From positions 7,316,001 to 7,380,000 of the forward strand of contig OZ017805.1 of the NCBI GenBank assembly GCA_963969395.1: a DNA stretch of 64,000 nt, in the 5' to 3' direction. Below the pieces are notes generated by a model that saw nothing but the letters and a program-made list of their open reading frames with translations, ran no database searches and was not told where the DNA came from. Position numbers and translations under genes: made by a program. Below are positions 1 through 64,000 of the stretch, one piece after another (position 1 is the first letter of the stretch; the number at the start of each line of letters is the position of its first letter). The stretch comes from Pseudoscleropodium purum (lineage: Eukaryota > Streptophyta > Bryopsida > Hypnales > Brachytheciaceae).

Positions 1-299
1 ATTTTTAATTTATCAATAGTTATGGAATTTGTATTCTAAAATGAAGTTAAATTTTTCTTTTTGTTACTCAATTTTAAATAATATTGAAGAAGAAATAAAA
101 ACAATAGATTTATAACATTTATTACAACATTACAAATTATTCATGATTGGAATTGACATTTTTAAATTCTATAATTAAATTTTAAAGAACTTTGAACTTT
201 AAATCATAACAATTAATTCCTTGAAGATGTTAATTCTTTAATGAAAAGTTGTAAACAAAATGGAGATAGGTATTAGAAATTATTATTTTTTTAAATTCA

Positions 300-835
300 A
301 GAAAAATTGGAGGTTGTTTTGGCATAATAGAACTTTTTTGAAAACATTTTGAACTAATAAAATTTAGTCATTCAAACAAGCTTTCATCTCCAAAATTCCA
401 TTTGAGTTTTGGAGATTGTACTCAAAAGTTTTGAACAAATTTTAGAGTGAGTACGGGAATTTATTACTTCTGACATTTTTGAACATCTTCTCTGAATTTT
501 ATCCATAACTTTTGATTAGAGGATCAAAACTTCAAATGAATTATTGAAAATAGAAGCTTGTTTAAATTTCCAACTTTTCTTGGTTCAAAATGTTTTCAAA
601 GAAGTTGTTTTACTATGTCAAAACGGCCTTCAAAGTCTACTAAATTTTTAAAAACAAATTCCAACACTTCTCTGAACTTCGGTTATAACTTTTGATTGAA
701 CAATTGAAATCTCAAAGGGATTGTTGGAGATGAAAGTTGGTTCAATTACACAATTTTTACGATTCAAAGTTTTTTGGAAAAAGTTCATTTATTATGCGAA
801 AATTACTTTCAAAGTCTGCTGACTTTAATGAACAC
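300..835. repeat. AT-rich inverted plus tandem repeat
   Basis: The stretch at about 305-425 reappears reverse-complemented at about 525-640; shared blocks include TTGAAAACATTTTGAAC and its complement, and CAAACAAGCTT. A second, direct copy follows with a period near 182 bp: CTTCTCTGAA...ATAACTTTTGATT occurs at about 487 and again at about 670. No coding frame is evident. It looks like a decayed satellite or a hairpin-type repeat; I do not recognise the family. Bases 1-300 are AT-rich and show nothing else. Confidence 0.6.
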
Positions 836-879
836 CAAATTGTATGTGAATACTTAATTTAAAAGAAAACTACACTGTA

Positions 880-1065
880 CAATGAAGATTCCAAAAGATT
901 TTTAAAATGTTCAACAAAGATTTATTGATTTTCTCATTACACTATCCAAATGAACAAAAAAATGTTACCATTAACAAAAAAATGTAAAAACAGACATTGT
1001 AGTATCCAAATCAACAAAAGTATATTGATTTTTTGTTGATTTGGACGTCATTTTCTAGAAGTGTG
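880..1065 (+). mobile_element. CACTA-type right terminus and subterminal repeats
   Basis: The segment ends in TTTTCTAGAAGTG, one base away from the TTTTCTAGTAGTG found at 32204-32216 and from the usual CACTA-superfamily right end. Just inside is a perfect 15-bp hairpin stem, TCCAAATCAACAAAA and its complement (about 1007-1044). The motif GTATCCAAAxCAACAA is shared with the end at 32077-32216. The orientation makes it the right end of an element lying further left, not the left end of the transposase-bearing element that starts near 3000. Homology to CACTA ends is recalled knowledge; element identity is inferred. Confidence 0.5.
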
Positions 1066-1569
1066 TCAAAATCAAAGGGTAGAGTTCTAAGTCACTGCAA
1101 TCTTATTTCTCTTCATAAAGTTGAATTGAAGTATGAATCCATTTAGTAGGCCATGTATAAGAATGGTATGAAGAAATGCAATTGCAATATAAGGAAATTG
1201 ATTTATTCATTTTAGCATCCAATACATGAAGCTTACTCAATGAATACTACAAATATGCAAGTGTACTAAGGGAATTTGTTTTGCATGGACTTGGATGTCT
1301 TTAAATAATAGGTAATTAAATTTTCCTTTCCATGTTTCATATATAATCTTTCAATGAAATCATGCTTTCATGTTTTTAATTAAATTGCCTCTGTACTCAT
1401 TCCATATACTATAAGAAAGTATTCACCTAAGGAAAAACAAAGTACTAATGATTGTTAGAGGTAACGAGGTTGTGAGACAATGCATCTTCTGTACACTATT
1501 TGCATACAAGAGCTGAATAGGTGTAAATGTGCAAGAAGAGTGCACCTTCAATTTGCAGTGGAAGTTTCG

Positions 1570-1773
1570 AAATAAGCTAACATACTTCCTTTCTTGAAGA
1601 GTGATAGATATGAGTGCTTTGTGCCACTTGAGGGCGTGAAGAAGGTAGCCTACGAGAGGGACATGAAGGTGATAAATGCGGCTACTTTTATCGTGGAGTG
1701 GGAAGATCAAACCATTAGAAATGTCATTCGCATGCAGTTGCACCATGATCCTAGTGTATTATTTGTTAATTGA
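1570..1773 (+). pseudogene. unrecognised coding-like fragment
   Basis: One plus frame stays open through about 1591-1770 with protein-like composition (reads [20 protein letters not shown], then [12 protein letters not shown]), then a TGA at 1771. I do not recognise the family. No start codon or promoter can be tied to it, and the frame upstream contains stops. It lies upstream of, and in the same direction as, the CACTA transposase remnant, so it may be a captured gene piece or part of another old element. Confidence 0.3.
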
Positions 1774-2395
1774 AAATTTCCTCATTGACTTCAATACAAG
1801 CTTGTATTGAAGATTCAAATGACAAGTCAGTCATCTCCCATGGATGCATGCTTATAACTTGGCCATCACTTATTTGACGAAGGAGCTAGATCATCTCAAA
1901 GCTATCTTCGAGTAAGAGATAAGCCGCAAGCAAACATAGTATTACAAGATTGATCCATGCAAGCATTTAACAAAATGGCACTGAAGATCTCCAATCCGTT
2001 GGTAAGATGAAGGACTCCTATCAAACCATCTAGTACCACTTTTTTTCAAGATTGTTTGAAATCCCTTTGAACTTATTATGTCAAGTAAATGAAAGGGCAT
2101 TGAGGTGCACCTTGTCTGAATCCTTGAATAGTGATAGCACGTTGTTTACAGTAGGAAATAATTATGTATACCTCTGTGTTTCCATTGCTGTACCTATTTA
2201 AGGACAATATTGTCTTCATTTTAAAAGTCAAGCGATGACACCTACGAGTGCAGTTTGTTGCTAGGCACGGCAATTTGTATGAAATTCTCTATTGTGACAT
2301 AAAAATAAGTTATTGATATTTAGTATTTTCTTCCTTATGATAGAAGTATAGAAGAAAAGTCGTATGTTGCATGTAGTTCATCGCTTCAACATTTT

Positions 2396-2640
2396 TTGTA
2401 TCCTAGTTTCTTCAAAAAAACACCATACTCATTTGCAATAGATAGAGTCAACAGCATGTGTCGCAGATTATGTGCAGCTTATCACATAGAGCACTCCCTA
2501 GCAAATAGGTCGGGCCTAGTTGAACATTTGTATGTATGTACATGGTGGAGAGGTGGTCGTGTGAAGAAAGTGGAGACTTTTGCATGACACCACAATAGGC
2601 ATGGACAAGATCCGTATTTACTATACCTAGTCATGGTAAA
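2396..2640 (+). pseudogene. unrecognised coding-like fragment with one in-frame stop
   Basis: A plus frame of about 63 codons contains MCRRLCAAYHIEHSLANRSG and CTWWRGGRVKKVETFA. A TGA follows at 2585, and the same frame continues sensibly (HHNRHGQDPYLLYLVMV). Composition with Trp, Cys, His and basic residues looks like real decayed protein sequence rather than chance. The family is not recognised. It sits about 400 bp before the CACTA transposase N-terminus in the same orientation, so it could be carried inside that element. Confidence 0.35.
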
Positions 2641-3002
2641 TTCTAATGTCAAGACAATAATTCTTCTTCTTGTGTTTTCTTATGCCACTTTAATTGCACT
2701 TGTAAAGTAAAATTTGAATTATTGCTTCTGTCAATTTAGAATGCTTTTGAAGCATGTAATTTTTGTAAAAGAATTTTTTTTGTTCATATTTCAAGATGCA
2801 CTTGTCTTGCATGTATAGGCTCTAGGAACCTATACTACGCTTGGATATTTCTGACTTTGGAGACTATCCATAAACCTTGCATTACTTATTTTGGATGTGA
2901 TGTTTTCACATAGACAATAGACGGACTACATATATGTAGCCTTTTATGTAGAGGTCGACAATAAAAAGAGATATATCATCAAGAACAATATGACAATAGA
3001 CA

Positions 3003-3317
3003 AGAAGGATTCACGTGGCCGAGGACAACCATAGTCAACGTGGAAAACATGGTGACAAATGCTTTTGGCCACGTAGATGACATTCACAATGACTTTTTTG
3101 ACAACGGAGGCCAAGCACCAATGGACTTCAGTGATATTGAAGGGAGTAAAGAGTCTAATGAAGAGAACTTGGAGTATCTGCTACACGAAGTCACTCAACT
3201 AGTCTTTGAAGGTAGCACTTTGAATTGTCTTTAATGCACAATTGTTACCTTCTCATTGTGCAATCTATACTCTATTTCATAGACATTCATGGATGCATTG
3301 TTGAAATGGATAGCTAG
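3003..3317 (+). pseudogene. CACTA (En/Spm) transposase, N-terminal part, interrupted
   Basis: The frame at 3040-3234 resembles the acidic start of plant TNP2-type transposases: TNAFGHVDD, then PMDFSDIEGSKESNEENLEY, then a LVFEGST segment at the place where TNP2 proteins read (L)YPGxT. A short intron may follow (GTAGCACT near 3211 to TTTCATAG near 3282), after which MDALLKWIAS leads straight to the retrotransposon boundary at 3317. The reading frame resumes at 26312 across the 5-bp target duplication: TGG ATA GCT AGC AAC CTT. So this is the 5' portion of the transposase gene continued at 26307-29875. DNA-transposon identity is from recalled family knowledge; intron borders are guesses. Confidence 0.65.
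3313..3317 (+). repeat. target-site duplication GCTAG, left copy
   Basis: GCTAG directly precedes TGTCGCAGC at 3318 and directly follows GCTGCGACA at 26306 (copy at 26307-26311). Five-base duplications are typical of Ty3/gypsy integration. The pair defines the plus-strand LTR as the primary insertion into the CACTA transposase gene. Confidence 0.85.
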
Positions 3318-3573
3318 TGTCGCAGCTTAAAATTTTGATTTTCTTAGTATGCACCAAAATAGGAACGGAAACTAGCCATTAGGGAACCGGATCCGATTAG
3401 GTGGAGAAGGAAAACTCAAAATTAGCACGGAACGTGAAGTAGTGGGCCTCTTGGATCTAATCCGGTCAGGAGTAACTAACGACGGAAACGGAATGCAACA
3501 CGGATTAGGTCTAGGACCGGATTATGATGGTGAATCGGATTCATGATGACCAAACCGGAAAGGGTCCAGAGAC

Positions 3574-3580
3574 TATATAA
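3574..3580 (+). promoter_or_regulatory. TATA box of older LTR
   Basis: TATATAA lies about 256 bp inside the LTR and about 170 bp before the broken LTR ORF at 3749. It matches in position the CTATAAAAG of the minus-strand LTRs. Confidence 0.55.
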
Positions 3581-3748
3581 GGAGGAGCCTTCACTGTTGC
3601 ACCCCCTTTTAGAAACTCGACCTTGAGCGCGCGCGGTTGCGTTTTCGCGTTTGTGTGCTGTAGGCTTTGATTCCGGTTGAGATCGGAGAGAGAGAACGTG
3701 AGGAACGGGACGTGCGGCTAGGAGAGAGTGACATAGATTGAAGGGGGA

Positions 3749-4303
3749 ATGCCGCCGCTACGTAGGTCTAGACCAGCGAGTCCCTCTAGAGGCGAGGTAA
3801 AGCTCCGGAAAGTCATTCCGGTTATTCCCTCCACAGAGCCGGAAAAGGCTGAACTCATGGATGATCTCAGATCCATGGGTTGCGTAGGGTTTGCCGAGAA
3901 ACCTTGGGGTTTTAGGGAGGAGAGAATGGTCAAGGAACTCCTCGGAAAACTGTCCAACCAGTTTGACAACACCATGAGAGGAACTCCCATCCGCTGGAAC
4001 GAGGGAATGTGGAGAGGTGTTTATGGTTTTCGGGCAGGAGGGTTAGGAATGGCAGACCGGAAGGATGAATTTGTCCGAGGCAAGTTCCAGGGGGCTGTCA
4101 ACCCGAAGGACGGATACGCGGTCGAGGATTGCGTGGATGACCGACACCGTCGGCTTCTGCAGTTCTTGGTTCCGGTCCTTCACCCGGAAAAGCCGACCCA
4201 AGGTGACGATCACCCTTGGCAACACCATTTTCGGTGCCCTAAGTGGTACCCGGAAAGTGGACTAGGCACGGATCATTTCCGATCTCGTGACCCAGCTCGT
4301 TAG
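3749..4303 (+). pseudogene. LTR-borne ORF, frameshifted and truncated
   Basis: This is homologous to the intact LTR ORF of LTR1-3: it opens MPPLRRSRPASP and carries the shared blocks RKVIPVIPSTEPEKAELMDD, SMGCVGFAEKPWGF and NPKDGYAVEDC. Near 4200 one extra base (GACCCAAGG where intact copies read GACCAGGG) shifts the frame, so the conserved VTITLG block is lost. The plus frame then runs into unrelated codons to 4303. The rest of the gene is removed by the array insertion at 4383. It cannot make the full protein. Confidence 0.85.
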
Positions 4304-4738
4304 TAGAGTTGGGAAGAAGAGGGCCAGTCCAGTGTGCCCTTACCTCTTCCACCTCTATCGGGAAAACCAAGTCCTCACCGACTGTCGCAGCACAGGGCAG
4401 GTCAATTCCCCATTATACTCACAAAAATCGCTCTAGAGTATAACTAAGTGACTCTAAAGATCGAACCCACGAGATCCTGTGAAGTATCTAGCTCTATTAA
4501 GCAGTTAAGCTCAGTCAGTATGCCAATCTTACTTTCCGGTCCTAGATCTAGAACCAGAAATACCACCACACCGGAAAACTATAGACCGGATTACTCCTTC
4601 TTCCGGTCCTACTAACTATCCGGTCCGTACAAATACCCAAATCCCAAGATCTCACAACTTCCGATCCTGGAAATCCGTCTTGACCAATCCGGTCGGAATG
4701 GTCATCCTGTACCCGTAATCCTATCCGGTTTGGTTTTG

Positions 4739-4759
4739 CCTCTGTTTCACCATCAGAGG
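4739..4759 (-). other. conserved LTR hairpin CCTCTG...CAGAGG (LTR1)
   Basis: On the minus strand CCTCTGATGGTGAAACAGAGG forms a 6-bp stem with a 9-nt loop. It lies outside the ORF and is also present in LTR2 (13955-13975), LTR3 (23173-23193) and, diverged, in the second LTR family (53205-53225 and 55429-55449). Conservation between families suggests an RNA-level role such as 3'-end formation, packaging or translation; which one is unknown. Confidence 0.5.
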
Positions 4760-5404
4760 GGTCGCCGCTTAATTTTGAGAGTGGTAGGCCCACCACTCCT
4801 TCCGTGACTTATAGTGGCTGAAGACCCACTGTCCTACCTTCTAGACTCCTAAGCTAATCCGGATCCGGTTTGGTCCTTCACAACAACCCAGATAGCAATC
4901 CGGGTCGTAGGTCACACAAAGACCCCACACTCGACCCTCTCGTACTACAACGACCTTGATGCTACTTCCGATCCGTGCGAAGACAAGTGGTTACAAGTGC
5001 ACCCGTCCGTTCCAACATCAACTAAAGTTCTTCCGTTACCCCTACGGGTGGTGAGACCTCACAGGAGATCGGACACTCGACCGGATTTCCCACCCGGGAG
5101 TTCTAGCGCAGCTAAGGAATCCCTCCCTACCCGCCTAGCCTAACAACGGCTTCCTCACCCGGAATCTCAAACTCTAGACGTGCTGAGGAACTAAGTTCAC
5201 TCCCAACTCTTCAGTACCTACTCACATGCACCTTGGATCGGAAAATAAACACCAAGGGGAGAAATCACTTACAAACCAACTCGTACTATCCTAACTCCAC
5301 ATCATACAATCCTGTCGCGCTGGAGAGAGATACACAACGAAGAGAATAGAAAGGTACAAGAAGTTTGCAAAATGAACAACTCCCAATTCCCATCTCAGGA
5401 ACCG

Positions 5405-5413
5405 ATTTATATA
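5405..5413 (-). promoter_or_regulatory. second LTR TATA box (TATA-2, LTR1)
   Basis: TATATAAAT on the minus strand lies about 150 bp downstream of the LTR ORF stop. The same site occurs at 14622-14630 and 23840-23848. In a 5' LTR it would start an RNA about 1.1 kb before gag, which would place the LTR ORF in U3. Function is inferred from sequence and position only. Confidence 0.45.
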
Positions 5414-5564
5414 CAAAGGGTCAAAACCCTAAAAGCACAAAAAGGAGCGGAAAACCCGTGGGGGTCCGCCGCCACCTAAATCTAACTTCCGGTCTAACCT
5501 AATACTGTTGAGCCGGATCCGGATCCGGATCCGCTCCTACTCCTAACTGAAATTCAAATCCTAT

Positions 5565-7223
5565 CTACCCTACAACTCTAGATCCTATCGTCGGGCTTCC
5601 GACCTCCGGGACTAGCTCCTCGAAGACTTCGCTCAAGTTCCGGACCCGTTCCCCCTCCTCAGGATTCGGTCCGGGTGGAGACTCCAAGTCGATGGTAATA
5701 TCCGGTCTCGATCTCGGAGTCCCAGTCCGTGCAGACTTCTTGGACTCAGGAGTCCAATCCTTCCTGTCCTTTGCCATAGTTGCATCCGGAAAGAGGTCCG
5801 GTAGAGAGATGTCCGAAAGGTGAATACTTTTGTCGCACGTCGCTCCCGTCAGCTTCCGGCTGCTCTCCTCGATCCGGTCCGCTGCCTTCCGCCCCTCCAC
5901 CATTGCCGTCTCCACCTGCTCGGCGAAGTCCGCGAGAATCCGGACCATCCGGGAACCGGATAGTTTCTTCTCTTCGTGGATCTTCTCGTCGAAGAGCTTC
6001 GCCTTGGCCGCTGCCGTTCCGGTCTCTCCCAGGACCGCCTTGATCTGCTCGGCCAGCTTCCGAGTCTCCTCCGCCATCTCCCGAGCGGCCGTCATGTCTT
6101 CCTGATAGGCGAAAAGTGTTGCCTTCAGTTTATCTACCTCCTCCTGCAACCGGCGGATCTCGGCTTCCTGCTTCCGGGTCTCTTCCGGATTCGTGATGCA
6201 TTGCGCCACTTGTTCCGCCAAGTTGCTGTCCGGTGCAGCACCCACCAACTTGCCGATTGCCGCAAGCGTCCTGTGCTTGACCTCCCAATCCGCCCTGATG
6301 TTGCAGAGGACGTTGATCAGACCGTTGAACGGATCTTGCATATCCGGATCTCCCCCGGAATTGGTCTTCTCGGCTTCCGGTTTCTCCTCCGGGGCCGGTT
6401 TGTCTTGACCGGGAGGCGTCCCGCGCTTGTGTGGAGGCGTCAGCTTCTGTCGCTTGATCGGCGGCATCGGCTCCTCCTCTTCCTCGCTGGACTCCCGGTC
6501 TGACTCGAAATCGGATTCCGCTTCGTCATCCGTCTCCGACTCCCCATACTTCAGGAGCACTTCCTGCGTCTTCCACGCCTTCTCCTCTATGTTGGTGAGG
6601 ACTTGGTTCTCCCGATAGAGGTGGAAGAGGTAAGGGCACACTAGAGTGGCCCTTTTCTTCCCAACCCTACTAACAAGCTGGGCCACGAGATCGGAAATGA
6701 TCCGTGCCCAGTCCACTTTCCGGGTACCACTGAGGGCACCGAAAATGGTGTTGCCGAGGGTGATCGTCACCCTGGTCGGCTTCTCCGGGTGAAGAACCGG
6801 AACCAGGAATTGCAGGAGCCGACGGTGTCGGTCGTCCAAGCAATCCTCGACCGCGTATCCGTCCTTCGGGTTGACGGCTCCCTTGAACTTCCCTCGGACA
6901 AACTCATCCTTCCGGCTCGCCATTCCCAAACCTCCTGCCCGGAAACCGTAAACCGCTCTCCACATCCCCTCGTTCCAGCTGACGGGAGCTCCCCTCACGG
7001 TGTTGTCAAACTGGTTGGACAACTTTCCGAGGAGCTCCTTGACCATTCTCTCCTCCCTAAAACCCCAAGGTTTCTCGGCAAACCCTACGCAACCCATGGA
7101 TCTGAGATCATCCATGAGTTCAGCCTTTTCCGGCTCTGTGGAGGGAATAACCGGAATGACTTTCCGGAGCTTCACCTCGCCTCCAGAGGGACTCGCTTGC
7201 CTCGACCTACGTAGCTGAGGCAT
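5565..7223 (-). CDS. LTR-borne protein of unknown function (LTR1 copy)
   Basis: This intact 552-codon ORF lies entirely inside the LTR, in gag-pol direction. I chose ATG 7223; an in-frame GTG at 7229 is less likely. Numbered from that GTG, residues 20-230 form a probable globular domain (blocks SMGCVGFAEKPWGF, NPKDGYAVEDC, VTITLGNTIFGAL, CPYLFHLY). Residues 230-254 are an acidic Glu/Asp/Ser run and 257-262 a basic PIKRQK that could be a nuclear signal. Residues 345-460 are a long charged coiled-coil-like segment, and the tail is low-complexity. There is no signal peptide, membrane segment or zinc knuckle. TATA-1 lies about 180 bp upstream. The N-terminal domain is recognisable in decayed form in a second LTR family at 50375 and 58300, so it is an old, maintained gene. 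I do not recognise the family; a structural, regulatory or silencing-related role would be speculation. Confidence 0.8.
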   Translation of the reverse strand: MPQLRRSRQASPSGGEVKLRKVIPVIPSTEPEKAELMDDLRSMGCVGFAEKPWGFREERMVKELLGKLSNQFDNTVRGAPVSWNEGMWRAVYGFRAGGLGMASRKDEFVRGKFKGAVNPKDGYAVEDCLDDRHRRLLQFLVPVLHPEKPTRVTITLGNTIFGALSGTRKVDWARIISDLVAQLVSRVGKKRATLVCPYLFHLYRENQVLTNIEEKAWKTQEVLLKYGESETDDEAESDFESDRESSEEEEEPMPPIKRQKLTPPHKRGTPPGQDKPAPEEKPEAEKTNSGGDPDMQDPFNGLINVLCNIRADWEVKHRTLAAIGKLVGAAPDSNLAEQVAQCITNPEETRKQEAEIRRLQEEVDKLKATLFAYQEDMTAAREMAEETRKLAEQIKAVLGETGTAAAKAKLFDEKIHEEKKLSGSRMVRILADFAEQVETAMVEGRKAADRIEESSRKLTGATCDKSIHLSDISLPDLFPDATMAKDRKDWTPESKKSARTGTPRSRPDITIDLESPPGPNPEEGERVRNLSEVFEELVPEVGSPTIGSRVVG

Positions 7224-7405
7224 TCCCACTCACATCTACCTCACTCTCTCCTAGCCGCACGTCCCGTTCCTCACTTTCTCTCTCCGATCTCAACCGGAAT
7301 CAAAATGAACAGAACGCAAACGCACAGACGCACAAACGACAAAAACTCAACCGCGCACGCTCAAGGTCGAGTTTCTAAAAGGGGGTGCAACAGTGAAAGC
7401 TCCTC

Positions 7406-7414
7406 CTTTTATAG
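7406..7414 (-). promoter_or_regulatory. first LTR TATA box (TATA-1, LTR1)
   Basis: CTATAAAAG on the minus strand lies 272 bp from the LTR 5' end and about 180 bp before the LTR ORF start. Equivalent sites are at 16623-16631 and 25841-25849. It is the likely promoter for the LTR ORF, and possibly for genomic RNA. Confidence 0.6.
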
Positions 7415-7686
7415 TCCCTGGACCCTTTCCGGTTTGTCATCATGAATCCGGGTTACCATCATAATCCGGTTCATCATCATCATCCGGTCCTAGACCTAAT
7501 CCGGGTTACATTCCGTTTCCGTCGTTAGTTACTCCTGACCGGATTAGATCCAAGAAGCCCACTACTTCACGTTCCGTGCTAATTTTGAGTTTTCCTTTCC
7601 CACCTAATCGGATCTGGTTAGCTAATGACTAGTTTCCGTTCCTATTTGGGTGTATACTAAGAAAATCAAAATTCTAAGCTGCGACA

Positions 7687-7699
7687 TTACCCCTTCCTC
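7687..7699 (-). other. polypurine tract, copy A
   Basis: The minus strand reads GAGGAAGGGGTAA immediately before the 3' LTR. This is the expected place and composition for the plus-strand primer of reverse transcription. Pol ends only 24 nt upstream (stop at 7723), so no extra ORF lies between pol and the LTR. Confidence 0.8.
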
Positions 7700-7722
7700 A
7701 TCTGTGAGCGTCCCCGCGAACA

Positions 7723-10700
7723 TCATTGACCTTCCGTCGAAGAAGTAGCCACCGAATACTTTTTCACCCTTGATCCGTTCACACGAGTGTCAAGCCACTG
7801 GCCCTGCAAATTCGCAAGTTGCAAAGACCCATTTTGAAAAATTTGAATGACTCGGAAAGGTCCCATCCATCGGGTATGCAATTTTCCTGGAAACTCTTTG
7901 TGACGGTTGTCATAAACGAGCACAAGACCGCCTTCCTGGATTCCATGATCAACTGGAAGTTTCCGGTCATAATCTTTCTTGCGTTTGAATTGCACTTCCA
8001 TGGTTCTCTCAAGAGCTGCAATTCGGGTTTCTTCCAGTTCTTCAATCGCGAGGAGTCGCGGAAGTATATCCATTCTGGTCTCCGCATTCCGGGCTGCCAT
8101 GACACGGAATGTCTCCACTTCTAACTCCACCCCATGAACTGTGTTTTGGCCGAAGACCAAAAAGTAGGGCGTTTTTCCGGTTGTGCTCTTCTCCGCCGTA
8201 TTGTACGCATGCACGGCCGAAGGTAGTTTCCGGTCCCAATCCGTCTTGTGAGCGGAAACCATCTTGTTCAAGATCTTCCCAATAATTCCGTTCGCCCGCT
8301 CGGTTAATCCATTCGCCTTTGGATTATAAGGAGTCGTCTTCCGGTGCTTAATAAGATATTTGGTAGTTAGGTCGGAGATGACGTCATTGAGGAAATGGGT
8401 TCCTCTATCACTGACCAACTCCAGTGGGTGGCCAAATCGCATGAGGATTTCTTCAAACAAAAAGGACGCGGAAGTCTCGGCATCGTTTTTCCGGGTTGCT
8501 CTGGCCTCCACCCACTTGGTCGCGTAATCCGTGGCTAGGATTATGTACCTCTTCTTCCTAGCACTGACCGGAAAAATGGGTCCAATAAAGTCGATCCCCC
8601 ATTTCTCAAACGGTGCTAAGGGAATTATGGGAGTGAGCGGCCAATGGTTCCGGAAAGATGGTGCTCCTGTCCGCTGACACTGATCGCAACTCCGAACAAA
8701 ATTCCTCACATCCCTGTGTACATACGGCCACCAGTATCCGGCGGATCGGATCCGGTTCACCGTAGTAACAAAGGCAAAATGTCCTCCGGAACTCCCGCAA
8801 TGGAGTGCCCGGATGACTTTCTTCCGGTCCGAAGGTTCCAAACATCGCCTAAGGACGTCGTCCGCCCCTAACTTGAAAAGGACTCCCCTAATCATGGTAT
8901 AAGGAGCCGCTTTTCTCTGAAAGATTTCTTTCTCCTCTAGACTCATCTGTTCCGGATATTTGGAATTCACTAAATAGCTAATGATATCCCGGAACTCCGA
9001 AACAGACTCGTTGCTTAGGTGAAAAACTTCTATCAAGGGAAAATCCGGTTTCTCCATTTCAACCGGAATCTCCAGAGAATCCGGAAACTCATCCGGAAAC
9101 TCAGCGGAAATATCCGCCACGGATTCCTGTCCTCTTTGTCTCGAGAGGTAATCCGCGTTCGAGTTTGCTTTTCCGGGTTTCACTACGACCTCGTAATTAA
9201 ACTCTTGTAAAAGCAAAATCCATCTAGCAATCCGACCTGACAAATCCGGTTTGTTCACGAGGTATTTCAAGGAATCATGATCTGTGTGAAAAATTACCTT
9301 GTACCCTAGCAAATAATGTCGGAACTTCTTACAAGAATACACGACCGCCAGAGCTTCTCGTTCTGTGGTGGTGTAATTCCGTTCCGCCAAACTCATTTGC
9401 CTGCTCGCATAGTAAATCGGATTCTCACGCTTCTCCGTGTCGAACTGCCAAAGAATGGATCCCAGACACCAACCGGATGCGTCGATGGTGACATGGAACT
9501 CTTTTGTCCAATCCGGAACGGAAAGGATCGGAGCTCTAGCAAGCTGAGTCTTCAGATCATCGAAGGCCTGCTGTCGCTTTCCGGTCCACACAAATTCCGT
9601 ATCCTGTTTGAGTAGTTCCGTGAGAGGGATGGCCCTCTTGGCGTATCCGTCAATGAATCGACGGTAGTAGCCCACACACCCTAGAAACCCACGGATCTCC
9701 CTTACGCTCGTCGGAGGCAGCAAGGATAGAACCGCCCTCACCTTTTCCAAGTCCGCTTGCAATCCGGCTTGGCTCACCACATGCCCCAGTAAAATTCCGG
9801 AACTCATTCCGAAAAAACACTTTCCGGGGTGTAATCTCAGATTGGTTTCTCGGCACCTTTGAAACGTCTTCCGCAAACATTCGAGATGAAGTTTCCGGTC
9901 GCTAAAAACTGCAAAGTCATCAATGAAGACCTCAATGAAATGGCGGAGAAAATCCTTGAAAATGTCCATCATCAGCCGTTGGAAAGTTCCGGGTGCGTTG
10001 CACAGGCCAAACGGCATCCGGGTAAATGCGAAAGTTCCCCATTCTGTCGTGAACGTGGTCTTCAGCTGATCCCTCCGTCGGATGAACACTTGGTTGTAAC
10101 CGGAAAATCCGTCCAAAAAGCTGTAACATTCGTGTCCGGCCACGTGGTCCAAAATGATGTCAGTAAATGGAAGGGGAAAGTAATCCTTCTTTGTGGCTGT
10201 GTTCAATTTCCGGAAATCTTGACACACCCGGATCTTAACTTTCCCATCCGTTCCCAACTTCTTGGGAACCACCACAATAGGGGAAACCCACTCGGAATTG
10301 TTGACCGGATATATGAATCCGGTTTCCAATAACCGGTCGATTTCTTCCTTCACCATTAACGAGTACCTCGGGTTGAGTCGGTACTGTCGCTGACGGACCG
10401 GAATAGATCCTTCCGTCAAGTCAATGTGATGCTCTCCTAAGTGAGGGGGGATTCCCTTCAGATCAGACGGCTCCCATGCAAAAATATCGAGATACTCCTG
10501 GACAAGTTGAACGTAACCGGATTTCTCCGTGCTTTGCATGAGCTTGCTCAAATAAAAGCACTTGCCTGGTTCAACCTCCTCCTGCTCATAATCGATGGGC
10601 GAGACGATTGGTTTGATCTTCTCTTCGTGAACCTCTTCCGGAACGGAAACTAAATTTCCCCATTCGGGTCTCATCGTTTCCTCACTTACACCCGCGGGAA

Positions 10701-11832
10701 GGTTTCCATCCTGGATCTGTCGAGTGATCCACTCGGCTGTGAGCGGAACGCTTGACTCTCCTAACGATCGATCTTCCACCATGGTACTGCTAGGCTTTTC
10801 CGGATCATGCTCCAACACAGCATTAGAGAACCCAAAACTTTTCTCAGTTTTGTGTTCGAATGGATCCACATAATAGCTTGGAATCGACTCTTCCGAATCC
10901 GTCCAATCCGATGTGTAACCATCCGAGTCGCTGGTTTCTCCTAAATGCTTTTCCGTGGACCAAGGTATCCGGATGGAAGGTTTCCCGACCACCAGTTCCT
11001 TGTTTCCCCAATCCACCAGTACTTGGGCAGAGTATAACCAAGGTCTACCCAGTAGCATAGGAAAAGGTCTTCCTTTGTGCACACGGATGATGACATAGTT
11101 CAGCAGATAATCCGTTCCTCCAATCCGGGTTGGAACTTGCGAAAGTTTGCCAACCGGATGTACTCGGGATTGATCCGCCATACGAAGGACTTGATCCGTC
11201 GCTTCGATCGTGGTGAATCCTAACTCAAATGCCGTGTCTTCCAACATCAAGTTGACTCCAGATCCGCCATCGATGGGAACCTTTGGAATCAGGCATCCTT
11301 CTATCTCCACACCGATCTCTGGAGCCCCGGAATCTTCCGGTTGGGAGAAGTTAACTGCCACCGCTGGGAGTTTCACCCTCTTCTTCCGTTTCCGTGTCCA
11401 GCTATCTCGGATCAGCTTCTGGTACATCACGTTGTCGTGCAGGAGCTGTCCAATCGTAACATTCGCCCGTTGATCTCGGATGTCCTGGATGATGTCATAC
11501 TCATGAGTACGGATATCCGGATTGATAACCACTGGGGTGTTACTGAAACGAACCTGCTTCTTACTCGTCACCACATCCGGTCCAGAGATTTCCGTCCGAA
11601 TCTCTGAACTGATGTCGATCGGAATCCGGTTCCGGTCCACCCCTTCCTCAAAGTGAACTTCCTCCGGTTCTGGACTCCGTCTCTGAAAAACAGGATCAGA
11701 ATCACTACTCGATTTCTGCCTCCTCCTCTGCTTTTTCTTCTTTCCCCTTACAGCTCGTTCGGGTTGATTTCTGGTGGAACTGCGGGTCGATACCCGGTTT
11801 ACCAAGCTCTCCGTCTCCGCCGGCAGTTCCAC
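7723..11832 (-). CDS. pol: Pol polyprotein (PR-RT-RH-INT), copy A
   Basis: Makes element DNA from RNA and integrates it. Residue positions count from the GTG at 11832: aspartic protease with DGGSG at 188-192; reverse transcriptase about 480-680 with the catalytic box FIDD at 636-639; RNase H with D784, E824 and D851; integrase with an HHCC zinc finger (H1011, H1018, C1049, C1052) and a D1081-D1142-E1178 triad with the canonical 35-residue gap. A C-terminal GPFRVIQIF...VNGSRVKKY module (about 1324-1360) follows and there is no chromodomain. No proper ATG begins this ORF. It is in the same frame as gag, whose UGA stop lies at 11844-11842, so it is most simply made as a Gag-Pol fusion by UGA readthrough. 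All catalytic residues are present; length is normal for the family. Confidence 0.93.
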   Translation of the reverse strand: MELPAETESLVNRVSTRSSTRNQPERAVRGKKKKQRRRQKSSSDSDPVFQRRSPEPEEVHFEEGVDRNRIPIDISSEIRTEISGPDVVTSKKQVRFSNTPVVINPDIRTHEYDIIQDIRDQRANVTIGQLLHDNVMYQKLIRDSWTRKRKKRVKLPAVAVNFSQPEDSGAPEIGVEIEGCLIPKVPIDGGSGVNLMLEDTAFELGFTTIEATDQVLRMADQSRVHPVGKLSQVPTRIGGTDYLLNYVIIRVHKGRPFPMLLGRPWLYSAQVLVDWGNKELVVGKPSIRIPWSTEKHLGETSDSDGYTSDWTDSEESIPSYYVDPFEHKTEKSFGFSNAVLEHDPEKPSSTMVEDRSLGESSVPLTAEWITRQIQDGNLPAGVSEETMRPEWGNLVSVPEEVHEEKIKPIVSPIDYEQEEVEPGKCFYLSKLMQSTEKSGYVQLVQEYLDIFAWEPSDLKGIPPHLGEHHIDLTEGSIPVRQRQYRLNPRYSLMVKEEIDRLLETGFIYPVNNSEWVSPIVVVPKKLGTDGKVKIRVCQDFRKLNTATKKDYFPLPFTDIILDHVAGHECYSFLDGFSGYNQVFIRRRDQLKTTFTTEWGTFAFTRMPFGLCNAPGTFQRLMMDIFKDFLRHFIEVFIDDFAVFSDRKLHLECLRKTFQRCRETNLRLHPGKCFFGMSSGILLGHVVSQAGLQADLEKVRAVLSLLPPTSVREIRGFLGCVGYYRRFIDGYAKRAIPLTELLKQDTEFVWTGKRQQAFDDLKTQLARAPILSVPDWTKEFHVTIDASGWCLGSILWQFDTEKRENPIYYASRQMSLAERNYTTTEREALAVVYSCKKFRHYLLGYKVIFHTDHDSLKYLVNKPDLSGRIARWILLLQEFNYEVVVKPGKANSNADYLSRQRGQESVADISAEFPDEFPDSLEIPVEMEKPDFPLIEVFHLSNESVSEFRDIISYLVNSKYPEQMSLEEKEIFQRKAAPYTMIRGVLFKLGADDVLRRCLEPSDRKKVIRALHCGSSGGHFAFVTTVNRIRSAGYWWPYVHRDVRNFVRSCDQCQRTGAPSFRNHWPLTPIIPLAPFEKWGIDFIGPIFPVSARKKRYIILATDYATKWVEARATRKNDAETSASFLFEEILMRFGHPLELVSDRGTHFLNDVISDLTTKYLIKHRKTTPYNPKANGLTERANGIIGKILNKMVSAHKTDWDRKLPSAVHAYNTAEKSTTGKTPYFLVFGQNTVHGVELEVETFRVMAARNAETRMDILPRLLAIEELEETRIAALERTMEVQFKRKKDYDRKLPVDHGIQEGGLVLVYDNRHKEFPGKLHTRWMGPFRVIQIFQNGSLQLANLQGQWLDTRVNGSRVKKYSVATSSTEGQ

Positions 11833-11850
11833 CTCGCATCGTCACTTGTC
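11833..11850 (-). promoter_or_regulatory. gag-pol junction with in-frame UGA (copy A)
   Basis: The minus strand reads GAC AAG TGA CGA TGC GAG, then the pol frame goes on without another stop for 1369 codons. A UGA followed by C is a known leaky stop context in plant and animal RNA viruses. The same junction is kept in copy B (21059-21061). A +1-frame ATG overlaps (ATGCGAGG) but does not enter pol. Confidence 0.65.
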
Positions 11851-13452
11851 CGGATTCTCCGTTCCGGCTGAGTGGCCATAGTTGAGCGCGGTCTGCTCCC
11901 TTGGAAGAATTTGAACTTGTTTGTAAACCGGTCTTGGCTGTATGGGCTTCAAACACTGCTCCTCCTGATGCCCATACTCTTGGCAATTCTGGCACGGAAG
12001 AGTGCGAGGAGCACCCTGCCCTGGTCCCCTGTTAGGACACGAGTTGGCATAATGTCCCGGTTCTCCACAGCCATAACAAATCACCACTTGTCTATCCGGG
12101 TAACCAAGGGCTCGCACGGGCTGCTGCATTACCAACCCCTGACTCGGTCCCGGTAAAAAGTTCCGGTTCAACATGTTGGACCGGGAAGGAATCGTGATCC
12201 CTTTTCCTCTACCATAGGTCGGCTGCACTTGGTAGATCTCCTCCTCTTCCTCGTTTGCTACGGTGTAGTAGATCTCTTCTTCCGGATACACATAGTGAAC
12301 TTGCTTCTGGGCAGCTCGCTGGCATTCACTTGGATAGTGACCCGGTTCTCCACATCTTCCGCACCAGACATTGGATCGAGAAGTCGGAACGATCCGTCTC
12401 GGTTTCCGGTTCTCAGCCATGTTGACCTTGATAGCCTCCAAAGACTCTTGGATGCTCTTCATCATCTTCTTGGAATCCGTATCTTCCATCTTCACTTTCA
12501 CAACCCGTTTCTCTCTCTGACCCTTCGGCTTGTGCGAACGTCGGGGAGGTGAAACACTCTGTTCCTCATCTGAGCTCGATGAATCCGGATCGGAAACTTC
12601 CGTTCCAGAACTCTCGGAACTGCTGTCCGAATCGGAAACCTTCTTACGATGCTTCAACTTCCGGTCGCCTTTCTTGTTCTTCCCCTTTTCTTGCTTCTCG
12701 CTCCTTCTCAAGGACTTCCGGAGTGACTGAGCGGAATTCTCGTAATTAGCCGCAGCATCCATGGCGTCTCTAAGTGTCCTAGGCCGCGTCTGACGAATCA
12801 GAAATCCCATAGACTCGGGTAATCCGGCAACATACCACTCCACCTGCAGACTAGGAGCGATCTCCGTGGTCAGCTTCTGGATCAGCGCCTTCACCCTCTG
12901 GCCATACTTCCGCACGGATTCGGATGATTTCATCGTTAGTGTACTGAGCCGTCCCAAGGCTCTGGCTTCTCCTCCTACCTCCCGGAAAGCTTGCAGGAAA
13001 TCCGTTCTCAACTGATCCCAGTTATTCCGGATGGGATCGGAAATATCCTGGTACCATTTAAGAGCTTCTCCCTTGAGCAATCCTTGGAAAATTCTTCGCT
13101 GGGCCGCCTCATTTTCCTGGTTGGCGAGTGCAGTAGATTCAAACTCGCATAGCCAGTCATCCGCATCTTGGCTTCCATCACCCTTAAAACGCTTGTATCT
13201 CAATCGAGTCATGACGTCTTCGTCCTCGAGGAACGGATCTTCTCTGTCCGGTTCCGGATCTAGATCGGAAACTGAAGGCGTATGACCAGATCTCGGATTC
13301 TCGCTTTCTCCTGCGGATGCAGACACGAAAATCGGACGGTTAACCGGATCTTGCAGATCCGGTTCACTCTGATCCGGTTCAGGCGATTCTTTCGATCGTT
13401 CTCTTCTTCTCAATCGCTCGGACGCTCTCGTATTCCTTATTCCGCATCTCAT
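11842..13452 (-). CDS. gag: Gag (capsid/nucleocapsid), copy A
   Basis: 536 residues, starting at ATG 13452, about 117 nt after the primer site. Residues 1-80 are charged and probably disordered. Residues 80-245 match the retrotransposon Gag capsid domain (RYKRFKGDGSQDADDWLCEF; GLLKGEALKWYQDI; F..LT..ESV..Y..R...L). Residues 250-320 are a basic then Ser/Asp-rich linker. Three CCHC zinc knuckles follow at 364-377, 459-472 and 487-500 (CxxCxxxGHxxxxC); plant Gags usually have one or two, so three is slightly unusual. It forms the virus-like particle and binds element RNA. The ORF ends AAG-TGA and the pol frame continues directly. It differs from the copy B Gag at five residues. Confidence 0.92.
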   Translation of the reverse strand: MRCGIRNTRASERLRRRERSKESPEPDQSEPDLQDPVNRPIFVSASAGESENPRSGHTPSVSDLDPEPDREDPFLEDEDVMTRLRYKRFKGDGSQDADDWLCEFESTALANQENEAAQRRIFQGLLKGEALKWYQDISDPIRNNWDQLRTDFLQAFREVGGEARALGRLSTLTMKSSESVRKYGQRVKALIQKLTTEIAPSLQVEWYVAGLPESMGFLIRQTRPRTLRDAMDAAANYENSAQSLRKSLRRSEKQEKGKNKKGDRKLKHRKKVSDSDSSSESSGTEVSDPDSSSSDEEQSVSPPRRSHKPKGQREKRVVKVKMEDTDSKKMMKSIQESLEAIKVNMAENRKPRRIVPTSRSNVWCGRCGEPGHYPSECQRAAQKQVHYVYPEEEIYYTVANEEEEEIYQVQPTYGRGKGITIPSRSNMLNRNFLPGPSQGLVMQQPVRALGYPDRQVVICYGCGEPGHYANSCPNRGPGQGAPRTLPCQNCQEYGHQEEQCLKPIQPRPVYKQVQILPREQTALNYGHSAGTENPDK

Positions 13453-13568
13453 GAGTTAGTTTCCAGATTCAGCCGGAAAACAAAACCCAATCCGAGAAAT
13501 GAAAACACGGAAAAGACGAACTACTGACTCAGCTTCTTCTGTACCGCAATAAAGCCGATAGCTTTAGA

Positions 13569-13587
13569 ATCCCCGGCAGCGGCGCCA
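13569..13587 (-). other. primer-binding site, tRNA-Asp type, copy A
   Basis: The minus strand reads TGGCGCCGCTGCCGGGGAT, 11 nt inside the 5' LTR (LTR2). From memory it matches the 3' end of plant tRNA-Asp (GUC) with one change (GCTGCC for GTTGCC), the primer used by Athila/Tat-type elements. Confidence 0.8.
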
Positions 13588-13598
13588 GATTTTTGTCA

Positions 13599-16500
13599 TG
13601 TCGCAGCACAGGGCAGGTCAATTCCCCATTATACTCACAAAAATCGCTCTAGAGTATAACTAAGTGACTCTAAAGATCGAACCCACGAGATCCTGTGAAG
13701 TATCTAGCTCTATTAAGCAGTTAAGCTCAGTCAGTATGCCAATCTTACTTTCCGGTCCTAGATCTAGAACCAGAAATACTACCACACCGGGTAACTACAG
13801 ACCGGATTACTCCTTCTTCCGGTCCTACTAACTATCCGGTCCGTACAAACACCCAAATCCCAGGATCTCACAACTTCCGATCTTGGAAATCCGTCCTGAC
13901 CAATCCGGTCGGGATGGTCATCCTGTACTCGTAATCCTATCCGGTTTGGTTTTGCCTCTGTTTCACCATCAGAGGGGTCGCCGCTTAATTTTGAGAGTGG
14001 TAGGCCCACCACTCCTTCCGTGACTTATAGTGGCTGAAGACCCACTGTCCTACCTTCTAGACTCCTAAGCTAATCCGGATCCGGTTTGGTCCTTCACAAC
14101 AACCCAGATAGCAATCCGGGTCGTAGGTCACACAAAGACCCCACACTCGACCCTCTCGTACTACAACGACCTTGATGCTACTTCCGATCCGTGCGAAGAC
14201 AGGTGGTTACAAGTGCACCCGTCCGTTCCAACATCAACTAAAGTTCTTCCGTTACCCCTACGGGTGGTGAGACCTCACAGGAGATCGGACACTCGACCGG
14301 ATTTCCCACCCCGGGAGTTCTAGCGCAGCTAAGGAATCCCTCCCTACCCGCCTAGCCTAACAACGGCTTTCTCACCCGGAATCTCAAACTCTAGACGTGC
14401 TGAGGAACTAAGTTCACTCCCAACTTTTCGGTACCTACTCACATGCACCTTGGATCGGAAAATAAACACCAAGGGGAGAATTCACTTGCCAACCAACTCG
14501 TACTATCCTAACTCCACATCATACAATCCTGTCGCGCTGGAGAGAGATACACAACGAAGAGAATAGAAAGGTACAAGAAGTTTGCAAAATGAACAACTCC
14601 CAATTCCCATCTCAGGAACCGATTTATATACAAAGGGTCAAAACCCTAAAAGCACAAAAAGGAGCGGAAAACCCGTGGGGGTCCGCCGCCACCTAAATCT
14701 AACTTCCGGTCTAACCTAATACTATTGAGCCGGATCCGGATCCGGATCCGCTCCTACTCCTAACTGAAATTCAAATCCTATCTACCCTACAACTCTAGAT
14801 CCTATCGTCGGGCTTCCGGTCTCCGGGACTAGCTCCTCGAAAACTTCACTCAAATTCCGGACCCGTTCCCCCTCCGCAGGATTCGGTCCGGGTGGAGACT
14901 CCAGGTCGATGGTGATATCCGGTCTCGTGCCCGGAGTCCCAGTCCGTGCAGACTTCTTGGACTCAGGAGTCCAATCCTTCCTGTCCTTCGCCATAGTTGC
15001 ATCCGGAAAGAGGTCCAGTAGTGAGATGTCCGAAAGGTGAATACCTTTGTCGCACGTCGCTCCCGTCAGCTTCCGGCTGCTCTCCTCGATCCGGTCCGCT
15101 GCCTTCCGCCCTTCTACCATTGCCGTCTCCACCTGCTCGGCGAAGTCCGCGAGAATCCGGACCATCCGGGAACCGGATAGTTTCTTCTCTTCGTGGATCT
15201 TCTCGTCGAAGAGCTTCGCCTTGGCCGCTGCCGTTCCGGTCTCTCCCAGGACCGCCTTGATCTGCTCGGCCAGCTTCCGAGTCTCCTCCGCCATCTCCCG
15301 AGCGGCCGTCACGTCTTCCTGATAGGCAAAAAGTGTTGCCTTCAGTTTATCTACCTCCTCCTGCAACCGGCGGATCTCGGCTTCCTGCTTCCGGGTCTCT
15401 TCCGGATTCGTGATGCATTGCGCCACTTGTTCCGCCAAGTTGCTGTCCGGTGCAGCACCCACCAACTTGCCGATTGCCGCAAGCGTCCTGTGCTTGACCT
15501 CCCAATCCGCCCTGATGTTGCAGAGGACGTTGATCAGACCGTTGAACGGATCTTGCATATCCGGATCTCCCCCGGAATTGGTCTTCTCGGCTTCCGGTTT
15601 CTCCTCCGGGGCCGGTTTGTCTTGACCGGGAGGCGTCCCGCGCTTGTGTGGAGGCGTCAGCTTCTGTCGCTTGATCGGCGGCATCGGCTCCTCCTCTTCC
15701 TCGCTGGACTCCCGGTCTGACTCGAAATCGGATTCCGCTTCGTCATCCGTCTCCGACTCCCCATACTTCAGGAGCACTTCCTGCGTCTTCCACGCCTTCT
15801 CCTCTATGTTGGTGAGGACTTGGTTCTCCCGATAGAGGTGGAAGAGGTAAGGGCACACTAGAGTGGCCCTTTTCTTCCCAACCCTACTAACAAGCTGGGC
15901 CACGAGATCGGAAATGATCCGTGCCCAGTCCACTTTCCGGGTACCACTGAGGGCACCGAAAATGGTGTTGCCGAGGGTGATCGTCACCCTGGTCGGCTTC
16001 TCCGGGTGAAGAACCGGAACCAGGAATTGCAGGAGCCGACGGTGTCGGTCGTCCAAGCAATCCTCGACCGCGTATCCGTCCTTCGGGTTGACGGCTCCCT
16101 TGAACTTCCCTCGGACAAACTCATCCTTCCGGCTCGCCATTCCCAAACCTCCTGCCCGGAAACCGTAAACCGCTCTCCACATCCCCTCGTTCCAGCTGAC
16201 GGGAGCTCCCCTCACGGTGTTGTCAAACTGGTTGGACAACTTTCCGAGGAGCTCCTTGACCATTCTCTCCTCCCTAAAACCCCAAGGTTTCTCGGCAAAC
16301 CCTACGCAACCCATGGATCTGAGATCATCCATGAGTTCAGCCTTTTCCGGCTCTGTGGAGGGAATAACCGGAATGACTTTCCGGAGCTTCACCTCGCCTC
16401 CAGAGGGACTCGCTTGCCTCGACCTACGTAGCTGAGGCATTCCCACTCACATCTACCTCACTCTCTCCTAGCCGCACGTCCCGTTCCTCACTTTCTCTCT

Positions 16501-16903
16501 CCGATCTCAACCGGAATCAAAATGAACAGAACGCAAACGCACAGACGCACAAACGACAAAAACTCAACCGCGCACGCTCAAGGTCGAGTTTCTAAAAGGG
16601 GGTGCAACAGTGAAAGCTCCTCCTTTTATAGTCCCTGGACCCTTTCCGGTTTGTCATCATGAATCCGGGTTACCATCATAATCCGGTTCATCATCATCAT
16701 CCGGTCCTAGACCTAATCCGGGTTACATTCCGTTTCCGTCGTTAGTTACTCCTGACCGGATTAGATCCAAGAAGCCCACTACTTCACGTTCCGTGCTAAT
16801 TTTGAGTTTTCCTTCCCCACCTAATCGGATCCGATTAGCTAATGACTAGTTTCCGTTCCTATTTGGGTGTATACTAAGAAAATCAAAATTCTAAGCTGCG
16901 ACA
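13599..16903 (-). repeat. LTR2 (middle LTR, shared by copies A and B)
   Basis: It is 3305 bp with the same TG...CA ends, ORF and regulatory sites as LTR1 (TATA-1 at 16623-16631, TATA-2 at 14622-14630, hairpin at 13955-13975). Over most of its length it shares variants with LTR3 against LTR1 (for example AATTCACTTGCC against AAATCACTTACA). At 13775-13930, however, it has about ten private substitutions where LTR1 and LTR3 are identical, which suggests a gene-conversion patch. Confidence 0.92.
14782..16440 (-). CDS. LTR-borne protein of unknown function (LTR2 copy)
   Basis: Intact, same length and domain layout as the LTR1 copy. It differs from LTR1 at seven residues, all in the C-terminal coiled-coil and tail region (V379, G468, L477, G506, T507, A524 and T543, numbered from the upstream GTG). 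The N-terminal domain is identical in the two. Two changes are private to this copy: SLLDLF for SLPDLF, and PETGS for PEVGS. Because it lies in the middle LTR, it follows pol of copy B and precedes gag of copy A. Function unknown, as for LTR1. Confidence 0.8.
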   Translation of the reverse strand: MPQLRRSRQASPSGGEVKLRKVIPVIPSTEPEKAELMDDLRSMGCVGFAEKPWGFREERMVKELLGKLSNQFDNTVRGAPVSWNEGMWRAVYGFRAGGLGMASRKDEFVRGKFKGAVNPKDGYAVEDCLDDRHRRLLQFLVPVLHPEKPTRVTITLGNTIFGALSGTRKVDWARIISDLVAQLVSRVGKKRATLVCPYLFHLYRENQVLTNIEEKAWKTQEVLLKYGESETDDEAESDFESDRESSEEEEEPMPPIKRQKLTPPHKRGTPPGQDKPAPEEKPEAEKTNSGGDPDMQDPFNGLINVLCNIRADWEVKHRTLAAIGKLVGAAPDSNLAEQVAQCITNPEETRKQEAEIRRLQEEVDKLKATLFAYQEDVTAAREMAEETRKLAEQIKAVLGETGTAAAKAKLFDEKIHEEKKLSGSRMVRILADFAEQVETAMVEGRKAADRIEESSRKLTGATCDKGIHLSDISLLDLFPDATMAKDRKDWTPESKKSARTGTPGTRPDITIDLESPPGPNPAEGERVRNLSEVFEELVPETGSPTIGSRVVG

Positions 16904-16916
16904 TTACCCCTTCCTC
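16904..16916 (-). other. polypurine tract, copy B
   Basis: Same GAGGAAGGGGTAA abutting LTR2, 24 nt after the pol stop at 16940. Confidence 0.8.
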
Positions 16917-16939
16917 ATCTGTGAGCGTCCCCGCGAACA

Positions 16940-19900
16940 TCATTGACCTTCAGTCGAAGAAGTAGCCACCGAATACTTTTTCACCCTTGATCCGTTCACA
17001 CGAGTGTCAAGCCACTGGCCCTGCAAATTCGCAAGTTGCAAAGACCCATTTTGAAAAATTTGAATGACTCGGAAAGGTCCCATCCATCGGGTATGCAATT
17101 TTCCTGGAAACTCTTTGTGACGGTTGTCATAAACGAGCACAAGACCGCCTTCCTGGATTCCATGATCAACTGGAAGTTTCCGGTCATAATCTTTCTTGCG
17201 TTTGAATTGCACTTCCATGGTTCTCTCAAGAGCTGCAATCCGGGTTTCTTCCAGTTCTTCAATCGCGAGGAGTCGCGGAAGTATATCCATTCTGGTCTCC
17301 GCATTCCGGGCTGCCATGACACGGAATGTCTCCACTTCTAACTCCACCCCATGAACTGTGTTTTGGCCGAAGACCAAAAAGTAGGGCGTTTTTCCGGTTG
17401 TGCTCTTCTCCGCCGTATTGTACGCATGCACGGCCGAAGGTAGTTTCCGGTCCCAATCCGTCTTGTGAGCGGAAACCATCTTGTTCAAGATCTTCCCAAT
17501 AATTCCGTTCGCCCGCTCGGTTAATCCATTCGCCTTTGGATTATAAGGAGTCGTCTTCCGGTGCTTAATAAGATATTTGGTAGTTAGGTCGGAGATGACG
17601 TCATTGAGGAAATGGGTTCCTCTATCACTGACCAACTCCAGTGGGTGGCCAAATCGCATGAGGATTTCTTCAAACAAAAAGGACGCGGAAGTCTCGGCAT
17701 CGTTTTTCCGGGTTGCTCTGGCCTCCACCCACTTGGTCGCGTAATCCGTGGCTAGGATTATGTACCTCTTCTTCCTAGCACTGACCGGAAAAATGGGTCC
17801 AATAAAGTCGATCCCCCATTTCTCAAACGGTGCTAAGGGAATTATGGGAGTGAGCGGCCAATGGTTCCGGAAAGATGGTGCTCCTGTCCGCTGACACTGA
17901 TCGCAACTCCGAACAAAATTCCTCACATCCCTGTGTACATACGGCCACCAGTATCCGGCGGATCGGATCCGGTTCACCGTAGTAACAAAGGCAAAATGTC
18001 CTCCGGAACTCCCGCAATGGAGTGCCCGGATGACTTTCTTCCGGTCCGAAGGTTCCAAACATCGCCTAAGGACGTCGTCCGCCCCTAACTTGAAAAGGAC
18101 TCCCCTAATCATGGTATAAGGAGCCGCTTTTCTCTGAAAGATTTCTTTCTCCTCTAGACTCATCTGTTCCGGATATTTGGAATTCACTAAATAGCTAATG
18201 ATATCCCGGAACTCCGAAACAGACTCGTTGCTTAGGTGAAAAACTTCTATCAAGGGAAAATCCGGTTTCTCCATTTCAACCGGAATCTCCAGAGAATCCG
18301 GAAACTCATCCGGAAACTCAGCGGAAATATCCGCCACGGATTCCTGTCCTCTTTGTCTCGAGAGGTAATCCGCGTTCGAGTTTGCTTTTCCGGGTTTCAC
18401 TACGACCTCGTAATTAAACTCTTGTAAAAGCAAAATCCATCTAGCAATCCGACCTGACAAATCCGGTTTGTTCACGAGGTATTTCAAGGAATCATGATCT
18501 GTGTGAAAAATTACCTTGTACCCTAGCAAATAATGTCGGAACTTCTTACAAGAATACACGACCGCCAGAGCTTCTCGTTCTGTGGTGGTGTAATTCCGTT
18601 CCGCCAAACTCATTTGCCTGCTCGCATAGTAAATCGGATTCTCACGCTTCTCCGTGTCGAACTGCCAAAGAATGGATCCCAGACACCAACCGGATGCGTC
18701 GATGGTGACATGGAACTCTTTTGTCCAATCCGGAACGGAAAGGATCGGAGCTCTAGCAAGCTGAGTCTTCAGATCATCGAAGGCCTGCTGTCGCTTTCCG
18801 GTCCACACAAATTCCGTATCCTGTTTGAGTAGTTCCGTGAGAGGGATGGCCCTCTTGGCGTATCCGTCAATGAATCGACGGTAGTAGCCCACACACCCTA
18901 GAAACCCACGGATCTCCCTTACGCTCGTCGGAGGCAGCAAGGATAGAACCGCCCTCACCTTTTCCAAGTCCGCTTGCAATCCGGCTTGGCTCACCACATG
19001 CCCCAGTAAAATTCCGGAACTCATTCCGAAAAAACACTTTCCGGGGTGTAATCTCAGATTGGTTTCTCGGCACCTTTGAAACGTCTTCCGCAAACATTCG
19101 AGATGAAGTTTCCGGTCGCTAAAAACTGCAAAGTCATCAATGAAGACCTCAATGAAATGGCGGAGAAAATCCTTGAAAATGTCCATCATCAGCCGTTGGA
19201 AAGTTCCGGGTGCGTTGCACAGGCCAAACGGCATCCGGGTAAATGCGAAAGTTCCCCATTCTGTCGTGAACGTGGTCTTCAGCTGATCCCTCCGTCGGAT
19301 GAACACTTGGTTGTAACTGGAAAATCCGTCCAAAAAGCTGTAACATTCGTGTCCGGCCACGTGGTCCAAAATGATGTCAGTAAATGGAAGGGGAAAGTAA
19401 TCCTTCTTTGTGGCTGTGTTCAATTTCCGGAAATCTTGACACACCCGGATCTTAACTTTCCCATCCGTTCCCAACTTCTTGGGAACCACCACAATAGGGG
19501 AAACCCACTCGGAATTGTTGACCGGATATATGAATCCGGTTTCCAATAACCGGTCGATTTCTTCCTTCACCATTAACGAGTACCTCGGGTTGAGTCGGTA
19601 CTGTCGCTGACGGACCGGAATAGATCCTTCCGTCAAGTCAATGTGATGCTCTCCTAAGTGAGGGGGGATTCCCTTCAGATCAGACGGCTCCCATGCAAAA
19701 ATATCGAGATACTCCTGGACAAGTTGAACGTAACCGGATTTCTCCGTGCTTTGCATGAGCTTGCTCAAATAAAAGCACTTGCCTGGTTCAACCTCCTCCT
19801 GCTCATAATCGATGGGCGAGACGATTGGTTTGATCTTCTCTTCGTGAACCTCTTCCGGAACGGAAACTAAATTTCCCCATTCCGGTCTCATCGTTTCCTC

Positions 19901-21049
19901 ACTTACACCCGCGGGAAGGTTTCCATCCTGGATCTGTCGAGTGATCCACTCGACTGTGAGCGGAACGCTTGACTCTCCTAAGGATCGATCTTCCACCATG
20001 GTACTGCTAGGCTTTTCCGGATCATGCTCCAACACAGCATTAGAGAACCCAAAACTTTTCTCAGTTTTGTGTTCGAATGGATCCACATAATAGCTTGGAA
20101 TCGACTCTTCCGAATCCGTCCAATCCGATGTGTAACCATCCGAGTCGCTGGTTTCTCCTAAATGCTTTTCCGTGGACCAAGGTATCCGGATGGAAGGTTT
20201 CCCGACCACCAGTTCCTTGTTTCCCCAATCCACCAGTACTTGGGCAGAGTATAACCAAGGTCTACCCAGTAGCATAGGAAAAGGTCTTCCTTTGTGCACA
20301 CGGATGATGACATAGTTCAGCAGATAATCCGTTCCTCCAATCCGGGTTGGAACTTGCGAAAGTTTGCCAACCGGATGTACTCGGGATTGATCCGCCATAC
20401 GAAGGACTTGATCCGTCGCTTCGATCGTGGTGAATCCTAACTCAAATGCCGTGTCTTCCAACATCAAGTTGACTCCAGATCCGCCATCGATGGGAACCTT
20501 TGGAATCAGGCATCCTTCTATCTCCACACCGATCTCTGGAGCCCCGGAATCTTCCGGTTGGGAGAAGTTAACTGCCACCGCTGGGAGTTTCACCCTCTTC
20601 TTCCGTTTCCGTGTCCAGCTATCTCGGATCAGCTTCTGGTACATCACGTTGTCGTGCAGGAGCTGTCCAATCGTAACATTCGCCCGTTGATCTCGGATGT
20701 CCTGGATGATGTCATACTCATGAGTACGGATATCCGGATTGATAACCACTGGGGTGTTACTGAAACGAACCTGCTTCTTACTCGTCACCACATCCGGTCC
20801 AGAGATTTCCGTCCGAATCTCTGAACTGATGTCGATCGGAATCCGGTTCCGGTCCACCCCTTCCTCAAAGTGAACTTCCTCCGGTTCTGGACTCCGTCTC
20901 TGAAAAACAGGATCAGAATCACTACTCGATTTCTGCCTCCTCCTCTGCTTTTTCTTCTTTCCCCTTACAGCTCGTTCGGGTTGATTTCTGGTGGAACTGC
21001 GGGTCGATACCCGGTTTACCAAGCTCTCCGTCTCCGCCGGCAGTTCCAC
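16940..21049 (-). CDS. pol: Pol polyprotein, copy B
   Basis: Same domains and catalytic residues as the copy A Pol (protease DGGSG, RT FIDD box, RNase H D/E/D, integrase HHCC and D-D35E, C-terminal GPF module). Only two substitutions are seen in 1369 residues: A366V, and G578S in the reverse transcriptase (FLDGFSSYNQ where copy A has FLDGFSGYNQ). That glycine is strongly conserved among Ty3/gypsy RTs from what I recall, so copy B may have weakened polymerase. As in copy A there is no true ATG; expression would need readthrough of the gag UGA at 21061-21059. Confidence 0.92.
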   Translation of the reverse strand: MELPAETESLVNRVSTRSSTRNQPERAVRGKKKKQRRRQKSSSDSDPVFQRRSPEPEEVHFEEGVDRNRIPIDISSEIRTEISGPDVVTSKKQVRFSNTPVVINPDIRTHEYDIIQDIRDQRANVTIGQLLHDNVMYQKLIRDSWTRKRKKRVKLPAVAVNFSQPEDSGAPEIGVEIEGCLIPKVPIDGGSGVNLMLEDTAFELGFTTIEATDQVLRMADQSRVHPVGKLSQVPTRIGGTDYLLNYVIIRVHKGRPFPMLLGRPWLYSAQVLVDWGNKELVVGKPSIRIPWSTEKHLGETSDSDGYTSDWTDSEESIPSYYVDPFEHKTEKSFGFSNAVLEHDPEKPSSTMVEDRSLGESSVPLTVEWITRQIQDGNLPAGVSEETMRPEWGNLVSVPEEVHEEKIKPIVSPIDYEQEEVEPGKCFYLSKLMQSTEKSGYVQLVQEYLDIFAWEPSDLKGIPPHLGEHHIDLTEGSIPVRQRQYRLNPRYSLMVKEEIDRLLETGFIYPVNNSEWVSPIVVVPKKLGTDGKVKIRVCQDFRKLNTATKKDYFPLPFTDIILDHVAGHECYSFLDGFSSYNQVFIRRRDQLKTTFTTEWGTFAFTRMPFGLCNAPGTFQRLMMDIFKDFLRHFIEVFIDDFAVFSDRKLHLECLRKTFQRCRETNLRLHPGKCFFGMSSGILLGHVVSQAGLQADLEKVRAVLSLLPPTSVREIRGFLGCVGYYRRFIDGYAKRAIPLTELLKQDTEFVWTGKRQQAFDDLKTQLARAPILSVPDWTKEFHVTIDASGWCLGSILWQFDTEKRENPIYYASRQMSLAERNYTTTEREALAVVYSCKKFRHYLLGYKVIFHTDHDSLKYLVNKPDLSGRIARWILLLQEFNYEVVVKPGKANSNADYLSRQRGQESVADISAEFPDEFPDSLEIPVEMEKPDFPLIEVFHLSNESVSEFRDIISYLVNSKYPEQMSLEEKEIFQRKAAPYTMIRGVLFKLGADDVLRRCLEPSDRKKVIRALHCGSSGGHFAFVTTVNRIRSAGYWWPYVHRDVRNFVRSCDQCQRTGAPSFRNHWPLTPIIPLAPFEKWGIDFIGPIFPVSARKKRYIILATDYATKWVEARATRKNDAETSASFLFEEILMRFGHPLELVSDRGTHFLNDVISDLTTKYLIKHRKTTPYNPKANGLTERANGIIGKILNKMVSAHKTDWDRKLPSAVHAYNTAEKSTTGKTPYFLVFGQNTVHGVELEVETFRVMAARNAETRMDILPRLLAIEELEETRIAALERTMEVQFKRKKDYDRKLPVDHGIQEGGLVLVYDNRHKEFPGKLHTRWMGPFRVIQIFQNGSLQLANLQGQWLDTRVNGSRVKKYSVATSSTEGQ

Positions 21050-21058
21050 CTCGCATCG

Positions 21059-22669
21059 TCACTTGTCCGGATTCTCCGTTCCGGCTGAGTGGCCATAGTT
21101 GAGCGCGGTCTGCTCCCTTGGAAGAATTTGAACTTGTTTGTAAACCGGTCTTGGCTGTATGGGCTTCAAACACTGCTCCTCCTGATGCCCATACTCTTGG
21201 CAATTCTGGCACGGAAGAGTGCGAGGAGCACCCTGCCCTGGTCCCCTGTTAGGACACGAGTTGGCATAATGTCCCGGTTCTCCACAGCCATAACAAATCA
21301 CCACTTGTCTATCCGGGTAACCAAGGGCTCGCACGGGCTGCTGCATTACCAACCCCTGACTCGGTCCCGGTAAAAAGTTCCGGTTCAACATGTTGGACCG
21401 GGAAGGAATCGTGATCCCTTTTCCTCTACCATAGGTCGGCTGCACTTGGTAGATCTCCTCCTCTTCCTCGTTTGCTATGGTGTAGTAGATCTCTTCTTCC
21501 GGATACACATAGTGAACTTGCTTCTGGGCAGCTCGCTGGCATTCACTTGGATAGTGACCCGGTTCTCCACATCTTCCGCACCAGACATTGGATCGAGAAG
21601 TCGGAACGATCCGTCTCGGTTTCCGGTTCTCAGCCATGTTGACCTTGATAGCCTCCAAAGACTCTTGGATGCTCTTCATCATCTTCTTGGAATCCGTATC
21701 TTCCATCTTCACTTTCACAACCCGTTTCTCTCTCTGACCCTTCGGCTTGTGCGAACGTCGGGGAGGTGAAACACTCTGTTCATCATCCGAGCTCGATGAA
21801 TCCGGATCGGAAACTTCCGTTCCAGAACTCTCGGAACTGCTGTCCGAATCGGAAACCTTCTTACGATGCTTCAACTTCCGGTCGCCTTTCTTGTTCTTCC
21901 CCTTTTCTTGCTTCTCGCTCCTTCTCAAGGACTTCCGGAGTGACTGAGCGGAATTCTCGTAATTAGCCGCAGCATCCATGGCATCTCTAAGTGTCCTAGG
22001 CCGCGTCTGACGAATCAGAAATCCCATCGACTCGGGTAATCCGGCAACGTACCACTCCACCTGCAGACTAGGAGCAATCTCCGTGGTCAGCTTCTGGATC
22101 AGCGCCTTCACCCTCTGGCCATACTTCCGCACGGATTCGGATGATTTCATCGTTAGTGTACTGAGCCGTCCCAAGGCTCTGGCTTCTCCTCCTACCTCCC
22201 GGAAAGCTTGCAGGAAATCCGTTCTCAACTGATCCCAGTTATTCCGGATGGGATCGGAAATATCCTGGTACCATTTAAGAGCTTCTCCCTTGAGCAATCC
22301 TTGGAAAATTCTTCGCTGGGCCGCCTCATTTTCCTGGTTGGCGAGTGCAGTGGATTCAAACTCGCACAGCCAGTCATCCGCATCTTGGCTTCCATCACCC
22401 TTAAAACGCTTGTATCTCAATCGAGTCATGACGTCTTCGTCCTCGAGGAACGGATCTTCTCTGTCCGGTTCCGGATCTAGATCGGAAACTGAAGGCGTAT
22501 GACCAGATCTCGGATTCTCGCTTTCTCCTGCGGATGCAGACACGAAAATCGGACGGTTAACCGGATCTTGCAGATCCGGTTCACTCTGATCCGGTTCAGG
22601 CGATTCTTTCGATCGTTCTCTTCTTCTCAATCGCTCGGACGTTCTCGTATTCCTTGTTCCGCTTCTCAT
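21059..22669 (-). CDS. gag: Gag, copy B
   Basis: 536 residues; capsid domain and three CCHC knuckles as in copy A. Differences from copy A: C3S, I5T, A10T, one E-to-D in the acidic linker (SSSDDEQS) and V398I. It starts at ATG 22669, about 117 nt after the primer site, and ends AAG-TGA with pol following in the same frame. Likely the particle-forming protein of this element and fully intact. Confidence 0.92.
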   Translation of the reverse strand: MRSGTRNTRTSERLRRRERSKESPEPDQSEPDLQDPVNRPIFVSASAGESENPRSGHTPSVSDLDPEPDREDPFLEDEDVMTRLRYKRFKGDGSQDADDWLCEFESTALANQENEAAQRRIFQGLLKGEALKWYQDISDPIRNNWDQLRTDFLQAFREVGGEARALGRLSTLTMKSSESVRKYGQRVKALIQKLTTEIAPSLQVEWYVAGLPESMGFLIRQTRPRTLRDAMDAAANYENSAQSLRKSLRRSEKQEKGKNKKGDRKLKHRKKVSDSDSSSESSGTEVSDPDSSSSDDEQSVSPPRRSHKPKGQREKRVVKVKMEDTDSKKMMKSIQESLEAIKVNMAENRKPRRIVPTSRSNVWCGRCGEPGHYPSECQRAAQKQVHYVYPEEEIYYTIANEEEEEIYQVQPTYGRGKGITIPSRSNMLNRNFLPGPSQGLVMQQPVRALGYPDRQVVICYGCGEPGHYANSCPNRGPGQGAPRTLPCQNCQEYGHQEEQCLKPIQPRPVYKQVQILPREQTALNYGHSAGTENPDK

Positions 22670-22786
22670 GAGTTAGTTTCCAGATTCAGCCAGAAAACAA
22701 AACCCAATCCGAGAAATGAAAAACACGGAAAAGACGAACTACTGAATCCGCTTCTTCTGTACCGCAATAAAGCCGATAGCTTTAGG

Positions 22787-22805
22787 ATCCCCGGCAGCGG
22801 CGCCA
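22787..22805 (-). other. primer-binding site, tRNA-Asp type, copy B
   Basis: Same 19-nt site as in copy A (TGGCGCCGCTGCCGGGGAT), 11 nt from the LTR3 edge. Confidence 0.8.
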
Positions 22806-22816
22806 GATTTTTGTCA

Positions 22817-25800
22817 TGTCGCAGCACAGGGCAGGTCAATTCCCCATTATACTCACAAAAATCGCTCTAGAGTATAACTAAGTGACTCTAAAGATCGAAC
22901 CCACGAGATCCTGTGAAGTATCTAGCTCTATTAAGCAGTTAAGCTCAGTCAGTATGCCAATCTTACTTTCCGGTCCTAGATCTAGAACCAGAAATACCAC
23001 CACACCGGAAAACTATAGACCGGATTACTCCTTCTTCCGGTCCTACTAACTATCCGGTCCGTACAAATACCCAAATCCCAAGATCTCACAACTTCCGATC
23101 CTGGAAATCCGTCTTGACCAATCCGGTCGGAATGGTCATCCTGTACCCGTAATCCTATCCGGTTTGGTTTTGCCTCTGTTTCACCATCAGAGGGGTCGCC
23201 GCTTAATTTTGAGAGTGGTAGGCCCACCACTCCTTCCGTGACTTATAGTGGCTGAAGACCCACTGTCCTACCTTCTAGACTCCTAAGCTAATCCGGATCC
23301 GGTTTGGTCCTTCACAACAACCCAGATAGCAATCCGGGTCGTAGGTCACACAAAGACCCCACACTCGACCCTCTCGTACTACAACGACCTTGATGCTACT
23401 TCCGATCCGTGCGAAGACAGGTGGTTACAAGTGCACCCGTCCGTTCCAACATCAACTAAAGTTCTTCCGTTACCCCTACGGGTGGTGAGACCTCACAGGA
23501 GATCGGACACTCGACCGGATTTCCCACCCCGGGAGTTCTAGCGCAGCTAAGGAATCCCTCCCTACCCGCCTAGCCTAACAACGGCTTTCTCACCCGGAAT
23601 CTCAAACTCTAGACGTGCTGAGGAACTAAGTTCACTCCCAACTCTTCGGTACCTACTCATATGCACCTTGGATCGGAAAATAAACACCAAGGGGAGAATT
23701 CACTTGCCAACCAACTCGTACTATCCTAACTCCACATCATACAATCCTGTCGCGCTGGAGAGAGATACACAACGAAGAGAATGGAAAGGTACAAGAAGTT
23801 TGCAAAATGAACAACTCCCAATTCCCATCTCAGGAACCGATTTATATACAAAGGGTCAAAACCCTAAAAGCACAAAAAGGAGCGGAAAACCCGTGGGGGT
23901 CCGCCGCCACCTAAATCTAACTTCCGGTCTAACCTAATACTATTGAGCCGGATCCGGATCCGGATCCGCTCCTACTCCTAACTGAAATTAAAATCCTATC
24001 TACCCTACAACTCTAGATCCTATTGTCGGGCTTCCGACCTCCGGGACTAGCTCCTCGAAGACTTCGCTCAAATTCTGGACCCGTTCCCCCTCCGCAGGAT
24101 TCGATCCGGGTGGAGACTCCAGGTCGATGGTGATATCCGGTCTCGTGCCCGGAGTCCCAGTCTGTGCAGACTTCTTGGACTCAGGAGTCCAATCCTTCCT
24201 GTCCTTCGCCATAGTTGCATCCGGAAAGAGGTCCGGTAGTGAGATGTCCGAAAGGTGAATACCTTTGTCGCACGTCGCTCCCGTCAGCTTCCGGCTGCTC
24301 TCCTCGATCCGGTCCGCTGCCTTCCGCCCTTCTACCATTGCCGTCTCCACCTGCTCGGCGAAGTCCGCGAGAATCCGGACCATCCGGGAACCGGATAGTT
24401 TCTTCTCTTCGTGGATCTTCTCGTCGAAGAGCTTCGCCTTGGCCGCTGCCGTTCCGGTCTCTCCCAGGACCGCCTTGATCTGCTCGGCCACCTTCCGAGT
24501 CTCCTCCGCCATCTCCCGAGCGGCCGTCACGTCTTCCTGATAGGCAAAAAGTGTTGCCTTCAGTTTATCTACCTCCTCCTGCAACCGGCGGATCTCGGCT
24601 TCCTGCTTCCGGGTCTCTTCCGGATTCGTGATGCATTGCGCCACTTGTTCCGCCAAGTTGCTGTCCGGTGCAGCACCCACCAACTTGCCGATTGCCGCAA
24701 GCGTCCTGTGCTTGACCTCCCAATCCGCCCTGATGTTGCAGAGGACGTTGATCAGACCGTTGAACGGATCTTGCATATCCGGATCTCCCCCGGAATTGGC
24801 CTTCTCGGCTTCCGGTTTCTCCTCCGGGGCCGGTTTGTCTTGACCGGGAGGCGTCCCGCGCTTGTGTGGAGGCGTCAGCTTCTGTCGCTTGATCGGCGGC
24901 ATCGGCTCCTCCTCTTCCTCGCTGGACTCCCGGTCTGACTCGGAATCGGATTCCGCTTCGTCATCCGTCTCCGACTCCCCGTACTTCAGGAGCACTTCTT
25001 GCGTCTTCCACGCCTTCTCCTCTATGTTGGTGAGGACTTGGTTCTCCCGATAGAGGTGGAAGAGATAAGGGCACACTAGAGTGGCCCTTTTCTTCCCAAC
25101 CCTACTAACAAGCTGGGCCACGAGATCGGAAATGATCCGTGCCCAGTCCACTTTCCGGGTACCACTGAGGGCACCGAAAATGGTGTTGCCGAGGGTGATC
25201 GTCACCCTGGTCGGCTTCTCCGGGTGAAGAACCGGAACCAGGAATTGCAGGAGCCGACGGTGTCGGTCGTCCAAGCAATCCTCGACCGCGTATCCGTCCT
25301 TCGGGTTGACGGCTCCCTTGAACTTCCCTCGGACAAACTCATCCTTCCGGCTCGCCATTCCCAAACCTCCTGCCCGGAAACCGTAAACCGCTCTCCACAT
25401 CCCCTCGTTCCAGCTGACGGGAGCTCCCCTCACGGTGTTGTCAAACTGGTTGGACAACTTTCCGAGGAGCTCCTTGACCATTCTCTCCTCCCTAAAACCC
25501 CAAGGTTTCTCGGCAAACCCTACGCAACCCATGGATCTGAGATCATCCATGAGTTCAGCCTTTTCCGGCTCTGTGGAGGGAATAACCGGAATGACTTTCC
25601 GGAGCTTCACCTCGCCTCCAGAGGGACTCGCTTGCCTCGACCTACGTAGCTGAGGCATTCCCACTCACATCTACCTCACTCTCTCCTAGCCGCACGTCCC
25701 GTTCCTCACTTTCTCTCTCCGATCTCAACCGGAATCAAAATGAACAGAACGCAAACGCACAGACGCACAAACGACAAAAACTCAACCGCGCACGCTCAAG

Positions 25801-26121
25801 GTCGAGTTTCTAAAAGGGGGTGCAACAGTGAAAGCTCCTCCTTTTATAGTCCCTGGACCCTTTCCGGTTTGTCATCATGAATCCGGGTTACCATCATAAT
25901 CCGGTTCATCATCATCATCCGGTCCTAGACCTAATCCGTGTTACATTCCGTTTCCGTCGTTAGTTACTCCTGACCGGATTAGATCCAAGAAGCCCACTAC
26001 TTCACGTTCCGTGCTAATTCTGAGTTTTCCTTCCCCACCTAATCGGATCCGATTAGCTAATGACTAGTTTCCGTTCCTATTTGGGTGTATACTAAGAAAA
26101 TCAAAATTCTAAGCTGCGACA
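22817..26121 (-). repeat. LTR3 (5' LTR of copy B)
   Basis: It is 3305 bp. As the only unshared 5' LTR it would drive copy B: TATA-1 25849-25841, ORF 25658-24000, TATA-2 23848-23840, hairpin 23193-23173. It is joined on the right to the older plus-strand LTR fragment at 26122. Confidence 0.92.
24000..25658 (-). CDS. LTR-borne protein of unknown function (LTR3 copy)
   Basis: Intact copy of the LTR ORF, with 11 residue differences from LTR1 and 8 from LTR2. Private changes are S241, A289, V392, Q501, S521 and Q530, numbered from the upstream GTG; none falls in the N-terminal 230-residue domain. This is the copy best placed for expression: TATA-1 is about 180 bp upstream and no retroelement gene precedes it. 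If genomic RNA starts at TATA-1, this ORF is first on that RNA and gag begins almost 3 kb downstream; if it starts at TATA-2, the ORF is a U3 gene transcribed separately. Function unknown. Confidence 0.8.
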   Translation of the reverse strand: MPQLRRSRQASPSGGEVKLRKVIPVIPSTEPEKAELMDDLRSMGCVGFAEKPWGFREERMVKELLGKLSNQFDNTVRGAPVSWNEGMWRAVYGFRAGGLGMASRKDEFVRGKFKGAVNPKDGYAVEDCLDDRHRRLLQFLVPVLHPEKPTRVTITLGNTIFGALSGTRKVDWARIISDLVAQLVSRVGKKRATLVCPYLFHLYRENQVLTNIEEKAWKTQEVLLKYGESETDDEAESDSESDRESSEEEEEPMPPIKRQKLTPPHKRGTPPGQDKPAPEEKPEAEKANSGGDPDMQDPFNGLINVLCNIRADWEVKHRTLAAIGKLVGAAPDSNLAEQVAQCITNPEETRKQEAEIRRLQEEVDKLKATLFAYQEDVTAAREMAEETRKVAEQIKAVLGETGTAAAKAKLFDEKIHEEKKLSGSRMVRILADFAEQVETAMVEGRKAADRIEESSRKLTGATCDKGIHLSDISLPDLFPDATMAKDRKDWTPESKKSAQTGTPGTRPDITIDLESPPGSNPAEGERVQNLSEVFEELVPEVGSPTIGSRVVG

Positions 26122-26306
26122 GGTGGTATTTCTGGTTCTAGATCTAGGACCGGAAAGTAAGATTGGCATACTGATTGAGCTTAACTGCTTAATAGAGCTA
26201 GATACTTCACAGGATCTCGTGGGTTCGATCTTTAGAGTCACTTAGTTATACTCTAGAGCGATTTTTGTGAGTATAATGGGGAATTGACCTGCCCTGTGCT
26301 GCGACA
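26122..26306 (+). mobile_element. older Ty3/gypsy LTR, right fragment
   Basis: The reverse complement matches the first 185 bp of the array LTRs (counterpart of about 4383-4566). It ends GCTGCGACA at 26306, followed by the right GCTAG duplication. Together with 3318-4382 it is the broken host LTR in which the minus-strand array sits. Confidence 0.85.
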
Positions 26307-27371
26307 GCTAGCAACCTTCTGCCCACTTCAAATTGCTTCCTAAGAACGTCATATGAGGTCAAAATTGTGTTGATGAGATTGGGCCTGAAGCATCAACAAG
26401 TACATTGTTGTCCTAATGGTCATATTTTACATGAAGGGGAGAATGAAGAGCTTGTTGCATGCCTGAAATGTAAACAACCTCATTATGTTCCAAACTTTAA
26501 TAATGTTCCACAATGGGTAGTCCCTTACTTTGATGTCATCAACCATTTATTGCAAATGTTCAAATGTCTAGAAGTAGCCAAGTACATGACTTGGCATGAC
26601 CATCACAAATCACAAGGTTAGATAATGAGGTTTGTAGTAGATAGTTTGCATTAGAAATCATCAGACCGTCAATACCCTGACTTGGCTATAGAGAAGACAA
26701 ATCTCCGACATGGGCTAGTTGGAGATGGCATTATTCCCTTCAAGAATAATGCCATGAAGCACTCAATTTGGGTGTTCCTTCTAACAATTTATAGTCTTCT
26801 TTTGTGGCTGCTAACAAAAAAGTTTTTCATATCACTAGTTATATTGATTCATAGGTCAAAAGCTATGACATTTGAAAATATTGATGTGTTTCTCAGACCT
26901 CTAGTTTGTAATCTACTAAAGCTATGGGTAGGTGTACCAACTATAAATATGTCAGAACCAAAGGAGTAAAGACGATTCACTTTGAGAGCCATATTAATAT
27001 GGACAGTGAACGATTTTTCCACCTATGGACTTCTATTGGGACATCAAGTTCATGGTTTCAAAGGTTGTCTTCTATGTGGACTAGAGACATATACTGAGCA
27101 TGCAACACTTTTAAACAAAATGATATATCTTAGAAGTAGACAGTACTTGCATACACAACACCCATTTTGGAGGGCCAAAATTCATTTTAATAACCACCCG
27201 GAGTGGCACGTGTCTCCTCAGAGAACGACTGGTGAAGAAGTTCTTCAGTGGAGCATTGAAAGAGAGGATTTTCTTAGAGAAGGTAGGATTGAGAATTCGA
27301 GCAATGACCCTATAAAGCTACATGGTGTCAAGCATAGAAGTATCTTCAATGACCTCCCATATTGGAAAGTA
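26307..27371 (+). pseudogene. CACTA (En/Spm) transposase, TNP2 domain part
   Basis: Continues the frame of 3003-3317 after the GCTAG duplication. Recognisable TNP2 (Transposase_21) blocks: NLLPTS, then VHCCPNGHILHEGE...CLKCKQPHY (zinc-like CxxC pair); HGLVGDGIIPF...MKHSIWVFLLTIYSL; IDVFLRPLVCNLLKLWVGV; ILIWTVNDFSTYGLLLGHQV...CLLCGLET; and HPFWRAKIHFNNHPE leading to SIFNDLPYWK. Stops and frame breaks occur near 26621, 26670 and 26969, so it is dead. TNP2 is the DNA-binding and cutting transposase of CACTA elements; identity is from recalled family patterns. Confidence 0.8.
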
Positions 27372-28948
27372 CGCATGTCTTGTGAATTTGTAATGGTCTG
27401 AATTGTGTGCGACTTTTTTAGCAAAGGTAATGAAATATGTAGTCCATATACACAAAAGCACTTGCTTGCAATGTATATTAATTAAAATTGAAGAAGTGTT
27501 TTGTCATTCATATATTGGAGGAAATTAATTCTATCACTGCAGAAATGATTTGGGTCTCTAAACTAGCATGCGATTGGACAATGCTTTGAACACCATGATT
27601 GCACATTTTGTGAAAATAATTCTTAAGTTATTAATGAATGAAACTAAATTATGGTATATATAGGCATTAAGGTGGATTCCCTTTGAGTGGGCCCTGGTAG
27701 CTACTGGGCGTAATTACTATTAGTGGAGGCTAGGTCTAATTTTTGTGTCTTCAAATTGGAAAGTGAAAGTGAGGTTGACCACATCAAAGAATGCATCATT
27801 TGATTATTCTTGTATATAAGTCATGAAGGGTTTAGGTTTTGGCTAATTGTTTACAAATCGCTTTTTCAACAAACATACCTATTGAATGTGAAGATTTTCT
27901 TGTAGCTTTGATGATAGCTTCAAGGGGGTTGGTTTGATATTTTAATACCTTATGACTTTCCTTGTTCTTTTTTATGTATGTGAACATGCATGTTCAATTA
28001 TCACTATAATCTTATTGAATAAAATCTTTTTAAGGGCAAATGAAACCATGTCACATAAATAATGTTCAATAGTTGTGTACTATGAATATTATAGAATCTA
28101 TTGTAGATCATCATAAGTGATGCTACATGTCAAACCATGTAAGGAAGAATTGTGAATAGAATGGGTTTTGGAGAGGGACTTTTTGGTGTACTCTAGACTA
28201 TTGCTATAAAATGCAAGGACATTACACTAGTACAACGTAGATTGTGAGTTCGAGTAGAACAATTCATATAGGGGTATGGAACTAGAGAACTTGCTCTAAG
28301 GTTTTAATTACAAAAGCAATTGGACACATTCAATTCATAGGATTTCTCATTTTCTATTCTTGAATAAGTGCCATTCCTATACGTTGACAATGGTATATTG
28401 CGAGCAAGTCATTCCTTGAATGAGCTATTTTGTTTGTCATAAAAATCTAAGTAGCAATTGCATATTAATATTCTATGGATGTCATTGTTGAATCATGTAC
28501 AATTAGAATGAAGTCAAGTAGTTTGAACGCATTCTTTTTTCATTGAATTCTTGTTTTCCATAGAAAAGTGAGTGGAAGATGTGTTTGAAATGGAGAAGTC
28601 CATGTTCATGCTTTTTATGACTGAAGACTTGCAACCATAATTTGTGCACAACGCTTTATGTTTAAAGTCAAGAGGTTATGAATTTGAAGTCAATAATGCA
28701 TGCAGTCTTTGAAGTGAAGTATGATAAACTAAAGTGTAGAGAATGTGAACTAAGGTTGGGCTTCAAAACATTTTTGTAAGCAAAAAGTCTACATTGTAGT
28801 CTTATTTTGGGACAATTGTAATGCACAAAAATTAGAAGTTCCATAGGTGCTGCATTAGGGACCTAAAGGTGAAATACATGTTGACAAGGGTGACACTCTT
28901 TTAGTAATTGTTTTTCTTGGCATATATATTATAGCACCCAAATATTGT
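27372..28948 (+). other. intron or insertion inside the CACTA transposase
   Basis: Transposase homology stops after LPYWK near 27371 and resumes with HHALDVMRYEKN near 29040, with no residues of the family missing in between. The 1.6 kb between is AT-rich and has no open frame. A donor-like AAAGTACG lies at the left edge. It may be a long intron or a later insertion; no terminal repeats were noticed. Confidence 0.45.
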
Positions 28949-29875
28949 TTGCATAATATTTTTTTCTCTCATTTCATGTCGAAATTGCATTTCATCATGA
29001 TTACATTGACTTCAAAGTGTTATATCTTACAATGCCGACATGACCATTTGGTGCATCATGCTTTGGACGTAATGCGCTATGAGAAGAATATTTGTGAAAG
29101 CATTTTGAAGACTAGATTTGATGAAAAGGATTCCCCTCTTGTGAAAGCCGACATGCAAGCAAGGAACATTAGACTACACCTTCATTTGCAAGCAATTGGT
29201 ATTAACCGCAATAGAGTCTACATGCTTGATGCAACATATGTTTTGTTAGTAGAGGATAAGGCAAAGGTGCTACAAGTGCTGAAATCATTACAAACTCCAA
29301 CTCATTATGCGAGTGCTCTACATACAAAAATTAACAAAAACAAGCTTAGTGGTTTTAGATCACATGACTTCCATATTCTTCACCAACAAATTTTACCTAT
29401 ATGTTTTCAGAAAATTTCTAACAAGGCTTTTGCTGTAGCAGTGATTCGCCTAAGCAGAGTGTTTAGAAAAATTTGTGCAAAGACAATAAATGCAGATGAC
29501 AAAGAACAACTCATAGCGGATTGCGTAGAAACTATGTACTTCTTTGAGAAAGAAATGCCACCATTATTTTTTGATATAATGCCTAACCATTTAGTGGAAG
29601 GGGTATTTTTTTGTGGACTAGTTCATACTAGGTGGATGTACCCTTATGAACATTACTTCAAGTCATTAAAAGGATTTGTGAGAAATCTCGCAAAATCAGA
29701 AGGCAACATTGTTCAAGGCTATGAAGTTGAGAAAGCTCTAGGGTTTGTAACGGAATACATGTTAGAGTACAACATTACATCTCAAAGAGTGCGGGATGAT
29801 GTAGAGGAGCCAACAATGGTGGATGAAATCTTAGAGGGCAAGGGAAAGTCTCGAGAACTATCAGAAGATTTGTAG
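28949..29875 (+). pseudogene. CACTA transposase, C-terminal DUF4218 part
   Basis: A 308-codon open frame. True homology starts near residue 30 with LDVMRYEKNICESIL (TNP2 end). It continues through LSGFRSHDFHILHQQILPICF, a metal-binding-like His-rich site, and VIRLSRVFRKICAKTI, CVETMYFFEKEMPPLFFDIMPNHLVE, HTRWMYPYEHYFKSLKGFVRN and EGNIVQGYEVEKALGF, all hallmarks of DUF4218, the domain that follows TNP2 in plant CACTA transposases. The first ~25 residues (FFSHFMSKLHFIM) are probably intron. The frame is intact to 29875, but the gene as a whole is broken upstream. Confidence 0.85.
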
Positions 29876-32202
29876 AATGCAATACACAATTTTATTTTGG
29901 ACAATACATCACACTTGTAGCATTATAGGGAGTAAGAAATTCCAAACTCTTCCCTTATACATTAAACTATAGAAAGGCCATTGCATGACTAATGTGTTCA
30001 CTACTAAAATAATGGCTATTAACGTAAGTCTTTGTGCTATAGGAATTTATTCACATTGTATTTGAAAGTGTACAACCAGGTTTGAGAGAAACATGGATGA
30101 AAGGTCATGCAACATAGCAGTGTAGGAGTGATGGCATGTGCATTTTAGTAATATGGAAGCTTGAAAGGTTTTTTGAAAGTTGCACTTATGTTAAAAGGAC
30201 ATTAACTTTTAGTACATTATGGCACTCTTTATAGAAAGTATCAAATAATTTGGCAAGAAAGATCAATAGACAGAATAGAGTTCCGTGCTCAACATTGTTG
30301 CAATAGTGGAAGAAAATGGGTTGTCTATCCTAGTAAGTTGGAAGAGGTATTGCCATTCGCAAAGTGGCTCCCAAGAGAGGTGGAGGACAAAAAAGAGTAG
30401 AGGATATTGATTCCAGAACATGTGGAAGACTCATATATACCACCATTTTTGAGGATTGCACTCGCAATGGAGGTATAGTTGTTTAAATGCATCATTGCTA
30501 GTAGGAAGGCTCAAAGAGTGTTGTGAAAAGTTCTATCATTAGCCAATAGCTTACAACATTCTTAATATCGAATAGCAATTGATAATTTCTATATCAAAAC
30601 AAGAATGCATTTTGTAAATAGTTATAAGTGATGAATTATGTAATAATTGCATGTGCAAAACTAGTTCAATAAGGGGGCTAAGGTCTTGTTTTCCCACATG
30701 TTCTTTCATCATCTACTAAGACAATGAGTTTTGTGCATTGTAGTTTGAAGATGACAGCGCTTTATTGCAAAGTCATATTTTAAAACTAGATGGGCAAGTG
30801 CAATGATTTAGCTTTGCAAACAAGAATTTATCTTTTACGTGAACAACATCATATCAATGTATATACTCTAGTTTCTCTTCATTAGAGGAAGACAATTAAT
30901 TAGCATTTTTTCTCACTTTCTTTTACCAAATGTTGTCATGGTCGATGTGGATTGTCGTTGCATCATGCTAAGTCATTGATGTTTTGTGAGAGAAATCAAT
31001 GTTGTTGAAGGTAATTCTGTATACGTGGTGACGGAAGAGGCTCATAGACCCTTGGCAACATCATGTTGTTCTCCTTTCCTCCTCTCTTCTTAATTGTTTA
31101 CTTATTTATTTTTTTAGTGGATTTCACAAATGCATTAACATCTGAGACATAGCTAATTTTTTGCCTCATAATATTGACAAAGTAATAATGAGGGAGCTTT
31201 ATTCAATGTTTATCTCATCGGCCATGCAAGTATTGTCCCTGCCTTTTTAGACATGGTGACTAATAGGAATAGAACAATGACTACAGCTTTGCCAGCTTCA
31301 TCAAACTACAAGTCTTGCAGTACTTCTCTTTCCTTTTCTTGACATTGTATTTCCACAGTCCCATCGTATGAGGGATTTCTAATACTTCATAACTGAATCT
31401 ATGAAGAAAAGGATAAGCAGACTATGCATACATGTCTAAGAAAATGATGATAGGATGGAGGAGAATTTGGTGAGTACAAACATGTTGTAGTGAGGGAAAT
31501 TTTAGTTGCAAAATAAGAAACAAACCTCCTCTTTCTTCAATTCTACAAATAGGTAGACAAGTAGTGTACATATTCAACACTTATTTCATTTTCAATGAGC
31601 AAAATTTTTCTACAGTCATAGACTATTCTTTTCGAAGTGCCACAAATTATTTGAATGTGAGGACTATAAGTGAACTACTTCATATTAATCTAAGGTTGTT
31701 CATGTTGCAGGGTTGTGATTACATGAGAAGTTGAAGACATGAATGTACTTTAATAGAACTATTCAAAAGAAAAGAGAAGCTCTCTTGTACTACAAAATAT
31801 GAAGACATTCATTGATGAATCAATCTTGTCAACAGTTATTGTGAGGCAAATCTATAAAAATGAACCTATTTCTGTAGTATGCAGGTCGCACAACACTTTG
31901 CAACTTACATCTAGCCATTAGAGACATTTCAAGATACAATTTGGATTCTTGTAAAGCTCTAAGAATGACGTGTAATCATTGTCAAGCCAAATTTATGGAT
32001 AATTGGATAAGGTATGTGACATCAACACTATCTATACAGTAAATTCACGTTTAAAAATTCATTTTATTTTATAGTATCCAAACCAACAATAGTGAGGCAA
32101 CATTTTTTAAAGCCTTAACAAGAATTTGTCAAATTTTGCAATTTTTGATTACGAGTGAGTGAAACAACAAAGACTTGTTGATTTTCTATTGGTTTTGTCA
32201 AC
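29876..32202 (+). other. 3' part of the CACTA element, no gene recognised
   Basis: AT-rich DNA between the DUF4218 frame and the right terminus. A CACTACTAAAATAATGG at 29999 resembles a CACTA left end and could mark a nested non-autonomous element (29999-32216), but the outer 3-bp flanks do not match (GTT against AAA). Subterminal motifs (TATCCAAACCAACAA near 32077) rise towards the end. No other coding signal is seen. Confidence 0.4.
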
Positions 32203-32216
32203 GTTTTCTAGTAGTG
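32203..32216 (+). mobile_element. CACTA right terminal inverted repeat
   Basis: GTTTTCTAGTAGTG is the reverse complement of CACTACTAGAAAAC, the typical CACTA-superfamily terminus. It is preceded by TTGTTGATTTT-type subterminal repeats like those before 1065. It probably ends the element that carries the transposase at 3003-29875. The matching left end was not found between 1066 and 3000. Confidence 0.65.
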
Positions 32217-35200
32217 AAATGGTATGTTTAGTTTTTAGTTTCTTCTCTTCTCATTCAATTTCCAATGCTTATTATCTTCCTCACCCTCTTTGTCTAGCAT
32301 TCAATCCACACACACTCAAACTTGCGCTCAATATTAGCCATGCTCAAACGTGCTATGTGGCAAACTATGAATGGCCAAGACCCTCCCAATACCCTAGTCA
32401 ATGCCCCCCTTGAGATCTCCATTAGGACTTTGTGTGGACCCCCTTGAGACTCCATGGACAAAAACTTGATACCTATCAATGCCTCCCTTGAAACCCAATT
32501 ATGCCCCCATGTAGACCCAGTTATGACCTCCTAAGACGGAAATCAATATCCATGAGTGCCCCCTTTGAAACTTTAGTTAGGACCCTACTTACTTTGGTCA
32601 ACTCAGTTACCAAACTAGGCTGGCTAGGGGCTTATAAATTTTCATAACTTTGGTTTACCAAACATTAAGGGTTAAACCCAATTAATTTCCCAAAACAATC
32701 AACACACACATAATTTAATATGTTAAAATTCCGTAAAAGAAATGAAGAATTTAATGGACTATAATTTAATAATGCTTAATTGAAAATTAACTAAAAGGAA
32801 ATATAAACGGCCTTCAACAAATTGGAACTTATAACATAAAGAAAATAAATCATTAAAAATCAAAATATGACCAAACAACTACCAACCAACTAAAATAATG
32901 AAATGATTGAACAATTTTGAAGGGGATCTTACCAAAATCAAACACCACAAGTTCCTCTCTTTTATGAATGAACCCCTTTCAAGCATACCACCGATTGGCA
33001 AAGAGAATGAAGTCTATTAAGTTGTTGGCTTAAATAGTTGGTTTTAAGTTCAAAAAGTCAAAGCTCCACTATGCAAGGTTGATCCTAAGCTAATTTGATA
33101 ATTTAGGAGTCTAAATGAACTTTTATTCTATTTCGCAATTTGGAAAATTGTTATGGACCTTGCGAAATCTCTTAAATCTTATAAAGATCATTTAAAGATT
33201 CAGAGGTCAAATTGGTATGAATTTCTCAAAGTATAGGAAGCAAAGCTCTACCATGCAGAGGCAATCCCAAGCACTAATGAAGAAGATTATCTTTTCAGTA
33301 TAGAAATTTTTTTTAAGAAATCAAACCTTATTTAGGTAAAGCTTCCACATGTGGGGCAATTCCTAACTAAGTCTCACAAAGCAAGGTTTTTGTTTAAGTT
33401 ATTCTTAAGAATTTTCATAAATAGAAGAGGTACATATGACAACGTTTAAACCAAACCCTAAATGTCACCAAACTTTTAGGAACAAATTGAATGACACCTG
33501 TTCCACAACAACACACAAACAAACTCCAATGTTATAGAAGATATTCCACAATCACTAGAATAAAAAAAAGTATCACAACTAGTCTAAGCAAGTGTATCTA
33601 GGGCTAAATGAGAATAATTCTAAACTAATTGAGAAAAGAGATTAAAACTAAATGAACAAAAAGAAAGAAAGAATGGAAGAAAGAATGAAGGCAAAGATAA
33701 AAGGTTGGCTCAATGGCCTAAGTTAACTCTTCCAACAGTGTGTCGCTGTCTGGAATGAAAGAAAAACATGATGTTTAATTTTTAGAGAAGGGTCCTTATA
33801 TACTAGTTGCAAAGGACCCACCACTAAGATTCACAATGAACTTTTTACCCTCTTACCACAAGATATTTTTCTAAACTACCCTAATCTACCCCTAGATATT
33901 TGTTCATTAAATCTTTGTTTTATCAAAAGGAAGGTTCTCAAGCAAGTTCCTCAAAACCCCTAATTAGCTTTAGGAATAATGTCCAAATGAAATCTATTGA
34001 CTTTTGAAAATTTCCATAGAATTAAATCCTAATTAACGTAAGATATTTTGTGTTTAACCTAAAGTCAAGTCCTAAATAACCTTTGTATGTCCAAATTGAC
34101 TTTTAAAGGCAAGACTTGAAAATCTAATCAAATCAAATTTTAGATTTTCTCTAAGATTTTTAGAAATTTAACTTTAACTTACCACAAATTATGCTAAAAA
34201 AGTCAAACTATGAACGGAAATTTTTTAGGGAACAACTCAAAACACAAAACCAATTTTGCCATTGCGTTAAAAAGACCCAAATTAGTTAGAAGAACCTTGC
34301 AAGTGCTTATTTACTCACCCTTGATAAATGAATAAACACAACCAAGTTCTTTTAGTTGGTTTTATTCTATGGATGTTCTAATGTTGGTCCATTGTGCCTT
34401 CCAAGCAATGGATCTTTTCTAATTTCTAAGTAAACTTCAAGTATACAAAAACCCAATCAAAACAAGACTTAAACTATTGTTTGCCAAGTGATTACAAATT
34501 CTAATGAGCCGCCGTGGTTGTTTTGAAAAAGGTGGTTCAGACACAAATTAAATATGCCATTTTGTAGATGATTAATTCCCCTTTCCAAAAATATAAAATT
34601 CATTCTAATCGGACATTCCTAGCAAAAGATATGAGCAAATGAAGTTTGACCACTAAACGGTTCATCAAAACTTCATCCACGGTTTTGTGCTAGTTCCCTA
34701 ATTCAAAAGACCTTGAGATTTTAAAGATACACTTAAAATGTTTCTTGCTATCTAAATTTGAAGTTTGGTCTTAAGTTGACAATTCTACTGAAGTTTCATC
34801 CAATCCTAGCATAGAACTTCATCCTTTAATATCTTGTTGGTTTTTTCGTCTTTTCTTGAGTTTGAAGTTCCTATGGGTTCTAATTATCTTCTTCTACGAG
34901 CTTGTGGTTCTCAGTTATCATTCTAATCTAACTTCTAAGTTCTAGATTAGCCTTCTTTGTTCTTTTGACCTCGGTCTAACTTTTGTCAATTTACTATTTT
35001 TGGAAAGTTTGCATTTTTCACTTGTAGTTCCTAATTCTAGGATTTTAGATTGGGTTCATACTTGCTAATTAATTTCTTCTACTATAAGTTATTGCTAGAT
35101 GAAGTTTGACCGCTAATCGGTTCTTCAAACTTCATCCATTAATATCTCCAAATCTACAACTTGAAATTAAGTTTTACTTTTGATTTTGGGTGATAAGTAA

Positions 35201-37330
35201 TAACCTTCCTTTAACTCGCTCAACTTGTTCCAAAGTTTTTGGTTTTATCTAACTTTCATCCGATTTTGACTCTAAACTTCATTCACTTCTATCTTTCTTA
35301 TTTTAAGTCAGATTTCTGAATGTGAGATGTTTTTGGAAACCTCTAAGCAAGGCCTACCATCTGATCTTACTAAATTTGAATAAAAGCTTAATCTTTATGC
35401 TCTGAATCCTATTGGTAATTCGGCCATATGGTAATTTAACCTATTTTCAATAATTCAAAAGTAAGGTAAGATTTCAAGTTTTTACCTTGTAGTTAGGTTC
35501 ATCGTTGAGGTAGTTGTACGCATCGTGAAATGCTCCATTGTCTGCCATCTTCCGACTTTGATTGTAATTTTTGCCCATAGCTTAAAGGAGGGGTTTAGAT
35601 ACACTTCTAAGTCCTATTTGTCTCTAACTCCTTTCCTCTTTATCTCTTCTTCTTTTCTTTTCCTATCTTCTATTCTATTCAATTATTTCTTCTTCTTTCC
35701 TTTTTTTCACTTATTTCACATATTTCAAAAAAATATATAAATTAACCCAATACACTTGATCAATCTTCTTCTAATTTCCCTTATCTCAATTCTAATTGTT
35801 TGTTCTAAATACTTGAAATTTCTCCTTCTTCAACTTCAACTGTAATAATCTAATAACTTAGTCTTCAATTCACAACTATCATTCCTATTGAGTTTTTGAA
35901 CTCAAATTTAGTCTAAGCTAGAAGAGTTGAAAGAGTGGTGAGATAGAAATTAGTTTTGTACTTCTCCTTGCTAATCATACCTCCCTAATCTACCCTTCTT
36001 CCCTTCTAATCTATTTTCTAATTTCCCTATCAAATGCCTTAGCTCTCAATCTGACTTTTGATAGCTTACTATTTTTGGATTTCTAATATGTTTTCTTTGT
36101 AGAAGCTAAAACCATCTTTCTAAGTTGATGAGGAACTTGCAAATTGGACTTTCTTAGTAGAAGTTATGCATGGATGAAGTTTTGATTACTAATTAGTGTT
36201 TGAAACTTCATCCGCTTATATCTTACTCATTTTAGCTCGGATTTTCTTGTATTTTATGATTCTGGAAAGTTCTTGACGTCTACTATGGGATTATGAACTT
36301 CAGTTTGTATTGACCCCTCTTCTTAGCGGTCTGACAACACCCTTGGTCTCGGCCCTAAAGAAAGACTAAAATTAAAAATAACAACTTGACCAAATTAAGG
36401 CCAAAAGGCCTAACTACATAGAAATGATCAAAGGAAGGGGGAGGTTCAAAGCTTCGCCATCAAAATGAAAATAAATAAAAACTCAAACCCCACAAAGTCA
36501 AAGCTTCGCTGTATTTCTTAAATACTCTAAAATTCTAGCAATTCTAAATCTTTCCAAAGTCAAAGCTTTGTCGTCTCGTTTGGGACAAACAAAAATATGG
36601 ACAATACAATACCAACAAATTCACTTATCAAACCCACCCAAAACACAAACTAGAGCAAGGAGGTTAGTACAACCACTTGTTAGTTCAAAAAACAATTATA
36701 CAAATAAGTTAGTACAACCAAGCCCAACTCTGGGGAATTTTTCAATGAAGGAATTTCCCACTTGGGAGTTTAGAACTCACAAACACAAGCTAGAAACCCC
36801 CTAAAGCAGCATCACTAAGGTATGTTGAGGGGTAGTTCTAGAAATAGTGCAAACAATTATACTTCAATAAAAGAATTAAAAACCCAGGTACAAATGATTA
36901 AAACAAGCCAAGAATTGAAGTGACCCCTCAAGCCCTTCAAAGTTTTAAAAAGAACAACAAAAGAACTCAAAAAACATGTATACAATTTGGGACCAAAATA
37001 TTGGCCCGTCAATCCAATTGATGGACTAACATGTCTAAGGTGCCAAAATGCTCGCCAATTAGTAACAGAGGGGGGTTTGTGAAAGGAAAATGAGCCCTCA
37101 TATATATGTTTTTGAGGCCTCATCTCCTCCCAATTCCTATGTGGTAACCTTATCAATTAGGATTTTCATCCTAATCCTTCCAATTTTCGACTTCTAGGTT
37201 GGTCCAAACTTCTAACTTTTGGAGAAATATTTCAAATGGCAAACGGATTGCACCAATGGCTTCAAAATGCCATTTCTAGTCTAGTAGACCTCCTACCCCC
37301 TTTTCCAACCTGAGAATCCTAATGAATCTT
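32217..37330. repeat. AT-rich region of decayed dispersed repeats, no gene
   Basis: No convincing coding frame. Recurrent short texts are visible: a polypyrimidine-rich CCCCCTTGAGA type array (about 32380-32600), GTCAAAGCTxC segments (near 33057, 33238, 36450, 36498 and 36557), and the GATGAAGTTT...AAACTTCATC hairpins listed separately. A long C/T-rich tract lies at 35620-35720. The family is unknown; it looks like a very old, fragmented transposon or satellite. Confidence 0.4.
34636..36215. repeat. three dispersed GATGAAGTTT/AAACTTCATC hairpins
   Basis: Near-palindromes occur at about 34638-34680, 35098-35140 and 36172-36214. The best is the middle one, with a perfect 12-bp stem GATGAAGTTTGA/TCAAACTTCATC around CCGCTAATCGG. 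The loop core (CCGCTAATCGG, CCACTAAACGG, TTACTAATTAG) is itself part-palindromic. Confidence 0.55.
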
Positions 37331-37339
37331 AATAGTGAC

Positions 37340-39005
37340 TAGAAACCCCAAATGGATAAAAACTCAAGTTTTGGAGTTTTCACTTTTTGACAAAAGTGAC
37401 TAGCCTAGGCTCTTAGGAAGGTTCAAAGGAGTAGAAAAGACCCTAATTTTTTTTTACTCCGATGTCGTGTGCTCTTGAAACACCGATGAACTCCGTACTT
37501 GATCCTTAAATTTGCTAGTTCCGAAGGATCTTGCTACTTTTAGGTATCTTTTGCTATCAGAATGTCACAAAACTTGTTGGAGAGCTTTATAAACATTAAA
37601 AAAGATATATTAATTTTTAGTGAGATTTTACTGCACTTATGGTAATTTTCACAATTTTACTAAGTCAAATTCAAATGATTGATTACTCAAAAAAAGATCT
37701 AGGATGATAAAAAACCGAGACTTTTGGGGGAACCTCTCATAGAATTCTTCAAAAATTGTACAAGTTTACAATTTTACCTTGCATTCATGGAAAAGAAGAA
37801 CAAATCCCATGACCTCCTTTATTTTCTAGTGAAACAGAAAATCTTCCATGAAAAGGGGAATCTTGGCGAAGTGATAGTTGTGTTGGTCCCCTAGCGTGAC
37901 TCCCGCTTCAAATCACCGTACTTAGGTCGTAGATGCCCTTCAATGCTCTAGTTTGAGTTCCTTCACCTACAAGCTAACAATTGGAGTTTCTATTGTTTTG
38001 TTGATGGAATGGTGAAACTAAAACCTATCACGGGAAATCTATACTAAGATTCTCACAAGATTCCCTTCGACCAGTTTTAGCTAATTTGAGTCTCATTGCA
38101 TAGATAGGTGTTGATAATCAGGCAATTTCTACTAAATACACTTACTATGTACAAAAGGTGGGTTTCTACCTTATCTATATGTGAGGTTGCGTTGTATATG
38201 TATAAAACTAGGTGTAAAGTGACTAGAGGGTGTATTGGTATGTACAATACGAATTTTGGTCCAACATGTATTCTTCGTCTTTTCTCACCTAAAACTACAC
38301 TCAAAACTATAAGAATTGAAAAAAATACAGATTAAGTCCCAAGTGACAAAATTGGTACTCATAGACCCCTTTCCCTTTTTTCTTAAGTCATTTTTTAGTG
38401 TAAAACCACTCATGGTAATTCTAAAGAAAAGTAAAAACTCTAATTTTTGGAATTTGTAGTTTTTGAAGAAACTAAGTAGCCAAAGTTGTTTAGAAGGTTC
38501 AAAGAAATAAGAAAAGATCCTTTATTTGCATTGATCAGATACTGTTAGCTCTTGGTTTGTTGGTCAACCCACCACCATGTTGTAATTTCTTGAAAAATTC
38601 GATGTTGTTGATGATTCTGGTACTTCTGCCTACTAGAAAGTCTTCAAACTTAATAGAGTACTCTATTAGCATACAGAACAGTATGCTAATTTTTAGTACG
38701 ATTTTATTACACTCCAAGTAATTTTTATGAATTTACCAACAGTTTCAAATGCAATTGACTTTTCATGGAGTCATCATAGAAGCCTGTAAAATCCCGAAAC
38801 TTTTTGGACAACCTTTAAGAAATTCCAAAAACCTTAGAACAAAACCAAACCTCTAATTGCACTATTCATAGAGATGCTAAAATTAACAACTTCGCAATAA
38901 TTTCCACCTGAGGAAGAAATCATTTTGGTATTAGGGTTTGTCGTAGATGATTGGCTCTTCTATTAATCTCCTAGCGTGCTTTTACCGTAAAATCACCTTT
39001 CTGCA
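37340..39005. repeat. diverged direct duplication, period about 1.07 kb
   Basis: About 37340-37925 and 38410-39005 read in parallel: a shared AAAACTC...TTTGGA...AGTTTT opening, then AGAAGGTTCAAAG, GCTAATTTTTAGT or TTAATTTTTAGTGAGATTTTA, and both close with CCTAGCGTG...CAAATCACC or TAAAATCACC. Many substitutions and indels show it is old. No coding content is seen; 39005-40970 is likewise AT-rich with nothing recognised apart from a TATAAATA at 40603. Confidence 0.6.
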
Positions 39006-40980
39006 AGCTCCAACCTCCTCTTCCTTTGTCTATTCTTAATTTGGATTGATATTTGGTAGTTACCTACAAGACCAATATAACTAATGTAAATTCTCTAAAA
39101 ATTGGATTTTATAAACTATTAGACTTTCTAGACCTAAAAATATACTATGACACTTAGCTAGATTGTCACATGCACCTTGCAATGGTTATTTGATACATAG
39201 AAAAGACACTAGATCTAATTAACTCTCACATCCTTACTTCACTCAAAATTGCTAATTTAACCTTACGATCTCTCAACTAAGACTTCAAATTGTAGAAACA
39301 TGTTGAAAAGTATATTTTCTACTTCTAAGAAGACTTCTAACTCAATTGGCAAAGACTACTTCCAATTCCACTCAAATACTATAATTCATACATAATTGCA
39401 TAAATATTCGCTAAATGTTGCAAAACATTCGCAAAAATAATCTTAGGGCTCCAAGTGCCAACTTAAGGGCTCACATATGGTGGCCATTTGCAATATGATT
39501 GGAAATTGTGTGAATCCCAGTCTCTTGCTACGTTTAATCTTTGGCTCATAGTCAATGTCATCTAATGTAAATGATTATTTGAAGCTAATCAAGTTACTAC
39601 CAAGATGTAAATGTATGTAACCCTTAATTGGTACCAAAACCTAGAAGACGCACCCTTATAATGTTCCAAACTTGAAGAAAGATGCACTATTTATATGGTT
39701 ATGGACTTACAAAAGACGTACCAAAATCTACATACTAAAATATTTATATCTAGCTAAAGGAATTAACTAGCATTTGGTTATAGCCAAATTTAGTTGAAAT
39801 GGCTATCCATCATGTACCAAAATCTTGAATCTAGTCAATTAGTATTTCCGCCCAAAATGGAAATCATCTCACATATCAAAAATTTTATTATTTTTGCCCA
39901 AAGGGGAAATTATTTTAGAAACATAAAGGCACCAAGGGTGAGTAGAGAAATACCCAAAAATTTCAGTAGATCACACCTAATCATGAATATAGACACCAAA
40001 ATAGTAGATACTATCTTAACTAGTGTACATTGTGCAATATATATCCTTGTAAAGGTTTCCAAAGAAAACCTTAGATACATAGTCATAGGTTTAAGAAAAT
40101 TCTAAGCACCTATTTTCTAATATGTAAACTTTGATGTTAATCTAAAAGATCAAATTAGACTCTATCACTATTAGAATGGTTTGTTAAATTATCTTCTATA
40201 ATTTTCTTGTTATGTTCCAAATTAACTAGAATTGAATTTCAAAGTAAGATGAAATCTCAATTCGCTTTGGATACAACTAGCTTAGACATGAGAGTTTTAA
40301 AAGAGAATCCTCCCCCAACAAATTGAGTTTGGATGTAAGAAAGAGAAAAGGAAAAAAGAAACTATAGAACTAGTGAAAAAAGCAAGTGGTTTGATTATCA
40401 ATGCTCAAGAGCTCACTTGAAAAGTGTCTCTAACTCGTAATCACAGTGATTTCTTGTCAATCTCACTAACTCAAGGACAACGCTACAGCGATAGTATCAA
40501 GGTTCAAACTGTCATCGTTTGGAAACTAATGAAGGGACCTAGTAATAGTAACTGCCACCGCGGACCGTCAGATTGGAGACATCCGTTGGGTTTCCTTGTT
40601 GGTATAAATACCGTTGTTGGTCACCAAATCCTATGTTCTATAGTTGATTTGTTTTTATTTTTGTTTTTCTTGCTTTTTGTTTTTAGATTTCATCTTCAAG
40701 CATTTGCTTGTAAGGGAAAATTGAGATATAAACATCAACCTATTCAAAAAGGTAGTAGTAAAATGATTAGTGTGATGAATACTGGATTCTTACATCCTAC
40801 AGTCATAAAATTCATATACAAATATTTGACGTATATATGAAGACACCATGAATTTCCACCTTTCCAACTTTTTGAGATTTAATCAAGGATGATTGTTTAC
40901 CCCCTTTTTAATTTTGTTGTTAGATTTAGGCTATTATAAAACTCAAAACCAACTCATGGGTATGTTAATGAGTGGCATAA

Positions 40981-41080
40981 AGCTTAATGAGTAAGTTTAC
41001 AGCTTAATGAGTAAGTTTACAGCTTAATGAGTAAGTTTACAGCTTAATGAGTAAGTTTACAGCTTAATGAGTAAGTTTAC
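40981..41080. repeat. 20-bp minisatellite, five perfect copies
   Basis: AGCTTAATGAGTAAGTTTAC is repeated five times without a mismatch, followed by decayed partial units (AGCTTAATGTGC, then AACTTAATGAAC) to about 41130. Perfect copies within otherwise decayed DNA point to recent slippage. Confidence 0.95.
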
Positions 41081-41130
41081 AGCTTAATGTGCAATATAGC
41101 TAGTTCACAACTTAATGAACAAATTTTTTG

Positions 41131-42335
41131 TAATTATCACCAAGATTAGAGTAGATCAAGGGACCATTTTGATACCATCTTAATACATTCCACATGCAAT
41201 TGAACTAGAGACTAAACAAATGAAACCATACAGAAACGGAATACTCTAGAGCATTGAATTCTTTTAAATTTGGTGCTCATTTAGTGGGACCAACATAACC
41301 AACAATTATTTGGATGAGTTGGCCTCTTCTAGCGATGTTGATCAAGACAACTCGGCTCGAGTAGAACCATAGGGCTTTTTCAATTCAAAATACTAACTTT
41401 GAAATACCACTATTCAGACTGTAGAAGCCAGGAAAACAAGGTTTCTTATAAATCCTCTTCTTTATCACTGAATACACTTACAACTAAGCATGCCTGTAAT
41501 ACTAATTTCACTCCATTGCTTATATTCGCAGTGCAAGTACTACTGTATAACTTACTACATACTTACTTTGCAGGCATACTTTTTTTGCACCTATATTGTA
41601 AACTTACTAAGCTAGCTGTTGAAGGAGGAATATGGCATCGTCACAATCCAATACTACCTTTTCTTAGGTTTTTGATTTGGAAAATACTTGTATAACTTGG
41701 TTTGTATCTTGAATTTTTTTGTACGAAAGCAATAATATGCGTTGTTGGGCTGACGACACCTGGTGTATCCTTACTAAGATTACAATTTGTTGTCTTGTTT
41801 TTGGGATGGGCACAAGTGAGGCCTACGACCTCTCGGAGCAATTTACAAAAAAAGTGAACTTCTTTACAAGATAATGGAATCTTCTATTTTTCTTTTTTAC
41901 TCTTTTAAAACACATATGGTAGTACTTTTACAATTGCAATATAGTACTTCTATGATTATTAGTGGTTCTTTACATTTGTGCAAAATGGAATGATTTGCAC
42001 TTTTTTACACTTAGTGGATGCTTTGACAAAAGAGATGTGGATTATTTCTATATAAGCGTATTAGACATACTTTTGCATTTGATAAAGTAACATTGCTTTG
42101 CCTGGTCAAAATTAGAATAACTTGCCAATATGCTCTAAGCAATAAACCACTATGTGGGAATGATGAGGATGTTCCAAACAAAATATTTTGAGATGCACTT
42201 TATAAATTTGACAAGATCCTATAAAAAATGGTTTATGAAATGATGAGAATAAGATAAGTGCCCTAATCTCTGGGATGTTCCAAAAAAGTTTTTTTTTTAA
42301 ACTACAGAATTGTAGGTACTATTTGTGCCTACAAT
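41131..42335. other. AT-rich interval, nothing recognised
   Basis: No gene, repeat array or transposon end could be supported. Short open frames here lack protein-like composition. Confidence 0.5.
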
Positions 42336-42339
42336 AAAT

Positions 42340-42960
42340 CAAAAAAAGAAGTGAGTTGGTTCATCACCTCTAACACATAAAGAGACCAATGTTCTTGTGG
42401 AAGAACCCACAATGGGCCTCTCACTGTGAGGACATGACCATCCCTTATAGGTCTACTTGTAATATTGACAATATCATCTAGATTCATAAATTGGCCCTCA
42501 AATATGATACTATGTCCAGATTGTAGAAGTTCAAAATCTTCTTAATAAATCATGAATGATCTACCTTGTGGCGGCCAAGGACTTAAAAAGTCTTGGATTC
42601 GTAGCATATGCTCCAATGGTGTTGAATGCCTAGGCTATTCCTACTCATTACAAGGTCAACGACGTATATTTGGTAATTGAGAAAGTTGCATTGGTTCTTC
42701 TAGTAACTGTGACATTTCTTCCAAGTCCTCTATAGGTGCTCCTGCTTGAATTTTCTCCTCTGTGGCCTGGATCGTTGCTGTTGCTAGTGGTGTTGATGGC
42801 TCTTCTATAAGGTGAAGTTGAACTTGAAGTTGTACCTCCGTAGGTTGCTATTGTGGCTCTTCCAAAGGATGTTGCTGTTGAATTGATGGCATTGTTGGCG
42901 ATTATTGTTGCTCTTCTATAAGTGACAAAAGTTGAAATTGAAAGTTCTTTGACTTATGCT
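42340..42960 (-). pseudogene. decayed unrecognised coding region
   Basis: On the minus strand one frame over about 42340-42815 reads as protein with only a few stops: EEPSTPLATATIQATEEKIQ, then SFMIY-stop-EDFELLQSGHSIIFEG, then VLTVRGPLWVLPQEHWSLYV. Upstream (42815-42960) the minus strand is rich in CAA/CAG-like codons with frame shifts, suggesting a low-complexity N-terminal section. The family is not recognised. It is clearly a dead gene or transposon fragment. Confidence 0.4.
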
Positions 42961-43445
42961 AAACTGGTTGTTGGGACATGGATTCCACCTTGAAGCTATT
43001 ACGCTTGCTCCTTTGAAACTCCTAGTCTTTCGCACTATTGGGGCCTTCTTAAAGAACTTAAGTAATTGCTATTTATAGTTGACAAAAGTTGATGATGAAT
43101 ATTATTGATGACTATTGATGATTGATGTTGTTGGTGATGATGGAAAACTCCCATGACTTCAATTCAACCGGTCGATGGATATGGATTCTTCTTCAAAGCG
43201 CTCACACTTGCCTTTTCAAAACTCCTATTTCACGATGTTGGATTTACTTGCCACAAAAGGAAAATAAGTGTAACCAAAAGGCGTTGAAAGTTGATGTTGA
43301 AAGTATTGCTGAAAGTTGCTGAAAATGCTCCCATGACTTGGATTCAATCAATCGTTGAGTGTTGTGTCCTACTTCAAAGCTCTCGCGCTCGCTTTTTCAA
43401 GACTCTAATCTCCTCAATGTCGAGGTCTCACGTCATAGAAGTAAA
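42960..43445. repeat. three degenerate units of about 183 bp
   Basis: A block of the form (CTTCAAAGC)xCTCxCxCTxGCxTTTTCAAxACTC appears near 43000, 43185 and 43370; each is preceded by CATGACTTxxATTCAAxC or GGACATGGATTC. It is a decayed tandem repeat; 43445-44085 has no gene. Confidence 0.55.
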
Positions 43446-44089
43446 GTATCCGTAACATAAGTTGAAAGTAAGCTATTGGGTCCATAGTTGCCCCAACATA
43501 AGTACGGTCTGAGATTTTGATAGAATTAGATAAAAAGATGAATGCCTAGGTCTCATCGATGCGAGTATATAAGCTAAAGATTTTGGACTAAGCATAGTTG
43601 ATGGTAATTCTGTCCCTATCGGCTCGTTGTCCAAAAAAATTCCTAATTTGGATTCAATGGAACGATCGGTTCATTGTCAAGATATAAAAGAAAATTGTTG
43701 ATGAAGAAGATATAAACCAGAGATTCTTCCCTGACTTTATAGTAACTTGTAACAAATAAAAATAACCCACTACCTAGTGGTTCCTTCCTTAGATACCCCA
43801 TCATTGATAGCTTGGTTTGTTAGTAACCATTGGATTAGCATTGCTATCCCAATGCCTTTTGTTTTACGTTCCTTTGAATCTTCCTATATGTATATCAAGC
43901 CATCTTCTTTAAGACTAGCATCCAAGAAATAGTCCTAAGAACTAAAAAAGTTTCTCTATAAAGACTTATAATCCTAACATTAGCTGAGGGGATTGGGTAG
44001 CTTCACGATGAAGATTGGATTAATACAATACATTCCTTTTTGAATTCACAACTAGACATAAAATAAAACAAAACAAAACCGAATAAAAT

Positions 44090-44410
44090 GTTGACTCAAC
44101 ATTACTACACCAATGCTATTATCAACAAAACATTTTGAATGTTGGATTAGTATTACTAAGCCCTCGCGTTTGCTTAGATACTAATTTAACAACCAAAACA
44201 ACAAAATGTTGCATCAACATTGCTACCATAATGCCAATGAAACAAAACAAAATATTGCATTAGCATTGCTGAGCCTTCACGCTTGCCCAGATGCTAAAAT
44301 ATAAAAAAATGTCGAATCAACACTGTTGCACCAACACTATCAACAATACAAAACAATAATTGTTGAATTAATATTACTGAATTCTTGCGCTTGCCAAATG
44401 TTAAGTCAAC
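44090..44410. repeat. degenerate tandem repeat, period about 110 bp
   Basis: The module TTGxATTAGxATTxCTxAGCCxTCxCGxTTGC recurs near 44140, 44250 and 44360, separated by AAAACAAAACAAAA-type spacers. Flanking words GCATTGCTAxCCxAATGCxTTT at about 43850 and 44535 bracket the array. No coding frame; 44410-46465 is AT-rich with nothing else recognised. Confidence 0.55.
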
Positions 44411-46469
44411 ATAATAAAACAAAACAAAAACAACAATAAATGTTGTAGACACACCAAAAATGAATAAACGTCATCAATGCCTAATTACAACAAATCAAAA
44501 CAAAACAAATCAAAACAATTAAAATAAAAAATGAATTAGCATTGCTACCCTAATGCTTTTTCTTTTACACTAGTCTAATCAATAATGAGAGTGATCTAAA
44601 TAGCTTCAAGTAGATGTTTGGACCCATTTTCAATCCTTTAGGAATTAGGTGACTTCACTTGAAGACTTCCATCTAATTTTGTCCCAAGGAATCATGCAAC
44701 TTATGCATGAATTTAATCTAGATGAGTAGATGACCATCATGATCAGAGGTCGCAACCTAAATAAAATAATAAAGTAAAAAGTGAAAGACATACTTGATAA
44801 TGATGAGTGCTGAACATCCTGATGAATGATAATTGTTCATCCCCAACATGGTTACCATTGTTATTTAATTAAAAGACACACAAGCTAATCAAGACGTACA
44901 TCAATTGATCAAGAATGTAATTGTTAGGATATTCCTTGGAAATGTTTGAATGAACCTTCCAAGGGTTGGTAAAATCAAGCACATAATTTGAAATTTTGAA
45001 ATTTTTTAAAACTTTAAAATTTTTAGATTTTTAGTTTTTCTTAGTTTTTTTTAGATTTTTGAATTTGAAAAGAAAAACTAAAAGAAATAACTAAAAATCA
45101 AAGAATTTAAGGTTATATATATTTTAAATAGTTTAAAGTATCGAAGTCCTTCAGACAATCATGTTTGAAGGTTTTAATAGAGTATTCTTAGTTTAAGGCA
45201 TGGTTGGCACTAAAAAGCCTTTATTTTTACATAATTTCTAGCAATAATGGTCGTTCAATAGACTTTGATACTTTTCATGAAGCTAAGTCTTGTCAAATCA
45301 ATTGTTTGCTTGACTATGCTTAATTTAGAATTTCATAAACAAAATTTAAGGTTGGAGATTCATTTTGAATCTAAAAATCATAATTATAGTAATTTAGGAG
45401 AACCAATTTGAATCTAGAAATCACAACATAAATTTAGGAATCACAAATATGACTTCAAAATTTATAGTCATGTTTTGGAAATCACAATCATGGTTTCTAA
45501 TTATAGATTCTATGTTTGTAAATCCAGAAATTTGAACCATGAATTTAGTTTCATGGCAAGAAATCACAACCATTGCCCTATTCTAAGTACGAAGATTCTA
45601 CATACTTGATTAATTAATAGCACTTTGTTTTGGGATTTTTAGGTTATATTAGATGTTTAAGAGTTTAAAGCAAAACAAAGTAAAAATGAAAGCAAGACAA
45701 TAAAAGAAAAGGTGGTTTAAGATATCTTACTAGATGTGTGGCAACATAGTCCACGTTGAGGTCAATTATGCTACTTGTTCTTTGCTTGAAGTCGTTGTGG
45801 ATATTGCTTAGATGCATTTGCTATTCCATATGAAGGTCCTTTGAACAATAGTGTTTCCATCTTGGGCAATTGAAATGTCACATCCTCCACAAGTAAAGTA
45901 GAAACTTTACCCTTTTAATCTTTTGGCTCCTTCTCACATGATACTCGAGCAATCTCTAGTGGCTATGGCTATAGGGTTGGTCCTAAAAACCTTTCTTGAG
46001 AAGTTTTTTCCCATTGATTATGAAAAAGCCTTCTCTATTATGGAATTGGATGCCTAGTTGGTGTTCCTTCTAAGATGGGTGGAAATCCTGGCGATCCCAT
46101 CAATAAGTTCAAGTGTTGGTACTACTCCTAAACATTAGGTAGTGGGCTTGGTGTATATAATGGAACCAAGTCACCAAGCCATTTTTGGTAGATGCAAAAT
46201 AGCAAGGTTGCACGGACATCCAGCGTTCGCATTTGCTCGTTTTGGAGCATTCGGGGACATAGAGACTTTATTAAGTTGAATCCAATCCTATCCAGCGGAC
46301 GAGCGGATGGGGCGGTTAGGCAAATAGGGTAGATGGTGCAGACAAGCCGGAGAGGGCCATGGAAGATTGGCCCCCTAATTGCCCCAAATTAGGATAAATG
46401 AAGAAATTGCCTCCTAATTTTTGGCCAGGGAGGATTGATCCCTCTATTGCCCCATTCAAGGATAAATGT

Positions 46470-46840
46470 AAAAATTGCCCCTTATTTTGTGTCGATTAAA
46501 TTTTGTATTTCTTTAGAATTCCTAGCTAATTTGGAGCTAATGATTGTAAATATGAATTCATAATTTGCAAATGTTTTCATATGTGGAAAATAAGAAATTC
46601 CAATGTTATTCTAAAGGATAAAACATGAGGCAATAGATGGGTCAGTCTTCCCCAATTCTATGTTTTGTCGTATACATTTTGTATTTTATCACCTCTTCTA
46701 ATTTCCTAGCTAATTTTGGGCCTCTGATCTCAAATGTGAATTCAAAATTTTGAAAAAAAATAATAAGACACAAGTAAAGAATTTTAGTGTTTCTCTAAGG
46801 GTAAATTCTGAGGCAATAGGAGGTCAATCTTCCCTAGTTG
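46470..46840. repeat. direct repeat of about 187 bp, two copies
   Basis: Copy 1 (about 46475-46655) and copy 2 (about 46660-46840) share ATTTTGTATTT...TTCCTAGCTAATTT, then AATxTGAATTCAxAATTT and GAGGCAATAGxxGGxTCAxTCTTCCC. Function unknown. From 46840 to 47900 the sequence is AT-rich without a recognisable gene. Confidence 0.55.
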
Positions 46841-47949
46841 GTTGTTGGGTCATTAGGTCATTTGGATGGGACGGGGGAAGGTTGTTGATTTTTTTTTCAA
46901 CGATTATTTAGAACTTAGGATACATGTAGAATATAAAATTTTCAAGCAACAAATATCCAAATAGTCAAATTGTAAATAGATGGCTTTTACTTATATTTCA
47001 ATTGTTTTTTACCTTTGAATTCATTCATTTTATTGAAATGACTTTACAATATTGGCTTGACTCATTTGTTCCTTTGTTTCTTTTTAATGCAATTATGCAA
47101 TGTTTCTTCCACTTTAAAAAAACAAAACAAAAATTAATGGAATGACTTGAGGTGGACAAAAGTGAAGCAAAGGGACCAATTCAATGAATTCACCCCTCCA
47201 ACAAAATGACAATGAGAGGCTAGGAGCAAAGCAGATTTAATCTTTTAGGGGCTTTTATATATAACGCTATTGGCAATCACTTTATAGCTATCAAACATAA
47301 CATGCCTCCAATTCATTCCATGCTAAACCTTTAATTCACAATTGGACATATATGATGTCTACTTTAGTCTTTTAGTCCTTTTCCATTTTCATATCAATCA
47401 TAAAATTTACTAAACATTTTATATTTTCCATATTTCTATTCACATTCCTGTATTCATTATTCAACATCTTTGACCACATATGCCAAACTACATAATTTAA
47501 AATAAGAACTTGTGAATTCAACAACCATCAATTGAAAGAAGTGCATTCTTATAATCTCAAGATTTTGAGACTTTCATCCAAGTATAGAATGACAAATAAT
47601 ATTGATTCTTCAGAGTGCTCTAAAATAGTTTAATTATTATCAATTAAAATATGCTCACCAATTACAAATGCACATCGAATTAGAATTATATGGACATTCA
47701 TTGGTATTAAAACTAGTGTACATAAGTCCATCTATACTATGCAATTATATAATCCGCACATACAATACTATGAGTTTTTGCCTCTATAGATACTACATAT
47801 TCTTATACTTATATATAATATTGTAAAAGTTCAATATGACTAGCAAAAGTGCTCATCCGGTATAGGCCAATTGAACAAAGAAGTAAACCGCGAAATTACT
47901 TGCGTTGAACTACTATGACCATCAGAACCATTTACGCAAAGTTATTTCA

Positions 47950-49335
47950 AATATCGTTGAAACACTCATCTCAAGTCTGTATGGTTGTATCGCACATGTG
48001 AACCACTTCCACTACCTTGAAAATTGTGGTAAGCCTCTAATATGCATTTCCTATTGATCTTCTAGGTTAATTGACCAATGGCAAATTCCTTGGATACCTT
48101 AGAAAGGGTGGATACATTCTCCACATTTGCATCTTCTCTATGCACATATATAATCTTCGGATCCATCCACCTCCTCCTCCTCAAAGCTTTGTCCCGATCA
48201 TTTGTAAATGTGAGTGTATACAACTTCATAGAGGCGTTACTAACTGTAGTCATCTCCCAATCACAAACCCCAATGTAAACCTATGAATCATCTTCGAGAA
48301 AATGAAACATGATGTTATCCAGAGAAATGTCGTTGTAAAGATGTCTAGCACTGTGCACTACATTCATTATATGTAGCAATGCCCAAGTAAGCTTTGAGCC
48401 ATTCACTCTCCAACACTTGAGATAGTAAACAACAAAAAGTTTCTTCACTTGTAATCTTGGAGTCATATACCACTCGAACGTATATGTTGTTTGGATAATC
48501 ATTATCCATTCTCAACATTTCACGCAATATACCGCCATTCCACCAAAACGTATACCTTCATTCTTCGTCGCGTAGACTACAAAAAGGTATTTCACTCCAT
48601 TGTGCAGAATCCACACAGCCATTGACTTGATATTGTGTTCCACCTTCGCAAGTTCAAGTCATTGACCTTCTGGAAGAGATGTCTTTGCTAGAAATTCCCA
48701 AAATGAATGAATCTCAATACATCCTTCAATTTGAACCCTCCGAATGGTTGTATAGCCACCCCTCATGATTTTATTATCTTGAAGAATCACCCTTGTTGTT
48801 TCCGGAAGCACTATTAGATGGCAACATGTCTTTTCCATTTGTGCAACCCCATCTACACTCTTCCACCAACCTACTAACCCCTTTCTATTCCATTTGTTAG
48901 CAAATGATTTATACCTGATTATAAACATGTCTGCTCTCATATTGACATGCTCAAATACCTCATCATTTGCACAATGCACCTTCCCAAATTTTTCTAGGAT
49001 TACTTAAGCATTCCATAGTGAATCATGGAATAGTTTGTCCAACTAAGTTAGAAAATTCTCCTTCTCTGTTTTATAATACCACTCCAGCACATTTAAGGCC
49101 TACAATATCCTATCCTCCATATCCCCTTTGAATTTTTCAATGCACTCCTCTCTATATTGAATATATTTAGTATCAAGGGACATTGTAGTCTTTGTCTCAT
49201 AAAACGCAACAATGCATTTTATCAAGAAATTTTTACAACTCTCAGAGGGATTATCTATAGAAAATTTAATAGGGTACACTATTATTGTTCCCTTCACAGC
49301 CTTTTTTGTCCTCAGCATCTTACTAAACATCGTAA
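47950..49335 (-). pseudogene. protein-kinase-like repeat gene, degraded
   Basis: Minus-strand pieces line up in order. An N-terminal all-alpha-like part (about 49330-49100: FSIDNPSESCKNFLIKCIVAF) comes first, followed by CANDEVFEHVNMRADMFIIRYKSF and WWKSVDGVAQMEKTCCHLIVL (48975-48830). A glycine-loop-like MRGGYTTIRRVQI with a possible VAIK lysine in EFLAKTSL follows near 48700. The catalytic loop YNDISLDNIMFHF (HRD changed to YND) is near 48340 and a DFG position reading CDWEMTTVS near 48260, with an in-frame stop between. Several frame breaks make it dead. The loop pattern N-D-[IL]-S-x-D-N-I is what I recall from a kinase-like family repeated in seed-free and other plant genomes; the exact family is uncertain. 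Confidence 0.55.
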
Positions 49336-49488
49336 TTCCTGTAAAAAAGAATGAAGAATTCCCCCAAATAATGCGCCTTTACCTTCCCAAAGAGAGGAGC
49401 CAATGGTGGGGTGAACTACCAAGCTCTCCACTCTCTTGCAAGCAATGAAGCAAAAGAGAAGACAAAAGTGCCAAGTGGACGGCCCGTC

Positions 49489-49502
49489 TACCCTTTTATA
49501 TG
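49489..49502 (-). promoter_or_regulatory. TATA box upstream of the kinase-like pseudogene
   Basis: The minus strand reads CATATAAAAGGG about 160 bp before the first kinase-like residues. Placement fits a promoter of the former gene. Confidence 0.4.
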
Positions 49503-50374
49503 AGGCAGGTGGCCTCATCAAGACTATTTGATTGGATAGACGACTGACCGTCCATTAGATTTGATGGTCCGATTGAGGCGGATGGATTCCCCATCTGCAT
49601 CATTTAGGCAGTCCTATTATTTTAATTTCATACTTATTCATGTTAAGTAGTTGAATTCAAAATGCACCCAAATTTTTTACGAAAATAAGTATTTACTTCT
49701 CATTCATTAAATTTTTTGTAAATATAGCCTTCAAGGTGGGTTCAAGATTGAAGAAAAAAACAAAATTGTCAAAGCTTTCATATGGAATTGAATCATAAGA
49801 ATCCAAACGATGATAGCATGACATTCTTGTACCAAATAAATGTAACCCTATCTAACAATTATTTTGGAAAAATTGTAAAATATTGCATTCAAAAATGAAT
49901 TTTGAACATTATATATATATTGTGGGAGCATGAAAACTCAAAACGGATAAATTAGTCTAGAATAAAGTTAGATAGACTTGCAAATTTCATTTTTTTTCAT
50001 AACTCCTAGAGATTTCCGCTACACTACGACTATAATAGAAATAGTCATTTTCCGAATTACTAAAACCATTAGTAACATTACAAAAACAAATCCAATATGG
50101 ATCCAGGATCTGGAAAAGTATTGGATTCCTAAAACCTACATTCTAGACTTCCGGTCTAAGGAACTAGGAGATTGTTAAGAGAACAGTCTTCTACCCGTTC
50201 TCCACTAGGAACTGTCGATTATGCGTCAGGTATTTAAACCCACTGCCACTTCTCTTTCTCCTCCTTTCTACCTGCTGAACTTTGTGAACGTATAGTAGAG
50301 AGAAAGAGTGGTGAGCTAGTGACCAAGATAGGAAGAAGACGATACCGAATTAGGTTATCAATTGTTGATGATTC

Positions 50375-52333
50375 ATGGCGGCGGCTATCGATCCGATTGC
50401 ACGAAAGTTTGGAGTTGTATTCTGGATGGTTTGTCCGGTTATCCCTTCCGATCCAGCTCACCGAGCGTAGTTAGAAGAGGACCTCATGTGTATCGGATGT
50501 GTCGGATTGTTAGATAAGCCGTGGAGCATAAAGAACGAGGATATGATTTAGAAACTCATTTACGGAGTTTCAAATTAGTAAGAGTTGATAGTGAGAGGTC
50601 GACCCAATGCTTGGATAGAAGACATCTGGGCATATGTCTATTCGTTTAAAAAAAATGGGCTCGGACTAGCCAAAAGAGCGGACAAGTACATTGCCGGAAA
50701 GTTCTAGAGTCAGGCCCACTCAAAAGAGGATTTTGCCAATAGTGACTATAAGTATGAGAGGCATAGATAGGTACTGAATTTTCTAATTCTGATATTATAT
50801 TCGGAAAAGCCTATTTGCATTATAGTCACAGTGGCCAATACCAGTTTCGGAGCTTTCGAGGATTGAATTGTCCATTAGGGGAGGGTGATTCAAGGAATAG
50901 TGGGCAAACTAGTAGAGCACATGGGCCGAGTAAAGCAAAGCACTATCACATCGTATCTATTTCACCTTTATTATCACAAGGAGGTCTTGAGTGCCGAGGA
51001 GACTATTGAGTACAACTTTGGAGTCGAGATCCTGAAATACGACCTCACAAATGAGTTGGAGAAAGAAGAGAAGAAATCTAAAGAAGAAGAGCAACTGGAA
51101 GAAAAAGAAGCAGTGGACTGAAAATGAAGGAAGTCTGCAGATTCAACGGCATGAGGGAAGGCGCCAACACCAGAACAGGAGGAATCGATTCCAGATCCAA
51201 AATATCCCCAAGAGCTGGAGTTCTTCGAAGCCGAAATCCAGTGGATGCAATAGGCCAAACAGATGTATGGTGACCCGGAGGATCACATGCTCTTTATTGC
51301 AAGCAAGCTCAAGGTAGAGTTGGACCAAATTTTGGAGGAGATCTGGAAATATCCGAATTCGGAAGAGTTCTGACAAAAAGACAAAGAAATCCAAAAATTG
51401 GAGGAAGAAAAAGATAGCTTCAAATCCCAATTGGAGTGGACGAAAGAAGAGTTGAATGCGGCGAGACGGAAGGAGATGGAGGCTCTCTGACTTGTCCACG
51501 ACCTTAAGGAACTCGTCATGGTTTGAGAACATACGGTGATTCGAGCTAACCTCTACACCGCCTAGTTGGAAAAGGAAGGACACATGACTAGATCAAGCAT
51601 AGTAAAGATCTTGGTTGACTTCAAAGCCCGAATGGGGATTGTTTTGAAGGACATGTGGAAGTTGCTAGGATACTTAGATCCAAAATGGACCATCGACTTA
51701 GAAGGGTTTCCGGAAGTCCCCAGGAGCATATTCTAGGATACTTTGGTTTGACAGACTTTGATCCGGTAGGCTTTTGGTGGTTCAATTCAGCCACAATCAG
51801 AGGGATTGAAGTCTATCCTCACTCTAATTGCGGGACCATTAGATAGCCAAGCATAGACTCCATCAAGACTAGTGGTACTTGAATTGGAGAAAGGGGCAAG
51901 TGAGAAGTTTGTTCTAGCAAAGCAAAGACTTTTTGTTCAGAGTCTCCCACCACTTAGGAAAGTTATGGTCGGAAAGTTCATGGTACCTGGATTGTTGGTT
52001 TGTGGCAACCTCAATGCACGGTTTGGAGTAATGACAAATTTGGCTTAGTCTCATCCACAAGATTTCTCCCGTATACAATAGTTGACACCAAAACGGGATC
52101 GTGTTGAGATTGAATTGAGTGAATTACCGCAAGCCAAGGATCCGGAGATTCAAGAGATTAAAGAGTCGGAAGAGGAGGTGTTGAAGTCCGGATTTGAAGA
52201 AGAGATGGAATCGGAAGATTCACCTCCTAAGGTTTCATGGAAGCCTCAAACTCGGTCATCAACAAAGAATACATTGGTGAAGACTCTAGATAGTCAAAGT
52301 GGGAGCAGTTCAAAGAAGGCACGGCGGGGTTGA
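50375..52333 (+). pseudogene. LTR-borne ORF of the second family, broken
   Basis: Homologous to the intact LTR ORF of the first family although the DNA is strongly diverged. Aligned blocks: CPVIPSD...LEEDLMCIGCVGLLDKPW against VIPVIPSTEPEKAELMDDLRSMGCVGFAEKPW; VRGRPNAWIEDIWAYVY...GLGLA against VRGAPVSWNEGMWRAVYGF...GLGMA; and IQGIVGKLVEHMGR...SYLFHLYYHKEVL against IISDLVAQLVSRVGK...PYLFHLYRENQVL. An acidic Glu/Lys run then a tail (KSGFEEEMESEDSPPK) follow. In-frame stops near 50468, 50548 and 50706 plus frame shifts make it non-functional. Confidence 0.75.
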
Positions 52334-53204
52334 TAGAGTATAGGTAGTTAGATAGGATTTTTATTTCGGAACGGGAATTCTAAACATGGATCCGGGTTCC
52401 AAATTGTTTTAGGGGTTCTGAATTTATAGAGGCAAATGGGTTGTGAACAATCCGGATATCCCGGGTTGTTCACTAGTTGGTTGCCTTGATTTTCGGGGTG
52501 CCTTTTTGGCTTTTTAGGCATTGACTTTGGCTTTAGTTTTGGTTTTTAAGGGCGGGTAAGTTTGTTGCCCTCTCATTCCATCCTAGCAGTTATTTTGTTG
52601 TATTCCATTCCCTTGTTTAATTTGAGTCACTTGGTGAACATTCTAGCTCCAACCGTGTATCCGGATTGTGTTGGTTTGTTGTTTGGAGTATTGAGATGTG
52701 AGAAAGATGGGTGAGGAAGAATCCGGATTTTGGATAACTTGATCGGATTGAGGAAGTACTATTGTAATAATGTTAGACTCATGATGAAGGAGTTGCGCAT
52801 AGTGCTTTTGAACTACTAGAACAGTAATCCAGTTTTTAGTGAAGAGTGGTGTGAATGCAGATCTAGAATTGGAAACAATTTTGTGCAGAGATTAGCGTCC
52901 ATCAAAGGAAACTCTCACTCACTGGAAGGTCTGCCAACCTTGGGATCCGTCTTATACCTAGAAAGATTACCCCCCTTGTTAGTTCCGGGTGCCTAAGATC
53001 TGTTGTTGTAGTAAGGAGGAGGGAACGTAGTCCTAAGTAACCTACATTCTAGATCGGCCATCCAGAATGTTATGAGGATTTGGATCTACCTTCTGCACTA
53101 AAACACCTTGAGTACTTGGATGTTTGTTGTTTGTTTGTTTTTGTCTGTGTAGTGAATAGACTTAAGTGGTGAAGACCCTATCCCTCAAAAGATCAATAGC
53201 GGAC

Positions 53205-53225
53205 CCTCTGATGGAAAAACAAAGG
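53205..53225 (+). other. conserved LTR hairpin motif, second family
   Basis: CCTCTGATGGAAAAACAAAGG is the counterpart of the first-family hairpin, with the right arm weakened by one change. The inverted copy at 55429-55449 keeps the full CCTCTG...CAGAGG pairing. Confidence 0.45.
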
Positions 53226-53453
53226 AGTTGAAAACTAGTTTATTAAAGGATGAAATCGGAAAAACAAATGATATCGGATCCGATTTGGAATCCAGAAAGT
53301 AGTAATTCTGGAAAAGAGAGTGAAAGAGAGTAGTTGGAAGAGGAGAAAACGATCATCCGGACACTAGAGTTTGGAGAGGCATTTGGAATATCTTGGGACG
53401 ATAATTTGTGTCATCTTACTACATTTTTGTGTGTAAAGATATTTACGCCTAGA

Positions 53454-55200
53454 TTGCACATGCAACAAATGCTTTGGATGAAATAATGATGGATCATTTT
53501 GTCATTGAGCAAGTTCTCTACATAGCACGTTCGTACCATCTAGAATCGCCTCACCTAGGTTGTATGTAATGTCTTCTATGGTTCTTTTATATAGATTATT
53601 CAAGGCCATCAACACTTGTTGTTGTCCATCTTTGGCCTAAAGTATCAAAGAAAAGCTCCTTGTACTTGTCTCCACTTGGTAAAAAATCTGGCATAATGTG
53701 CTGAGTATTATAAATAGGCGACCCCTATCAATGTGTTAGGCAACTAGATCAAATAATAGCTATGGTTTGTTATCAGACTAGACATAAGTATTTCCTCAAT
53801 CTGTCAATGTATGTTGTAAGATCTTCATCTCATGAGTCTAAGAAGTAAGGTAGATGATGAGGGATAGGCATTTCCTTTAAGCCTAAAGAAATTACATTGG
53901 ACAATCACCTAAGAACAATCATTGGATCTAAGATAGACTCGCTAGTCTCCGCCATGTTGTTTTTCATATGTGGGAGGTACTAGTAGCCTAATATGATTTC
54001 CATGATTTATTGCCATATTAGGAATTGGTTGAGGATCCTCAACCTCTTCCTCAATTGCTATTGTAGATGGTTCAATTAGTTTAGACATTGTTGCTATGGT
54101 TTTTGATCATAGAATTCTATAAGATTTTGGAGTGGTAGGTTTTGGTGGCATCTAAAACCTAAAGGAGTCCAGATTCACACAAATCCAATCCAATTATATA
54201 TAAATATGAAAATCTATACAGATATAATACAATAAATAGTATGAGCTATATGCCCTACCACACTCACATTGATCACACTCACACTCACACGTCTTGGTAC
54301 TATCACCTGATCTGTACAGATTAAAGTACTAATGATCTCCGTAATAGTTGCTCGAATCTCAAATGAGTATGGCCCTTGCTCTTGCTCAATACGCTCAATA
54401 TCTCTAAAGTATTGCTGCCAAGACATCAAATTCATTAATTTGGGAGTATTGGTCCCTCCCAAAATAATATTATTCATTTGTACCTCTAAAACATGAAGTT
54501 GTGTAGAATAGATAAAAGTTGGAGGAAACTCAATTCCTTAGTTGTAAGTTATAATTTCTATTAAAATCAGAGTCCAAGTAATCACATTGCATTTTGCAAA
54601 GTAGTGTTTAGAGTAATAATAGAGATTTATTATATAAGTGTATATTGTACACCTTTTCAAATACCAAATCATGAGCTGAAGGGTTGGTTGTAAAAGGCTA
54701 TGTATCTCATCTAGCTGGTCCGAGCTCAATTTCCATTGAATTCATCTAAGCAACTTTGAAATGTACATGATTTGGTCTTGCTTAGTGAGCTTGAATAGTA
54801 GGAAAATCATAACAACCAACCAGCCCTATTCCAAAAACTGTAACAAGTGCTTAATGTATTAAAAAAGTGGTCTTTGCAACTTTTTTTTTAAAATTCTTTG
54901 ACATTTCTTGAAAACATTCATAAATTCAAAAACAATAAAATTATTCAAATATAGATAGAAGTAATTTCATAATGTGTGTGTATATATACATGTATATTAA
55001 AAACTATGTATAAGTGCACTTACCAAGCAAGCACTTTCTACAATATAGGACAAACAATCTCAATACAAATATATGAAATCAAACTGTAATACTCTAATCT
55101 ATACCATGTACTCTACAATACTCAATATAAAATATTCTGTACTTATACTAAACTAAAATAAAGAAAAAAAAAAATATGTAATTCACTATCACAAACAAAG
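53454..55200 (-). pseudogene. spacer between inverted LTRs with decayed minus-strand coding
   Basis: On the minus strand, 54090-53950 reads MSKLIEPSTIAIEEEVEDPQ then HIRLLVPPTYEKQHGGD. Further down (53700-53480) come DFLPSGDKYKELFFDTLGQR and, after a frame shift, NNLYKRTIEDITYNLGEAIL. It looks like protein from an old mobile element, but I cannot name the family. The rest (54120-55200) is AT-rich without a gene. No primer site adjoins either LTR. Confidence 0.35.
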
Positions 55201-58200
55201 TCTAGGCGTAAGTATCTTTACACACGTAAAATATGGTAAGACGACACGAATTATCATCCTAAGAAATTCAAGATGCTTTCTTAAATTCCACTATCTAGAT
55301 GATCGCTTTCTCCTCTTCCGACTACTCTCTTTCACTCTCTTTTCCAAAATCACTAATATCCGGATTCCAAATCAGATCTTGTATCACCTAGTTTTTAGTT
55401 TTGTCCCTTAACAAACCGGTTTTCAACTCCTCTGTTTTACCATCAGAGGGTCCGCTATTGATCTTCCGAGGGATAGGGACTTCACCACTCAAGTCTATTC
55501 ACTAAATAGACAAAAACAAATAAACAATAAACACCCAAATACTCAAGGTGTTGTAGCGCAAAAGGTAGATCCAGATCCTCACAACATTTTGGATAGCTGA
55601 TTCGGAATGCAGATCATTCAAGACTGCTTTCCCTCCTCTTTACTACAACGACAGATCTCAGGCACTTGGAACTAACAAGGGGGGTAATCTTTCTAGGTAT
55701 AAGACAGATCCTAAGGTTGATAAACCTTTCGATGAGTGGGAGTTTCCTCTAACGGATGTTAATCTCCGTACAGGATTGTTTCCAATTCTGGATCTGCATT
55801 CACACCATTCTTCACTAAAAACCGAATTATCGTTCCGATAGTTTGAAGGCACCACACGCAACTCCTTCATCATGAGTTTAACACTATTACAATAGTACTT
55901 CTTCAATCCGATCAAGTTATCCAAAATTCGGATTCCTCCTCACCCGTCCTTCTCACATCTCAACACTCCAAACAACAAACCAACACAATCCGGATACACG
56001 GTTGGAGCCAGAATATTCACCAAGTGACTCAAATTAAACAAGGGAATGGAATACAACAAAATAATCTCTAGAATGGAATGAAAAGGCAACAATCTTGCTT
56101 GCCTTTAAAAACCAAAACCAAAGCCAATGCCTAAAAAGCCAAAAAGGCACCTCGGAAATCAAAGCAACCAACCAGTGAACAACCCAGAATATCCAGAACA
56201 TTCATAGACCAACTATTCCTACAAATCTAGAACCCTTAAAACAATTCGGAACCCTACCCATGCTTGGAAATCCCGTTCTAGAATAAAATTCCTACCTAAC
56301 TACTTGCATTCTATCTACCCTGTTGTGCTTTCTTTGAGTTACTTCCACTTTGATTGCCTGGAGTCTTCACCGAAGCCTTTACCAATGTATTCTTTGTTGA
56401 TGACTAAGTTTGAGGCTTCTGTGAAACCTTAGGAGGTGAATCTTTCGATTCCATCTCTTCCTCAAATCCGGACTTCAAAACCTCTTCTTTCAACTCCTGA
56501 ATCTCTTGAATCTCCAGATCCTTGGCTTGCGGCGACTCACTCAATTCAATTTCAACATGATTCCGCTTTGGTGTGGATTGTTGTATATGAGAGAAATCTT
56601 GCGGATGAGATTGAGCCGAATTCATCATTACTCCAATTTGTGCATTGAGGTTGCCGCGAACCAACAATCTGGATACGATGTACTTTTCGGCCATGATTTT
56701 CCTAGGTGGTGGAAAAATTGGAACAGAAACCCCTTACTTTGCTAGAACAAACTTCTCACTTGCCCCTTTCTCCAGCTTAGATACCGTTGGTCTTGATGAA
56801 GTCTATCCTTGGCTACTTGATGGTCCTGCAACTAGAGTGAGGATAGACTTCAGTCCCTCTGATTGTAGTTGAATCGGACCACTAGAAGCCTACCGGATCG
56901 AAGTCTGTCGAATCGGAATATCCTAGAATATGCTCCAGGGGACTTCTAGAAACCCTTCTAAGTCAATAGCCCATTCTGAATCTAAGTACCCCAGCAACTT
57001 CCATAGGTCTTTTAAAACAATCCCCATTAGGGCTTCAAAGTCGATCAGGATCTTTACCATCCTTGATCCGGTCATGTGTCCTTCTTTCCCAATTAGATAG
57101 TGTAGAGATTAGCTCGGATCACTGTATACTCCGGAACCATGATGAATTCCTTGAGGTCATGGACGAGTTGGAGAGCCTCCGTCTCTTTCCGTCTCGTTGC
57201 GTTCAACTCCCCCTCCATCCACTCCAGTTGGGACTTGAAGCTATCATTTTCTTCCTCCAACGTCTAGATTTCTTCTTCTTTTTGTCAGAACTCTTTCTAT
57301 GGGAACTCTTCTAGATTTGGACATTTTCGAATGTCTTCCAAAATTTGGTCCGACTACACTTTGAGTTTGCTTACATTAAGGACCACGTAATCCTTCAAGT
57401 TACCATATATTTGTTTGGCCGATTGCATCCATTGGATTCTAGCTTTGAAGAACTCTAGCTCTTGAGGATTTTCCAGATTTGGAATCAGTTCCTTCCATTT
57501 TGGTGTTAGCACCTTCCCATGTGCCGCCTAATCTGTGGACTTCCTTTGTTTCCGGTTCACTATTTTTTCTTTTTCTTCCGATTGCTCTTCTTTTTTGGAT
57601 TCCTTCTCTTCTTTCTCCAATTCATCCGTAAGGCTGTATTTCAGGATCTCAACTCCGGTGTTGTACTCAATAGTCTCCTTGGCACTCAAGACCTCCTTGT
57701 GATAATAGAGGTGGAATAGATATGGCGTGATAGGGCAATGCTTCGCCCAGCCCATGTACTCTACTAGCATGCCCACTACTCCTTGAATCACTCTCCTCTA
57801 ATGGATGATTCGATCCTTGAAAGCTCTGAATATGGTATTGACCACCATGACCGTAATGCAGGTAAGTTTTTTCGGATACAAGATCGGAATTAGAAAACTT
57901 AGGACCCGTTTATGCCTCTCATTTTTATAGTCACTAATGACAAAACCCTCTTTTGAGTGGGCCTAACCTTGGAACTTTCTGGCAACGTACTTGTCCACTC
58001 TTTCGGCTAGTTCGAGCCCATTTTTTTTAAACGAATAGACATCTACCTAGATGTCTTCTATCCAAGCTACAGATCGACCTTTCACTGTCAACTCGTACTG
58101 ATTTGAAACTCCATAAATGAGTTTTTGAATCATCTCCTCGTTCTTTATGCTTAACGGCCTATCTAACAATCTGACACATTTGATACACATGAGGTCCTCT

Positions 58201-58754
58201 ACTAACTGCGCTCAGTGAGCCGGATTGGAGGAATAATCAGACAAACCATCCGAACTACAACTCCAAACTTTTGTGTAGTCAAATCGACAGCCTCTGCCAT
58301 GAATCACCAACAACTGATAACCTAATTCGGTATTGTCGTCTTCCTATCTTAGTTGCTAACTCACCACTTTTTTTCTCTGCTATACATTTACAAAGTTCAG
58401 TAAGCAAAGAGGGAGAGAAAGAGAAGTGGTAGTGGGTTTAAATATCCAACGCACAGCCAATAGTTTTTGGTGGAGAATGGGTAGAAGACCGTTCCTCTAA
58501 TGGTCTCCTAGTTTCCTAGATCGGAAGTCTAAAACGTAGGTTTTAGGAATCTGATACTTTTCTGGATTCCGAATCCGTATTGGATTTATTTCTGTAACGT
58601 TACTAATGGTTTCAGCAATCCGAAAATTGGCTATTTCTATTATAGTCATAGTGTAGGGAAAATCCCCAGGGGTTACGAAAAAAATGAAATTTGCAAGTCT
58701 ATCAAATCCTAATTCCAGACTAATTTATCCGGTTTGAGTTTTCGTGCTCCTACA
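55201..58754 (-). mobile_element. second-family Ty3-like LTR, minus orientation (solo or truncated)
   Basis: Reverse complement of the 49921-53453 LTR with many differences: on the minus strand it begins TGTAGGAGCACGAAAACTC at 58754 and ends near TTACGCCTAGA at 55201. It keeps a TATA-like TTTAAATA (58437-58444), the broken LTR ORF and the CCTCTG hairpin (55429-55449). No flanking duplication is visible. The pair makes a ~3.5 kb inverted repeat around a 1.75 kb spacer. Confidence 0.75.
56316..58300 (-). pseudogene. LTR-borne ORF of the second family, broken (minus copy)
   Basis: Starts at ATG 58300, 455 bp inside the LTR. It carries the same blocks as the plus copy: KFGVV, IQGVVGMLVEYMGW...PYLFHLYYHKEVL, EYNTGVEILKYSLTDELEKEE with an acidic run (57791-57528), and the tail STPKRNHVEIELSES...KSGFEEEMESKDSPPK (56694-56404). 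Stops and frame shifts interrupt it. Independent decay of the two copies from an open ancestor is the simplest reading. Confidence 0.7.
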
Positions 58755-58879
58755 TTCGTACTATCAGATGGTATTGCCAATACAATATCTCCACATTGCG
58801 TTAAATACTTTCAATCAGAGTTGTATAAGCCAAGCTCCTATTGATAACATCAATTTAAACATATGGGATTTTAAGGACA

Positions 58880-61140
58880 CACTCCACTGTGTCTTTTTTG
58901 ATCCTAGACTTCTAGGCCATTATCAAAGAATTTGTATCTTCTTAAATCGGATTCTGAGTTTTGTCCACCTTGAATTCCAATGTAATCCTTTGGTAGATTC
59001 CCAACTATTATAATACTCTTGAACATTTCGTTCTCGTGATGTGGAATGAAAGTACTAAATGAAAATACAATTGGGATGATTTGGGTTAATGAAAGGATCA
59101 GATAAGGCTTTGGCAAACCATATAGGCTTGGAATCACCATCAACCGATTGAACAACAACAAAATACCCTTCATAAAAGTTATAAGCCACATGGAATGTTG
59201 GCAACGGGTGATCACAAAATTACCCCACGAAGGCATCATATTTTGCAAACTCCTCATGAACCTCTCCATCTTCATCAAATTTGTCACCTTTGGTTCTTTA
59301 TACTCAAGAGGAAGGCCCAAAGTCATCCTTCAATATTACAAATATATCAATTTTCTCCTTCAAGGAAGCATTCACTACCCACCAATAATACACCAAATGC
59401 TCAAATCATCTCTTGTACTCTCCACTCCTATCCTCATTACATAATGTCTCCTAGTACTTGATAAATCTTGATAAGCCCTTGTAAATGTCATCCAATTTCC
59501 ACATTGGAAGATGAATTACACACATTGGCTTTCCACAAGGCCAAAGAGCGTGTCTTTCAGTATCCTCTCACCACAACTTGATCCCTTCACCTTCTATTGG
59601 GAGCTAATCACTATCTGTGCAATAGTGTTTGTATTTCATGATTAGAACACCATTGAAATTTAAGTAAAACTTGAATTGTTGCGCCTTTGTATGGCCAACA
59701 AGTGATTCACCTCCATCCAAAAGTGAGCCTTCTATGAAGGCCTTGAAATCAGGCACCTCCTCAATAAGATGAGGGATTGTTGGTATGGAATCCACATCTA
59801 TGAAGGATTTCATGAGAGATGGGATAGTAGGAATGTTCTCTTTCTTCAATTGCATATTCTACCTTCCAAACAACGCGTCAATGTTGTCATGCATGTGACC
59901 TACCTACACAAAGTTCATGTAAACCTCATGGAAGACGTCCTTAACAACAAGAAGGGACCAAAACACAAATACAAATTTATTTTTGTTGTCCCTTGTTGAT
60001 TTGTCCATTTGTATGTTCAAAATGGAGGAAGGAAAGTTGCTGCAATAAGAACTTTGAGGGCTAAACAAAGTGATGAGGTGCAAATGTCTGATCCTTGCAA
60101 CACCACTCGAAATAGAAGGATAGACCTTAACTTAGTAAACAATTCCATGGATGAATATTTTAGGGGTTGTTCAGCTTCTCGAAGAAGCTTTGCTAACAAC
60201 CCCACTATATAATTAGAGTATAAAGGAAGATATCAAGTCCATAATGTGTGTAACATAAATCACTGTGCTTGTGAGCAATCATATTGGTCACTAACACTGG
60301 CAACTTTATAAGTCCATCCTATTACTTGCTTTTGTGTGAAAACACAAGAGAAGCTGTTTTAGTATGATCCATTTTATCATACATGATCATTAAGCATTCA
60401 TGACGGTACAAAGTTGATCTGAAATGATTTGCATAATATTGGTTTCAATGCGCCTAAGCTTTGACCAAATGCTTTTCCAAGAGTTGAGTCCATTTCTTAC
60501 GCATGGGTAGAATAGCTGTCTTTTTCAAAGTTTTGAATCTATCACATTTGACATAGTGCACAAAATTATCTCTAGGCTTCTTGGCATTGTACTCAGGGAA
60601 TTTCCTTTTCTTGATTTTATTAATATTGGAAATTGAAACCTATTATAATCCAAGCAAAGTATTGGCTATGTTAACCTTTGGAATGGTCTCCTTCCATTTA
60701 AAAGTTGCTAGTAGAACCTTCAACACCACCTTCTTTCTAGATGGAAGAGTGTGCATGTAATGTGGCATATGGTCCGCCTCTTTCTCAAGCATGCACTACA
60801 ATGTTGCTGCAGCTTGCAAAGTATGCTTCCGAGGCTTTAGCATACTAGAATTACCGTGAGGTTGTGCTAATTAACCCTTAGTCGTGTAACATTGGAAACA
60901 ATGAAATGTAGTTTCAGAGACACTTGCAATATGACTCCAAGCTGACAAGCAAACATCAATCATTTCCATAGTGCCCACTCTCTTGCCTTCAACATTAGGA
61001 TGGACCTGCCAATGCACATCCAACTTCATGTGGTACCGGAATTCGAAGGTAGTATTCCGGTACATACATTCCCAAAATGCTTGAATCTTTTCCCTTAGGA
61101 AAGGTTGAACACAATTGTTTGAGCAACAGACTTTGTTCAA
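58880..61140 (-). pseudogene. DUF7869-like transposon protein, degraded
   Basis: Minus-strand blocks in order: NNCVQPFLREKIQAFWECMY and HPNVEGKRVGTMEMIDVCLS (61140-60880), later AKLLREAE near 60200. Then comes the key block ILNIQMD...DNKNKFVFVFWSLLVV followed by VFHEVYMNFV-stop-VGHMHDNIDALFGR (about 60020-59860). Downstream are KENIPTIPSLMKSFID, VPDFKAFIEGSL and, near 59330-58910, LEYKEPKVTNL...MMPSWGNFV...FIPHHENEMFKS. The QMDN...NKN...VGHxHxxID pattern is what I recall of DUF7869, an RNase-H-fold-like domain of mobile elements in plants and animals. Multiple stops and shifts make it dead. Confidence 0.6.
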
Positions 61141-62005
61141 AACAAAATTGATGGACTATTAGGTGAGCAATTCTTTGGCCTTTGCAAAGGTTTGAATAGG
61201 AGGGATTCTTACAATACTAGTGTACGGTCTCATATCCAAAGAGTGTGTTTGCAAGAGACTTGCTTACTAACAGTTGAACTCATTATAAAGCTCGTAATTG
61301 CATAGGCTGGCTCCATTCAAGTATACATTTTGAATTGGCTTGGCTTGAAGAGAGTACCTCCAATTGTCTAAGACGTCTTCAACATTTAGAGACTTTGAGA
61401 TTTGAATAGCTACCATCAAATCACAAAGTGCACCATTAGCACCTACAAAGAGGTCAGAGTTTACACTATGAAAAATCCCCTTTAGCTACATGAACACCAA
61501 CTGCATTGTGGAGGTCAACAACCTTCGTCATCCACAGATGTTTCAGTATGCCTTCACAGTCAGCAATCACGAGAACCTCCTCTAGTTGGTTAGTTATCCG
61601 TCTTCATCTGAAGAATACCTTGGAAAATGGTTCCAGGTATCTTCCATAATGCCTAAAAATGAATCAAAGGAAGATCAGTAACTATTATAAAAATTTGAAC
61701 AATCTCAGTTATGAACATTCCAACTTATTGTTCAACTCAACTTGAGTTAAATACTTTGTAGATTGAACTCTTGTTGACCAAAATAGGAATCTTCTATTCC
61801 AAATCAATAAAGATCTCGGTCATAGCTAAAATGACATTAGAAGAAACACAAGAAGAAGCCATAACAATCTCATAACTAGAAATGAAGATAAAATATTGAT
61901 AAAACAGTACTACTATCTCACTTCAACTCAATTCAAGTGGAATAGTTAGAGTGGAATAGACATAATAACAAAATGCAGAGAAAAACCTACATCTTTTGAT
62001 AACAA
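61141..62005. other. AT-rich interval, nothing recognised
   Basis: It may include decayed 5' sequence of the DUF7869-like pseudogene on the minus strand, but no motif could be read with confidence. Confidence 0.4.
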
Positions 62006-62009
62006 ATAA

Positions 62010-62435
62010 CCATGATAATATATTCATAATTGTATTCTTCATTATGATATTACAACTTTAAATAAATGCTGATAAAAGTCCAAAATTGCAATTCATTTTT
62101 AATTTGATTCAAGTTGAATTTCTGGCCAATAGATGAACATTAAATATTACAGATATGTTCATTCCAAATTATTATCCATTAGGATATTACAAATTTTATT
62201 AAGTATAGATGAAATTCTGAAATTAAAATTCAACTTTAACTCGATTCGAATTGAATGTCTAGCCAAATGATGAACAATAAATTTTACAAATATATTCATT
62301 CTAAAGTATTATTCATTTGGATATTACAACTTTTAATACATGCTGATGAAAGACCTAAATTGAAAATCAACTTTAACTCCATTCAAGTTGAATGTCTCCA
62401 TAGAAGATGAGTAGTAAATTTTTTTGATGTATTTG
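62010..62435. repeat. degenerate tandem repeat, period about 137 bp
   Basis: GGATATTACAAxTTTxAxTAxxTxxTGATxAAA recurs near 62043, 62182 and 62318, each followed by TTxAACTxxATTCxAxTTGAATxTCTxGCCAA-type sequence. About three units; no coding content. Confidence 0.6.
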
Positions 62436-64000
62436 TTTGAAATTGTCACCCAAGTAAAAAAAACGGGAGAAAGCATGTTAACTTGAATTGAGTTGACACT
62501 AATGAATAAGATGAATATTGTTTTGATCTGCATGGGTACATTTTAACTCGATACGAGTTGAATTCCAATATCAAGCTCTCATTTATACCAAAAAAACAAA
62601 AAAACTCGATGGAATCATTGGCATTAGTCATAATTGTTTTCGTGAAATTGAACCAACATTAATGACTGTAGGATTCAATATACAACAATTACAACTAAAA
62701 GATTAAGATGCTTTGCATACATTACACAATTAATATGCACTACATATATCTCTACTACACTAAAAATATTGTGCTCCAAAACATTCAAAGATGTCTACAA
62801 GGCATAGAAAGCAACTTCACTTTCAAAACAAACATAACAAAGTATGACTCAATGCAAATGGGAATATGTATCTGTCCAACAATTACCTTCACTAATTAAC
62901 TGCAATGTATTAAGAAGAATAGATGACACTACGCTCAAGTGATATAGCTTCCTCACGCACAATTGTAAAGACCACAATAGCCAAACGCAAATAGAGAGAA
63001 CAAAAATGAACAAGAGAAAATGGAGACACAAACTTTGCCTGAGAGGAGACAATGTGCCTCAAAAATGCGGGATAAGTTTAGTAGGAAGAAATTTCAACCA
63101 ATTCAAATGGCCTCTATCACAAATTCTAAGGTACTTTGCGACAGAAATGTCTTCTTTTAATGAAAATCCACGTAATCATTAATGCTATGGAATTTAGACC
63201 TCTGAAAAGTGGCCACATCCCTTGTTCAAGAGACTATTTTCCTACATAATGGCTATGATAAACATTGATTAATAAAATTTAGGAATATCTCATTCTACTT
63301 TATTCAATTTGGAATTCCTAAACTATTTTTGGTACTTTCACAACTTTCTAGGATTTTATGAGGACAATGTTGCTTTTTCCAATTTCAGGTCCTCTAGAAT
63401 AATGACAAACATTGTTAGCAACTTTCATGAAAGCGTCCGCATAAGACTGCCCTAATTTAAAAGCATCCCAAGACTAAATTTGCTCCCATGATTCATAATA
63501 GAGGTCTAGGGTATTTGATAAACAATAAAGTTTTAGGGTACAAGTAGGGTGTAGGGTTAGGAATTAGGGCTTAGAATACAAGGTTTTTTGAGTTCTTTAC
63601 GATTTAGGAATTACTGTTCTAGTATTCTATAATTTAAATGGAATGGAATGGAATGGAATGAAAAGTAATTTATTTTAATCTAAACATTAAATTTCAAAAT
63701 AGACACCCTTTCACTCAAAATTTTTTATGTTACTTGAAAGGATGCTTTAAGGAAAACTTATTTGGTAGTAAAATACAAAGAGAAGCATGAGTTTAATTTT
63801 CCCATGACTTTTAAATTTGCTATAACTTACTTTTTCTTAAGGCACCTCATAATTTTTGTGCTTTAGGATGTGTGAAGTACCCTAAACCATAGGTCATTTT
63901 GAATGAAAGTTGGTTTTTGTATGAAAATCAAAAATAGGAGTATGAACTTCATTTGCACATGTCTTTGAAATGTTAAAATTATTTGAAACTTAAACATATA
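62436..64000. other. AT-rich interval with a short GGAAT microsatellite
   Basis: No gene supported. GGAAT is repeated about four times at 63640-63660. An AGGGTxxAGGGT-like low-complexity patch lies at 63535-63560. Confidence 0.5.

Follow-up and report, generated by a model that had tools for sequence, protein, structure and literature searches.

A protein-coding gene resides inside the LTR of a Ty3/gypsy element of Pseudoscleropodium purum and, as we conclude with high confidence, was under selection there. Self-alignment of the 64-kb window (the whole stretch of DNA analysed) revealed a tandem pair of gag-pol units, read from the minus strand, with the middle LTR common to both. The initial annotation had described an intact ORF of about 550 codons in each of the three LTRs, in the gag-pol direction, and this holds: all three full-length LTRs (3/3) carry an intact ORF of equal length, 552 codons, which occupies LTR positions 464-2122 of 3305, lies wholly within the LTR and is in sense with gag-pol. 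The location given there for the first copy, 5565-7223, stands as well, with the strand corrected to minus. The features of the tandem block and its flanks are as follows.

3318..4382, plus strand: older LTR piece, LTR positions 1 to about 1100, 89% identical, with a decayed ORF start at 3749
4383..7686, minus strand: LTR1, the 3' LTR of gag-pol unit 1, 3304 bp, from self-alignment and its TGTCGCAGC/GCTGCGACA ends
5565..7223, minus strand: LTR ORF copy 1, 552 codons
7723..11427, minus strand: pol of unit 1, encoding RT, RNase H and integrase; the open frame extends to 11841, where it abuts the gag TGA
11842..13452, minus strand: gag of unit 1, with Retrotrans_gag and CCHC knuckles (Pfam)
13571..13587, minus strand: primer binding site TGGCGCCGCTGCCGGGG, starting 11 nt past the LTR, from the sequence
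13599..16903, minus strand: LTR2, common to both gag-pol units, 3305 bp
14782..16440, minus strand: LTR ORF copy 2, 552 codons
16904..16917, minus strand: polypurine tract TGAGGAAGGGGTAA preceding LTR2, from the sequence
16940..20644, minus strand: pol of unit 2, from ORF and window search
21059..22669, minus strand: gag of unit 2, from ORF and window search
22817..26121, minus strand: LTR3, the 5' LTR of unit 2, 3305 bp
24000..25658, minus strand: LTR ORF copy 3, 552 codons
26122..26306, plus strand: 3'-terminal ~185 bp of an LTR, with 99% identity to the three young LTRs

LTR1, LTR2 and LTR3 share the termini TGTCGCAGC...GCTGCGACA, and the TG..CA ends, the primer binding site (which we take to be that of tRNA-Asp), the polypurine tract, a gag with CCHC knuckles and a pol with RT, RNase H and integrase identify the element as Ty3/gypsy (Metaviridae). 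In both units pol is open in the same frame immediately behind the gag TGA. Among the Pfam matches of pol there was no chromodomain after the integrase, the mark of chromoviruses, and general Pfam models found one RNase H region, where Tat elements are defined by a second one of archaeal type. The three LTRs are pairwise 98.8, 98.8 and 99.1% identical and the two internal regions 99.6%. The 5-bp duplication GCTAG (3313-3317 and 26307-26311) flanks the segments 3318-4382 and 26122-26306, so that the tandem block seems to be enclosed by a further LTR of its own family; these two flanking LTR pieces differ in divergence (89% vs 99% identity) and their middle is missing.

Conservation among the three young copies had been taken as a sign of constraint, since no protein differences were noticed in the first 230 residues. 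That count is correct: an amino-acid change occurs in 13 variable codons, the first being codon 239. The argument drawn from it is weak, because silent differences are nearly absent there too. Only three of the 29 variable sites in the ORF fall into codons 1-230, all of them silent, and 26 lie beyond; the contrast between the N-terminal part and the remainder is thus one at the DNA level (Fisher p 0.0004), and LTR positions 184-1056, coding or non-coding, show no difference among the three LTRs. Constraint deduced from these young LTRs alone was therefore rejected. Pairwise dN/dS of the young ORF copies was 0.24, 0.28 and 0.46 on 15-24 changes; between the two units, gag gave 0.20 (12 changes) and pol 0.15 (6 changes). 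The length of the frame is suggestive of coding: its 554 codons from stop to stop were reached neither in 1000 dinucleotide shuffles of LTR2 (mean 165, maximum 544) nor when the ORF region was shuffled by itself, 1000 times (maximum 368).

Stronger evidence came from the older LTR piece, in which the ORF shifts frame near codon 151 and meets a stop at codon 172. Over 211 ORF codons, the comparison with LTR1 and with LTR2 gave 31 synonymous and 18 non-synonymous changes each, and that with LTR3 gave 32 and 18, corresponding to a dN/dS of 0.15-0.16 (0.158 against LTR2, where the stop of the older piece was scored as non-synonymous). Random placement of the same number of changes yielded on average 34.6 non-synonymous changes, and 18 or fewer in 0 of 5000 trials. 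The differences from LTR2 are distributed over the three codon positions as 12/8/29. Since the ORF of the older copy is broken, the constraint was exerted either prior to the decay of that copy or in the active lineage.

A second line of evidence was provided by two decayed repeats further along the window, called A and B.

49921..~53453, plus strand: repeat A, decayed LTR-like copy of ~3.5 kb of a related family, from self-alignment
50375..52333, plus strand: decayed ORF homologue in A with several stops, comprising N domain, coil, GSRMV-like block and C tail (by eye)
~55201..58754, minus strand: repeat B, decayed as well and of the same LTR-like family as A, with which it shares 82% identity
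57594..58298, minus strand: N-domain homologue of the LTR ORF in B, decayed, from protein similarity

A and B form an inverted pair, 82% identical to each other, and both start with TGT(G/A)GGAGC. A tblastn search of the window with the ORF returned 50414-51040 on the plus strand in A (38% identity over 210 aa, E 1e-41) and 58211-57624 on the minus strand in B (37% over 197 aa, E 7e-40); the coil region was also matched in A (30% over 89 aa, E 1e-5), where the frame runs, with stops, to 52333 and ends in an acidic tail that by eye resembles that of the main ORF. The resemblance is one of proteins, since blastn at low stringency, with LTR2 compared to A and B, aligned a single stretch of 63 columns, outside the ORF. 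The place of the gene is the same in both families: the ORF starts at LTR position 464 in the main family and at 455 in A, and the ATG in B that aligns to the ORF start is also at 455, after which the reading frame is shifted. In the N domain, the main ORF differs from A at 81/68/140 of 186 codons for positions 1/2/3 and from B at 83/67/144 of 190, i.e. third positions are saturated (75% differ) and first and second positions are at 44% and 37%. Between A and B themselves, dN/dS was 0.55 in the N domain (192 codons), 0.31 in the tail (61 codons) and 0.20 in a 52-codon block, values as expected of copies that would have decayed after their split. The window search found no gag or pol similarity near A and B, and neither a target duplication nor a clear 3' end nor an internal region was found for either; from their TGT... 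start, their length and the ORF, they look like solo LTRs of another family. If A and B are indeed LTRs, the shared location of the homologue and its conservation at the protein level indicate that the gene probably predates the split of the two families. A stretch of the form CCTCTG...CAGAGG is also common to both repeat families; it is a simple hairpin in the main LTR and folds differently in A and B.

Taken together, the older piece and the homologues in A and B bear out the proposal that the LTR harbors a maintained gene, and a chance ORF was rejected on the substitutions in the older copy, the shuffles and the codon-position pattern against A and B. The ORF is broken in all three older copies within the window (older piece, A and B; 3/3), which is as expected of old copies and yet no proof of function.

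From N to C terminus the predicted protein consists of a basic N tail, an N domain of ~200 residues, an acidic run at residues 231-252 (net charge -12), a basic patch KRQKL...HKR at residues 257-267, a coil-like segment at 346-450 and a C tail. The layout described in the initial annotation is thereby reproduced for the acidic run and the basic patch resembling a nuclear signal; the long coiled-coil-like segment is suggestive only, because the 3.5-residue hydrophobic period, which peaks at 351-400 (6.2), is also high at 281-330 (5.5) and 21-70 (4.8). The profile search that the annotation had called for did not yield a known family. With the whole ORF no domain was significant (best E 0.021 in Pfam, 0.04 in NCBIfam and 0.22 in PDB), the best match in any library being a PHROGs profile of a phage tail-fibre chaperone over the coil (E 0.0056); with the N domain, the profile had no PDB match at E up to 5, and the domain together with its relatives matched nothing in Pfam better than 0.05. 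The Pfam models of Athila ORF1, the plant mobile domain and Transposase_28 gave no match to the ORF at E up to 1, to the N domain at E up to 10 or to a six-member set including A and B at E up to 5, all three at the sensitivity of sequence-level comparison. A suspected likeness of the N domain to PF20167, a plant-transposon Pfam family, found no support in Pfam searches. AlphaFold2 models of the protein (pLDDT 38.6 and 39.3) were too poor for a fold search. Searches for relatives of the ORF gave no pattern match in viral contigs and 11 in genome contigs, none of which was confirmed, and those for relatives of pol gave two in viral contigs, again with none confirmed.

Two TATA-like boxes, mapped from LTR2, bear on how the gene may be transcribed.

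7407..7413, minus strand: TATA box TATAAAA at LTR position 274, preceding the ORF start by 190 nt
5405..5413, minus strand: second TATA-like box TATATAAAT at LTR position 2274, between the ORF and the LTR end

The chance of a TATAWAW in the 463-nt stretch before the ORF is about 5%. The second box, about 150 nt past the ORF, is weak, as 14.6% of shuffles contain one. TATA-like boxes also precede the ORF in the older piece (TATATAA) and in A and B (TATTTAA), the pattern applied to A and B being looser and carrying no chance estimate. Nine upstream ATGs intervene between the ORF and gag and make simple scanning from either promoter to gag awkward; we favour a separate ORF mRNA that would start at the first promoter, with the gag-pol RNA arising from the second promoter or via splicing.

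The element is further marked by a short motif, AWCCGGAW, whose information is confined to positions -2 to +5 with sharp bounds. The 9217-bp unit contains 133 CCGG against a shuffle mean of 47.5 (maximum 66), and a control of 31.8 kb of the window, which is A+T-rich (G+C 0.34 vs 0.51 in the unit), contains 7 against 12.2 expected. Counted as CCGGA/TCCGG, the motif is enriched about fivefold over dinucleotide shuffles in the non-coding parts of the LTR, the ORF, gag and pol, at about 14-20 per kb: 7 vs 1.3 (equal to the shuffle maximum) and 18 vs 3.2 in the two non-coding LTR parts, 34 vs 7.6 in the ORF, 23 vs 5.1 in gag and 56 vs 11.5 in pol. The short gap between gag and pol has 6 vs 1.7 (3.6 times, equal to the shuffle maximum) and the 146-nt leader 1 vs 0.2 expected; the remainder of the window showed no excess of CCGGA/TCCGG. 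The motif core also occurs within an 18-bp tandem array in the LTR. In 500 synonymous-codon shuffles each, the observed counts exceeded every shuffle in pol (56 vs 17.7, maximum 34), gag (23 vs 11.7, maximum 20) and the LTR ORF (34 vs 17.2, maximum 29); plain CCGG exceeded all such shuffles in pol and gag and not in the ORF (32, maximum 33). The sites in pol are spread over the three frames (14/15/17), and the flanks of the motif are no more alike than random (0.256 vs 0.254). Sites show a bias to the sense strand, with 64 of the 133 being CCGGA-only and 27 TCCGG-only (p 0.0015).

The related family shows the same words. They top the 6-mers occurring at least 7 times in A (TCCGGA 7 vs 0.6, ATCCGG 11 vs 1.3) and in B (ATCCGG 8 vs 1.1). 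By region, the excess in A is clear in the 3' part (10 vs 1.3), equals the shuffle maximum of 10 in the ORF (10 vs 2.9) and is not beyond shuffles in the 5' part (1 vs 0.4), nor is it in the regions of B (0 vs 0.48; 4 vs 1.13, maximum 5). By hand count, 17 of the 20 CCGG sites present in just one of A and B have a form in the other repeat that differs solely by C-to-T or G-to-A. Conservation of individual sites is not evident, since CCGG is retained between the older and the new LTR at 11 of 14 sites (79%), hardly above other 4-mers (69-78%). Among the matches listed for the open-licence literature, no pertinent report on AWCCGGAW was recognized by title.

The explanation we lean towards is that the ORF is an LTR-borne accessory gene whose product may be a nuclear regulatory or anti-silencing factor, perhaps one that binds AWCCGGAW. 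The LTR would then be a self-contained transcription unit in which the TATA box ~190 nt upstream probably drives the ORF mRNA, and the gag-pol RNA would originate in the 5' LTR, either at this promoter or at another one further downstream. As part of the repeat, the gene would be copied to both ends of the element by reverse transcription and would remain whole after recombination to a solo LTR. The site of action would most likely be the nucleus, where the protein would serve the element in trans by regulation or by countering its silencing, and perhaps bind the 8-bp motif throughout the element. Considered separately, the nuclear regulatory action seems to us about evenly balanced and the link to the motif only tentative: co-occurrence is the sole tie between protein and motif, and the basic patch the sole basis for a nuclear location. 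Somewhat more speculative still is the view that gene and motif form one selfish system in which each LTR, solo LTRs included, would encode a sequence-specific protein that coats CCGGA-marked element DNA over its whole length, coding parts too, against silencing; motif density would then be kept up although it restricts which codons gag and pol can use.

The motif could instead be read by a host factor or be a by-product of mutational or conversion bias, unrelated to the LTR protein, a reading that we consider a real possibility though not a probable one. Binding of the motif by the protein is hypothetical, a single intact family was observed, and the retention of CCGG sites given above (79% vs 69-78%) is in line with such an origin. 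The excess is nevertheless specific to the element within the window, given the control (7 vs 12.2, in A+T-rich DNA), and a sharp 8-bp logo without similarity of the flanks is unlike what duplicated longer units would leave.

Less probable, and in our view unlikely, is that the protein acts in the cytoplasm or the particle as a structural or RNA-level cofactor (Gag-like, chaperone or packaging) and that the motif is an RNA packaging or Gag-binding signal. The sense bias of the motif (64 vs 27) would fit a role at the RNA level at least as well as one at the DNA level, its spread over coding and non-coding parts covers the whole genomic RNA, and a coiled-coil-like segment would suit assembly. 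The basic patch and the acidic run look nuclear, however, Gag already has CCHC knuckles, and the N domain shows no detectable relation to the Gag of the element: hhalign gave a probability of 0.1% (with a thin profile, Neff 1.7), and the ORF as a duplicate of the element's gag was rejected on this result.

A captured host gene fragment now decaying in the LTR, its low dN/dS reflecting selection before the capture, appears improbable. G+C by codon position in the LTR ORF is 0.62/0.43/0.70, and the third-position value of 0.70, compared to 0.55 in gag and 0.54 in pol, suggests a separate origin, as the broken state of all three older copies would suggest decay. Against this, the homologue occupies the corresponding site in another, diverged LTR-like family, which puts any capture before the split, and the 31:18 excess of synonymous changes arose between LTR copies of one family, i.e. 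after capture. That the frame is no gene and was kept open by composition or by a DNA-level constraint on the LTR such as the CCGGA motif is very improbable, for despite the 34 motif sites in the ORF and the one LTR shuffle that came within 10 codons of its length (544 vs 554), neither the codon-position pattern against the older copy, A and B nor the 38% amino-acid identity where blastn fails to align the DNA agrees with it.

As regards its placement, the gene recalls sag of MMTV, a U3 gene within the LTR that is in sense and present in two copies per provirus. Both genes lie wholly inside the LTR in sense; MMTV is a vertebrate retrovirus with unrelated host biology, and the gene described here, with TATA-like boxes on either side, may lie in U3 or in R. 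Such U3 genes had been named as the only parallel, which has to be qualified, given that the polyprotein of the CRM group A centromeric elements extends into the 3' LTR according to the excerpts available of PMC3059260. CRM group A is thus a plant Ty3/gypsy group with coding sequence in the LTR too, as far as those excerpts go; the gene described here is a separate ORF with its own ATG, wholly within the LTR and not continuous with pol, which ends at 7723, ahead of the start of LTR1 at 7686. In the open-licence literature searched, in so far as the text of these sources was available, no plant element emerged whose LTR wholly contains an ORF.

In the available parts of PMC7264820 and PMC6317226, the extra ORFs of plant Ty3/gypsy elements lie in the internal region in sense or antisense, most frequently in the interval from pol to the 3' LTR and in other cases before gag, and a nuclear location (Grande) or an SMC-type domain (PvRetro13) is reported for some. 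With 552 codons, the LTR ORF exceeds the size of at least 250 codons besides the polyprotein by which such ORFs (eORF/aORF) are defined, and differs from their definition in lying within the LTR and not in the internal region. Athila ORF1, the plant mobile domain ORF of Ogre, the Transposase_28 ORF of Retand, Grande gene23 and PvRetro13 ORF2 are likewise long, divergent extra ORFs beside gag-pol; as described in these parts, theirs are internal, whereas the LTR ORF is wholly in the LTR, in sense and in two copies per element. The survey in PMC6317226, in the portion at hand, classed eORFs as up- or downstream of the polyprotein, and since it sorts them only by side, LTR-borne ORFs could have been counted there and gone unremarked. 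The rice elements Retrosat2, RIRE3 and RIRE8 also combine LTRs of ~3 kb or more with an extra sense ORF before gag-pol, ORF0, which the available text of PMC3485330 describes as upstream of the gag-pol ORF and does not place in the LTR; the comparison is by description alone.

VANC of the VANDALs, which are Mutator-like DNA transposons, is the closest precedent of an element-encoded protein paired with its own short motif. In the available sections of PMC5735166, VANC of Arabidopsis VANDALs is an anti-silencing protein that goes with short element-specific motifs, often in tandem, those of VANC21 being in non-coding regions. The element described here shares the strong enrichment of a short motif, and its motif also fills the coding parts, which are as dense as the non-coding ones; its protein and motif are known from sequence alone.

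LTRs are normally regarded as regulatory, non-coding DNA. With a selected protein gene in the LTR, every element has two copies of that gene; the gene could persist in a solo LTR after the element is gone, and transcription would follow a plan that escapes annotation centred on gag-pol. If the dispersed motif is the target of the LTR protein, this would be a retrotransposon anti-silencing system that marks coding DNA too.

Within window positions 3313-26311, the two gag-pol units of the Ty3/gypsy element have their middle LTR in common and lie between two fragments of a further, oppositely oriented LTR from this family. The duplication GCTAG brackets these outer LTR pieces, and no target duplication belonging to the two-unit block itself was found. 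The outer LTR lacks about 2 kb, and its two pieces are unequal in age (89% versus 99%).

An 8-bp motif, AWCCGGAW, is spread across the whole element, as analysed in one unit (window 7687-16903), where CCGG occurs 133 times in 9.2 kb. The motif occupies every codon frame in pol, exceeds its frequency in synonymous-codon shuffles and is biased toward the sense strand. The remainder of the window showed no excess of AWCCGGAW; the motif is also present, more weakly, in the decayed LTR-like repeats A and B of a related family. Low-stringency blastn yielded a sole alignment between the two repeat families, i.e. 63 columns (LTR2 positions 2887-2949) around CCTCTGATGG...CAGAGG; in the main LTR this stretch folds into a simple hairpin, and in repeats A and B it lies ~250 nt short of the repeat ends.

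Two further features were recorded in the window; DUF4218, matched by the first, is a domain of CACTA-type transposons:

28859-29875, + strand, ORF matching DUF4218 (E 8e-19)
62032-62397, 137-bp unit repeated 2.7 times in tandem

In both units, gag terminates at a TGA (window 11842 and 21059, − strand) with CGA as the next codon, and the pol frame continues open in phase with gag immediately past the stop, which suggests read-through of this single codon. Among the 56 variable LTR positions, ten lie at window 13780-13929 (LTR2 positions 2975-3124) and are changes specific to LTR2, with LTR1 and LTR3 in agreement; this mosaic sequence pattern suggests conversion or recombination.
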